Source of the DNA: Clostridia bacterium
GTDB lineage: Bacteria > Bacillota > Clostridia > UBA1381
Assembly: GCA_022768695.1 (NCBI GenBank)
Contig: JALEPO010000022.1
Coordinates: 1 to 42,651 of the forward strand
Length of the DNA stretch: 42,651 nt
Direction of reading: 5' to 3'
Below, in pieces: positions 1 through 42,651 of the stretch (positions within the stretch are counted from its first letter, which is position 1; each line of letters begins with the position of its first letter). The notes below the pieces were generated by a model that did not search any database, was not told where the DNA came from, and worked only from the letters and a program-made list of their open reading frames with translations. A program made the translations under genes and the position numbers.

Positions 1-797
1 CCTACACTTTCAACATACTTAGCAACGCTTTCCTTGTTTTCAGCCTTTACATATTCCTGTTCAAGAAGACATACTTCCTTGAACTCCTTAGCAAGACGAC
101 CTGTGATCATCTTTTCAATAATATTATCAGGCTTTGAAGCATTCTTAGGATCGTTCTTTAACTGAGCGATAAGGATTTCCTTTTCGTGATCCTTATAATC
201 CTGCGGAATATCATCGCTTGAAAGATACTTTGGATTAAGCGCTGCAACCTGCATTGCAACATTCTTAAGACACTCTCTTGTAGCTTCATTGTTTTCAGCA
301 TCAGCTTCAACCAATACACCAATCTTGCCGGCAGCGTGGATATATTCAACTACCGCACCTGTTGTTTCAATTCTTGCGAAACGTCTGATATTCATATTCT
401 CGCCAATCTTAGCAATCTTAGCTGTAAGCAATTCACCGATTGTTGTATCACCGAACTGTGTAGCCTTAAGTGCTTCAACGTCAGCAGGATTTGTTTCTGC
501 AACAGTCTTAGCAACATCTGTAACAAATTCCTGGAACTCATCATTCTTAGCAACGAAGTCTGTTTCTGAGTTTACTTCTACAAGTACACCGATATTGCCG
601 TTTACATATGCCTTAACAATACCCTCAGATGCAATTCTGCCAGCCTTTTTAGCAGCAGTTGCAAGGCCCTTTTCTCTCAAAAATTCAACAGCCTTGTCCA
701 TATCACCGTCTGTTTCTGTAAGAGCCTTCTTGCAGTCCATCATACCGCAGCCTGTCATTTCTCTTAACTCTTTAACATCTTTAGCTGTAAATGCCAT
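1..797 (-). CDS. tsf: Translation elongation factor Ts (3' end cut by window edge)
   Basis: EF-Ts is the guanine-nucleotide exchange factor that recycles EF-Tu in the cytoplasm. The protein begins MAFTAKDVKELREMTGCGMM, the classical N-terminal UBA-like domain, followed by the DCKKAL motif and the core with NSETDFVAKN, which contacts EF-Tu. About 265 codons are visible and no stop is reached, so the C-terminus lies outside the window. A strong GGAGG site sits just upstream of the ATG. It follows rpsB by 25 bases with no terminator between, so the two form the usual rpsB-tsf operon. Identification is secure. Confidence 0.97.
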   Translation of the reverse strand, partial: MAFTAKDVKELREMTGCGMMDCKKALTETDGDMDKAVEFLREKGLATAAKKAGRIASEGIVKAYVNGNIGVLVEVNSETDFVAKNDEFQEFVTDVAKTVAETNPADVEALKATQFGDTTIGELLTAKIAKIGENMNIRRFARIETTGAVVEYIHAAGKIGVLVEADAENNEATRECLKNVAMQVAALNPKYLSSDDIPQDYKDHEKEILIAQLKNDPKNASKPDNIIEKMITGRLAKEFKEVCLLEQEYVKAENKESVAKYVESV

Positions 798-822
798 CGT
801 TTTATCCTCCTATTTATAATAA

Positions 823-1557
823 TTATTCTTCAACCGGAGCTTCCTCAGCCGCTTCTTCAGCAACTGCGTCTTCACCCTGTCTGCCTTCGATAATAGCGTT
901 TGAAATTGTTGATGCAATAAGCTTTACGGCTCTGATAGCGTCGTCATTACCAGGGATTACATAATCAACCTCGTCCGGATCACAGTTAGTATCAACGATT
1001 GCAACTACAGGAATACCAAGCTTCTTAGCTTCTGCTATAGCAATCTTTTCTTTTCTTGGGTCAACAATAAACATAGCGCCCGGAAGCTTCTTCATTTCCT
1101 TGATACCGCCAAGGTACTTCTCAAGCTTATCTCTCTGAGCCTTTAGCTTAATAACTTCCTTCTTAGGAAGAACGTCAAATGTACCGTCTTCTTCCATCTT
1201 GTTGATCTGAGCAAGTCTTTCAATTCTCTTCTGAATAGTCTTGAAGTTTGTCAGCATACCGCCAAGCCATCTTGCGTTTACATAGTACATTCCTACTCTC
1301 TCAGCCTCTTCTTTGATTGAGTCCTGAGCCTGCTTCTTTGTACCTACGAAAAGAACGTCCTCGCCGCTTGCAGCAATATCTCTGATGAAGTAGTAAGCTT
1401 CTTCAACCTTCTTTACAGTCTTCTGTAAGTCGATAATGTAGATACCGTTTCTTTCTGTGAAGATGTACTCTGCCATTTTAGGATTCCATCTTCTTGTCTG
1501 GTGTCCAAAATGAACACCTGCTTCTAAAAGCTGTTTCATTGAAATTACATTTGCCAT
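823..1557 (-). CDS. rpsB: 30S ribosomal protein S2
   Basis: S2 is a late-assembling protein of the small ribosomal subunit. The 244-residue product starts [20 protein letters not shown] and contains the family motifs [24 protein letters not shown] and [10 protein letters not shown]. The acidic, glutamate/alanine-rich tail is common in Clostridia. The open frame extends about 42 codons further upstream, but the ATG at 1557 has an AAGGAGG site at the right distance and matches the family N-terminus, so the upstream part is untranslated leader. It heads an operon with tsf. Confidence 0.97.
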
Positions 1558-1590
1558 TTTTAAATCCTCCTTGTGTTTTTTAATTCCTCC

Positions 1591-1650
1591 ATATCCGTCT
1601 TCTTCCGTAAAAACCCCGGCAAATGGGCAACTTTTACGAAATCGGGATAT
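1591..1650 (-). promoter_or_regulatory. Folded 5' leader of rpsB (candidate ribosomal-protein autoregulatory RNA)
   Basis: The leader between promoter and rpsB can fold into a three-part stem. ATATCC (1591-1596) pairs with GGATAT (1645-1650), CGTAAAA (1606-1612) pairs with TTTTACG (1632-1638), and CCC (1615-1617) pairs with GGG (1625-1627) around a short loop. Three nested perfect helices over 60 bases are unlikely by chance. Feedback by free S2 on its own mRNA is known in other bacteria; that this leader does the same is inference. Confidence 0.55.
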
Positions 1651-1673
1651 GTGTGTATTTTTCATACCGAAAT

Positions 1674-1702
1674 ATTTTACCATATAATAAAATAAAAATC
1701 AA
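1674..1702 (-). promoter_or_regulatory. Promoter of rpsB-tsf
   Basis: Read on the minus strand, a TTGATT -35 box (1697-1702) is followed after exactly 17 bases by a TAAAAT -10 box (1674-1679). Transcription would start near 1667 and give a leader of about 110 bases before the rpsB ATG. The A/T-rich stretch further upstream could act as an UP element. Confidence 0.7.
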
Positions 1703-1770
1703 GAGTTTTTTTAATTTTTTTATATTTTTTTATATATCACAAATTAATATTCCGTATTTGTTGAATTTAT

Positions 1771-1800
1771 ATTGAATTTATATCAAATTCAATGTATAAT
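1771..1800 (+). promoter_or_regulatory. Promoter of crcB with an operator-like palindrome
   Basis: A TTGAAT -35 box (1772-1777) and a perfect TATAAT -10 box (1795-1800) are 17 bases apart. A perfect 9-base inverted repeat, ATTGAATTT (1771-1779) and AAATTCAAT (1785-1793), covers the -35 box and the spacer. A further direct copy of TTGAATTTAT lies at 1761-1770. This is where a dimeric repressor would sit. The fluoride riboswitch that often precedes crcB was not seen. Confidence 0.6.
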
Positions 1801-1836
1801 AAAGACAACGAAAAAAGATATTTTCAAGGAGATATT

Positions 1837-2202
1837 ATGGAAAAAATTTTATTTGTTGCCATAGGCGGCGCGGCAGGCGCTGTGTGCAGATACCTTTTAG
1901 GGCTTATAAATGTCAGAATTGACTTTCCTGTTATAACTTTGACAATTAACCTTATCGGCGCGATTGCAATTGGATTTATTACAGCACTTGTTGCCGGCAA
2001 AAATATCAGTGAAAATATAAATCTGCTTTTAAAAACCGGATTTTGCGGTGGTTTCACAACCTTTTCAACCTTTTCGCTTGAAACACTTACTCTTTTGGAA
2101 TGTGGCAGAACACTTGCCGGAGTTGTTTATTCAATGCTGAGTCTTGTACTTTGCGTTGCCGGTGTATGGCTCGGACAGTATGCCGCACATTCCTTATCAT
2201 AA
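1837..2202 (+). CDS. crcB: Fluoride efflux channel CrcB/Fluc
   Basis: This is a small, very hydrophobic inner-membrane protein of about 121 residues with four predicted membrane spans, the usual Fluc size. It carries the family motifs GGAAGAVCRY near the N-terminus, TINLIGA in the second span, and GFCGGFTTFSTF, which lines the fluoride pore and binds the central Na+. Fluc proteins work as dual-topology dimers; a single gene here implies a homodimer. The start at 1837 was chosen because an AAGGAGAT site lies directly before it; an earlier in-frame ATG at 1792 overlaps the -10 box. A glycosidase gene follows 27 bases later with no terminator. Confidence 0.93.
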   Translation: MEKILFVAIGGAAGAVCRYLLGLINVRIDFPVITLTINLIGAIAIGFITALVAGKNISENINLLLKTGFCGGFTTFSTFSLETLTLLECGRTLAGVVYSMLSLVLCVAGVWLGQYAAHSLS

Positions 2203-2229
2203 AAATAAATTTACAGATTGGAGATAATT

Positions 2230-4956
2230 ATGGAAAAATTCAGTTTAGACAGAGATTGGAAATTCTTTAACGGTGATATTCCATCACCTGAAGCGAACAG
2301 CCATACGGTATGCTATATGGCTGCAAAAGCCGGCGGCGCTATAGGAGCAGCGTCACCTGATTTCAACACGGATTCATGGGAGGATGTAGATCTCCCTCAC
2401 GATTGGGCAGTTTATAACGAATTTGAAGAAAAATGGGGGCCCGCAAACGGCTACAAAAAACGTGGAAAGGGCTTGTATAAAAAGCGTTTTCGTCTTGACG
2501 AGTCTGACAAAGACAAGCAAATTCTCATCGAATTTGGCGGTATTGCCTCACATTCAATCATTTACATGAACGGCTCAGTTGTCGGAAGAAATTTCTGCGG
2601 CTACAACTCATTTACAGTTGACGTCACAGATATGGCTGTATACGGCGAACAGATAAATGAGCTTGCCGTATTTGTCGATGCCACAGTCATTGAAGGCTGG
2701 TGGTACGAGGGTGCCGGCATATACCGTCATGTAAATCTTTACAAAAAAAATCCTCTGCATATAAAGCATTGGGGTGTGTTTGTTCATCCCGAAAAGAAAT
2801 CCGCTGACATATGGGATGCAGTTACTGACACAACAATAGAAAATTCCTCCTATGAGGACAAGAGTTTTAAATTGATTTCCTATATATTAGACAAAGACGA
2901 TAACACAGTCGGCAAGGCGGAGTCAGAATTTTCCGTCAAGGGCGGAAGTGATGCAGCTGTAAATCAGAGCATACTCACCTACAGTCCGTATCTATGGGAC
3001 ATTGATTCACCTAATCTTTATACTATGGTAAGTGAGTTATACGAGAATAATGAGTTGGTCGACAGCGTCACAAACACATTCGGATTCCGTACAATTTCTA
3101 TAGACTGCGACAACGGCTTTTTCCTTAACGGCAGACGTGTTACACTATATGGAACCTGCAATCACCAAGACCATGCCGGAGTCGGTGTTGCTGTACCTGA
3201 TTCAATTAATGAATACAGAATTAAGCTATTGAAGGAAATGGGGTCAAATGCATATCGTTGCGCGCACGGCAATCCATCACCGGAAATTCTTGATTATTGT
3301 GATAAATACGGTATGCTTGTAATGGACGAAAACAGAAACTTCAATTCCTCTTCTGATGGGGTAAAGCAGGTACAGGACATGGTAATGCGTGACAGAAATC
3401 ATCCGTCCGTAATTATGTACTCAATTTTTAACGAAGAACCTCTCCAGGGTACGCCTACCGGAAGAAAGCTTGCGGCAAGACTTCGCTGTGAAATCGAAAA
3501 GCTCGATAATACGCGGTTTACACTCGGCGCTATGAATACAGGAGTTACAGCTGACGGCGGTGCCTGTGATTTGCTTGACGTTACAGGCTTTAACTATATT
3601 ACGCATACATATGACGACTTCCGCGAAAAATACCCGAATATGCCTATGCTCGGCAGCGAAAATGACAGTGCATTCCAGACGCGTGGCATTTATCAGACTG
3701 ACCATGACAAGCACATTATCGACTGCTACGACACCGAAGCTGCACCGTGGGGAAATACTTACCGTGACGGTTTCAAGCAGATTGATACCCGCCCTCACAT
3801 AATGGGAATGTTCATATGGACCGGTTTTGATTACCGCGGCGAGCCTACTCCATTTGAATGGCCGTCAATCGGTACACAATTCGGTATTATGGACACCTGC
3901 GGTTTTAAAAAGGATGCTTTTTATCTTAATAAAGCATTTTTCACAAGTGAACCGATGATACACATTCTCCCCCACTGGAACTGGTCAGATGGCGATGAGG
4001 TTCGTGTTATGGTTCATACAAACTGCGAGGAAGCCGAGCTGTTCCTTAACGGTAATTCACTCGGCAAAAAAACAGTAGATAAGTACGATATGACGTATTG
4101 GCTTGTACCATTTGAAAAAGGTACTTTAAAGATGACAGGCTATATAAATAATATTCCTGTATGTACAGACACAGTTTCGACTGTCGGTGATATAGTTTCC
4201 TTATCAATTACCCCGTCAAACGAATATGTCACAGGCGGATGCAACGACGCAATCGCATTTAATATTGCAGGAATTGACGAGAACGGTTTTACTGTCCCCA
4301 CAGCTGATACGCTTATTGAATTTTCATGCAGGGGCGGTAAAATTATAGGTGTAGGAAATGGTGATCCAAATTCCCACGAGGCTGATAAAGCAGAAAAACG
4401 TCATTTGTTTAACGGATTGTGTCAGGTAATTGTTCAGCATACTGAAAATTCTGATAAAATTACACTTACAGCTTCATCCGATATAACAGGTGCCGTTGAA
4501 TTTAGTGTCCCTGTTAAAATTCCGAAAACGTCTATAAAATACATTGAGTCTGTAAGCGAAAAATACGTTTCAACATGGCGTCAGTCGGTATCGCTTTCGG
4601 AAGCGCGTCCTGACCCATATGTTAAAATTGAAGATCACGATATGAATACATGGGGTATTGTCACTGTCGGAAACGGTTTCGATAATATCTTCAAAGGCAC
4701 TGAAGGTTATGCCTTATACAAAACGACGGTTGATATTAAGGAAAATGAAACAAGCTTAATATTCAAGGAAATAACCGGAGATAATGTAGAAATACACATT
4801 AACGGCGAAGAAAAATTCAGCGGCAACTGTGAATGGGGACGCAAAATATCCCTGCCAGTTGACACTATATCGGGAGAAAGTGATATAGCTGTTATAATAC
4901 ATTCTTCAAATTCCGAGCACAATGGAGGAATTACAAAGCCTGTTGTAATAGTTTAA
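2230..4956 (+). CDS. Glycoside hydrolase family 2 (beta-galactosidase/beta-glucuronidase-like)
   Basis: This 908-residue enzyme has the GH2 order: an N-terminal sugar-binding jelly-roll (DRDWKF, LPHDWAV, GIYRHVNLY), an immunoglobulin-like sandwich, then the TIM barrel. The general acid/base is Glu402 in SIFNEEP, and the likely nucleophile is Glu477 in MLGSENDS. After the barrel come a DUF4982-like module and a GH2 C-terminal Ig-like domain (GVGNGDPNSHE near residue 715), then a further beta-sandwich. There is no signal peptide, so it acts in the cytoplasm on imported oligosaccharides. An in-frame TTG at 2218 overlaps the ribosome binding site, so the ATG at 2230 is preferred. The exact substrate cannot be read from sequence. 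It is probably cotranscribed with crcB, an unusual partner. Confidence 0.9.
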   Translation: MEKFSLDRDWKFFNGDIPSPEANSHTVCYMAAKAGGAIGAASPDFNTDSWEDVDLPHDWAVYNEFEEKWGPANGYKKRGKGLYKKRFRLDESDKDKQILIEFGGIASHSIIYMNGSVVGRNFCGYNSFTVDVTDMAVYGEQINELAVFVDATVIEGWWYEGAGIYRHVNLYKKNPLHIKHWGVFVHPEKKSADIWDAVTDTTIENSSYEDKSFKLISYILDKDDNTVGKAESEFSVKGGSDAAVNQSILTYSPYLWDIDSPNLYTMVSELYENNELVDSVTNTFGFRTISIDCDNGFFLNGRRVTLYGTCNHQDHAGVGVAVPDSINEYRIKLLKEMGSNAYRCAHGNPSPEILDYCDKYGMLVMDENRNFNSSSDGVKQVQDMVMRDRNHPSVIMYSIFNEEPLQGTPTGRKLAARLRCEIEKLDNTRFTLGAMNTGVTADGGACDLLDVTGFNYITHTYDDFREKYPNMPMLGSENDSAFQTRGIYQTDHDKHIIDCYDTEAAPWGNTYRDGFKQIDTRPHIMGMFIWTGFDYRGEPTPFEWPSIGTQFGIMDTCGFKKDAFYLNKAFFTSEPMIHILPHWNWSDGDEVRVMVHTNCEEAELFLNGNSLGKKTVDKYDMTYWLVPFEKGTLKMTGYINNIPVCTDTVSTVGDIVSLSITPSNEYVTGGCNDAIAFNIAGIDENGFTVPTADTLIEFSCRGGKIIGVGNGDPNSHEADKAEKRHLFNGLCQVIVQHTENSDKITLTASSDITGAVEFSVPVKIPKTSIKYIESVSEKYVSTWRQSVSLSEARPDPYVKIEDHDMNTWGIVTVGNGFDNIFKGTEGYALYKTTVDIKENETSLIFKEITGDNVEIHINGEEKFSGNCEWGRKISLPVDTISGESDIAVIIHSSNSEHNGGITKPVVIV

Positions 4957-4975
4957 TTGCAAAAAGGGGCTGTTG

Positions 4976-5099
4976 CATTAAACCGCAAAAAAATGACTCA
5001 ATACCAAAAAAGGTATTGGGTCATTTCTGCTTTTGCAGCCTTCACATAAAATGAAAGCTATAATAAGGGGGTATAAACCGACTGACATCGGTTTAATGT
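4976..5099. repeat. Intergenic inverted repeat with internal hairpins
   Basis: GCATTAAACCG (4976-4986) reappears inverted as CGGTTTAATG (5089-5098). Inside lie a strong terminator hairpin (4993-5024) and a second short hairpin, TAAACCGA/TCGGTTTA (5074-5081 and 5088-5095). No open reading frame is present in this 196-base gap. It could be a small non-autonomous repeat, or simply the 3' ends of two converging genes. Confidence 0.4.
4993..5024. terminator. Bidirectional terminator between GH2 gene and proC
   Basis: ATGACTCAATACC and GGTATTGGGTCAT form a 13-pair stem with one G-T pair around a six-base A loop. On the minus strand the stem is followed by seven T residues; on the plus strand by TTCTGCTTTT. 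It can therefore end transcription of the converging GH2 gene and proC. Confidence 0.75.
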
Positions 5100-5152
5100 A
5101 TTTTGTGAGGTCATTTATAATTATCCCCTGTTTTTTTTAGTTTATACGGATA

Positions 5153-5947
5153 TTAACCCATTTTTTTTGATTTTTCAATACAAGCTGTTACAGCTTTTAT
5201 AACGCTGCTTCTAAGCCCTGTTTCCTCAAGCACACCCACAGCTTCTATTGTAGTCCCTGCCGGTGAGCATACCATATCTTTCAGCTCGCCCGGATGTTTA
5301 CCTGTTTCAAGAACCATTTTCGCACTTCCAAGCACCGCCTGAGCTGCAAATGTATATGCCTGATTTCTTGGCATTCCTCCCATAACTGCCGCATCTGCCA
5401 TAGCTTCTATAAACATAAATACATATGCCGGCGACGAACCGCTTACGGCAGTTACTGCATCCATAAGATATTCAGGCACTAATTCCGCTTTACCAAAGCT
5501 ATTGAAAATCCGTAGTATATTTTCTTTTTCAGCCTCTGATACATTTTCACTCACAGAAATTGCAGCCATTCCCTCTCCAACCAATGCCGGAGTGTTAGGC
5601 ATTACGCGTATAATTTTTATTCCGCGTTCAAAAGCAGCTGCAAGCTTTGAAATGGACTGCCCTGCAACTATAGATACAATAACAGCATTTTTATTCACCG
5701 TATCTTTTATTTCGTCTATAACCTTATAAACTATATTAGGCTTGACCGCAAGGAATAAAATATCTGCTTTAGCAGCAGTTTCCTTATTGTCTTCTGTTGT
5801 TAAAACGCCATATTTCTCATTTACAGCTTTCAGTCCTGCCTTATTAATATCAGATACAAGAATATCCCCTGGCGCAAAAATGTTATTTGAAACAATACCG
5901 CCTATAATTGCACTGCCCATATTTCCGCTTCCAATAAATCCAATCAT
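5153..5947 (-). CDS. proC: Pyrroline-5-carboxylate reductase
   Basis: ProC reduces 1-pyrroline-5-carboxylate to L-proline with NAD(P)H, the last step of proline synthesis, in the cytoplasm. The 264-residue protein opens with the Rossmann signature MIGFIGSGNMGSAIIGGI, has the conserved VRVMPNTPALVGEGM-like segment (residues about 115-130), and ends with the dimerisation domain containing AVSGSSPAYVF and SPAGTTIEAV. Length is normal. It appears to be a single-gene unit between terminators at 6018-6044 and 4993-5024. Confidence 0.96.
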   Translation of the reverse strand: MIGFIGSGNMGSAIIGGIVSNNIFAPGDILVSDINKAGLKAVNEKYGVLTTEDNKETAAKADILFLAVKPNIVYKVIDEIKDTVNKNAVIVSIVAGQSISKLAAAFERGIKIIRVMPNTPALVGEGMAAISVSENVSEAEKENILRIFNSFGKAELVPEYLMDAVTAVSGSSPAYVFMFIEAMADAAVMGGMPRNQAYTFAAQAVLGSAKMVLETGKHPGELKDMVCSPAGTTIEAVGVLEETGLRSSVIKAVTACIEKSKKMG

Positions 5948-6017
5948 TAAAATACAGCCTTTCCGTCTGCAAATTAAATTACATACTTTCGCCCGCAGAC
6001 AAAGGTGAGTATGAAAA

Positions 6018-6044
6018 CACCCAAAGCCGAAAAAGCTTTGGGTG
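6018..6044 (-). terminator. Terminator after the decarboxylase operon
   Basis: CACCCAAAGC (6018-6027) pairs perfectly with GCTTTGGGTG (6035-6044) around a seven-base loop. On the minus strand the hairpin is followed by TTTTCAT. It lies just after the stop codon of the oadA-like gene. Confidence 0.75.
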
Positions 6045-6053
6045 CTGCAATCA

Positions 6054-7463
6054 TTAAACCGGATAAACCTTATTTTCTCTGTCTACCAAGTCATTATCAA
6101 CCTTATCAAGCTGAGCTTCTCTATATTTAAAGTAATTTACTGCAACCTGACCAAACAAAGCATATGACAATACATCTTCATCCTGTCTGATCCATTCAGC
6201 ACATTCCTTTCTCATATTTTCAAGCTCCGGCTTTAATTGATCTGCCGGACGACAAGTAATTCTTTCCTCATCGCCAATAATCTTTTTAACAATTTCATCC
6301 GAAATTTCTACAGGACACTTTCCGTATTCACCGCGTACAATGCCTTTAGTTTCCTTAGAAATCATCTTATAACGCTCACCCATCAAAACATTAAGTACAG
6401 CCTGTGTACCTACAATCTGTGATGAAGGCGTAACAAGTGGAGGATAACCCATATCAGCACGCACACGAGGAACTTCCTTCAACACCTCGTCAAAGGCATC
6501 TTCTCTGCCCTGCTGCTTTAGCTGAGAAACGAGGTTCGAAAGCATACCTCCCGGAACCTGATACTTCAATGTATTAACATCAACACCCATTACCTTTGCG
6601 TTCATCAAGCCGCTTGCGATATATTTTTCTCTTAACGGCTTGAAATATTCACTGATTTCAACAAGCTTATCAAGATCATAACCTGTATCGTAAGGTGTAC
6701 CCTGTAACGCTGCAACAATAGGTTCAGTAGGAGGCTGTGATGTACCCATAGCCAACGGTGACATAGCACAGTCGATTACATCAACACCAGCCTCAATAGC
6801 CTTCAAGTAAACCATTGATGCTTCACCACTTGTATAGTGAGTATGAAGCTGAATAGGAATCTTAACAGTTTCCTTCATAGCCTTAACAAGATCATATGCC
6901 GTATACGGAAGCAACAAGCCTGCCATATCCTTGATACAGATTGAATCCGCACCCATTTCCTCAAGCTGCTTTGCTAATTTTGTGAAGCTTTCAATATTGT
7001 GAACAGGGCTTATTGTATAACATACGGTCGCCTGAACATGACCCTTTTCCTTCTGACAAGCCTTAATAGCACATTCAAGATTACGCACGTCATTAAGCGC
7101 GTCAAAAATTCTAAGAATATCAATACCGTTTGCTATTGACTTCTGAACAAAATATTCAACAATATCATCTGCATAATGTCTATAGCCAAGAATGTTCTGA
7201 CCTCTGAACAGCATCTGCAAAGGTGTTTTCTTAGCTTTATCCTTTATTTTTCTAAGTCTTTCCCACGGATCCTCGTTCAGGAATCTTAAGCAGGAATCAA
7301 ATGTTGCGCCGCCCCAAGCTTCAAGCGAATGATAACCTACCTCATCAAGCTTTTCAACTATAGGAAGAATTTCATCTGTTGTCATTCTTGTAGCAATAAG
7401 TGACTGATGCGCATCACGAAGGACTGTTTCGGTAATTTCTACCGCTTTGTTTCCTTTTGCCAT
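6054..7463 (-). CDS. oadA: Oxaloacetate decarboxylase alpha / pyruvate carboxylase subunit B (carboxyltransferase)
   Basis: This subunit moves CO2 between oxaloacetate/pyruvate and a biotin carrier. The 469-residue protein has the HMGL-like TIM barrel with the metal and pyruvate site motif TVLRDAHQSLIATRM, the metal ligands in LHTHYTSGEASM, the active-site lysine in CIKDMAGLL, and the conserved carboxylase domain after residue about 300. It lacks the C-terminal biotinyl domain of the full alpha subunit; that domain is a separate gene at 8780. A GTG at 7475 falls inside the ribosome binding site, so the ATG at 7463 is preferred. It is the last gene of a five-gene operon. Confidence 0.92.
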   Translation of the reverse strand: MAKGNKAVEITETVLRDAHQSLIATRMTTDEILPIVEKLDEVGYHSLEAWGGATFDSCLRFLNEDPWERLRKIKDKAKKTPLQMLFRGQNILGYRHYADDIVEYFVQKSIANGIDILRIFDALNDVRNLECAIKACQKEKGHVQATVCYTISPVHNIESFTKLAKQLEEMGADSICIKDMAGLLLPYTAYDLVKAMKETVKIPIQLHTHYTSGEASMVYLKAIEAGVDVIDCAMSPLAMGTSQPPTEPIVAALQGTPYDTGYDLDKLVEISEYFKPLREKYIASGLMNAKVMGVDVNTLKYQVPGGMLSNLVSQLKQQGREDAFDEVLKEVPRVRADMGYPPLVTPSSQIVGTQAVLNVLMGERYKMISKETKGIVRGEYGKCPVEISDEIVKKIIGDEERITCRPADQLKPELENMRKECAEWIRQDEDVLSYALFGQVAVNYFKYREAQLDKVDNDLVDRENKVYPV

Positions 7464-7495
7464 TATATATTTCACTCCTTTATCTAAGTATCAAA

Positions 7496-8740
7496 TTAAA
7501 GATTGCTAAACATTGCAAGGAATACACCGGCTGCAACAGCAGAACCGATAACACCGGCAACGTTTGGTCCCATAGCGTGCATTAACAGGAAGTTTGAAGG
7601 ATTTTCCTTCTGTCCAACAGTCTGAGATACACGCGCCGCCATTGGTACAGCACTAACACCCGCCGAACCGATAAGCGGATTAACTTTTCCTTTTGTAAGC
7701 CAGCACATAATGTTTCCAAGCAGAAGTCCTCCGACTGTTGAGAAACAAAATGCAATAAGTCCAAGAACAATAATACCTATAGTCTGAGCTGACAGGAAGC
7801 TTGATGCTGTAGCTGTAGCACCGACGGTAACGCCAAGGAACAATGTTACAATATTCATTAATTCATTCTGTGCCATTTTTGCAAGTCTGTCAGCAACTCC
7901 TGATTCCTTAAGCAAATTACCAAGCATTAAACAGCCTACCAACGCAACAGCGTCAGGAATTATAAGACCTACAACTATTGTAACAACAATCGGGAATATT
8001 ATTTTTTCTGTCTTTGAAACAGGACGAAGCTGTTCCATAACAATCATTCTGTCCTTTTTACGAGTCATCAGCTTCATAATAGGCGGCTGAATAACAGGTA
8101 TTAATGCCATGTATGAATAAGCTGCAACAGCAATAGCCGGAAGTAATGCAGGAGCAAGCGATTTTGTAACATAAATAGCAGTAGGGCCGTCAGCGCCGCC
8201 TATAATACCTATCGAAGCAGCTTCTTTGATACCAAAGTTGATTGATGGCACAAGAGCGCTTAAAACAAGAGCTCCTACAAATGTAAAGAATACACCAAAC
8301 TGCGCTGCCGCACCCAGAAGAATACTCTTTGGATTAGCGATAAGCGGACCAAAGTCTGTCATACAGCCGATTCCGACAAAGATAAGCGGAGGATAAATAC
8401 CCAGCTTAACGCCAAGATAAAGCAAGTCCAATAATCCGCCGTGCTGACATATATACCCGACATTAATGTATTTTCCATCGGTCATATACTGCGGATCCGT
8501 AAAGAATTCCGTATGCATCATAATTGCACTTGAATCTTTTATCATAGGCAAATTTGAAAGAAGCATACCGAAAGCTATCGGAAGCAGCAATAACGGCTCG
8601 AATTTTTTTACTATAGCAAGATACAGAAGCACGCAGGCTATCGCAATCATTATAATTGTTTTTACAGCGTCTAAACCGCCGCTCGAAATAAGTGCGTAAA
8701 ATCCTGTATTCTGCAAAAAGTTTGCAAAGCTTTCTAACAC
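7496..8740 (-). CDS. oadB: Na+-translocating decarboxylase beta subunit
   Basis: This 414-residue integral membrane protein is the pump subunit (OadB/MmdB/GcdB family). It decarboxylates carboxybiotin and couples this to Na+ export. Many hydrophobic spans are visible, along with the family's most conserved segments: GGADGPTAIYVTKSLAP near residues 180-200, containing the essential Asp, and NPLIGSAGVSAVPMAAR in the second half, followed by HAMGPNVAGVIGSA. Length is normal for the family. It lies between the biotin carrier and the oadA-like gene, which supports one membrane complex. Confidence 0.94.
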   Translation of the reverse strand: MLESFANFLQNTGFYALISSGGLDAVKTIIMIAIACVLLYLAIVKKFEPLLLLPIAFGMLLSNLPMIKDSSAIMMHTEFFTDPQYMTDGKYINVGYICQHGGLLDLLYLGVKLGIYPPLIFVGIGCMTDFGPLIANPKSILLGAAAQFGVFFTFVGALVLSALVPSINFGIKEAASIGIIGGADGPTAIYVTKSLAPALLPAIAVAAYSYMALIPVIQPPIMKLMTRKKDRMIVMEQLRPVSKTEKIIFPIVVTIVVGLIIPDAVALVGCLMLGNLLKESGVADRLAKMAQNELMNIVTLFLGVTVGATATASSFLSAQTIGIIVLGLIAFCFSTVGGLLLGNIMCWLTKGKVNPLIGSAGVSAVPMAARVSQTVGQKENPSNFLLMHAMGPNVAGVIGSAVAAGVFLAMFSNL

Positions 8741-8779
8741 TTTTTTGTCACCACTTTCTATAATTTAGTCGTGCCTGTA

Positions 8780-9157
8780 TTAGTTTACAGAAACTATTAC
8801 GTCACCGCTGTTTACGCTGTCGCCTGCTGAAACGCTGATACCTGCAACAGTACCGTCAACACCTGCGAAAATCTCATTCTCCATCTTCATAGCTTCAAGA
8901 ACAGCTACCAAAGTACCTGATTCAACCTTATCGCCTACATTTACCTTAACTGATACGATTGTACCCGGCATTGGAGCAGTTACCTGCTTTGCACCTGCAA
9001 CAGGAGCAGCCTTCGGGGTTGATGCAGCCTTAGGAGCTGCGGCCGGTGCCGGCGCTGCTGCAGGAGCAGCCACGGGAGCCTGAGGAGCTGCGCCGCCAAC
9101 TTCTTCTACATCTACTTCATATGTTTTTCCATTTACTGTAATATTAAACTTTCTCAT
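8780..9157 (-). CDS. Biotin carrier protein of the decarboxylase
   Basis: The 125-residue protein has a short N-terminal piece, an alanine/proline-rich flexible linker (residues about 22-56), and a C-terminal biotinyl domain. The biotin attachment site is Lys91 in EAMKMEN. It shuttles CO2 from the cytoplasmic carboxyltransferases to the membrane beta subunit. It corresponds to MmdC/GcdC or the detached biotin domain of OadA. Only one biotin carrier is encoded here although two carboxyltransferase genes flank it. Confidence 0.93.
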   Translation of the reverse strand: MRKFNITVNGKTYEVDVEEVGGAAPQAPVAAPAAAPAPAAAPKAASTPKAAPVAGAKQVTAPMPGTIVSVKVNVGDKVESGTLVAVLEAMKMENEIFAGVDGTVAGISVSAGDSVNSGDVIVSVN

Positions 9158-9170
9158 TTAATTTACCTCC

Positions 9171-9560
9171 TTAGAATCGGTTATTTATTGTTTCAGTGAC
9201 ACCCGCCTTATTCCAAGCAGGCATATTGTTATCAATTCTTCTGTATGACTTAATCTTCAAATTATATGTTGAAGTATTAAGACTTGCAGCAACAGCTGCC
9301 GTAAGTACAGCAATGAGTTCGGTTTCATCAACCTCTTCAACTTTTTCAGCTGCCGCAGGCTTTGCTGCCGCAGCCGGTGCCGGTGCAGTCTGTGTCTTAG
9401 GCTTTTTATAAAATATAAGCTTAAACAGCATCAATACTATCATTAGTAAGACAAGAACGCCAAAAACTATAGATAGACCTACAAGCGTTGTAATACCGCC
9501 TGTCGATAACGCTTCACTAAGAGTTACACCATTACCTGTCAATAACGCTTCTGAATACAT
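9171..9560 (-). CDS. oadG: Decarboxylase gamma/delta subunit (OadG family)
   Basis: This is a small single-span membrane protein of 129 residues. A hydrophobic segment, LVGLSIVFGVLVLLMIVLML, lies at about residues 26-46, followed by an alanine/proline-rich stretch and a C-terminal cytoplasmic tail. Family members hold the carboxyltransferase on the membrane beta subunit. Its place between the biotin carrier and the methylmalonyl-type alpha subunit is the standard operon position. Sequence conservation in this family is low, so the call leans on topology and context. Confidence 0.85.
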   Translation of the reverse strand: MYSEALLTGNGVTLSEALSTGGITTLVGLSIVFGVLVLLMIVLMLFKLIFYKKPKTQTAPAPAAAAKPAAAEKVEEVDETELIAVLTAAVAASLNTSTYNLKIKSYRRIDNNMPAWNKAGVTETINNRF

Positions 9561-9582
9561 AATATAAAATCTCCTTTCTTAA

Positions 9583-11133
9583 TTATACAGGAAGATTTCC
9601 ATGCTTCTTAGCCGGTCTTGATTCACGTTTTGAAGCCAGCATTTCAAGTGCTGCTATAATTCTCGGTCTTGTTGAGTCAGGCTCAATAACATCGTCAATA
9701 TAGCCTCTTCTTGCAGCCTCATACGGTGATGCAAACTTATTTCTGTATTCCTGAATTTTTTCTGATCTTGTAGCAATAGGATCTGAGCTTTCCTTTATAT
9801 CATTCTTAAAAATAATATTAGCAGCTCCCTCAGGACCCATAACTGCAATCTCAGCAGTCGGCCATGCCATAACCACATCAGCGCCAAGATGCTTTGAACT
9901 CATAGCTATATAAGCTCCGCCGTAAGCCTTTCTTGTGATTACATTAATTTTGGGCACTGTAGCCTCGCTGTAAGCATACAAAAGCTTAGCTCCGTGACGA
10001 ATAATACCGCCCTGCTCCTGCTCTACACCCGGAAAATATCCCGGTACATCTGTAAATGTTACCAACGGAATATTAAAGCTGTCGCAGAAACGAATAAATC
10101 TTGCAGCCTTGTCTGATGAATTGATGTCAAGCGAGCCTGCCATTACCTTAGGCTGATTTGCTACAATACCTACAACCTGTCCGTTCATTCTTGCGTAGCC
10201 TACAACAATATTCTGCGCAAAATTCTTCTGAACCTCAAAGAATTCACCGTTATCAACAACTTCCGCAATTACTTCCTTTACATCATACGCCTTATTAGCC
10301 TCGTCAGGAACAATTGTTGTCAATTTTTCTGATAATCTGTTTATTTCATCCGTCGGAGCAACATATGGTGCCTCCTCAAGATTGTTCGAAGGAAGATATG
10401 AAAGCAAAGTCTTAATCTGAGCAATACATTCTTCATCGCTTGCGGCGCTGAAATGTGCAACACCTGACTTTGAACCATGCACACCGGCACCGCCCAAATC
10501 TTCACCTGTTACATCCTCGCCTGTTACTGACTTAATAACCTGAGGACCTGTAATAAACATCTGGCTTGTCTTTTCAACCATGAAAATAAAGTCTGTGATA
10601 GCAGGCGAATAAACCGCACCACCGGCACATGGTCCCATAATTACCGAAATCTGCGGAATCACACCACTGTTACATGTGTTTCTGAAGAAAATTTCTCCGA
10701 ACCCCGAAAGAGCGTCTATTCCCTCCTGAATCCTTGCGCCGCCTGAATCGTTCATGCCAATGATAGGAGCACCCATCTTGGCAGCCATATCCATAACCTT
10801 GCAAATTTTCTTTGCATGCATCTCGCCTAATGAACCGCCAATTACAGTAAAGTCCTGAGCATAAACATACACAAGACGTCCGTCAACAGTACCATAGCCT
10901 GTTACAACACCTTCACCCGGCGCTTCAACGCAGTCCATACCGAACTCCGTACATCTGTGAGTTACAAATGCATCGACTTCAACAAAGCTACCGGCATCAA
11001 GCAAAGCGTTTATTCTTTCTCTTGCCGTTAATTTGTTGGCGTCATGCTGTTTCTTGATTTTAGCTTCTCCGCCGCCTTTTTCAATTACACTTCTGCGGTA
11101 TTGAAGCTCAGTCAACTTATCAACTGTTCCCAT
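9583..11133 (-). CDS. mmdA: Methylmalonyl-CoA decarboxylase alpha / acyl-CoA carboxylase carboxyltransferase
   Basis: The 516-residue protein is a full-length acyl-CoA carboxyltransferase with two crotonase-fold halves. Visible motifs are [13 protein letters not shown] at the N-terminus, the acyl-CoA oxyanion-hole region [22 protein letters not shown], and in the second half [12 protein letters not shown] and [11 protein letters not shown]. In this operon it most likely removes CO2 from methylmalonyl-CoA (giving propionyl-CoA) onto the biotin carrier; a propionyl-CoA carboxylase beta role is the alternative. It is the first gene of the operon, with a GGAGG site and a good promoter upstream. 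Confidence 0.9.
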
Positions 11134-11195
11134 GATTCAACCTCCATTGTGTATAAAATTAGAGATAAAATTTGTAAAATTTATACCTATTGTAT

Positions 11196-11224
11196 ATTAT
11201 AACTTAATTCGAGCAAATTTTCAA
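11196..11224 (-). promoter_or_regulatory. Promoter of the decarboxylase operon
   Basis: On the minus strand TTGAAA (11219-11224) and a perfect TATAAT (11196-11201) are separated by 17 bases. The start would be about 60 bases before the mmdA-like ATG. No riboswitch-like structure was seen in the short leader. Confidence 0.75.
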
Positions 11225-11299
11225 TACATTTTTTAATGTTTACAATTAAAAAATGTGCTGTTTTTAATTTGGTTTTTGTATGACTTATACAAAAATATG

Positions 11300-11322
11300 G
11301 GGTATACTTTTTTTGTATACCC
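11300..11322 (-). terminator. Terminator after the pseudouridine synthase gene
   Basis: GGGTATAC and GTATACCC form a perfect 8-pair stem around seven T residues, and flanking AAAAT/ATTTT extend it. The T tract after it on the minus strand is broken (CATATTTTTG), so termination may be partial. Confidence 0.55.
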
Positions 11323-11334
11323 TACATTTTGTGT

Positions 11335-12057
11335 TTATCTGCCCATAAGATAATTTATTTCATGACTTGTCAGATGACGCCATCTTCCCAGCGGCAGATG
11401 TCCAAGCTCAACAATTCCGATTTTTATACGCTGTAATCCGACCACCTTACAGCCTATCGCTTCAAACATCTTTCTTACCTGCCGATTTTTGCCTTCATGT
11501 ATGGTAATTTTAACAGTTGTCCTTCCATCAAACGCATCAAGTATTTCAACCTCGGCAGGCGATGTTACATAGTCCTCTATTTTTACACCTCTCCTTAAAT
11601 GATTAATACCGCTGATTGTCATTCCGCCTTTTATTGTTGCAATATAAGTTTTATCCATATGGAATTTTGGATGTGTTACACGATAAGTAAAATCACCGTC
11701 ATTAGTAAGCAGCAATAATCCCTCTGTGTCATAATCAAGTCTGCCTACAGGAAATATTCTTGTATCTATATCCTCTTTTATAATATCCACCACAGTCGGT
11801 CTATCGAATTGATCCTTAACTGTAGATACATATCCTACCGGTTTATTAAGCATTATATAATATTTCTTATCCTTAAGTTTTATCGGCTTGTTATCAACAT
11901 CGACTTTATCAGCGCCTATTTCAACCTTCACTCCCTGTTCGGTAACCGTCTTGCCATTCACCTTAACTCTTCCTTCTGCAATAATTCCTTCAGCCGCGCG
12001 TCTTGACGCAATACCGCTCATAGCTATATATTTCTGTAATCTAACTATTTCTCCCAT
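11335..12057 (-). CDS. rluB: rRNA pseudouridine synthase, RsuA/RluB family
   Basis: This 240-residue enzyme isomerises a uridine in ribosomal RNA. It has an N-terminal S4 RNA-binding domain (RLQKYIAMSGIASRRAAE), then the catalytic domain with the signature GRLDYDTEGLLLLTNDG, whose Asp is the catalytic residue, and the C-terminal EGKNRQVRKMFEAIG motif. Length and motifs fit RluB/RsuA; which uridine is modified cannot be decided. It follows the carboxypeptidase gene by 13 bases and is probably cotranscribed, as is common in Clostridia. Confidence 0.93.
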   Translation of the reverse strand: MGEIVRLQKYIAMSGIASRRAAEGIIAEGRVKVNGKTVTEQGVKVEIGADKVDVDNKPIKLKDKKYYIMLNKPVGYVSTVKDQFDRPTVVDIIKEDIDTRIFPVGRLDYDTEGLLLLTNDGDFTYRVTHPKFHMDKTYIATIKGGMTISGINHLRRGVKIEDYVTSPAEVEILDAFDGRTTVKITIHEGKNRQVRKMFEAIGCKVVGLQRIKIGIVELGHLPLGRWRHLTSHEINYLMGR

Positions 12058-12070
12058 TGTCTTTTCCTTT

Positions 12071-13189
12071 CTAAATACACCATATTTTTAATACATTCAA
12101 AAACGTATTGTAAAAGCTGTTTCGCAGCCTTATATCCTTAGCACCTATAACATCGTTTTCCGATATTATATCGACAGTTCCAATCCATTCACCGCCATAA
12201 AAAATATCTGAATACCCTACCTTTTCTCCCGCATTTATCGGACAGTTTAAATTCTCCATCAGGTGGTTTACAATGTCAAAAGAAATTTTTTCTCCTTCCT
12301 TAAACGGAATTATAAAACTGTCTGACGCAATAAACGAATAGGATTTTCCGTCAACATCCGCCTTTTTTATTGTCTGTCCCTTTGATATTACTTCTCTTGC
12401 GGTATATTGCGAAAATGCATAATCAAGCATTTCGGCATGACTGTTCCAATCATCCGAATCATTCAGAGTAACAGCAATAAAAGTCATATTATCTCTCGTG
12501 GCAGCACTTACAAGACATCGCCCCGCTGCTTCTGTGTATCCTGTTTTTATTCCGAAACAGCCCTCGTACATATCCAACAATTTGTTATGGTTAAAAAACC
12601 ATAGTTCTTTATCTTCATCAATCGGATGCACCATCTTAACAGGCGTTGATACAATATTCCAAAATTCCGAATTTCTGATTGCATACCGTGAAATCCATGC
12701 CAAATCCCTTGCTGTTGTAAAATGATCCTGATGAGGTAAGCCATTAGGATTTATAAATGATGTGTCATGCGCGCCTATAGTCCACGCCTTATCATTCATC
12801 TTATCCACAAAAGAAGCCACATCTCCTGATATATGCTCCGCAATTGCCACAGCGGCATCATTACCGGAGTTAAGCATTAGCCCATACAGCAGATCGCGCA
12901 TATACATTCTGCTTCCCGCCTCCACATACGCAGCCGAGCCCTCCTGCATTTGGGCATTCAGACTTATTTCAACAATTTCATCCGGACCACTGTTTTCAAG
13001 CGCTACAACTGCCGTCATAATTTTTGTCGTACTTGCCATAGGCCGACGCTCGTATGCATTCTTTTCAAAAATCATCTCACCCGTGAGAGCGTTCATAACA
13101 CAGGCGCACTCTGCACTGTCAGCTATTGCAAATGCCGTCTTTGGCAGCAGCATGCATATAACAGCAGCAAAAAAAATATATCTCCTCAT
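12071..13189 (-). CDS. D-alanyl-D-alanine carboxypeptidase, family S11
   Basis: This penicillin-binding protein trims the terminal D-Ala of peptidoglycan stem peptides outside the membrane. The 372-residue product starts with a signal peptide (MRRYIFFAAVICMLLPKTAF). It has all three active-site motifs: SxxK as S53-T-T-K, SxN as SGN in LNSGNDAAVA, and KTG in GIKTGYTEAAGR. A C-terminal beta domain (PBP5-like) follows. The ATG at 13189 has a GGGGA site; upstream in-frame starts lack one. It resembles DacF/DacB; which paralogue is uncertain. Confidence 0.92.
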   Translation of the reverse strand: MRRYIFFAAVICMLLPKTAFAIADSAECACVMNALTGEMIFEKNAYERRPMASTTKIMTAVVALENSGPDEIVEISLNAQMQEGSAAYVEAGSRMYMRDLLYGLMLNSGNDAAVAIAEHISGDVASFVDKMNDKAWTIGAHDTSFINPNGLPHQDHFTTARDLAWISRYAIRNSEFWNIVSTPVKMVHPIDEDKELWFFNHNKLLDMYEGCFGIKTGYTEAAGRCLVSAATRDNMTFIAVTLNDSDDWNSHAEMLDYAFSQYTAREVISKGQTIKKADVDGKSYSFIASDSFIIPFKEGEKISFDIVNHLMENLNCPINAGEKVGYSDIFYGGEWIGTVDIISENDVIGAKDIRLRNSFYNTFLNVLKIWCI

Positions 13190-13266
13190 TTTTCCCCAAA
13201 ACCTTTCACGCATTTTACTATATATAAATATATGTAAAAATAAATTAAAATAACCTATATATTTTA

Positions 13267-13295
13267 TTGACAAATCAAAATAAATCTGTTATAAT
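13267..13295 (+). promoter_or_regulatory. Consensus promoter of tRNA-Leu
   Basis: A perfect TTGACA (13267-13272) and a perfect TATAAT (13290-13295) are 17 bases apart, about 28 bases before the tRNA gene. This is a full consensus housekeeping promoter, as expected for a stable RNA. Confidence 0.85.
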
Positions 13296-13323
13296 ATAAT
13301 ACGTTGTGTTGATAACTTCATTT

Positions 13324-13407
13324 GCGAGGGTGGCGGAATAGGCAGACGCGCACGTTTGAGGGGCGTGTGGTTTTACCGTGCCGGTTCAAGTCCGGTCCCT
13401 CGCACCA
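13324..13407 (+). tRNA. tRNA-Leu (anticodon GAG)
   Basis: The acceptor arms GCGAGGG and CCCTCGC pair fully, followed by discriminator A and an encoded CCA. The D arm is GCG/CGC, and the anticodon loop TTGAGGG carries GAG at 13358-13360. A long variable arm typical of class II tRNAs is present, and the T loop is TTCAAGT. It reads CUC/CUU leucine codons. Confidence 0.95.
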
Positions 13408-13410
13408 AAA

Positions 13411-13436
13411 AGTACGGATTATTCCGTACTTTTTTT
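13411..13436 (+). terminator. Terminator of tRNA-Leu
   Basis: AGTACGGA (13411-13418) pairs with TCCGTACT (13423-13430) around a four-base loop and is followed by an unbroken T tract. It lies three bases after the CCA end. Confidence 0.9.
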
Positions 13437-13518
13437 CTGAAATATATTGTATCATAAAACACATTATCTGACAAGTTGTATCATCTATAAAAAAAAATAT
13501 ATTTTTTCAAAAAAAGTA

Positions 13519-13547
13519 TTGACAAACATTTTCTTTTGTGGTATTAT
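13519..13547 (+). promoter_or_regulatory. Promoter of tRNA-Gln
   Basis: TTGACA (13519-13524) and TATTAT (13542-13547) are 17 bases apart, so this tRNA has its own promoter independent of tRNA-Leu, whose terminator lies upstream. Confidence 0.8.
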
Positions 13548-13566
13548 ATAACTCGTCAGTTGAGAT

Positions 13567-13640
13567 TGCGGATTTGTGTAAAGGTAGCACTAACGACTCT
13601 GACTCGTTCTGTCCGGGTTCGAATCCTGGATCCGCAGCCA
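13567..13640 (+). tRNA. tRNA-Gln (anticodon CTG)
   Basis: The acceptor arms TGCGGAT and ATCCGCA pair, including the weak first U-A pair typical of tRNA-Gln, followed by G and an encoded CCA. The anticodon stem AACGA/TCGTT encloses CTCTGAC, with CTG at 13599-13601. The T arm has GGTTCGAATCC. It reads CAG codons. Confidence 0.94.
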
Positions 13641-13643
13641 AAT

Positions 13644-13687
13644 AAGAACGGTAATTTTGATAAAAAATTACCGTTCTTCTTTTTTGC
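13644..13687 (+). terminator. Terminator of tRNA-Gln
   Basis: A 15-base perfect inverted repeat (13644-13658 with 13664-13678) is followed by a T-rich tract to 13687. It starts four bases after the tRNA 3' end. A separate smaller hairpin, AAAACAGC/GCTGTTTT, follows at 13691-13714. Confidence 0.88.
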
Positions 13688-13733
13688 CCGAAAACAGCGT
13701 AGGTATGCTGTTTTGGGATATAAGGCATAGTAA

Positions 13734-13770
13734 AAGACCGACCTTGGGCAACGGAAAGTCGGTCTTATTT
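13734..13770. terminator. Terminator shared by the tRNA and the peptide-export operon
   Basis: AAGACCGAC (13734-13742) pairs with GTCGGTCTT (13758-13766). T residues follow on the plus strand (ATTTTTGTTTT) and TTTT on the minus strand. It is the only good minus-strand hairpin after the double-glycine peptide gene, so it probably ends that operon. The 130 bases between it and the peptide stop codon hold no recognisable feature. Confidence 0.6.
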
Positions 13771-13900
13771 TTGTTTTGGGGTGGGTTTGAGAAAACTGGC
13801 GTGTTTCCTTTTGTGGTAATCGTGTTTCTTTTCGCTATTTAAAATTGTCGTTTAGCTATCTAAGACTATGACATTCCTTTAAAGACTCGGATTTTTCAAA

Positions 13901-14053
13901 TCAAACCTTTCCCTTTGTATCCTCGCTTATAGGCACTGTACCTGTATATGAAACATTTTCAATCGAACCGCCCGTAACCTCGGATAAATCCTCTAAATTA
14001 ACATCTTGAATTTCTGCTTCTTCCTCGGTTGTTACTTTCTTTTCATCTGACAT
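13901..14053 (-). CDS. Double-glycine leader peptide (candidate exported peptide precursor)
   Basis: This is a 50-residue gene with a strong AAAGGAGGA site nine bases before its ATG. The leader (residues 1-29) is acidic and hydrophilic and ends in VNLEDLSEVTGG. Counted from the cut site, GG is at -2/-1 with hydrophobic residues Val -4, Leu -7 and Val -12, the classical pattern recognised by C39 peptidases. The predicted mature part (residues 30-50) starts SIENVSY and ends TKGKV. It has no cysteine, so lanthionine or disulfide bridges are impossible, and it is not especially hydrophobic. It is the last gene of an operon encoding a C39-type exporter. A signalling peptide or bacteriocin-like product are both possible. 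No homologue is recognised. Confidence 0.8.
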   Translation of the reverse strand: MSDEKKVTTEEEAEIQDVNLEDLSEVTGGSIENVSYTGTVPISEDTKGKV

Positions 14054-14085
14054 AATTTTTGTCCTCCTTTACTCATTTACTACGC

Positions 14086-14132
14086 GGAGCATGGAGTGTG
14101 GAATTTATATAAACAATTCCACTCTCCACTCC
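14086..14132 (-). promoter_or_regulatory. Long hairpin between the giant gene and the peptide gene
   Basis: The 100-base gap contains a stem of 13 positions with one mismatch (14093-14105 with 14115-14127), extended by GGAG/CTCC (14086-14089 with 14129-14132). No T tract follows on the minus strand, so it is not a normal terminator. It could stabilise or process the mRNA so that the peptide is made in a different amount from the giant protein. Related GGAGTG-like units repeat around it. Confidence 0.5.
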
Positions 14133-14153
14133 TAACACTCCACGCTGAAATTA

Positions 14154-17100
14154 TTATTTTGAGCTTTCAATAAATCTTTCAACTATTGCCGCAGACTCGG
14201 CTCTTGTAGCGTTATCATCAGGCTTAAACTCGTTATTTTCATTTCCGTGCATAATGCCCTTAAGCTTACAGAACATAACAGCCTCAACTGCCCAATCGCA
14301 AATATCACCCAAATCCGCATAATCAAGTCTAATTGCCCACGCTCCCTCCGGCGCTGTTTTCTTAAACTGTGCAAATCTGAACATAATTGCCGCAATCTGC
14401 TCTCTTGTGATGTTATCGTCCGGAGCAAATTCCGTATCGCTGTATCCCTTTACGATACCGTTTTCCTTTGCCCATGCTACAGCACTTTCATAGTAGCTAC
14501 CGCTTATAACATCGTCAAAGCCGTTTTCAGCCGTTATTTCAGGCTCGCCCTCGGTGCGATAGAGAACTGTTACAAGCATTGCTCTTGTCATTGGATCGTA
14601 CGGTGCAAACTCATTCTCCGAAACACCGCTGAACAGATTGTTTTCATGTACATATCTTACTGAATTTGCGAACCAGTCATTTTCCGAAACATCCTTGAAC
14701 GGATTTACATATACATCACTGTCAGTCTTTGTTGGATTTTCTGTATTCTGCGGTACTTGCTTATTCTCTGTCCACTTAGCATAAAGCTTAATGTTTGATG
14801 TAATCTTTGTATCTGTCGCAAACGGCTTTGTAAGAGCTTCATCTGTGTACCAGCCCTCAAAGGTATAGCCTTCCCTTGTTGGTACGGGCAGTTCGGAAAC
14901 AGTTCCGTTCTTATTCAACTTTATGCTGTCTACACTTACTCCCTCACCGCCGTCAAATGTTACGGTATATGAGGTTGAACCGCCGCCGCTGCTGCCGCTG
15001 CTGCTGCTCGATCCCGCCGATACATTTACCGTCGCCGAAACTGTCTTATGCAAATATGACGGAATTTCAGAAAGCATATTATCAACGGTTGATGAACCGT
15101 CATACGCGAATACAATCGACTGAACATCGGGAACAACGTATCCTGTCAATGTCGCTTTACCGTTGCCAACCGCGCAGAGAGTACCGTCCTCTCTGACATA
15201 GACAACATTGCTGTTGTCGCTTTCCCATACAACCTTGACTTTGTCGCTCGCCTCACCTGTAATTACTGTATCAATGCTTATATCATCAAGATATTTTGCC
15301 GAAATCGTCTTTTCGTCCTTTAATGAAACGTCTGTGATTTTCGACATCGTTTCTATCGCATCAGCATCAAATAACTTGTAAGCGTTCGTTTCAATAGAAA
15401 TAACCTCATCGCCGTCAGCCTCAACAACTGCTATAATATTAGCTGTACCGTTGCCGCCGTCAATCTGATATGCACTGTCAGGGATTGATATTGCTCCGCC
15501 GATTATCTCTGTTGAATTTTCTGCAATTGAGTCAACAGAAAGCTCTGCAATTGGCTCCTCGCTCTTTTCTCCGTCTTTTACGGTGTACAGCTTAACTGTA
15601 ACCGCACCTGTCGGAATGTTACCGTCATTTCTTAATGGAAGTGACAGCTCGTGTCCTGTTGTCTTTTCCTCAATAGTCGCTTCACCGTCAGAAATTACAT
15701 CGTATTCCTTAACCGCCTTGAATGTCTGATTAATTACCGTTTCTCCAACTGTGATTTCCGCATTGAATGTTAAATCATCGCTTATCTCGCTTATCGGAGT
15801 TACATTTACTGACGCGCTCATTGTCTTGCCCGCGCCCCAATGATAATCGAGTGTCTGCTCGCCAAGCTCTGTCACCTTGCCGTTTGATGTCATTGTAAAG
15901 CGGAACTTAACAGGCTCGTGTATGAACTTAACGCCCTCGTTCTTCACTGTTGATGTAAGCGTAAACGGTGTGTTGGGGTAAACGTAATTTGTATCAATCG
16001 CAAGCGCGTTTTCCTCTGCCGTTACAGGCTTTGAATACGGTGTGTGCTTGAGAATTACCATACTTGTATTGTCCTCGTCAAGTGATACTAATTCTCCATC
16101 TTCAATATACGGAGTTTTGTCCGCCGCAACATACAGCTCGCCGCCTACAACAGCAGTATCAATACTGCTGTACGCTGTTGACGGTACGCTTGTGAGCATA
16201 AACGGCTCACTCCAGCCGGTTTCGCTTGTTTCGTCCTCATCTGCGACAACATCATATATTGCCGTAAATACTTGTCTTTGCGTTGTGTCGCCGTTTACAG
16301 AATCTGTCCATGTAAGGTACATTCTTTCGTTCTCGTCAACGTCAACGCTGTAATTGTTAACATAGCCGTCCATAGTAACAGCATATTCAGGCTGAATGTT
16401 TATCGTAACCTCATGCTCCGGAATTGTCACGCCCTCAGATGTTTCTGTTTCAGCAATGGTGTCGTTGTACTGAAGTACATAATACTGTGTATTGCCGTTT
16501 TCAACAAGCTTGTATTGGCTGTTCTTTATCGGCTCTGTTACATTTACATACGCAATTCCGCTTGTTTCCTCGTCACCGCCGTCAAGATCGCCTGCCGCCG
16601 CAAAGAACAGATATGTTTTATCATTGTATCTGCCGAAATGCGGTGTTGAATACGCGCCCGTATTCGTCGTCATTTTGATTATGTGCGTAAAGCTGTTTTC
16701 CGCAAAGTTGTAAATCTGCATAAGAATATCTCTGTCATCGACAGTATTCATATCCTTGTCATAATCAACCGTCCATGCGTAAAGCGCAAGACCGTTGTAA
16801 TAGCATACATCAGCGTCAACTATTCTGTGCATATTGCCGCTTGTCTTGTTTATTCTTGTATCAAGAAATCTCTGACCGTACCATTCAGTTTTGTACGTTT
16901 CCTTATCCGTAATGCCGCCAAGCTCATCATCTGTGTAGCTTGTTTCGTCATTCCACTTGCCGTTTTCATAGAAGCGGTACGCAATTACAGACGGAGCGTT
17001 CAAAAGGTCTGTCAACTTGTCGACATCCTTATACTCTGTCTTTGTGTAGTAGAGAATAATTCTGTCTGTTTCACTGTCATATGCCGCCTTCGGCTCTGTG

Positions 17101-20100
17101 TCTGCCGTATAATCCTCGTTCGTTGTGTGCGTGATTTGTTCCGCGGCACTGAATGAATTTGTCTGCTTGTCAAAGAACGATACCTTAATGTCAAGCGCAG
17201 TAAGCGCGTCCTGTGTTGTTATACTGTCCTCAAGTGCTCTGTCGGCTGATGACCACGCAACAAGCACTCTGTCACCGAGGTCGATTGCCTCCGGATAATC
17301 GTCCGCCGTACCGTCATCATCAACAACCAACGGTGCTGACCATGCTGTGCCGTCATAAATAGAATAGCAAAGAGCCGTTCTGTTTACAGCGTTTCTTTCC
17401 GGAATATCACTTATAAAGAGCATAAGCATTCTGCCATCGCCGATATTCGTCAGCTTGAACTTCGAGCTTGGATATACTCCCGACTTAAGCACCGTTTCCT
17501 TTGTACCGTTTGCCGCATCTATATCGAACAGCTCTGCGTTATTCATAAACGCGTTCCATTCACTCGCATTGTTAAGATATTCTCTCGATACAGGAACAGA
17601 CTCAATCGTGGCATCGTCCGCACCTAACAGTCCCGCCATTACGTCAGGCTCTATATGACCGTCCGCATTCTTTGAGAACAGCGGAATAGTTTTTCCATTT
17701 GTCTTTCCCGAATATACCTTAAGCGTCATTACCTTGACGAAGTAATCAAAATTAATCGTCATGTCACCGTACATATGCTGTGTCAGCTCACCCTTGTTAA
17801 GACCGAACTTGAAGTCCATGTCAAAATTAAAGCTTGCAGTTCCGCCAACATCGACAATTGCATATTCTATTTCAAGTCCGAGCGTGATTTTCGGATTGAG
17901 CATCAGATAAACTGTTCTGTCAACATTGTCAATTTCCTCGAACAAGCCGAAGGATTCCGGACTGTACTCTACCTTATTCTTTTCCCATGTAGAATCCATG
18001 GTATAGTCCGTTTTAAGCTGGTATATACCTGCAACATCACACAATAAGTCGCCTTTAATGATGACATTCATGCCTATCGGAAGTGTTATGGTTATATTTC
18101 CTGTCGCCGTAACATTAAGACCTATAAGGAAGTCAAGCTCCTCAAAGAAATACTTCCCTACGATTTTGCCATCTGCTCCCTTTACCTCTCTTGTGGTAAT
18201 CTGCAGTGCAAATGCAACTCTCGGTGCAACTGACCATGAGAATGACTTATTCGTTTTATAGCCGCCACCTGTTGTTTCCTCACCGCCGTTTCCCTCGCTT
18301 ACTGCCTCCTTTGCTGCCTCGCCTAACTTTTTAGCATCCGGTGTTGGTTCCGGCTCATCATCCGCTGCCGGTGTTGCTGACGGATCCGGTGATGCTGTAC
18401 TTTCAGACTTCTTTGGTGAGTATTTGTCTCCAAATTTCTTTATAGCCTTTGAGAAATCTCCAAATTTATATGTAGATCTTGCATAAGTAGGGATGTCTTT
18501 CTCATCTTCCGAAGAAGCTTCTTTGTCCTTCTTAAATCCATCAGGAACTACTGTGTCAGTATAAGGATCGTCGAATTTAAGCGTTCCGGGGAACAGATTG
18601 CCGAGCGGATCACCAATAAGCTCTACCGCCCCACCCAAGGTATCATCAACAAGTGTGCTGCCTATAAGCGGCATCATAAAGGTTCTAATATTAAGCGGCA
18701 CAATAAATGTATAGCCTATATCCATCGACTTGTATTCCTTGCCGTTCTGGTCGGTAAACGATACATAAATCTTATCTCCCATATCCATAACGGAATCCGG
18801 ATTAAATTCAAGTATGCCCACATTGTTTACGCAGTTTACTTTAAATCGCGTATCGCTGTTACAGCTGATAACAGCACCGTTTGCCTTATGGATATAGAAA
18901 TTAGCGGCAACAGGCTGGATTGAACCGTTGCTTTCAACCTCTGCTCTTACAGTCAGTGTATCACTCTTTATATTTGCAACATTGTCGTTTATCTTGTTTG
19001 CTGTATCCTTATATTTCACGCTGAGTGATTTCGGCTTGAAGCACTCGTACGCCGGTAAGCGTACAGCCATATAGTTCGCAAGCGCAACTGTCGGATACTG
19101 TGTACCCTCGTTATCCACAATAACGCTTACAAGTCCCGATGTAGGAACGTTTTGCAGCTCTATCGCAAAGTCACCGTTGCTGTCTGTAAAGCCTGCTGTT
19201 CCCGCAACGCTGACCTGTGTTGACGCAACAGGCACATTTTCCAGTCTTTTGTTGCTCACAATGTCCGCAAACGTACCGTTCTCACGCATAACCTTACCGT
19301 AAACAGTACCTGTTGTATTGCCGTTCGCTTTTACAAATTCATAGTAATATTTTGTGTTGTCCTGATTGATTGTGCCGGACATAATATCTCCGTACACAGG
19401 ATTGTAGTTGCCGCGCTTTGTATTCGCCGTTTCCTCGTTTATGTTAGAATCGGTGCTTACATCAATTCGTCCGTTGACGTTTTTAATATCGCCCGTACCG
19501 TTAGTCCATTTTACATAGTAGCCCTCCGGTGCGGTTGCGCGCATTACCCATCTCATTCCGGGATAAACCGTTTCGATATTGATTTTTCCGTCAGCATCTG
19601 ACGTTTCTATATCAGTGCTTTCCTCAACAAGCGACGGCTGACGATATACACGTCCCTCAAGACTGCCCGTCTTGTCTGCTGTCGGCATATACTCGATATT
19701 CATTCCCTGATCTTCCGTTCTCGGATAGAAGCTCATGTTCTCTGTTAGAGTATATGTCATTTTTGACGGCGCGTCACTGTCCGAATAAATCGGGTCATTT
19801 TCCGGATTAAGTGACCAGTGATCTATATAAAATCCAGTAAGAGTCTTTTTCGGAGCAGCAATGGCTCTTACCTTGATTTTTGAGTATTTCGGGAATGTGT
19901 ACTGATTATAGTAGCCGTTTGAACCCCAATCACGGAAGCTTGCATTTTTAGTGTTATTGCTCGTCATATTCGCAATATATGTTTTTGCGCTGTCGATATT
20001 GTGAATATTGAGAGTAACATCGGCCTGCTTATATTTCGGCATAACCTTGATTGTGGAATTGCTGCCGAAAGTGTCATACAAGGTCTTTGCAAAGCTCTGA

Positions 20101-22121
20101 TTGATTGTGACGCCGCTCATCGGCACCCATATAGTCTTGTCTGTGTACCAATGCTCCTTAAACGGCGCATTTATTTCCTTTGAATACACTTCTCTATCCT
20201 GCTTTACATATAGATAAACGCCCTCAAGCTCAAGTCCGTACCCACTGTTTTTCGCCGCATTTGTATCAAACGGCTTTACGGTCTGATTTGCGCTGCAGTA
20301 AAAATCAGTTACCTCACGGCCGCTGCCGTCAACCATAATTACGCCTGTCGGCTGATAATCATAATCGTCACTGCCGTCTGTAAACGCGATTTTCGTTCTT
20401 TCACCGGTTTTCGTATCGTAGTTATACAAAAATCTGTGGAAATACTGCTCGTTATGCCCCGTTTCAAATTTATATTTCTTCCAATTATATTTGAGCGGGT
20501 TGCCGAGCTGTACCATAGGATTATGCTTTCCGGCAGTCTTTGCTATAGTCTTTACCTTTACATAGTACTCACCGGGTTTGCTGACGCTTACATTGCGCCA
20601 TGTCCAATCCGATTTGCCGCTGATATGGCATGACGCACCGTCGCCGCCATGGAAGTTTTCGTTGCTGTGCAGCTCAAAATATGAGTTGAAGCCCTTGCTG
20701 CCTTTACCGCCGACAGTAATGTGAAAATCTACGGAGTCTATACCGTAAAAATTCTTTTTTCCCGACGTGCGCCAGCCTATACCGTTACCCTTATCGTTTT
20801 CCTTCGCCCGAAGGTCAAAGCCCCAGTCATTTTCCTGCTTATCTCTCCAGTGGTCGCTGCCGCCGTCATTTATTCCTGTCCATTCATATTTATTCAGATT
20901 TACCGAAGTCTGTGCGCTTCCGAGCGTATATCCCATAAGCTCAGCACTGTCGGATGAGTTCTCGGCACTGTCAGACGAAAGCTCCGCCGCTGCTGCATCA
21001 ATTTGTACGGTAATGTAATCGTTCACAACGTCACAAGTACCGTCACTCTTAATTCGCAAGCCGTACGACTTGTCACTGTCAAAATTGAGTGCCGACAGCT
21101 TAACCGTTTTTTCAGTTTCGCCCGGCGCGAATGAAACAGACGCGTCCTCTATCTTTTTATAGTCAATATCCTCTGCCGCCGTTTCCTTAACGGTGCTGAC
21201 CTTAACAGATGTATAGTAGTCAACACCTGCGGTACGGATAAGACGAAGTGAATATGTACTCTCGCTCTCTGTGAGTGTCACAGCTGTTGTTTCCGCCTCG
21301 ATAACAGGCTTTTCATAAGCCTCATCGTCCAGAATGTTAAGGTACGCTGTCGGGTTTGCCGAGAGTGTCGTTTCCTCGTCACCGTTTATTCCCATAAGCG
21401 AAAGCAAAACTATTTTATCCGCCTCCGGCTTATCGTTGTCAATCAGCTTTATTGTAATTTCCTTTTCGGTGTCACCCTCTTCGAAAACAACAACACCCAA
21501 TGCGCCTCTCGCACTTTGGAAATACTCGTTCGATTTTGTAAGTGCTGTTTCTACCGACTCTTTTTCCTGCTTTTCCGTGTCGGGAAGATCTAAGTATTCC
21601 GCGCGTGCGTCAAGCAGCGGTGAGCCTGTTGACGTTCTGTCAGAATTTGTATAGTCCGCCACGTCATTATCTGTTTCGGTATAATCAATTGCCGAAAGCT
21701 GCGCGTCAACATCGCCGTCATCGTTTATAATGCTTTTCGCAGTTTCGCCATCATCATTGCCGCTTGTCAGCACATCAGCCGTATCTCCGCTTACCTCTGA
21801 AAAATCTGATGCATCGGGCGAAATACCGTCCTGAAGCGGAAGCTCATCACCGTATTCGTCAAGTACAACATAGTCCTCGCCGTAAACCGCCATAAAATCA
21901 GCCGTCTTGAACACAACAGCCACACTGCGGTCATTTCCGCCCTTACGGACGACTTTTACCTTATACTCACCCTCATTTTCCACCACATTATACTTCGCAG
22001 CCGAAAACGAAATTTCCGCGTTGCCCGATACAAGCGGCTCTTTTGCAAAAACCGATACACCGGTTGACGCAAGCATACTTGCCGCAAGTATCGCACTCAG
22101 CATTCTTTTCCTTAACTGCAT
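14154..22121 (-). CDS. Giant S-layer-anchored surface protein (2655 residues)
   Basis: A Sec signal peptide (residues 1-27, ending SVFAKEP) leads into Calx-beta-like domains (about 33-95, resumed at 200-268 after an acidic insert, and 273-370). A large beta-rich region follows, then a carboxypeptidase-regulatory-like fold (about 935-1015) and a Pro/Asp/Glu/Ser linker (about 1240-1290). Next comes a beta-propeller-like stretch with repeated WSAP, AWSS, TWTDS and GWSEP blades (about 1530-1960). Further on are a CARDB-like domain (about 2010-2120), a bacterial Ig-like domain (about 2260-2340), a Ser/Gly linker and one InlB-type repeat ending LYAKW. Three SLH domains (about 2473-2655) anchor it to the cell wall. 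No catalytic motif was recognised. It has no GG leader, so it should leave by Sec, not by the neighbouring C39 exporter. It lies between the exporter genes and the peptide gene in one operon. Confidence 0.9.
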   Translation of the reverse strand: MQLRKRMLSAILAASMLASTGVSVFAKEPLVSGNAEISFSAAKYNVVENEGEYKVKVVRKGGNDRSVAVVFKTADFMAVYGEDYVVLDEYGDELPLQDGISPDASDFSEVSGDTADVLTSGNDDGETAKSIINDDGDVDAQLSAIDYTETDNDVADYTNSDRTSTGSPLLDARAEYLDLPDTEKQEKESVETALTKSNEYFQSARGALGVVVFEEGDTEKEITIKLIDNDKPEADKIVLLSLMGINGDEETTLSANPTAYLNILDDEAYEKPVIEAETTAVTLTESESTYSLRLIRTAGVDYYTSVKVSTVKETAAEDIDYKKIEDASVSFAPGETEKTVKLSALNFDSDKSYGLRIKSDGTCDVVNDYITVQIDAAAAELSSDSAENSSDSAELMGYTLGSAQTSVNLNKYEWTGINDGGSDHWRDKQENDWGFDLRAKENDKGNGIGWRTSGKKNFYGIDSVDFHITVGGKGSKGFNSYFELHSNENFHGGDGASCHISGKSDWTWRNVSVSKPGEYYVKVKTIAKTAGKHNPMVQLGNPLKYNWKKYKFETGHNEQYFHRFLYNYDTKTGERTKIAFTDGSDDYDYQPTGVIMVDGSGREVTDFYCSANQTVKPFDTNAAKNSGYGLELEGVYLYVKQDREVYSKEINAPFKEHWYTDKTIWVPMSGVTINQSFAKTLYDTFGSNSTIKVMPKYKQADVTLNIHNIDSAKTYIANMTSNNTKNASFRDWGSNGYYNQYTFPKYSKIKVRAIAAPKKTLTGFYIDHWSLNPENDPIYSDSDAPSKMTYTLTENMSFYPRTEDQGMNIEYMPTADKTGSLEGRVYRQPSLVEESTDIETSDADGKINIETVYPGMRWVMRATAPEGYYVKWTNGTGDIKNVNGRIDVSTDSNINEETANTKRGNYNPVYGDIMSGTINQDNTKYYYEFVKANGNTTGTVYGKVMRENGTFADIVSNKRLENVPVASTQVSVAGTAGFTDSNGDFAIELQNVPTSGLVSVIVDNEGTQYPTVALANYMAVRLPAYECFKPKSLSVKYKDTANKINDNVANIKSDTLTVRAEVESNGSIQPVAANFYIHKANGAVISCNSDTRFKVNCVNNVGILEFNPDSVMDMGDKIYVSFTDQNGKEYKSMDIGYTFIVPLNIRTFMMPLIGSTLVDDTLGGAVELIGDPLGNLFPGTLKFDDPYTDTVVPDGFKKDKEASSEDEKDIPTYARSTYKFGDFSKAIKKFGDKYSPKKSESTASPDPSATPAADDEPEPTPDAKKLGEAAKEAVSEGNGGEETTGGGYKTNKSFSWSVAPRVAFALQITTREVKGADGKIVGKYFFEELDFLIGLNVTATGNITITLPIGMNVIIKGDLLCDVAGIYQLKTDYTMDSTWEKNKVEYSPESFGLFEEIDNVDRTVYLMLNPKITLGLEIEYAIVDVGGTASFNFDMDFKFGLNKGELTQHMYGDMTINFDYFVKVMTLKVYSGKTNGKTIPLFSKNADGHIEPDVMAGLLGADDATIESVPVSREYLNNASEWNAFMNNAELFDIDAANGTKETVLKSGVYPSSKFKLTNIGDGRMLMLFISDIPERNAVNRTALCYSIYDGTAWSAPLVVDDDGTADDYPEAIDLGDRVLVAWSSADRALEDSITTQDALTALDIKVSFFDKQTNSFSAAEQITHTTNEDYTADTEPKAAYDSETDRIILYYTKTEYKDVDKLTDLLNAPSVIAYRFYENGKWNDETSYTDDELGGITDKETYKTEWYGQRFLDTRINKTSGNMHRIVDADVCYYNGLALYAWTVDYDKDMNTVDDRDILMQIYNFAENSFTHIIKMTTNTGAYSTPHFGRYNDKTYLFFAAAGDLDGGDEETSGIAYVNVTEPIKNSQYKLVENGNTQYYVLQYNDTIAETETSEGVTIPEHEVTINIQPEYAVTMDGYVNNYSVDVDENERMYLTWTDSVNGDTTQRQVFTAIYDVVADEDETSETGWSEPFMLTSVPSTAYSSIDTAVVGGELYVAADKTPYIEDGELVSLDEDNTSMVILKHTPYSKPVTAEENALAIDTNYVYPNTPFTLTSTVKNEGVKFIHEPVKFRFTMTSNGKVTELGEQTLDYHWGAGKTMSASVNVTPISEISDDLTFNAEITVGETVINQTFKAVKEYDVISDGEATIEEKTTGHELSLPLRNDGNIPTGAVTVKLYTVKDGEKSEEPIAELSVDSIAENSTEIIGGAISIPDSAYQIDGGNGTANIIAVVEADGDEVISIETNAYKLFDADAIETMSKITDVSLKDEKTISAKYLDDISIDTVITGEASDKVKVVWESDNSNVVYVREDGTLCAVGNGKATLTGYVVPDVQSIVFAYDGSSTVDNMLSEIPSYLHKTVSATVNVSAGSSSSSGSSGGGSTSYTVTFDGGEGVSVDSIKLNKNGTVSELPVPTREGYTFEGWYTDEALTKPFATDTKITSNIKLYAKWTENKQVPQNTENPTKTDSDVYVNPFKDVSENDWFANSVRYVHENNLFSGVSENEFAPYDPMTRAMLVTVLYRTEGEPEITAENGFDDVISGSYYESAVAWAKENGIVKGYSDTEFAPDDNITREQIAAIMFRFAQFKKTAPEGAWAIRLDYADLGDICDWAVEAVMFCKLKGIMHGNENNEFKPDDNATRAESAAIVERFIESSK

Positions 22122-22137
22122 AAAATTTCTACCTCCC

Positions 22138-24264
22138 TTATGCTTTTTGTCGTCTTATGAACTGCTTTAGCAATCCATCTGTGCTTTTCAGCTCATCAAA
22201 TGTGCCTTCCTGCACAATCACCCCCTTATCCATAACCAAAATTCTATCGCAATGCTCAATTGTCGATAAACGATGTGCCACAATAATTTTGGTACATTTT
22301 AGTTTATTCACGCTTTCGGTAATTTGTGTCTGCGTAATATTGTCAAGCGCGGATGTCGCCTCGTCAAAAATAAGTATTGACGGCTTTGATATAATTGCTC
22401 TTGCAATAAGCAGTCGTTGTCTTTGCCCACCCGACAGAGTGCAGTTTTCCTGACTTACGGGAGTATGTACTCCCATTGGCAGCGCGGCTATATCGTCGCT
22501 CAGTCCCGCCAGTTCTATGGCTTCGTTTACCTCATCCATAGTCGCGTCGAGCTTTGTTATCGTGATGTTTGAATAAATATCACCCGATATAAGTCCGCTG
22601 TTTTGTAAAACCGCTCCGATTTTTTTTCGGTAGCTTTTCAGGTCAAGCTCCCGTATATCAAAGCCATCTATATAGATACTGCCCTCGTTTGCATTTTCAA
22701 ATCCGAGCAGCAATCTTATCAAGGTTGATTTTCCGCAGCCGGACGTGCCGATAATTCCGACGCTTTCGCCCGACCGTATATGTGCCGATAAACCGTTCAA
22801 AACATACGGCGTATCCTTGTCATATCTAAAATACAAATCTGATACCGAAATTTCACCGCTGAGCGCTTCGGGCTTTTGCTTATCCTCGCCGTACTCCTCG
22901 CACTCGCCATTTAACATCGGCAAAAGCTGTGAATACAATGCACGAAACGCCGAAATGGTCTGTATAATAGTTGAAATTCCACCGCTTGATGCAATATACG
23001 CACCATAAGCCGCCGAAAATGCTATATAGTTTGCCGTACCAAGACGTGAGCCTACTATAAATATAACAGCTGTCGAAAATATGGTAATCATTTTATAAAA
23101 TACATCTGCGTATCTTAAGAAAAACGGCTTATCCTCGTTTCGTGACGCATTTAAATAATACTTGCTCCAGCGACGCATCATTCTCGCCTCCGCGCCGTTT
23201 AGCTTTACCTGCTCAATCCCCGAAAACAGCTCATAGCAAAAGCCTGACATCTCGGACAGCGAGGCGGAATATTTTCGCATCCATATCGAATTTAACACGC
23301 CCTCCGTTATCATCATAGCACCGAGTATCACCGTCACAAGTATTACCCAACCGAGCATTTGTGGTGCATATATGTAAATCTGTATAAGGTACAAAATCGA
23401 CAGCGTCATGCTTATGCACACACTTATGCTCCTTACCGAAACAATCCTCGATATGTCCGAAAACTGCATGATCATTCGCGACAGCTCGCCCGATTTTATA
23501 TTCTTGAAAAACTCTGTTTTTAGGCTCAGAAGCCGTGAAAATATACCGCTTTGTATATATGCGCTCGTCCGAAGCATTGAATTTGTAAGTATAAGTGACT
23601 GCATAAGTCCAAGCACCGCCGACACCATCACCGCCGAAAATATAAGCACCGCAGTCGGTATCATGCCATCCATCTCTCCTGTAGGTACAACCATTGAAAA
23701 TATAAAACGGTTTGCCCACGGCAGCAGCATACCCGCAAGTATTGTCAGCACTCCCATGCACAATACCGCCGCTCTGTCCTTAACGGCTGTACACCCCAGC
23801 ATAAAGCCAATAAGCTCACGCTCTGTTATTTTGCCGTTTTTCATTACCTTGTAAAAGCACATCGCACTTTTGGTAAACCGCTCCGAAATTTCCACCGTCA
23901 CCCTTGTTTCCTTACCGTTTTCAATAAAAACACAGCTGCCGTTTGTATTCGGAATTACAACAACCCATCTCTCGTCCTTTGTCTTGACTATCATAGGCAC
24001 AGCCACCGTTTCATACCAATCATCGTCAAGCTCCGTATAACGTGTTTTTATAAAACATTCTTCCTCAATGTATTTTAACTGCTCCGCTAAAGAAAGCTTT
24101 GAATTTACCCTTTTTTTCTCATTCAGAAATTTCAACACCGCGTTAATTCCGTCATTTTCCGATTTATTGTTGAGCACGGACTTCATATTTTGGTATGCCT
24201 GATATTGAACATCACGATTTTTTTGTTGTATACGCTTGGTTTCTTCATTTATTTGTGTTTTCAC
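22138..24264 (-). CDS. NHLM-type ABC transporter, permease/ATPase without peptidase
   Basis: The 708-residue protein has a long soluble N-terminal region (about residues 1-155), a six-span ABC exporter membrane domain, then an ATPase domain. Walker A is GTSGCGKST, the signature is LSGGQRQRL, and Walker B is ILIFDEATSALD. The architecture matches the second ABC subunit of NHLM (nitrile-hydratase-leader microcin) export systems, which lacks C39. It starts with GTG one base after the stop of the C39 transporter gene, with an AAGGAGCG site inside that gene, so the two are translationally close and probably form a heterodimer. Confidence 0.88.
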   Translation of the reverse strand: MKTQINEETKRIQQKNRDVQYQAYQNMKSVLNNKSENDGINAVLKFLNEKKRVNSKLSLAEQLKYIEEECFIKTRYTELDDDWYETVAVPMIVKTKDERWVVVIPNTNGSCVFIENGKETRVTVEISERFTKSAMCFYKVMKNGKITERELIGFMLGCTAVKDRAAVLCMGVLTILAGMLLPWANRFIFSMVVPTGEMDGMIPTAVLIFSAVMVSAVLGLMQSLILTNSMLRTSAYIQSGIFSRLLSLKTEFFKNIKSGELSRMIMQFSDISRIVSVRSISVCISMTLSILYLIQIYIYAPQMLGWVILVTVILGAMMITEGVLNSIWMRKYSASLSEMSGFCYELFSGIEQVKLNGAEARMMRRWSKYYLNASRNEDKPFFLRYADVFYKMITIFSTAVIFIVGSRLGTANYIAFSAAYGAYIASSGGISTIIQTISAFRALYSQLLPMLNGECEEYGEDKQKPEALSGEISVSDLYFRYDKDTPYVLNGLSAHIRSGESVGIIGTSGCGKSTLIRLLLGFENANEGSIYIDGFDIRELDLKSYRKKIGAVLQNSGLISGDIYSNITITKLDATMDEVNEAIELAGLSDDIAALPMGVHTPVSQENCTLSGGQRQRLLIARAIISKPSILIFDEATSALDNITQTQITESVNKLKCTKIIVAHRLSTIEHCDRILVMDKGVIVQEGTFDELKSTDGLLKQFIRRQKA

Positions 24265-24265
24265 G

Positions 24266-26410
24266 TTAGTTCACGCTCCTTACAAGCGTGTAATACGCCC
24301 CTTTTTTCGCCATAAGATCCTCATGCGTTCCTCTCTCAACTATTTTGCCTTGATCCATAACTATAATCTCGTCGCTGTCCATAATCGTCGATAATCTGTG
24401 TGCAATAACTATTGTTGTAATCCCGAGAGCCTTTATGTTATTCATAACACGCTCCTCGGTGTCACTGTCGAGACTGCTTGTTGCCTCGTCCATAATAATT
24501 AATGACGGCTTTTTCACGATTGCTCTTGCGATTTCTATACGCTGCCGCTGACCGCCCGAAAAGTTTCTGCCGTTTTCCGTAACGTGCTCACGATACCCGC
24601 CCTTGCGGCTTATAATATCGTCATGTATACACGCCGCCTTTGCCGCCGCAACAACATCATCATACGAAATACTGTCATCCCACATTGTTATATTGTCAAG
24701 CACCGTTCCCTCAAAAAGGCGGATATTCTGACTTACCACAGCAATTTTTGAATAAAAGAAATAGTGGTTAAGCTCACAGCGGCGACTGCCGTTAAATGTG
24801 ACAGTGCCGCCGTTTTCCTCATACAGACCACCGATAATTTTTGCAACGGTCGATTTTCCGCTGCCGCTTGCGCCGGTAATTGCAGCTCTGCCGCCCTTTT
24901 TAATTGTCAGATTAAAATCCTTTATAAGCGGCTCATCAATAGGATTATATCCGAAGCTGATATTTTCAAGCCTTATATCACCGTCAATTCCGCTTTTCTG
25001 TTCGCTGCTGTCATCAAGAAATTTTTCGTCCTTGCCGTAGTGCATGACATCATTTGTGCGTACAGCGTCACCCTTCATCGTCTGTATTTCTATTCCGGCA
25101 TTGACTGCCGCTCCCACAGGTGCAAGCATTGCCGCGACAAGTGATTGCGTTGCTATAAGAATACCTGTAGTCATACTTCCCGACAATATTTTCCACACTC
25201 CGAAAATCAGCACCATACCTGATCCGAGCATATTCAAAAGCGAAAACAAGCTTGCGGTATAAACACTTGTTTTATCAATATCTGTTTTTGTGTTTATTGT
25301 CTGAGTACCCGATGCCATAAGACACACAAAAGCTCCGTCCTCCGCGCCACAGGATTTTATTGTTTCTATCATATCAACAGTTTGTGAAATATCACTTTGC
25401 AGAGCACCCATATCACGGATGTATGAGCGCATTTTTTCCTCGTACCTTTTTGAGCTTATAAGCATTGACACAATATTGACAGCCGCACATATTACACCAA
25501 TAAACGCGATATGTACATCAAGAAACGCAATCAAGTTAAAATATACAAAAATCTGCAAAATATATCCCACGATAGGCGAGAGCATACGCACAAGCTTTGC
25601 GCCCATGAGCATATTGGCGCTCTGTCTGCTTGATAAATCACCCTCACGACGCTGTGTGAAAAATTCAATCGGAAGCTTCATTAGATGTTCTATAAATCCC
25701 GCATTTATTAGCATATTAAGCTTTTTTTCTATTGTGTGTCTTATATTTTCGGTTAAAAACATTGACGATGCCGATATAAGTCCGGCACAAATAAGCGTCT
25801 GCAATATAATTCTTAAAGTTCGCGTGTTACCGGCTATAAGTGTCCTCTCGATAAATACCGAGTTTAGAAGCATCACACCTCCGCTGCCGATAATCGCGCA
25901 CAGCTCAAGCATTACGAAATAAATAATATTTGGCAAGAACGATGTCATACATGACAATATGTAGTCTTTTTTATGTACTCCGTCCTTGTCACGCTTGAAG
26001 TCTTTTGTCGGAGTGAGCTCAATTGCTATACCCGTAAATGATTTTGAAAACTCCTCCGGTGACACCCTTCTCAATCCATAAGCCGGATCGGCTATGACAG
26101 CTCTGTCCTTTTTGTCAAAGCCGCACAGCACTAAGAAATGATCCATATTCCAATGTATAATCGCGGGCGTTTTTAACTGCTTTGCGCCCTTGATATTTAC
26201 ACGAACCGCTCTCGGCTTTAAATCGTGAAACTGTGCCGCCTTTACAATATTTTTTGCATTTACTCCGTTTCTCGATACTCCACACTCACGTCGCAGCTCC
26301 TCAAGCGTCACTGTTTTTCCGTAGTATTCAAGTATCATTGCGAGTGATGCGGCACCACATTCCGTAGCCTCCATCTGAAGTATAGGACGTACTTTTTTCA
26401 CCTTGCTCAT
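24266..26410 (-). CDS. Peptidase-containing ABC transporter (C39, NHLM type)
   Basis: This 714-residue transporter cleaves and exports peptides with double-glycine leaders. The N-terminal C39 peptidase (residues 1-140) has oxyanion-hole Gln12, catalytic Cys18 in MEATECGAASLAM, His91 in HWNMDHFLVL and Asp108 in IADPAYG, so the triad is complete. A membrane domain follows, then the ATPase with Walker A GASGSGKST, signature FSGGQRQRI and Walker B LIIMDEATSSLD. The N-terminal segment resembles the NHLM peptidase/ATP-binding family. The peptide at 13901 in the same operon is its most obvious substrate. Confidence 0.93.
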   Translation of the reverse strand: MSKVKKVRPILQMEATECGAASLAMILEYYGKTVTLEELRRECGVSRNGVNAKNIVKAAQFHDLKPRAVRVNIKGAKQLKTPAIIHWNMDHFLVLCGFDKKDRAVIADPAYGLRRVSPEEFSKSFTGIAIELTPTKDFKRDKDGVHKKDYILSCMTSFLPNIIYFVMLELCAIIGSGGVMLLNSVFIERTLIAGNTRTLRIILQTLICAGLISASSMFLTENIRHTIEKKLNMLINAGFIEHLMKLPIEFFTQRREGDLSSRQSANMLMGAKLVRMLSPIVGYILQIFVYFNLIAFLDVHIAFIGVICAAVNIVSMLISSKRYEEKMRSYIRDMGALQSDISQTVDMIETIKSCGAEDGAFVCLMASGTQTINTKTDIDKTSVYTASLFSLLNMLGSGMVLIFGVWKILSGSMTTGILIATQSLVAAMLAPVGAAVNAGIEIQTMKGDAVRTNDVMHYGKDEKFLDDSSEQKSGIDGDIRLENISFGYNPIDEPLIKDFNLTIKKGGRAAITGASGSGKSTVAKIIGGLYEENGGTVTFNGSRRCELNHYFFYSKIAVVSQNIRLFEGTVLDNITMWDDSISYDDVVAAAKAACIHDDIISRKGGYREHVTENGRNFSGGQRQRIEIARAIVKKPSLIIMDEATSSLDSDTEERVMNNIKALGITTIVIAHRLSTIMDSDEIIVMDQGKIVERGTHEDLMAKKGAYYTLVRSVN

Positions 26411-26422
26411 AACACGCCCCCT

Positions 26423-27304
26423 TTAAAAGACACATTGATACGGTCTGCACTTATCTATAATAATATACGCACTGCAAATTGTTCCCATAACAACTTCAAT
26501 ACTGTCACTTACAGAATTTGACCATTTAAGATGGCTCGGCGCTTGGGCATCGGGGATAAGCGTTATTTCAAGCCGCAAATAGCTTTCCCTTTCATCAAGC
26601 GAGGACAAAAACAGCTTGCTGTTATTTTTTTTGATGTCCTCTCCCATAATCGGATACGACGAAATTCCGGAAACGTACGCTTTTATGTAGCCGTACTTTT
26701 CACGCGGAGCAAATTCGGGCATTACCTGCGCTTCCATACCGAGAGTAACAAGTCCGCCGCTTTTTGCCGGAATGAACGCTGTCAGCGTTTTGTTGTTTCC
26801 GTTCTCACTGTACGGAACAACCTCTGCAACACGCTCTCCTTTATTAATATATGAATTTTCATCTGCGATATATATAACAATACCGTCTATATTGGAACGT
26901 ATAAGCGACATTTTGTCATACTCGTCATACAAACGTTCAAGCTCCTCGTTTGATATTTTCTCCGCTTTTCCTCTCTCTGCCTTTGACAGTATTTCCTTGT
27001 TTGGAATAACAGCCAAAACATCTCCGGCTTTTACCTTGTTGCCAACAGACACCACAGACCTCGTCATAGTGCCTGACGATACCGCATACACCTCTCCGTC
27101 AGATTGTGCGGGCCATACAACACCGTTTACAGGTACTTTCTCATACACAGTTCCAAACATCAGCCACATCGCAAACACTCCCGTACACAATACAAGTATT
27201 GCGACAAATACACCTGTGCGAATGTTGACGGCTCGTATACCTTTATATATTCTCGAATTTGACGAAAAGCTCTCTATCGCTTCCTCTCTGAATAAACTCG
27301 CCAT
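26423..27304 (-). CDS. HlyD-family secretion adaptor (NHLM type)
   Basis: The 293-residue membrane fusion protein has one N-terminal span (about residues 28-50, TGVFVAILVLCTGVFAMWLM), then the lipoyl/barrel hybrid domain (GTMTRSVVSVGNKVKAGD). Only a very short helical hairpin is present, followed by the second lipoyl half (SNIDGIVIYI) and beta barrel. Such proteins link ABC exporters to the outside in both Gram types. The ATG at 27304 is chosen because AGGAG lies eight bases upstream; a GTG at 27313 overlaps that site. It starts five bases after the lipoprotein stop codon, so coupling is likely. Confidence 0.87.
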   Translation of the reverse strand: MASLFREEAIESFSSNSRIYKGIRAVNIRTGVFVAILVLCTGVFAMWLMFGTVYEKVPVNGVVWPAQSDGEVYAVSSGTMTRSVVSVGNKVKAGDVLAVIPNKEILSKAERGKAEKISNEELERLYDEYDKMSLIRSNIDGIVIYIADENSYINKGERVAEVVPYSENGNNKTLTAFIPAKSGGLVTLGMEAQVMPEFAPREKYGYIKAYVSGISSYPIMGEDIKKNNSKLFLSSLDERESYLRLEITLIPDAQAPSHLKWSNSVSDSIEVVMGTICSAYIIIDKCRPYQCVF

Positions 27305-27309
27305 ACATC

Positions 27310-28455
27310 TCACTCCTGTTCTGCGAACTTATACTCCGTTGCTGTGCCAGTTGCTTCAAATACATAATATATTTCGCTTTTTTGTGTCTGCGCTCCATAC
27401 TCGTCAAATCCAAAATCCTGAATCAGACCTCTGTAGCCGTTTTTATGCAAAAGCTGTGCAATTTCCAATGAATTACAGGTTTTGTTTTCAATTGCCGTAT
27501 CCGCTGCCATTCTGAATGCGTTATAGCCTTGAAAATACCATGAGTCAAGGTCTTTTCCCGTTGTATTTTTATATTCCTTTAATATTTCCGTCAATCTGAC
27601 TTTATCTTCACCATTTAAAATACGCTTCGGAAATTCGTCTGCTATTATAAAGCCTGTCATTGCCTGTCTAAGTTCTTCATCGGCAGCTAAAAGACTGCTG
27701 TTGTCAAACGCCGTATCGCCTCCGCACACAAGCTGCGGATTTCGGCGTTTAAGCATTTTTAAAATTTCAAACCCTTCATTGCTCCGAGGAAGCATTATAA
27801 CGCCCTCTACTCCGAGAGCTTCCCAGCGCTTATATGTTTCATCAAATTTATTCTTAATTGATACTATATCGGCACAATCCACTACCGTTATTCCGTCATT
27901 CTCCCTGTATTGCAAAAAGCCGTTCATTTCCGCACGTTCAAATTCACTGTCGGCGGTACATACCGCCCACCGCCGCGCGTCCGTTTTGGCTGCCGCTTGT
28001 CTTAGCATCTCACCGACTGTTTTTGCGGAATGACACATTGAAAGTACAGTGGTGTAATGATTATCACTGTATACGCTGTCATACAAAAAATACGGCACAA
28101 TAAACAGCTTCTTTTTCTTATCAAAAATGTATGCCGCCGTTTTGTTTATTTCCATATTCGAAGCGCCTATTACCGCTGTAACACTCTTGTCGTCACTAAG
28201 CTCGTCAATAATTGTCGAGCCCCTTTCATAGCTGCCGCCGTCATCATAAAATTCATATTCAATATTATATCCGCTGTCCTCATATTCACTCTTTACATCC
28301 TCTGCCGCTTTTTCTATACCTTCTTTAAACCCCGGATAAAATTTGGCATCGTTGCCCATAATCGCAATTTTTACGGTCTGCGTTTTGTTTTCGGAACAGC
28401 CTGTCATAATAAACAGAACAAGAGCAAGAACGAAAACTATATATCCTTTTTTCAT
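27310..28455 (-). CDS. Substrate-binding lipoprotein, periplasmic-binding family 6-like
   Basis: The 381-residue protein starts with a lipoprotein signal (MTGC lipobox, Cys20), so it is tethered outside the membrane. The rest resembles the branched-chain amino-acid receptor fold: VKIAIMGNDAKFYPGFKEG at the start, TAVIGASNM in the first lobe, GVEGVIMLPRSNEG and CGGDTAFDNS in the second. No import permease or ATPase accompanies it. Being first intact gene of an export operon, it may sense a ligand, perhaps the exported peptide or a wall fragment; that is inference. Confidence 0.82.
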   Translation of the reverse strand: MKKGYIVFVLALVLFIMTGCSENKTQTVKIAIMGNDAKFYPGFKEGIEKAAEDVKSEYEDSGYNIEYEFYDDGGSYERGSTIIDELSDDKSVTAVIGASNMEINKTAAYIFDKKKKLFIVPYFLYDSVYSDNHYTTVLSMCHSAKTVGEMLRQAAAKTDARRWAVCTADSEFERAEMNGFLQYRENDGITVVDCADIVSIKNKFDETYKRWEALGVEGVIMLPRSNEGFEILKMLKRRNPQLVCGGDTAFDNSSLLAADEELRQAMTGFIIADEFPKRILNGEDKVRLTEILKEYKNTTGKDLDSWYFQGYNAFRMAADTAIENKTCNSLEIAQLLHKNGYRGLIQDFGFDEYGAQTQKSEIYYVFEATGTATEYKFAEQE

Positions 28456-28475
28456 AAATCCTCTCTATCAATATA

Positions 28476-28815
28476 TTACTCGTTATATATCTGCATCAAT
28501 TTTTCTTTAATGTATTTGTATTTTTTAACAGGAATAGGGAGCCGCTCGCCGTTTGTCATAGTAACGCAATTTTCCACTGTTTTGTGCAATGAAAAATTCT
28601 TGGTTAAGCAGATAGCACGGTCGTAAGTGATTGAGCAGCTCAACAAAATTACTCCTTACATTTTCAAAGCCCTGTATAAACTCCGATTGCTCCGCACCTA
28701 TCCATGAAACATTCTCATCACAATACCCAAGCAAATATTCAATGTCAAGCTGCCAATAATGATGCCAGCACTCCTGTGTTAAGCGAATTGCTTCCTTTTC
28801 CTGTGATTTTTTCAC
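28476..28815 (-). pseudogene. Broken NTF2-like/LytTR regulator, internal deletion and frameshift
   Basis: From a GTG at 28815, about 80 codons encode a SnoaL/NTF2-like domain (EAIRLTQECWHHYWQ, ENVSWIGAEQSEFIQG). The frame then ends early at about 28525. In another frame, at about 28476-28590, the sequence reads VENCVTMTNGERLPIPVKKY and continues to an IYNE stop. This looks like the end of a LytTR DNA-binding domain. Firmicutes often have regulators with NTF2-like plus LytTR domains of about 250 residues; here the middle is missing and the two ends are out of frame. The stop lies 20 bases before the lipoprotein gene, so this was probably the operon's own regulator. Confidence 0.7.
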
Positions 28816-28846
28816 TGAACCAACCTCATTTTTCTTGTTATTTATG

Positions 28847-28875
28847 ATTATATCAAATGAATATTATAATTTCAA
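28847..28875 (-). promoter_or_regulatory. Promoter of the peptide-export operon
   Basis: On the minus strand TTGAAA (28870-28875) and a perfect TATAAT (28847-28852) are 17 bases apart. No other good promoter was noticed before the giant gene, so this probably drives about 15 kb. Confidence 0.75.
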
Positions 28876-28883
28876 TACTTTCG

Positions 28884-28910
28884 GACGAATAACCATATAA
28901 AAATGACGAA
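28884..28910 (-). promoter_or_regulatory. Direct repeat upstream of the -35 box (candidate LytTR-type activator site)
   Basis: TTCGTC occurs twice on the minus strand, at 28905-28910 and 28884-28889, with starts 21 bases apart (two helix turns) and the nearer copy 8 bases from the -35 box. LytTR proteins bind paired direct repeats with about this spacing. The short core keeps confidence moderate. Confidence 0.45.
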
Positions 28911-29206
28911 AAATTAAAATTTATATTCGTATTATAATCAGATTGGATATAAGGCGATAAGGATTATGGTGAAAAATTGGGGGCTGTATATCAGAACTAT
29001 CGTGCATACTGCTTGCAGACGGGCAAGTAATGAGAAAGGTTATTTGCTTGATACCTGCCTTTCGGCACAGGAAAAATTTAAGCAGTATTTGGATTATTTT
29101 AAAGTACCGTATACAGAATGATAATTGTCGAAAAAACAGGTATTTATGCCGATTTGAGGGGCATTGTGCATAAGGGCGGCTGCGCTCCTTCTCCGCCAAA
29201 TTAAAG
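28911..29206 (+). other. Gene debris without an intact frame
   Basis: No intact gene is seen. Fragments in different plus-strand frames look protein-like: EKLGAVYQNYRAYCLQTGK (28971-29030) stops, and the neighbouring frame continues as GYLLDTCLSAQEKFKQYLDY (about 29040-29097). Together they suggest a small frameshifted gene. The family is not recognised. Confidence 0.35.
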
Positions 29207-29248
29207 AACCGCATAACTACTGCAAAATAGCGTGGTTATGCGGTTTTT
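29207..29248. terminator. Terminator between yfmH and the debris region
   Basis: AACCGCATAACTAC (29207-29220) pairs with GTGGTTATGCGGTT (29232-29245) with one G-T pair. TTTTT follows on the plus strand. It can end plus-strand transcripts from the debris and may also stop gpr-yfmF-yfmH readthrough. Confidence 0.75.
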
Positions 29249-29320
29249 CTTTGATTTTATCATAGGCTGAAATTTAAAATTATTAATCAAAATTCAATAT
29301 AAAAAGCAGTCAAAAAGTAG

Positions 29321-29398
29321 TCACCTATTTGATACAAACTTATTTAGAATATCGGCTGCGGCGTCCTGTCGTGACTGTGATAAATGACTTAAATGCGT
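29321..29398 (-). pseudogene. Possible tail of a tyrosine recombinase/integrase
   Basis: Directly after the yfmH stop codon, one frame reads THLSHLSQSRQDAAADIL and ends after NKFVSNR. The pattern of a histidine/serine strand followed by an Ala-rich helix resembles the last 25 residues of phage-type integrases. No start or catalytic Arg/His/Tyr is present, so this is at most a remnant. Confidence 0.4.
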
Positions 29399-29405
29399 AT
29401 TTTTC

Positions 29406-30698
29406 TTATTGTATCGGATTTACTACAGAAAGCGCCGAATTTTCTTTTCTGAAATGCTGTTCAAATCTCTTGACTACATCCTCAAATGTTACCGATTTAT
29501 ATACATCATAATAGTTAAAATAATCTATATCCATAAATAACATCTGCATAAACGCAGTTGCATAATCTTCAACATCATTATGCGAACGAATATATCTTCC
29601 CCAAACAACCTTCTTGATTCTTTCAAAATCATCCTTGCTAAGCCCGATACTGTGAATTTTTTCTATCTCTTCTATTATAATTTCATATACCTTTTTAGGA
29701 TTTTTAGATTCGCCTTCAATAGAAGAAAATCCATAATCAGGCTGCATTGTATAATCAGCCGCAAAATTAGAATTTATAAGACCTTCTTCATAAAGCTTCT
29801 GGTATATTTTTGAGCTTTTCCCAAATAACATTTTTAATAAAATGGTTATTTCTATATTCTTTTTTAATAATTTTTCGCCTGAATATCCTGTATCCGTATC
29901 TTTAAAGCCAATCATAAACATGGGTATAGAAACACTAAGCTTCTGCTCTACATATGATTTTGCAATTTCCTTTGGCTCATCCGGATATACCTTCTTGATT
30001 TCTTCTTCAAACGGCTCATTTTTCTTTATACCGTTCTCAATAACCTCAAGCATTTCCTGAGGATTAACATTGCCTACTATAACAATAGACATATTTGAAA
30101 GATTATAGAATGTATTGTAACATTTATACAGATAATCAGCTGTAATATGACTTATACTCTCAACCGTACCGGCAATCTCTGTTCTTACCGGATGATTTTT
30201 GTACAGGCAGTTCAAAAGATTAAAAAACACCTTCCAACCGCCATTATCATCATACATACGAATTTCCTGACCGATTATTCCCTGCTCCTTCTGCACGCTT
30301 TCGTCTGTGAAATGCGGACTTTGCACATAATCAAGCAAGGTTGCAAGATTTTCCTTGATATTTGAAGTGGCAGAAAACAAATATGCTGTCATATTAAACG
30401 AAGTAAATGCGTTGGCATTTCCTCCATATTTTGAAAATTTATCAAACACATTGCTTCCGTCAGGCTGGTCAAACATTTTATGCTCCAAATAATGAGCAAT
30501 TCCGTCAGGAACCTCTGTGAGCTCGCTTTCTCCGGGTACTACAAATTTAGAATCAACGGAACCATACCGTGTTCCGAAAATAGCATAACTCTTACTATAA
30601 TCTTTCTTTGGAACAATATATACACCCAAACCGGAGGAATGTTTGCCGAAATATAATTCTTCGCCTGTAATTTCGCTTATTCGCTTCTGAAGTTCCAT
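29406..30698 (-). CDS. yfmH: M16-family peptidase YfmH (EF-P modification-associated)
   Basis: The 430-residue protein is an M16 zinc-peptidase-like enzyme with the inverted zinc motif His69-Tyr-Leu-Glu72-His73 (IAHYLEH) and the downstream conserved GQEIRMYDD, which supplies the third ligand. In Bacillus subtilis YfmH and YfmF are needed for 5-aminopentanol modification of elongation factor P; their exact reaction is not known. It begins immediately after the yfmF stop, with its GGAGG site inside yfmF, so the pair is translationally coupled. An intact C-terminus (ALSVVNPIQ) is seen despite the adjoining debris. Confidence 0.9.
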   Translation of the reverse strand: MELQKRISEITGEELYFGKHSSGLGVYIVPKKDYSKSYAIFGTRYGSVDSKFVVPGESELTEVPDGIAHYLEHKMFDQPDGSNVFDKFSKYGGNANAFTSFNMTAYLFSATSNIKENLATLLDYVQSPHFTDESVQKEQGIIGQEIRMYDDNGGWKVFFNLLNCLYKNHPVRTEIAGTVESISHITADYLYKCYNTFYNLSNMSIVIVGNVNPQEMLEVIENGIKKNEPFEEEIKKVYPDEPKEIAKSYVEQKLSVSIPMFMIGFKDTDTGYSGEKLLKKNIEITILLKMLFGKSSKIYQKLYEEGLINSNFAADYTMQPDYGFSSIEGESKNPKKVYEIIIEEIEKIHSIGLSKDDFERIKKVVWGRYIRSHNDVEDYATAFMQMLFMDIDYFNYYDVYKSVTFEDVVKRFEQHFRKENSALSVVNPIQ

Positions 30699-31967
30699 TT
30701 AATTTTCCTCCTTTCCTGTCAGGAAGTATATTGTATCAAGCTCCAACTTCCTTGATACCTTTACCACATCCTCCACAGTTACACCTTGTATCTGTTTTTT
30801 TAGAAGCTCTATATCCTTGTCGGATCCCGCTACCTTCTCACGCATAAAGAAGTTCTGCATTTGCCTCTGATCATCGTAATACGATTCAAGAGCATTTAGC
30901 ACTGAACTTACACTTGAACTAAATTCCAGCTCTGATATATTTCCATTTTTAATTTCTTCAAGCTGTGCGAGTGACTCATTATGCGCTTTTTCAAAATTTT
31001 TAAATTCTATTCCCGCATTAACAATAAGCAATCCCTTATATTTTTCAAGCTGACTTGACGCATAATAAGCTAAGCTCAGCTTTTCACGAACATTATTAAA
31101 AAGCTTTGAATGTGCGCCTGCACCAAAAATACTGTTAAATATCATAAGTGCGGGATAATCGGCATCAGTCGGCGCTGTATTTGTTCTAAAACCTATTGAT
31201 AATTTTCCCTGTGCAACATCCATTTTTTCAGTAACATTTTTGGGCGCTGCATCATTTTTCAAAATATTTGTTCTTGAAATTTCTGCAGGCTCGAATTTTA
31301 ATTTTGATGTGCAGTTTTTTATAGTTTCTTCTATATTGTTTATTTCTGCGTCACCGCATATATAAACATCAATAACCGATGATGTTATAATTCGTTCATA
31401 ATAGTCGTACAATGCTTTTGGAGTGATTTTCTGTATATCCTGAGCGTTACCCAAACGTGAAACTGCGAAATTTTCACCTCGGCACATTTCCTCACTGCAT
31501 CTGAGCGCAGCATATGAACGCTTATCGTTCATTAACGCCTCTATTCTATCTACAGCGTTCTTCTTTTCCTGTTCGACCACATCAGCCAAAAACGCTCCGT
31601 TTTCTGTCACAGGTTCAAAAATGACAGAAAAAATAAGAGCTGTTAATTCTGAAAGCAGCAATTCTGATTTTGGTGCAAATTTATCCGAAATTGTTTCAGC
31701 ATCAAAATATAAAATCTGATCATCTCCGCACTTTAATACGGATGTTCCAAACGTTGCACCATACAGATTCTCAAGATATTTTGAAATTTCCATAAGGTTT
31801 CTGCATTTTTTACAGCCTCTCTTTAATACATACGGAAGCAATGCATTCATGGACGCTTCCTCTGTATTAAGCGGACGATGAATATACACTCCAACAGTAG
31901 TGGTTTTTAGCTTTGTCATTGGAATATAATAAAGCCGTATATTTGAATTTATATTAATAGTTCTCAT
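30699..31967 (-). CDS. yfmF: M16-like protein YfmF, zinc motif absent
   Basis: This is the partner of yfmH, about 422 residues. It has the M16 fold signature regions (SIGFRTNTAPTDADYPALMI, FNNVREKLSLAYYASS), but the expected HxxEH position reads ALLPYVLKRG, so it cannot bind zinc as a classical M16 enzyme. A catalytic/non-catalytic pair is typical of this family. The start MRTINI at 31967 has AAGGA nine bases upstream; the frame extends further to an unsupported TTG that touches the gpr stop. Confidence 0.88.
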   Translation of the reverse strand: MRTININSNIRLYYIPMTKLKTTTVGVYIHRPLNTEEASMNALLPYVLKRGCKKCRNLMEISKYLENLYGATFGTSVLKCGDDQILYFDAETISDKFAPKSELLLSELTALIFSVIFEPVTENGAFLADVVEQEKKNAVDRIEALMNDKRSYAALRCSEEMCRGENFAVSRLGNAQDIQKITPKALYDYYERIITSSVIDVYICGDAEINNIEETIKNCTSKLKFEPAEISRTNILKNDAAPKNVTEKMDVAQGKLSIGFRTNTAPTDADYPALMIFNSIFGAGAHSKLFNNVREKLSLAYYASSQLEKYKGLLIVNAGIEFKNFEKAHNESLAQLEEIKNGNISELEFSSSVSSVLNALESYYDDQRQMQNFFMREKVAGSDKDIELLKKQIQGVTVEDVVKVSRKLELDTIYFLTGKEEN

Positions 31968-32014
31968 ATTATCATTCCTTTCCGTATATATTCTACTATT
32001 TTTTAACATATATG

Positions 32015-32875
32015 TCAACCCAAAAAGCTTTCAATTTCCATCAACGACCATCCTTTGTGAAGTGCCATATTAATTCCGTTTGCCACAGTTTTTGCCATAC
32101 GTTCTATAACCAAATCTATATCCTTAGTTGTCACCATAAGCGGTGCAAGCTCCTCAGGTATTTCTACTTTTGAAATTGTAGAGGCATCAATCACAGTAGG
32201 TACACCAATAGCAATCACCTTAACTCCCAGACTTTCCTTATTAAGTCCTTCCCTGTTATTTCCAACCCCTGCGCCGGGTTGTATTCCTGTATCAGAAATC
32301 TGTATAGTAGTGCTTATTCTGCGTATATCCGCAGCAGCAAGCGCATCCACTGCTATAATAAGTGATGGTTTTACTCTTTGGACTATCCCTTTTATTATTT
32401 CCAACGTTTCTATACCCGTTGTTCCAAGGACTCCCGGTACAACTGCGCAGACTTCATTTATTTTTTCAAAGCCGGCTATATTATTTTTTATATGTCTGGT
32501 AACCATAAGCTTGGATATAACCTCGGTTCCCAATGCATCCGGTGTTATGTCACGATTTCCGAGTCCGACCACAAGAGTCAATGAATTATCTTGCAGCGGC
32601 GCCATCTTTTCAATTTCCTCAGCCACAATTTTACACACTCTTTCATATTCATCAGTGTCATATTTTAAATCAGGGGCTTCAATTGTTATATAATTTCCTA
32701 TTGCCTTTCCAAGCTTTTTTGAGCCGTTTTCATTCGTAATTTTAACCTTAGTCATAGTTATATGTCCGTGTTCCGTCACAATTGCCTCGACACCGTCAAG
32801 CTGCTCGTTGATTTGGGCATTTTTTTTGCTCATTTCATGAGCTTCCAGCGCAAGGTCAGTTCTTATATTCTGCAT
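32015..32875 (-). CDS. gpr: Germination protease (spore protease, A25)
   Basis: GPR degrades small acid-soluble spore proteins during germination, so the organism very likely forms endospores. The 286-residue protein has the propeptide-cleavage region RTDLALEAHE near the N-terminus, then LTLVVGLGNRDITPDALG, VPGVLGTTGIET and VDALAAADI, all characteristic of the family. A GGAGG site precedes the ATG. No sporulation-sigma promoter could be assigned with confidence. It heads a probable operon with yfmF and yfmH. Confidence 0.95.
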   Translation of the reverse strand: MQNIRTDLALEAHEMSKKNAQINEQLDGVEAIVTEHGHITMTKVKITNENGSKKLGKAIGNYITIEAPDLKYDTDEYERVCKIVAEEIEKMAPLQDNSLTLVVGLGNRDITPDALGTEVISKLMVTRHIKNNIAGFEKINEVCAVVPGVLGTTGIETLEIIKGIVQRVKPSLIIAVDALAAADIRRISTTIQISDTGIQPGAGVGNNREGLNKESLGVKVIAIGVPTVIDASTISKVEIPEELAPLMVTTKDIDLVIERMAKTVANGINMALHKGWSLMEIESFLG

Positions 32876-32946
32876 ATAAATCCTCCTTTTTGATTATTTT
32901 TTATAAAAAAAGATTTTTTATACACACTCTCTCCGGATAGCATGGA

Positions 32947-32979
32947 AAACGGCATATCGCAAGAAGCGATATGCCGTTT
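32947..32979 (-). terminator. Terminator of the trmFO operon
   Basis: AAACGGCATATCGC (32947-32960) and GCGATATGCCGTTT (32966-32979) form a perfect 14-pair stem with a five-base loop. It ends the minus-strand operon that closes with the lipoprotein gene. The T tract after it is short (TTTTCC). Confidence 0.85.
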
Positions 32980-32989
32980 CAATATCAAT

Positions 32990-33394
32990 TTATTTTAAAG
33001 CGTCCTCAATATCAGCCTTTAAAACCTCTTTATCTGTACACTTAAATTCCAATTTTGAAATATTATTGCTTGTATCAAGCATAATAAGTGCCGGAGTATT
33101 TCCTGATACAAGTGAGAAATTCTCTAAAGCCTCAGGATTTTCGTCTACGTTTATCGGTGTGAAATTAACCTTGCCATTATATTCTGACTCCAAATCAGAC
33201 AGCAGCGGTTCTACCGCTTCAATATCCGCACTTGTATAGAAATACATAAATGTCGGTGTGACCTTTTCCTGTGCTGTTGTCGCAGTGCCGTTTGAGGAAT
33301 TATTTTCTGCTTTATTTCCGCATCCGCTTATAAATAAAGCTACCGCCAAAGACAAAACGGTCACTGTTGCAATAATCTTGTTTCTCTTTTTCAT
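32990..33394 (-). CDS. Thioredoxin-fold-like lipoprotein without CxxC
   Basis: The 134-residue protein has a lipoprotein signal (LFISGC lipobox, Cys25), a Ser/Thr/Asn linker, then a thioredoxin-like pattern: PTFMYFYTSADIEA in place of the usual F-W-x-x-W-C-x-x-C strand and helix, VNFTPINVDENP, and the cis-proline region GNTPALIML. The two redox cysteines are missing, so it is unlikely to be an oxidoreductase. It starts two bases after trmFO, with AAAGGAGAG inside trmFO, and is the last gene of that operon. Function unknown. Confidence 0.75.
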   Translation of the reverse strand: MKKRNKIIATVTVLSLAVALFISGCGNKAENNSSNGTATTAQEKVTPTFMYFYTSADIEAVEPLLSDLESEYNGKVNFTPINVDENPEALENFSLVSGNTPALIMLDTSNNISKLEFKCTDKEVLKADIEDALK

Positions 33395-33396
33395 TT

Positions 33397-34701
33397 TTAA
33401 CTCTCCTTTATTTGTGTTTTTATTATTTCCAAAGCTCGCACAGCTATTTTATTATAGCGTTCTGCTTTGTTTCTGATACGTTCATTAAGCCCTTCTATAA
33501 TTCCGAAGTTAGAATTCATCGGCTGAAACTTTTTAATCGTTTCATTTGAAATATACAGCGGCAAAGAACCTATTGAAGTCCTTATATCCGGCTCGAACAT
33601 TTCTTTATTTTCAATCAATCTTGCCATATTATATCCTGCAAGTATACCGCTTGAAGCCGATTCAACATATCCCTCAACACCTGTAATCTGTCCTGCAAAA
33701 AACAGCTTTGGATATTTTTTCATCTGATAATACCGGTTTAATAATTGCGGCGAATTAATGTATGTGTTGCGGTGCATTACACCATAACGTACAAATTCAG
33801 CATTTTCCAATCCCGGAATCATAGAAAAAATACGTTTCTGCTCTCCCCACTTCAGATTTGTTTGAAATCCAACCAGATTATACAGCGTTGCCTCACTGTT
33901 ATCCTGTCTTAACTGAACCACCGCATACGCATCATCCTTACCCGTCTTTGGATTTATTAATCCTACCGGCTTAAGAGGTCCGAATGTAAGAGTTTCAAAA
34001 CCTCTTTTTGCCATAACCTCTACAGGCATACAGCCTTCAAAAACCTTTTGATTTTCAAAGCTTTTTAAAGGTGCTGTTTCCGCATTTATAAGTTCATTAT
34101 AAAAAGCTTCATATTCCTCTCTCGTCATAGGACAATTGATATAATCGGCAGTACCCTTGTCATATCTCGCCGCCTTAAACACCTTATCATTATCAATGCT
34201 TTCCGCTGTTACAATTGGCGCGGCCGCATCATAAAAATAAAGTGATTCATCACCGGTAATTTTACCTATCTGTTCAGACAGTGCTTCTGAAGTAAGCGGT
34301 CCTGTTGCGATTATTGTATATTCATCGGTATTTATTTCAGTTACTTCCTCATTTATTACTGTTACAAGAGGATGGGCCTTTATTTTATCAGTTATATGTG
34401 CCGAAAAAGCATCGCGGTCAACTGCCAGTGCTCCTCCTGCCGGCACACGGCTTGCGTCCGCAGCCTCCATCATAACAGAATCAAACATACGCATTTCTTC
34501 TTTTAGTAATCCACACGCATTTTCTATTCTGTCGGCTTTCAGAGAATTTGAGCAAACTAATTCGGCAAAATTTTCATTACTATGTGCCGGTGAAAATTTT
34601 TTCGGTTTCATTTCATAAAGTTCAACCTCAATTCCACGCTTCACCAGCTGCCATACAGCCTCGCATCCTGCAAGACCGGCACCTATTACCTTTACTTTCA
34701 T
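33397..34701 (-). CDS. trmFO: Folate-dependent tRNA (uracil-54-C5) methyltransferase TrmFO
   Basis: TrmFO makes ribothymidine at tRNA position 54 using methylenetetrahydrofolate and FAD. The 434-residue protein begins with the FAD-binding motif [11 protein letters not shown], then [20 protein letters not shown] and VCSNSLKAD with the conserved cysteine, and later [12 protein letters not shown] with the second catalytic cysteine. [15 protein letters not shown] is near the C-terminus. Its ATG overlaps the topA stop by four bases, so translation is coupled. Order dprA-topA-trmFO is conserved in Firmicutes. Confidence 0.97.
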
Positions 34702-36788
34702 CCCTCACCCTTCTTTATCTTTCTTTCGTAATTACAGCCTTCGTTGTAACAGAAAATTTTGGCGCTTCTGCCCTCTTTTTTTAACAGCAATCCGCCGCAT
34801 ATAGGACAAGTTTCATCCTTAACCGGCGCATCCCATGCCATAAAATCACATTTTGGATTGTGTTCACATCCATAATAAATTTTTCCTTTGTGTGATTTCT
34901 TGACTAAAATTTCACCGTCACACTTAGGACATTTCACTCCGGTACCCTCTCTGATTGCCTTTGTATTTTTACATTCAGGATAACCCGGACAGGCAAGGAA
35001 TTTTCCAAACTTGCTAAGCTTATATACCATCTTTCGTCCGCACTTCTCACAGACAACATCAGATTCCTCATCTTTAATTTTTATTTTGGCTATATTCTCG
35101 CTTGCTTCCTCCAAATTCTTTTTAAAAGGCGGATAAAACTCATTCAAAACACCCTTCCACTGACGCTCTCCTTCTTCAACGGCGTCCAATTCCTCCTCCA
35201 TTTCAGCAGTAAATTCTACATCGACTATATCTGAGAAATTATTTTTCATAATATCAGTAGTAATTATGCCTAATTCTGTAGGAATGAGCTGTTTCTTGTT
35301 TCTTACCACATATCCTCTTGAAACAATTGTTGAAATTGTAGGTGCATAGGTTGACGGTCTGCCTATACCGTTTTCCTCCAATTCTCTGATAAGTGTTGCA
35401 TCGGAAAAGCGTGCCGGCGGCTGTGTAAAATGCTGTTTTTCTTCAAAGCTTTTCAGCTTTACCTCTTGATTTTTCTCAAGCTCAGGCAGCATTTTATCCT
35501 TCTTGTCTTTTTCATCAGTAGCTTCAACATACACAGTCATATATCCCTTAAAATTTATGTTTGAGCCGCTCGCTTTAAAAGTATGACCGTCAGCGTCAAT
35601 CGTAACCTGCATGGTGTCATAAACCGCCGGTGACATCTGACTTGCCGCAAAACGCTCCCAAATCAATTTATAAAGTCTATACTGGTCGTTTGTCAGTTTA
35701 TCTTTAATATCAATTGGTTTTATGTTAATTGAAGTAGGCCTTATCGCCTCATGAGCATCCTGCGCATTTTTCTTTGTCTTATACTGTTTGGGATTTACAT
35801 ATTCTTTTCCGTATTCCTCAGTTAAATATGCAATGGTTTCACGTTGTGCATCATCAGCAATGCGAAGCGAGTCTGTTCTCATATAAGTTATAAGACCGAT
35901 TGTTCCAAGCTTACCGCCTAAGTTAATGCCTTCATAAAGTGTCTGAGCAATCTGCATTGTTTTTGCAGCCTGAAAATTATATTTTCTTGAAGCATCCTGC
36001 TGCATTGTACTTGTTGTAAACGGAGGCTGAGGATTTCTCTTTTGAACACCCTTTTTTACCTGATCTACAACAAACTTCGCTTTTTGAATATCAGCAGTAA
36101 TCTTTTTTGCTTCTTCGCCTGTATTCAGTTTTACCTCTTTGTTATTCTCACCATAATATTTAGCATTAAACGTTTTTTTTGATTTAGGATCTGTAAACTC
36201 TGTTTCAATAGTCCAATATTCCTGAGGATTAAAATTCAGTATTTCTTCCTCTCTGTCGCAGATTAGTCTTGTTGCTACAGATTGAACTCTTCCTGCCGAC
36301 AGTCCTTTTTTCACCTTTTCCCATAAAATAGGACTGATTTTATATCCCACAATTCTGTCAAGAATTCTACGCGCCTGCTGTGCATTCACAAGATCCATAT
36401 CTATCGCGCGCGGTTCTTTAATTGCCGCTTTTACTGCCGATTTGGTTATCTCGTTAAATGTTACACGGCACTTTGAGTTTTCATCAATATTCAATGCGCG
36501 GGCAAGATGCCAGCTTATCGCCTCTCCCTCACGGTCAGGGTCGGTTGCCAGATATACAATATCAGCCTTTTTCGCTTCTTTTTTTAATTGATTAAGCAAA
36601 GTCCCCTTGCCCCGTATAGTAATATACTTTGGTTCAAAATCATGTTCAGGATCTACACCAAGCTGACTTTTAGGCAAATCAATTATATGTCCCATAGACG
36701 CCATAACAGTATAGTCCTTACCAAGATATTTTTTTATTGTCCCCGCCTTTGCCGGCGACTCAACTATCAAAAGCTTTTTTGCAGCCAT
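34698..36788 (-). CDS. topA: DNA topoisomerase I
   Basis: This type IA enzyme relaxes negative supercoils. The 696-residue protein has the Toprim domain ([33 protein letters not shown]), the catalytic tyrosine in [11 protein letters not shown], and the [26 protein letters not shown] motif. Three C-terminal zinc-ribbon modules begin with [16 protein letters not shown] and CPICGGLL. All expected parts are present and length is normal. Confidence 0.97.
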
Positions 36789-36808
36789 TTTTTCCTCCCG
36801 AATTTATC

Positions 36809-37981
36809 CTATAATTTTAATTGATAATTATTACCCGGCAGCTTCTTTACAAGTGATTTCACTTCAAGCATTGTCAGAGTAGTATTTATTGCTCCAACAG
36901 GCTTATCAAGCTGTCTTGCAATATCATCTATATGCATATTCGCATCAATAAGCAATTTTATTATCTCCCTTTCATCATCCTTAAGCAGAGCATACTTTTT
37001 ACTTTCAATTGTAATCTTCTGTTCATTCTGTATCGGTAAAATCTCCGCTTCGGATTTGGGCATATCCTGGGTTTTTATTACCACCTGAATTTTTTGTGGT
37101 TTCAGCAGCTTAGCGGCATACGGATATTCTTCCATAACATCCGACGCATACATTACAAGCTTTGCTCCCTGCTGAATAAGAGCATTTGTTCCTGCATAAC
37201 GCTCATCCAAAACATTACCCGGGACTGAAAAGACATCCCGTCCATTTTCCAAAGCGTATCTCGCAGTTATCAGGGAACCGCTTTTTAAATGAGCCTCTGT
37301 TACAAGCACTCCCTTAGATAATCCGGCTATTATTCTGTTTCTTTCCGGGAAATGTCCCGGAAGTGCTCCGCTCCCCGGAGGATATTCAGTAATAACAGCA
37401 CCATGTTCGCATATTTCATTGTAAAGCGTTTCGTTTTCCGGCGGATATATGACATCAATGCCGCTGCCAAGAACAGCGATAGTTTTTCCGCCGGCACGCA
37501 ATGCTGCCCATGCAGCCTCCTTATCCAGACCTCTTGCCATACCGCTTACAACTGTAATACCCATTTTAGTCATATCACGACTTAATCTTGCTGTTATAAG
37601 CTTACCATAGTCTGTAGGCTTGCGCGAACCCACGACGCCTATGGGTAAAAGTCTGTCCCAATTCATAATCTCGCCCTTAATATATAATACATACGGCGGA
37701 TCAATAATATTACGAAGCATATCAGGAAAATTTATATCTTCATATGTTAAAATTTTTGCGCCAATCTGCTCAGTGCGTTTTATAATCCTTTCAGCCTCAG
37801 ACAAATCCTTATCCAATAAGGATTGGATTTCCTTTTGACCTATACCTTCAATTCCGCTGTAGTCATTAGCTTCATAAATATCTGTTATAGTTTCAAAATG
37901 CTCCCACAACCATGTAATTTTAGTTGAGTTTATATACGGCTTTGTTGTAAGCCATATCCAGTACAATTTTTTGTTCTTCAT
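36809..37981 (-). CDS. dprA: DNA-processing protein DprA
   Basis: DprA loads RecA on incoming single-stranded DNA during natural transformation. The 390-residue protein has an N-terminal helical region, the Rossmann-like core with GVVGSRKPTDYG, VSGMARGLDKEA, VLGSGIDVIYPPEN, FPERNRIIAGLS, SGSLITARYALENGRDVF and GTNALIQQGAK, and a C-terminal winged helix (about residues 325-390). It is full length. A GGGGGA site precedes the ATG. No other competence genes are visible in the window. Confidence 0.96.
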   Translation of the reverse strand: MKNKKLYWIWLTTKPYINSTKITWLWEHFETITDIYEANDYSGIEGIGQKEIQSLLDKDLSEAERIIKRTEQIGAKILTYEDINFPDMLRNIIDPPYVLYIKGEIMNWDRLLPIGVVGSRKPTDYGKLITARLSRDMTKMGITVVSGMARGLDKEAAWAALRAGGKTIAVLGSGIDVIYPPENETLYNEICEHGAVITEYPPGSGALPGHFPERNRIIAGLSKGVLVTEAHLKSGSLITARYALENGRDVFSVPGNVLDERYAGTNALIQQGAKLVMYASDVMEEYPYAAKLLKPQKIQVVIKTQDMPKSEAEILPIQNEQKITIESKKYALLKDDEREIIKLLIDANMHIDDIARQLDKPVGAINTTLTMLEVKSLVKKLPGNNYQLKL

Positions 37982-38031
37982 ATGATTTCCCCCGTTATCA
38001 TATCACACAATACTACAAAATCACCAAATTG

Positions 38032-38802
38032 TCAAGACCTTTGACGTACCAACTCATACATCAAAATCCCGGCTGCTATTGAAACATTCAGAGATTCAGC
38101 ACGCCCAAGTATAGGAATTTTCACGCATTGACACAGTTTTAAGACCTCACTGCTTATTCCGTTTGCCTCATTTCCTACAATAATAATTGTTGGTTTTTTT
38201 AAATCTGCACTTCTGTAGTCTATTGTGTCATCACCTAAAGCACCGCCGAATAATTCAAATCCCTGTTCCTTGTATTTTTTTAGATTATTAATAGTATTGT
38301 CAGTTAATATGTCTATATTGAAAAAGGAACCCATCGTAGCGCGTACAGTTTTAGGGCTATATACATCCGCACATCCCTCAGATAAAATCACTCCACCAAA
38401 GCCGGCGGCATCTGCCGTCCTGATTATAGTTCCTAAATTTCCCGGATCACTTACACCATCGCAGTATATATATGCTTTTTCTGTATCAAGCTTTTTATCT
38501 ATGGCGTTGTCTATCTTTATAACAGCAATAATCCCCTGCGGAGTTAAAGTGTCACACAATTTATTAAAAATATCCGTTCTCACTACAAGAATTTCCACGG
38601 ATTTGGGATATTCAAAATCATCTGTTCGGTAAAAAGCCTCAGATACCGCAATCAATGACATAATCCTGCCTGATAAAATTGCGTCATGTACCGATTTTTT
38701 CCCCTCTACCGTATATTCGCAATATTTTTGTCTATTCTTTTTCTGCTGTAAAGATTTTATGTATTTATATTTATTGTTTGAGGTTGAGGATATTACCTGC
38801 AT
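38032..38802 (-). CDS. TrmH/SpoU-family RNA 2'-O-methyltransferase
   Basis: This 256-residue SPOUT enzyme uses S-adenosylmethionine to methylate RNA ribose. It has an N-terminal substrate-binding part (ISSTSNNKYKYIKSLQQKK, VEGKKSVHDA) and the knotted domain with DPGNLGTIIRTADAAGF, VGNEANGIS and IPILGRAESLNVSIAAGI, the three SPOUT motifs. It resembles RlmB/YsgA-type rRNA methyltransferases; the target is unknown. It has its own promoter and is 50 bases before dprA with no clear terminator, so it probably leads that operon. Confidence 0.92.
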   Translation of the reverse strand: MQVISSTSNNKYKYIKSLQQKKNRQKYCEYTVEGKKSVHDAILSGRIMSLIAVSEAFYRTDDFEYPKSVEILVVRTDIFNKLCDTLTPQGIIAVIKIDNAIDKKLDTEKAYIYCDGVSDPGNLGTIIRTADAAGFGGVILSEGCADVYSPKTVRATMGSFFNIDILTDNTINNLKKYKEQGFELFGGALGDDTIDYRSADLKKPTIIIVGNEANGISSEVLKLCQCVKIPILGRAESLNVSIAAGILMYELVRQRS

Positions 38803-38830
38803 AATTTTCTCCTTAAAACGTTTTGATTGT

Positions 38831-38859
38831 ATTATATACCTAAAATATTAATATATCAA
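38831..38859 (-). promoter_or_regulatory. Promoter of the methyltransferase-dprA-topA-trmFO operon
   Basis: On the minus strand TTGATA (38854-38859) and TATAAT (38831-38836) are 17 bases apart, about 30 bases before the ATG. The rest of the 38803-38986 gap is A/T-rich and also carries a possible plus-strand -10 box, TATTAT (38951-38956), for zupT. Confidence 0.75.
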
Positions 38860-38986
38860 TGTTTTTTTTTATATTTAACAATTTATTTAAAAGTATAAAG
38901 CGATACAAGCTGTTTCATAACTATAACGTAACATTATTTTTCTGATTTCATATTATACCATAAGAATAAAAAGGGGTGTGATTAGT

Positions 38987-39430
38987 TTGAGTTCAAATGT
39001 ATTATTTGCATTATCGCTTACAATCATGGCAGGTCTTGCTACAGGAATAGGCAGCGTCATTGCTGTTTTTGCAAAGAAAACCAATACAAAATTTCTTGCA
39101 GGCTCCTTAGGATTCAGCGCCGGTGTAATGATTTATGTCTCTATGATTGAAATTTTTTCAAAAGCTAAAGCATATCTATCAGCTGCTACTAATGAAACAA
39201 GCGGATATTATCTTGCTGTTATCTCCTTCTTTGCCGGAATACTTCTGATAGGACTAATAGACTATTTTGTACCTTCAACAGAAGGTGACATCGGTAATCT
39301 TACAGAAACAGTCAAACAGGATAATCAATTACAGCGTATGGGGATAATAACCGCACTTGCAATCGGAATACATAACTTTCCCGATGGGTTTGATGTGTTG
39401 ATGTTAATAACTTTCATAAAATATGAATAA
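38987..39430 (+). pseudogene. zupT: Truncated ZIP-family metal transporter ZupT
   Basis: The N-terminal half of a ZIP divalent-metal importer is clear: MAGLATGIGSVIAVFAKKTN, GSLGFSAGVMIYVSMIEIF, and the first metal motif ALAIGIHNFPDG in span four. ZupT proteins normally have about 260 residues and a second HNIPEG motif. Here the frame changes to an unrelated FDVLMLITFIKYE and stops at about 148 residues. The stop lies eight bases from the recombinase gene, so an insertion has cut the gene. The TTG at 38987 is preferred as start since AAGGGG lies ten bases before it; a GTG at 38978 is too close. The product is very likely non-functional. Confidence 0.85.
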
Positions 39431-39437
39431 AAAGGTT

Positions 39438-41039
39438 TTATTCTTTAGATAAAATAATTGTATTCCATGGCGCATTCTGAACAAATAGAAATCCACCGTT
39501 ATTATATAGTTCATTATATTGCTCATCATTGATGTTATATGTTTCTTTGTTTTTTTCCGTGATTTCATGATCTTCATACACTATTATTTTATTAAATAGC
39601 TTTGAAAGTCCCTCTGCTGTTATTCCTGTTTCATATAACCTTTGAATACATTGCTCATACTGTTCAGATGGTACGATTGATTTATTGCGTTCAATTTCAC
39701 TTTGCAACAAGCCTATCTTGTTGTGCAAATTCATTATTTCATCAGTTATGGGTTTTGATTTTTCGGCAAACATAAAATCAGGCAATAACCCCTTAAGCTT
39801 ATCTTCATACAGAATATCAAATCGCTTTTGTAATAACCTTTCTTTATCATAAAGGTTTAATATCGTTTCCTTCGTATGAGCCAATTCCTTATCAACATCT
39901 ATTGACTTGAGAACTTCATTCTTAAAATCTTCATCTTTCATAAATTGGCATATATAGTTCATTATAATATTTTTTATATTCTCATAATAAACTGCGTGTG
40001 GTTTACAGCCCCAATTCTTACGAAGCTCATCCTTTATATTTCCTTCTCGATTATGCTTTGCACATACATATTTTACCGGTTTATCATTTTGTCGTGTTCT
40101 TAAAACAATACTTTTACCGCATCTTCCGCAAAACATTAACCCTGAAAGCGGATTAAAAGTTGGTTTTCGGCTCGGAATTTTAAATGACTTCAACCTCATT
40201 TGTATATAATTAAATATATCTTCACTAACTAAGGCTTCATGATGATTATGTATTACAATTTGATTTTCCTTGGGAACATTTCTGTATTTTTTACTTTTAT
40301 AGCTGACTTTTTCTATTTTTCCTGCAATTTGTGTCCCTGTGTAAACGGGATTTTTCAATATACGTCTTACATTATCTCTTGTCCATATCGGATTGACTAT
40401 TTTTCTTGTTGTGCTATGTCCCTCTGACGGACTTGCTGCGTGTACAATATTAAGATAGTCCGATATTTGAGCAGGAGTACTTCCATCATAAGACATTTCA
40501 AATATCTTTTTAACAATTGGAGCAGCATTAGGATCCGGAACCATAACACCATTTTCTTTCATGTAGCCAAATGGTGGTACAATGACTAAACCGTTCTCTA
40601 ATTTATGCCTTAAAACTCGTCTTATCTTAATACTGTCATCCTTTGCTCTACGTTCATTAAACCACGCTATCAACGGAAAAAGTTCTGGATTGAATTCCTC
40701 ACTTTCAAACATAATTTGAACTTCTTGTTCTTGAGCAAATTCAATAAATTTCAGACTTTCCAGTAGATTACGACCTAACCTGGATGAATCCTTACATATA
40801 AATATGTCAATCTCACCGTTTTTCATCATTTTTTTTATATCATCTAATCTCTTAAATGATGTTCCTGAAAGGTTATCGTCCATTATAACATCTACAATGC
40901 TATTTAATCCGTTTTTCTCGCAGAATTCAAGCAATATATCTCTCTGCGTTTCTATTCGTTCATAGTTTTCTCCGTAATCATCCCTGCTTTCTCTGCAATA
41001 AACTAAAACCTTTTTATTTGTTTGATATTCAGCACTCAT
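39438..41039 (-). CDS. Large serine recombinase (site-specific integrase)
   Basis: The 533-residue protein has an N-terminal resolvase domain with the catalytic serine Ser18 in VLVYCRESRDD and the conserved SRLGRN segment. A recombinase domain (PFGYMKENG, WTRDNVRRILKNPVYTG), a zinc ribbon (LMFCGRCGKSIVLR with a later cysteine pair) and a C-terminal coiled coil (about 380-460) follow. This order is that of large serine integrases of phages and integrative elements. The ATG at 41039 has a perfect GGAGGAG site six bases upstream. Its 3' end abuts the broken zupT gene, as expected at an attachment junction. Confidence 0.93.
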   Translation of the reverse strand: MSAEYQTNKKVLVYCRESRDDYGENYERIETQRDILLEFCEKNGLNSIVDVIMDDNLSGTSFKRLDDIKKMMKNGEIDIFICKDSSRLGRNLLESLKFIEFAQEQEVQIMFESEEFNPELFPLIAWFNERRAKDDSIKIRRVLRHKLENGLVIVPPFGYMKENGVMVPDPNAAPIVKKIFEMSYDGSTPAQISDYLNIVHAASPSEGHSTTRKIVNPIWTRDNVRRILKNPVYTGTQIAGKIEKVSYKSKKYRNVPKENQIVIHNHHEALVSEDIFNYIQMRLKSFKIPSRKPTFNPLSGLMFCGRCGKSIVLRTRQNDKPVKYVCAKHNREGNIKDELRKNWGCKPHAVYYENIKNIIMNYICQFMKDEDFKNEVLKSIDVDKELAHTKETILNLYDKERLLQKRFDILYEDKLKGLLPDFMFAEKSKPITDEIMNLHNKIGLLQSEIERNKSIVPSEQYEQCIQRLYETGITAEGLSKLFNKIIVYEDHEITEKNKETYNINDEQYNELYNNGGFLFVQNAPWNTIILSKE

Positions 41040-41062
41040 AAATAACTCCTCCAAAATAAAAA

Positions 41063-41101
41063 AATAGAAGAATGAGTGTCCAAATCTTTCAATCTTCTAT
41101 T
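41063..41101 (-). terminator. Hairpin between the small gene and the recombinase
   Basis: AATAGAAGA (41063-41071) pairs with TCTTCTATT (41093-41101). On the minus strand it is followed by TTTTTTATTTT and then the recombinase ribosome site, so it may attenuate recombinase expression. Confidence 0.6.
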
Positions 41102-41126
41102 TTTATATACTTTATCAGTTTTCAAT

Positions 41127-41258
41127 TCAAATATTATTTGAAAGTTGTTTGCTGATAATTTTTATTAATTCTTTTTTTATTTCTTCCGGAGTCCCTTCCT
41201 TAAACTTTGATGATGTAGTGAATACAGCATACGGTCTTACCGGTTCAATTTTTTTCAT
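41127..41258 (-). CDS. Small protein upstream of the recombinase (43 residues)
   Basis: A short gene with a strong GGAGGAG site six bases before its ATG encodes MKKIEPVRPYAVFTTSSKF and then a charged amphipathic helix (EEIKKELIKIISKQL). It runs in the same direction as the recombinase, 87 bases ahead. The family is not recognised. Small proteins beside serine integrases sometimes act as directionality factors, but nothing here proves that. The 148-base gap to the phosphatase gene is A/T-rich with a possible TATAAT box and no other feature. Confidence 0.6.
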   Translation of the reverse strand: MKKIEPVRPYAVFTTSSKFKEGTPEEIKKELIKIISKQLSNNI

Positions 41259-41406
41259 ACCGCTCCTCCTTCACCTTTTAGTCATTTACTTTGTTTAGCT
41301 TTACTTCTAATATTATAATGAATATATACTCTAAATAATGCATGACCATTTTTATATTTTCTTTACTGGTGTTTATGGAGCCATTCCTTTATGACAAGCT
41401 ATATAT

Positions 41407-42651
41407 TTATTCAGCTGACATTACAAGCTTCAGAATATTTTTATTGTCCCTATAATCATATTCCATGCTTTCCGTCATTTTCTTTACCATAAAAATACCA
41501 AGACCGCCGATTTCCCTTTCCTCCGCAGACAGAGTAATATCAGGCTCAGCCGCCTCTGACGGATTATAAGGAATACCGTCGTCTGCAAAGGTTATATACA
41601 GCTTTCCGCTTTCAGCTTTGCAAGAAATTTCTGCCCACTCGGCTTTGCTGTAACTTAAAATATTAGTGTAGATTTCGTCAAACACAATATTAATACTGTA
41701 TGCGGTTTTTGGGTTAATATCAAGCCTGTCAATCAGATTTTCAACAAATCTGTTGACCGCGTTACGGGAAGCCTCATCCGGTACAACGGAAATATTGTAA
41801 TCGCCGCTTATACAATTAAGATTAACGGCAAGCATAGTAATATCATCGCACTGACGCGCCGAGCCGACAAATTTATCAACATCACCCTTCACACACTTGC
41901 AGATATTCTCCGGATCTGATTTTTCAAGTGAATTTAAAAGTTCAAGAAGTCTTTCTTCTCCATAAAGCTGTCCGTCATTATCGGCAGCCTCTGTCACGCC
42001 GTCGGTATAGAGGTAAAGCTTGGCGCCTGCTCCAAGCTGTATTTCATTTTTACGGTATTTTATTCCCTCCATACAGGCAAGAACTATGCCGCTGCGTTCC
42101 TTCATATACTCAAACCTGCCATTACGGTGACGTACAAGCGGCGGATTATGTCCGGCATTGGCAAACTTCATAAGCCCTGTTTTGAGGTCAAGTATTCCAA
42201 GCCACGCGGTTACAAACATACCGGCGTCATTATTTTCGCACAGCTTTTCATTTGCCCTTGTAAATATTTCGTCAGGCTCAAGACCGTTTTCGGCAAGATC
42301 CTTTATGATTGTTTTTGATTTCATCATAAACATCGCCGCAGGAATACCCTTGTCCGACACATCTGCGATTAAAAATACGGCGGTGTGGTCGTCAAGCATA
42401 TAGAAATCATAAAAATCACCGCCTACCGCCTTTGCCGGTTTCATATCCGCGTATATCTGAAAATCATCACGCGCCGAAAAAATATCAAAATCATGCGGCA
42501 GCATTTCACTCTGAATTTTACGCGCCACCGCAAGCTCCGCGCCTATACGCTCCCTTTCCGACGTCATGGTTTTTATGTCCTCTATATACGCGTCAAGATT
42601 TTTCACCATCTGCACATATGAGCGCGCAAGATGTCCCGCCTCGGTTTTGTT
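41407..42651 (-). CDS. PP2C-type phosphatase with C-terminal HATPase domain (5' end missing)
   Basis: The frame stays open to the right edge, so the N-terminus is missing. Visible are the end of a HAMP-like linker (GHLARSYVQMVKNLDAYI), a coiled coil (ERERIGAELAVARKIQSEML), and the SpoIIE/RsbU phosphatase domain with metal motifs VGGDFYDF, IADVSDKG, YTDGVTEA and DDITMLAV. A C-terminal anti-sigma-factor-like ATPase domain follows, with DEIYTNILSY (N box), DDGIPYNP and GGLGIFMVKKM. The HAMP piece implies a membrane sensor region upstream. Such fused proteins control partner-switching of sigma factors or c-di-GMP-like outputs. Its base composition is richer in G+C than the adjoining recombinase. 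Confidence 0.9.
   Translation of the reverse strand, partial: NKTEAGHLARSYVQMVKNLDAYIEDIKTMTSERERIGAELAVARKIQSEMLPHDFDIFSARDDFQIYADMKPAKAVGGDFYDFYMLDDHTAVFLIADVSDKGIPAAMFMMKSKTIIKDLAENGLEPDEIFTRANEKLCENNDAGMFVTAWLGILDLKTGLMKFANAGHNPPLVRHRNGRFEYMKERSGIVLACMEGIKYRKNEIQLGAGAKLYLYTDGVTEAADNDGQLYGEERLLELLNSLEKSDPENICKCVKGDVDKFVGSARQCDDITMLAVNLNCISGDYNISVVPDEASRNAVNRFVENLIDRLDINPKTAYSINIVFDEIYTNILSYSKAEWAEISCKAESGKLYITFADDGIPYNPSEAAEPDITLSAEEREIGGLGIFMVKKMTESMEYDYRDNKNILKLVMSAE

Follow-up and report, generated by a model that had tools for sequence, protein, structure and literature searches.

A double-glycine peptide family encoded behind giant SLH surface proteins in uncultured Clostridia

A peptide gene closes a six-gene exporter operon

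The window analysed here is a 42,651-nucleotide stretch of a Clostridia bacterium genome (contig JALEPO010000022.1 of assembly GCA_022768695.1). It carries a compact six-gene operon on the minus strand, in the order lipoprotein, HlyD adaptor, C39-ABC1, ABC2, giant surface protein and, as the last gene, a small peptide (Table 1). Translated over 50 codons from the ATG at 14053, the precursor reads MSDEKKVTTEEEAEIQDVNLEDLSEVTGG (leader) followed by SIENVSYTGTVPISEDTKGKV (core); the plus strand in the same frame over 13901..14053 is full of stops. An AGGAGG motif (14068..14063) is found 9 nt ahead of the ATG, and a comparable ribosome site precedes nearly every related peptide gene. The leader ends in TGG and bears hydrophobic residues at V(-4), L(-7) and V(-12), and also at I(-15). 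The core SIENVSYTGTVPISEDTKGKV has no cysteine and a net charge of -1. Neither NCBIfam nor Pfam gave a family match for the peptide. The original prediction, which named no strand, had placed a 50-residue double-glycine peptide gene at exactly these coordinates, with a strong ribosome site, hydrophobic residues at -4, -7 and -12, GG at the predicted cut and a mature part of 21 residues, free of cysteine and not strongly cationic. The frame, the leader motif, the C39 transporter of the same operon and the conservation described below all agree with it. Its remark that the gene is too short for ordinary gene calling was overstated: 50 codons lie above the usual minimum of gene finders, and Prodigal takes genes from 90 nt upward.

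Table 1. Features of the cassette in the window.
Feature	Position	Strand	Details
Double-glycine precursor peptide gene, 50 aa	13901..14053	minus	ORF, homologues, leader motif
Leader, 29 aa	14053..13967	minus	
Core, 21 aa	13966..13904	minus	
Stop codon of peptide gene	13903..13901	minus	
Shine-Dalgarno AGGAGG of peptide gene	14063..14068	minus	read directly
Strong RNA hairpin between giant and peptide genes	14082..14145	minus	-35 kcal/mol, z = -6.1, no T-run
Giant surface protein, 2655 aa	14154..22121	minus	Sec-type N-terminus, Calx-beta, InlB-type repeat, 3 SLH domains
ABC exporter subunit 2, permease/ATPase, NHLM ABC2-like	22138..24264	minus	596.7 bits to TIGR03797 (cut-off 709.4)
ABC exporter subunit 1, N-terminal C39 peptidase, NHLM ABC1-like	24266..26410	minus	741.3 bits to TIGR03796 (cut-off 853.3)
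HlyD-type adaptor	26423..27313	minus	122.4 bits to TIGR03794 (cut-off 156.2)
Lipoprotein, periplasmic-binding-protein fold (Peripla_BP_6 / ANF_receptor), first cassette gene	27310..28455	minus	

The ABC1 subunit contains a Peptidase_C39 domain (E=1.7e-35) in which the Cys, His and Asp are legible. With its three parts (C39-ABC1, ABC2 and HlyD adaptor) the exporter resembles the NHLM systems, whose models TIGR03794, TIGR03796 and TIGR03797 are its best NCBIfam matches. Unlike in those systems, none of the three proteins reaches its curated cut-off (Table 1), and the substrate leader, of 24-31 residues among relatives, is not the long NHLP/Nif11 leader, nor is any such precursor encoded beside the cassette. 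On these sequence grounds we do not classify the cassette as a strict NHLM member. No immunity or modification gene and no lanthionine enzyme was recognised in the operon with Pfam and NCBIfam, and no import permease lies beside the lipoprotein.

Between the giant and peptide genes the window holds a strong RNA hairpin. It occurs once in the genome and is hence not a dispersed repeat, an origin that we had considered; most relatives have gaps too short to accommodate it. The hairpin could give the giant and peptide genes different transcript levels. Elsewhere in the window, an ORF at 39438-41054 (minus strand) resembles a large serine recombinase and has no evident element in its surroundings.

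The peptide belongs to a family under purifying selection

By profile search the peptide occurs in 17 of the 70 host-family genomes, and it extends to several further families of this class, so that the frame, whose loss in close relatives was to count against the gene, is conserved. A direct protein search found six further copies in five other host-family genomes, all of them immediately following a giant SLH gene. For a scan of named genomes the query was a segment of ABC2, the peptide being too variable for its profile to serve there; wherever the host was named, the extra cassettes came from uncultured gut or rumen Clostridia, including Candidatus Ornithomonoglobus and one Monoglobus-like genome. 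The close hosts are all uncultured metagenome-assembled genomes, and the single-contig genome of the Monoglobus-containing family (G240) gave no match, leaving no cultured host identified.

The 32 members that we collected share a strict leader pattern: positions -4, -7 and -12 are hydrophobic in 32/32, positions -5, -6, -8 and -9 in 0/32, and position -15 in just 16/32. The leader terminus is GG (or GA/GS) in every member, and the core spans 20-25 residues. There are two main core types, A (S-I-x-N-V-x-Y-T-x-T-x-x-I-S-x-D-T-x-x-K-I) and B (A-F-D-N-V-P-R-V-P-E-H-x-I-D-D-S-L-R-x-K-I), plus two others, B2 and C. Comparing leader with core, as had been proposed, we found the core constrained at least as much as the leader: pN/pS was 0.44 for the leader and 0.35 for the core in type A, and 0.23 and 0.20 in type B, all rough values since synonymous sites are near saturation. 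Codon changes between relatives are thus mainly synonymous, and the core is under purifying selection.

One could suspect that so short an ORF, set apart in the window from the giant gene by an extra hairpin, is spurious or decaying. Purifying selection across 32 members, a recurrent position, a ribosome site and the leader motif refute this, and the ORF is a real gene. A sequence at L049 (G071; 4747-4842), considered as an orphan peptide, was rejected as a deletion remnant, in which the giant and the exporter have evidently been lost and the tail of the peptide left behind, fused to the neighbouring gene.

The full gene order from lipoprotein to peptide recurs in L065, L041, L046, L050, L071, L014+L008, L017+L012, L107, L113 and L133. 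In the 70 host-family genomes, the exporter subtype (ABC2, about 530-600 bits to TIGR03797) was present in 16 of the 17 genomes with the peptide vs 2 of the 53 others (Fisher p=1e-12). In the one exception, G017, the assembly is in 470 pieces. The lipoprotein accompanied the peptide in 17/17 genomes vs 2/53 others (p=2e-14). In one locus (L082 of G070, 5497-6662) the lipoprotein is split in two overlapping ORFs, by frameshift or assembly error, and the exporter is otherwise intact. In a complete 5.5 Mb genome (L147 of G266; 10992-12131 and 12143-15598), a homologue of the lipoprotein comes after an NHLM-type exporter and is itself followed by several Nif11-like double-glycine precursors. The lipoprotein is thus not specific to the peptide, and its type belongs more widely to NHLM operons.

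Core types follow the giant protein and not the exporter

The strongest clue to the role of the peptide, which the original prediction missed, is its tie to the giant SLH protein encoded upstream. The distance between the two genes, measured in 26 loci, runs from -8 to +100 nt with a median of 19 nt; in one genome (G015) the two are separated by a gene of 956 aa. Only genomes that bear the peptide contain giants with a score of 445 bits or more against the profile of the conserved segment. Genomes without it do carry more distant giants, and among 12 of these related proteins with readable 3' ends no double-glycine peptide was found within 500 nt. Two loci (L011 and L043) hold a second pair of giant and peptide, apart from the exporter. 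Searching inside the giants for motifs like the core yielded only chance-like matches.

The most conserved segment of the giant coincides with a predicted beta-propeller, at about residues 1540-1880, for which AlphaFold returned a model with pLDDT 77 and pTM 0.78. A sequence search of solved structures with this segment found no match. The nearest folds to the model were beta-propellers of the sialidase/arabinanase type at a low TM of about 0.4, and we do not claim an enzymatic role from a structural similarity of this size.

We then asked the trees of the giant and of the exporter which of the two the core types follow. On the giant tree (FastTree, with long branches flagged) the four core types required 3 changes, the minimum, compared to 10.3 when types were shuffled (0/200 shuffles as low), and type A formed one fully supported clade. 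On the exporter tree they required 8 changes vs 8.9 in shuffled data (60/200 as low). Both main types are present within single genera: g10 has A in G030 and B in G023, g15 has A in G082 and B in G076, and in g14 G068 is of type A and the remaining members of type B. Because core types track the giant and not the exporter, and mix within genera, modules of giant and peptide appear to have been swapped behind a shared exporter, with a constant leader and a specific core. A match between core type and giant is expected from linkage too, the genes being adjacent, so that it supports a physical partnership but does not prove it.

Proposed role of the peptide and its alternatives

At the sequence level the family has the defining features of double-glycine peptides exported by C39 transporters and fits among them. 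Like PCAT/AMS peptides (ComC, BlpC, VP1, BriC and LahA-type), it combines a short double-glycine leader, hydrophobic at -4/-7/-12, with a C39-peptidase ABC transporter in the operon. The same hydrophobic pattern has been described as the one recognised by the C39 protease domains of PCATs (PMC10885120; PMC7018657). Unlike PCAT/AMS peptides, it comes with an obligate giant SLH partner that its core type follows, and with no recognised immunity or modification gene.

The reading that we favour, to which we give about an even chance, is that the peptide is processed by C39, exported and dedicated to the giant. The C39 domain of the ABC1/ABC2/HlyD exporter would bind the amphipathic leader through positions -4, -7 and -12 and cut after GG, and the exporter would send out the 21-residue core. 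The giant would leave by Sec and be anchored on the cell wall through its SLH domains. Outside the cell, the core would act as the dedicated partner of the giant, either as a ligand or as a short segment completing or regulating it. Where a GHKL/LytTR two-component system lies next to the cassette, as in some lineages, it may serve to detect the peptide or to control the cassette. The leader-processing step is well supported by the motif and the operon, from which we infer it; for the partner step the evidence is the pairing, with core types tracking the giant, and it makes partnership the most likely role. More tentatively, there may be a whole clade of giant SLH proteins, each with its own co-transcribed peptide, sent out by a separate C39 exporter, whose core completes or switches the giant at the wall. 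It is possible too, in such an assembly or gating scheme, that one type of leader and exporter serves interchangeable modules of giant and peptide.

A role in signalling, as in the three-component pheromone systems Com, Blp and plantaricin, has to be weighed against this. There, too, a double-glycine peptide leaves by a C39 exporter, and the ComC/ComDE and BlpC/BlpHR pheromone systems offer a precedent (PMC7595303) for an exported core that a membrane GHKL kinase and a LytTR regulator sense, in our case controlling the cassette and the giant. Such a pair of genes adjoins the cassette in G030, G082, G073/G071 and L134, and a regulator alone, at the contig end, in G076. L134 and G073 have orthologous kinases, 53% identical, although the exporters of the two cassettes share only about 35%. 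Overall, about 7 GHKL matches fall within 10 kb of cassettes, where their density predicts 0.9 at most, and this linkage in several loci suits a signalling role equally well. However, independent cases among the linked loci number about 5, the window and most cassettes have no two-component system nearby, and G015 and G091 have the cassette yet no GHKL match at the threshold used. The giant is, moreover, a constant partner, which sets the cassette apart from the three-component systems. Pheromone cores usually diversify, but here the core is strongly conserved and nearly invariant across genera (AFDNVPRVPEH..IDDSLR.KI). The pheromone-like role of the original prediction is consistent with the regulators beside relatives' cassettes, found above chance, and fits poorly with their absence from the window and with the unusual conservation of the core; we consider it possible, though less likely than a partnership with the giant.

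Other roles are far less probable. Exporters of the C39/NHLM type often carry bacteriocins and RiPPs, and the precursor has a canonical leader, so a small peptide with bacteriocin or other antagonistic activity could leave by this route. Yet the core is short, near-neutral, free of cysteine and strongly conserved, the operon has no recognised immunity or modification gene, and the peptide is inseparable from the giant. The marks of class II bacteriocins and lantibiotics (a cationic or cysteine-containing core, an immunity gene, lanthionine enzymes) were not found. An antagonistic role is thus unlikely, and strongly so in our estimate, in line with the original prediction that the product is neither a lantibiotic nor a typical pore-former. 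Alternatively, the peptide, released inside or outside the cell, could mainly regulate the exporter or the lipoprotein, for instance as a ligand of the latter, with no relation to the giant. The lipoprotein is present in all 17 genomes with the peptide and has a binding fold of the amino-acid/receptor type without an import permease. This reading seems to us quite improbable: core types show no relation to the exporter tree, extra peptide copies go with giants and not with exporters, and the lipoprotein homologue of L147 pairs with unrelated substrates of the Nif11 type.

Double-glycine peptides are familiar as pheromones and as bacteriocins. The pairing described here ties one family of them, over several bacterial families, to giant surface proteins of a single type. 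If functional, it would give such peptides a third role and offer a way into the biology of large surface proteins without known function in gut and rumen Clostridia. No description of such a cassette was found in the literature searched (double-glycine, SLH, Calx-beta, PCAT mining and Monoglobus S-layer; few subscription papers).

Genomic surroundings of related giants

Tandem giants are another recurrent arrangement. In L179, L180 and L181, the gene for another very large Sec-type protein starts no more than about 13 nt behind a distant giant without a peptide, and in L181 the two overlap. Giants also adjoin NRPS genes in L015, L010 (G004), L074 (G015) and L183 (G067). In G004 and G015, both of which have the peptide, the NRPS cluster also includes two ketosynthase genes, an SDR gene and a membrane protein, which in G004 is LGT-like by Pfam.
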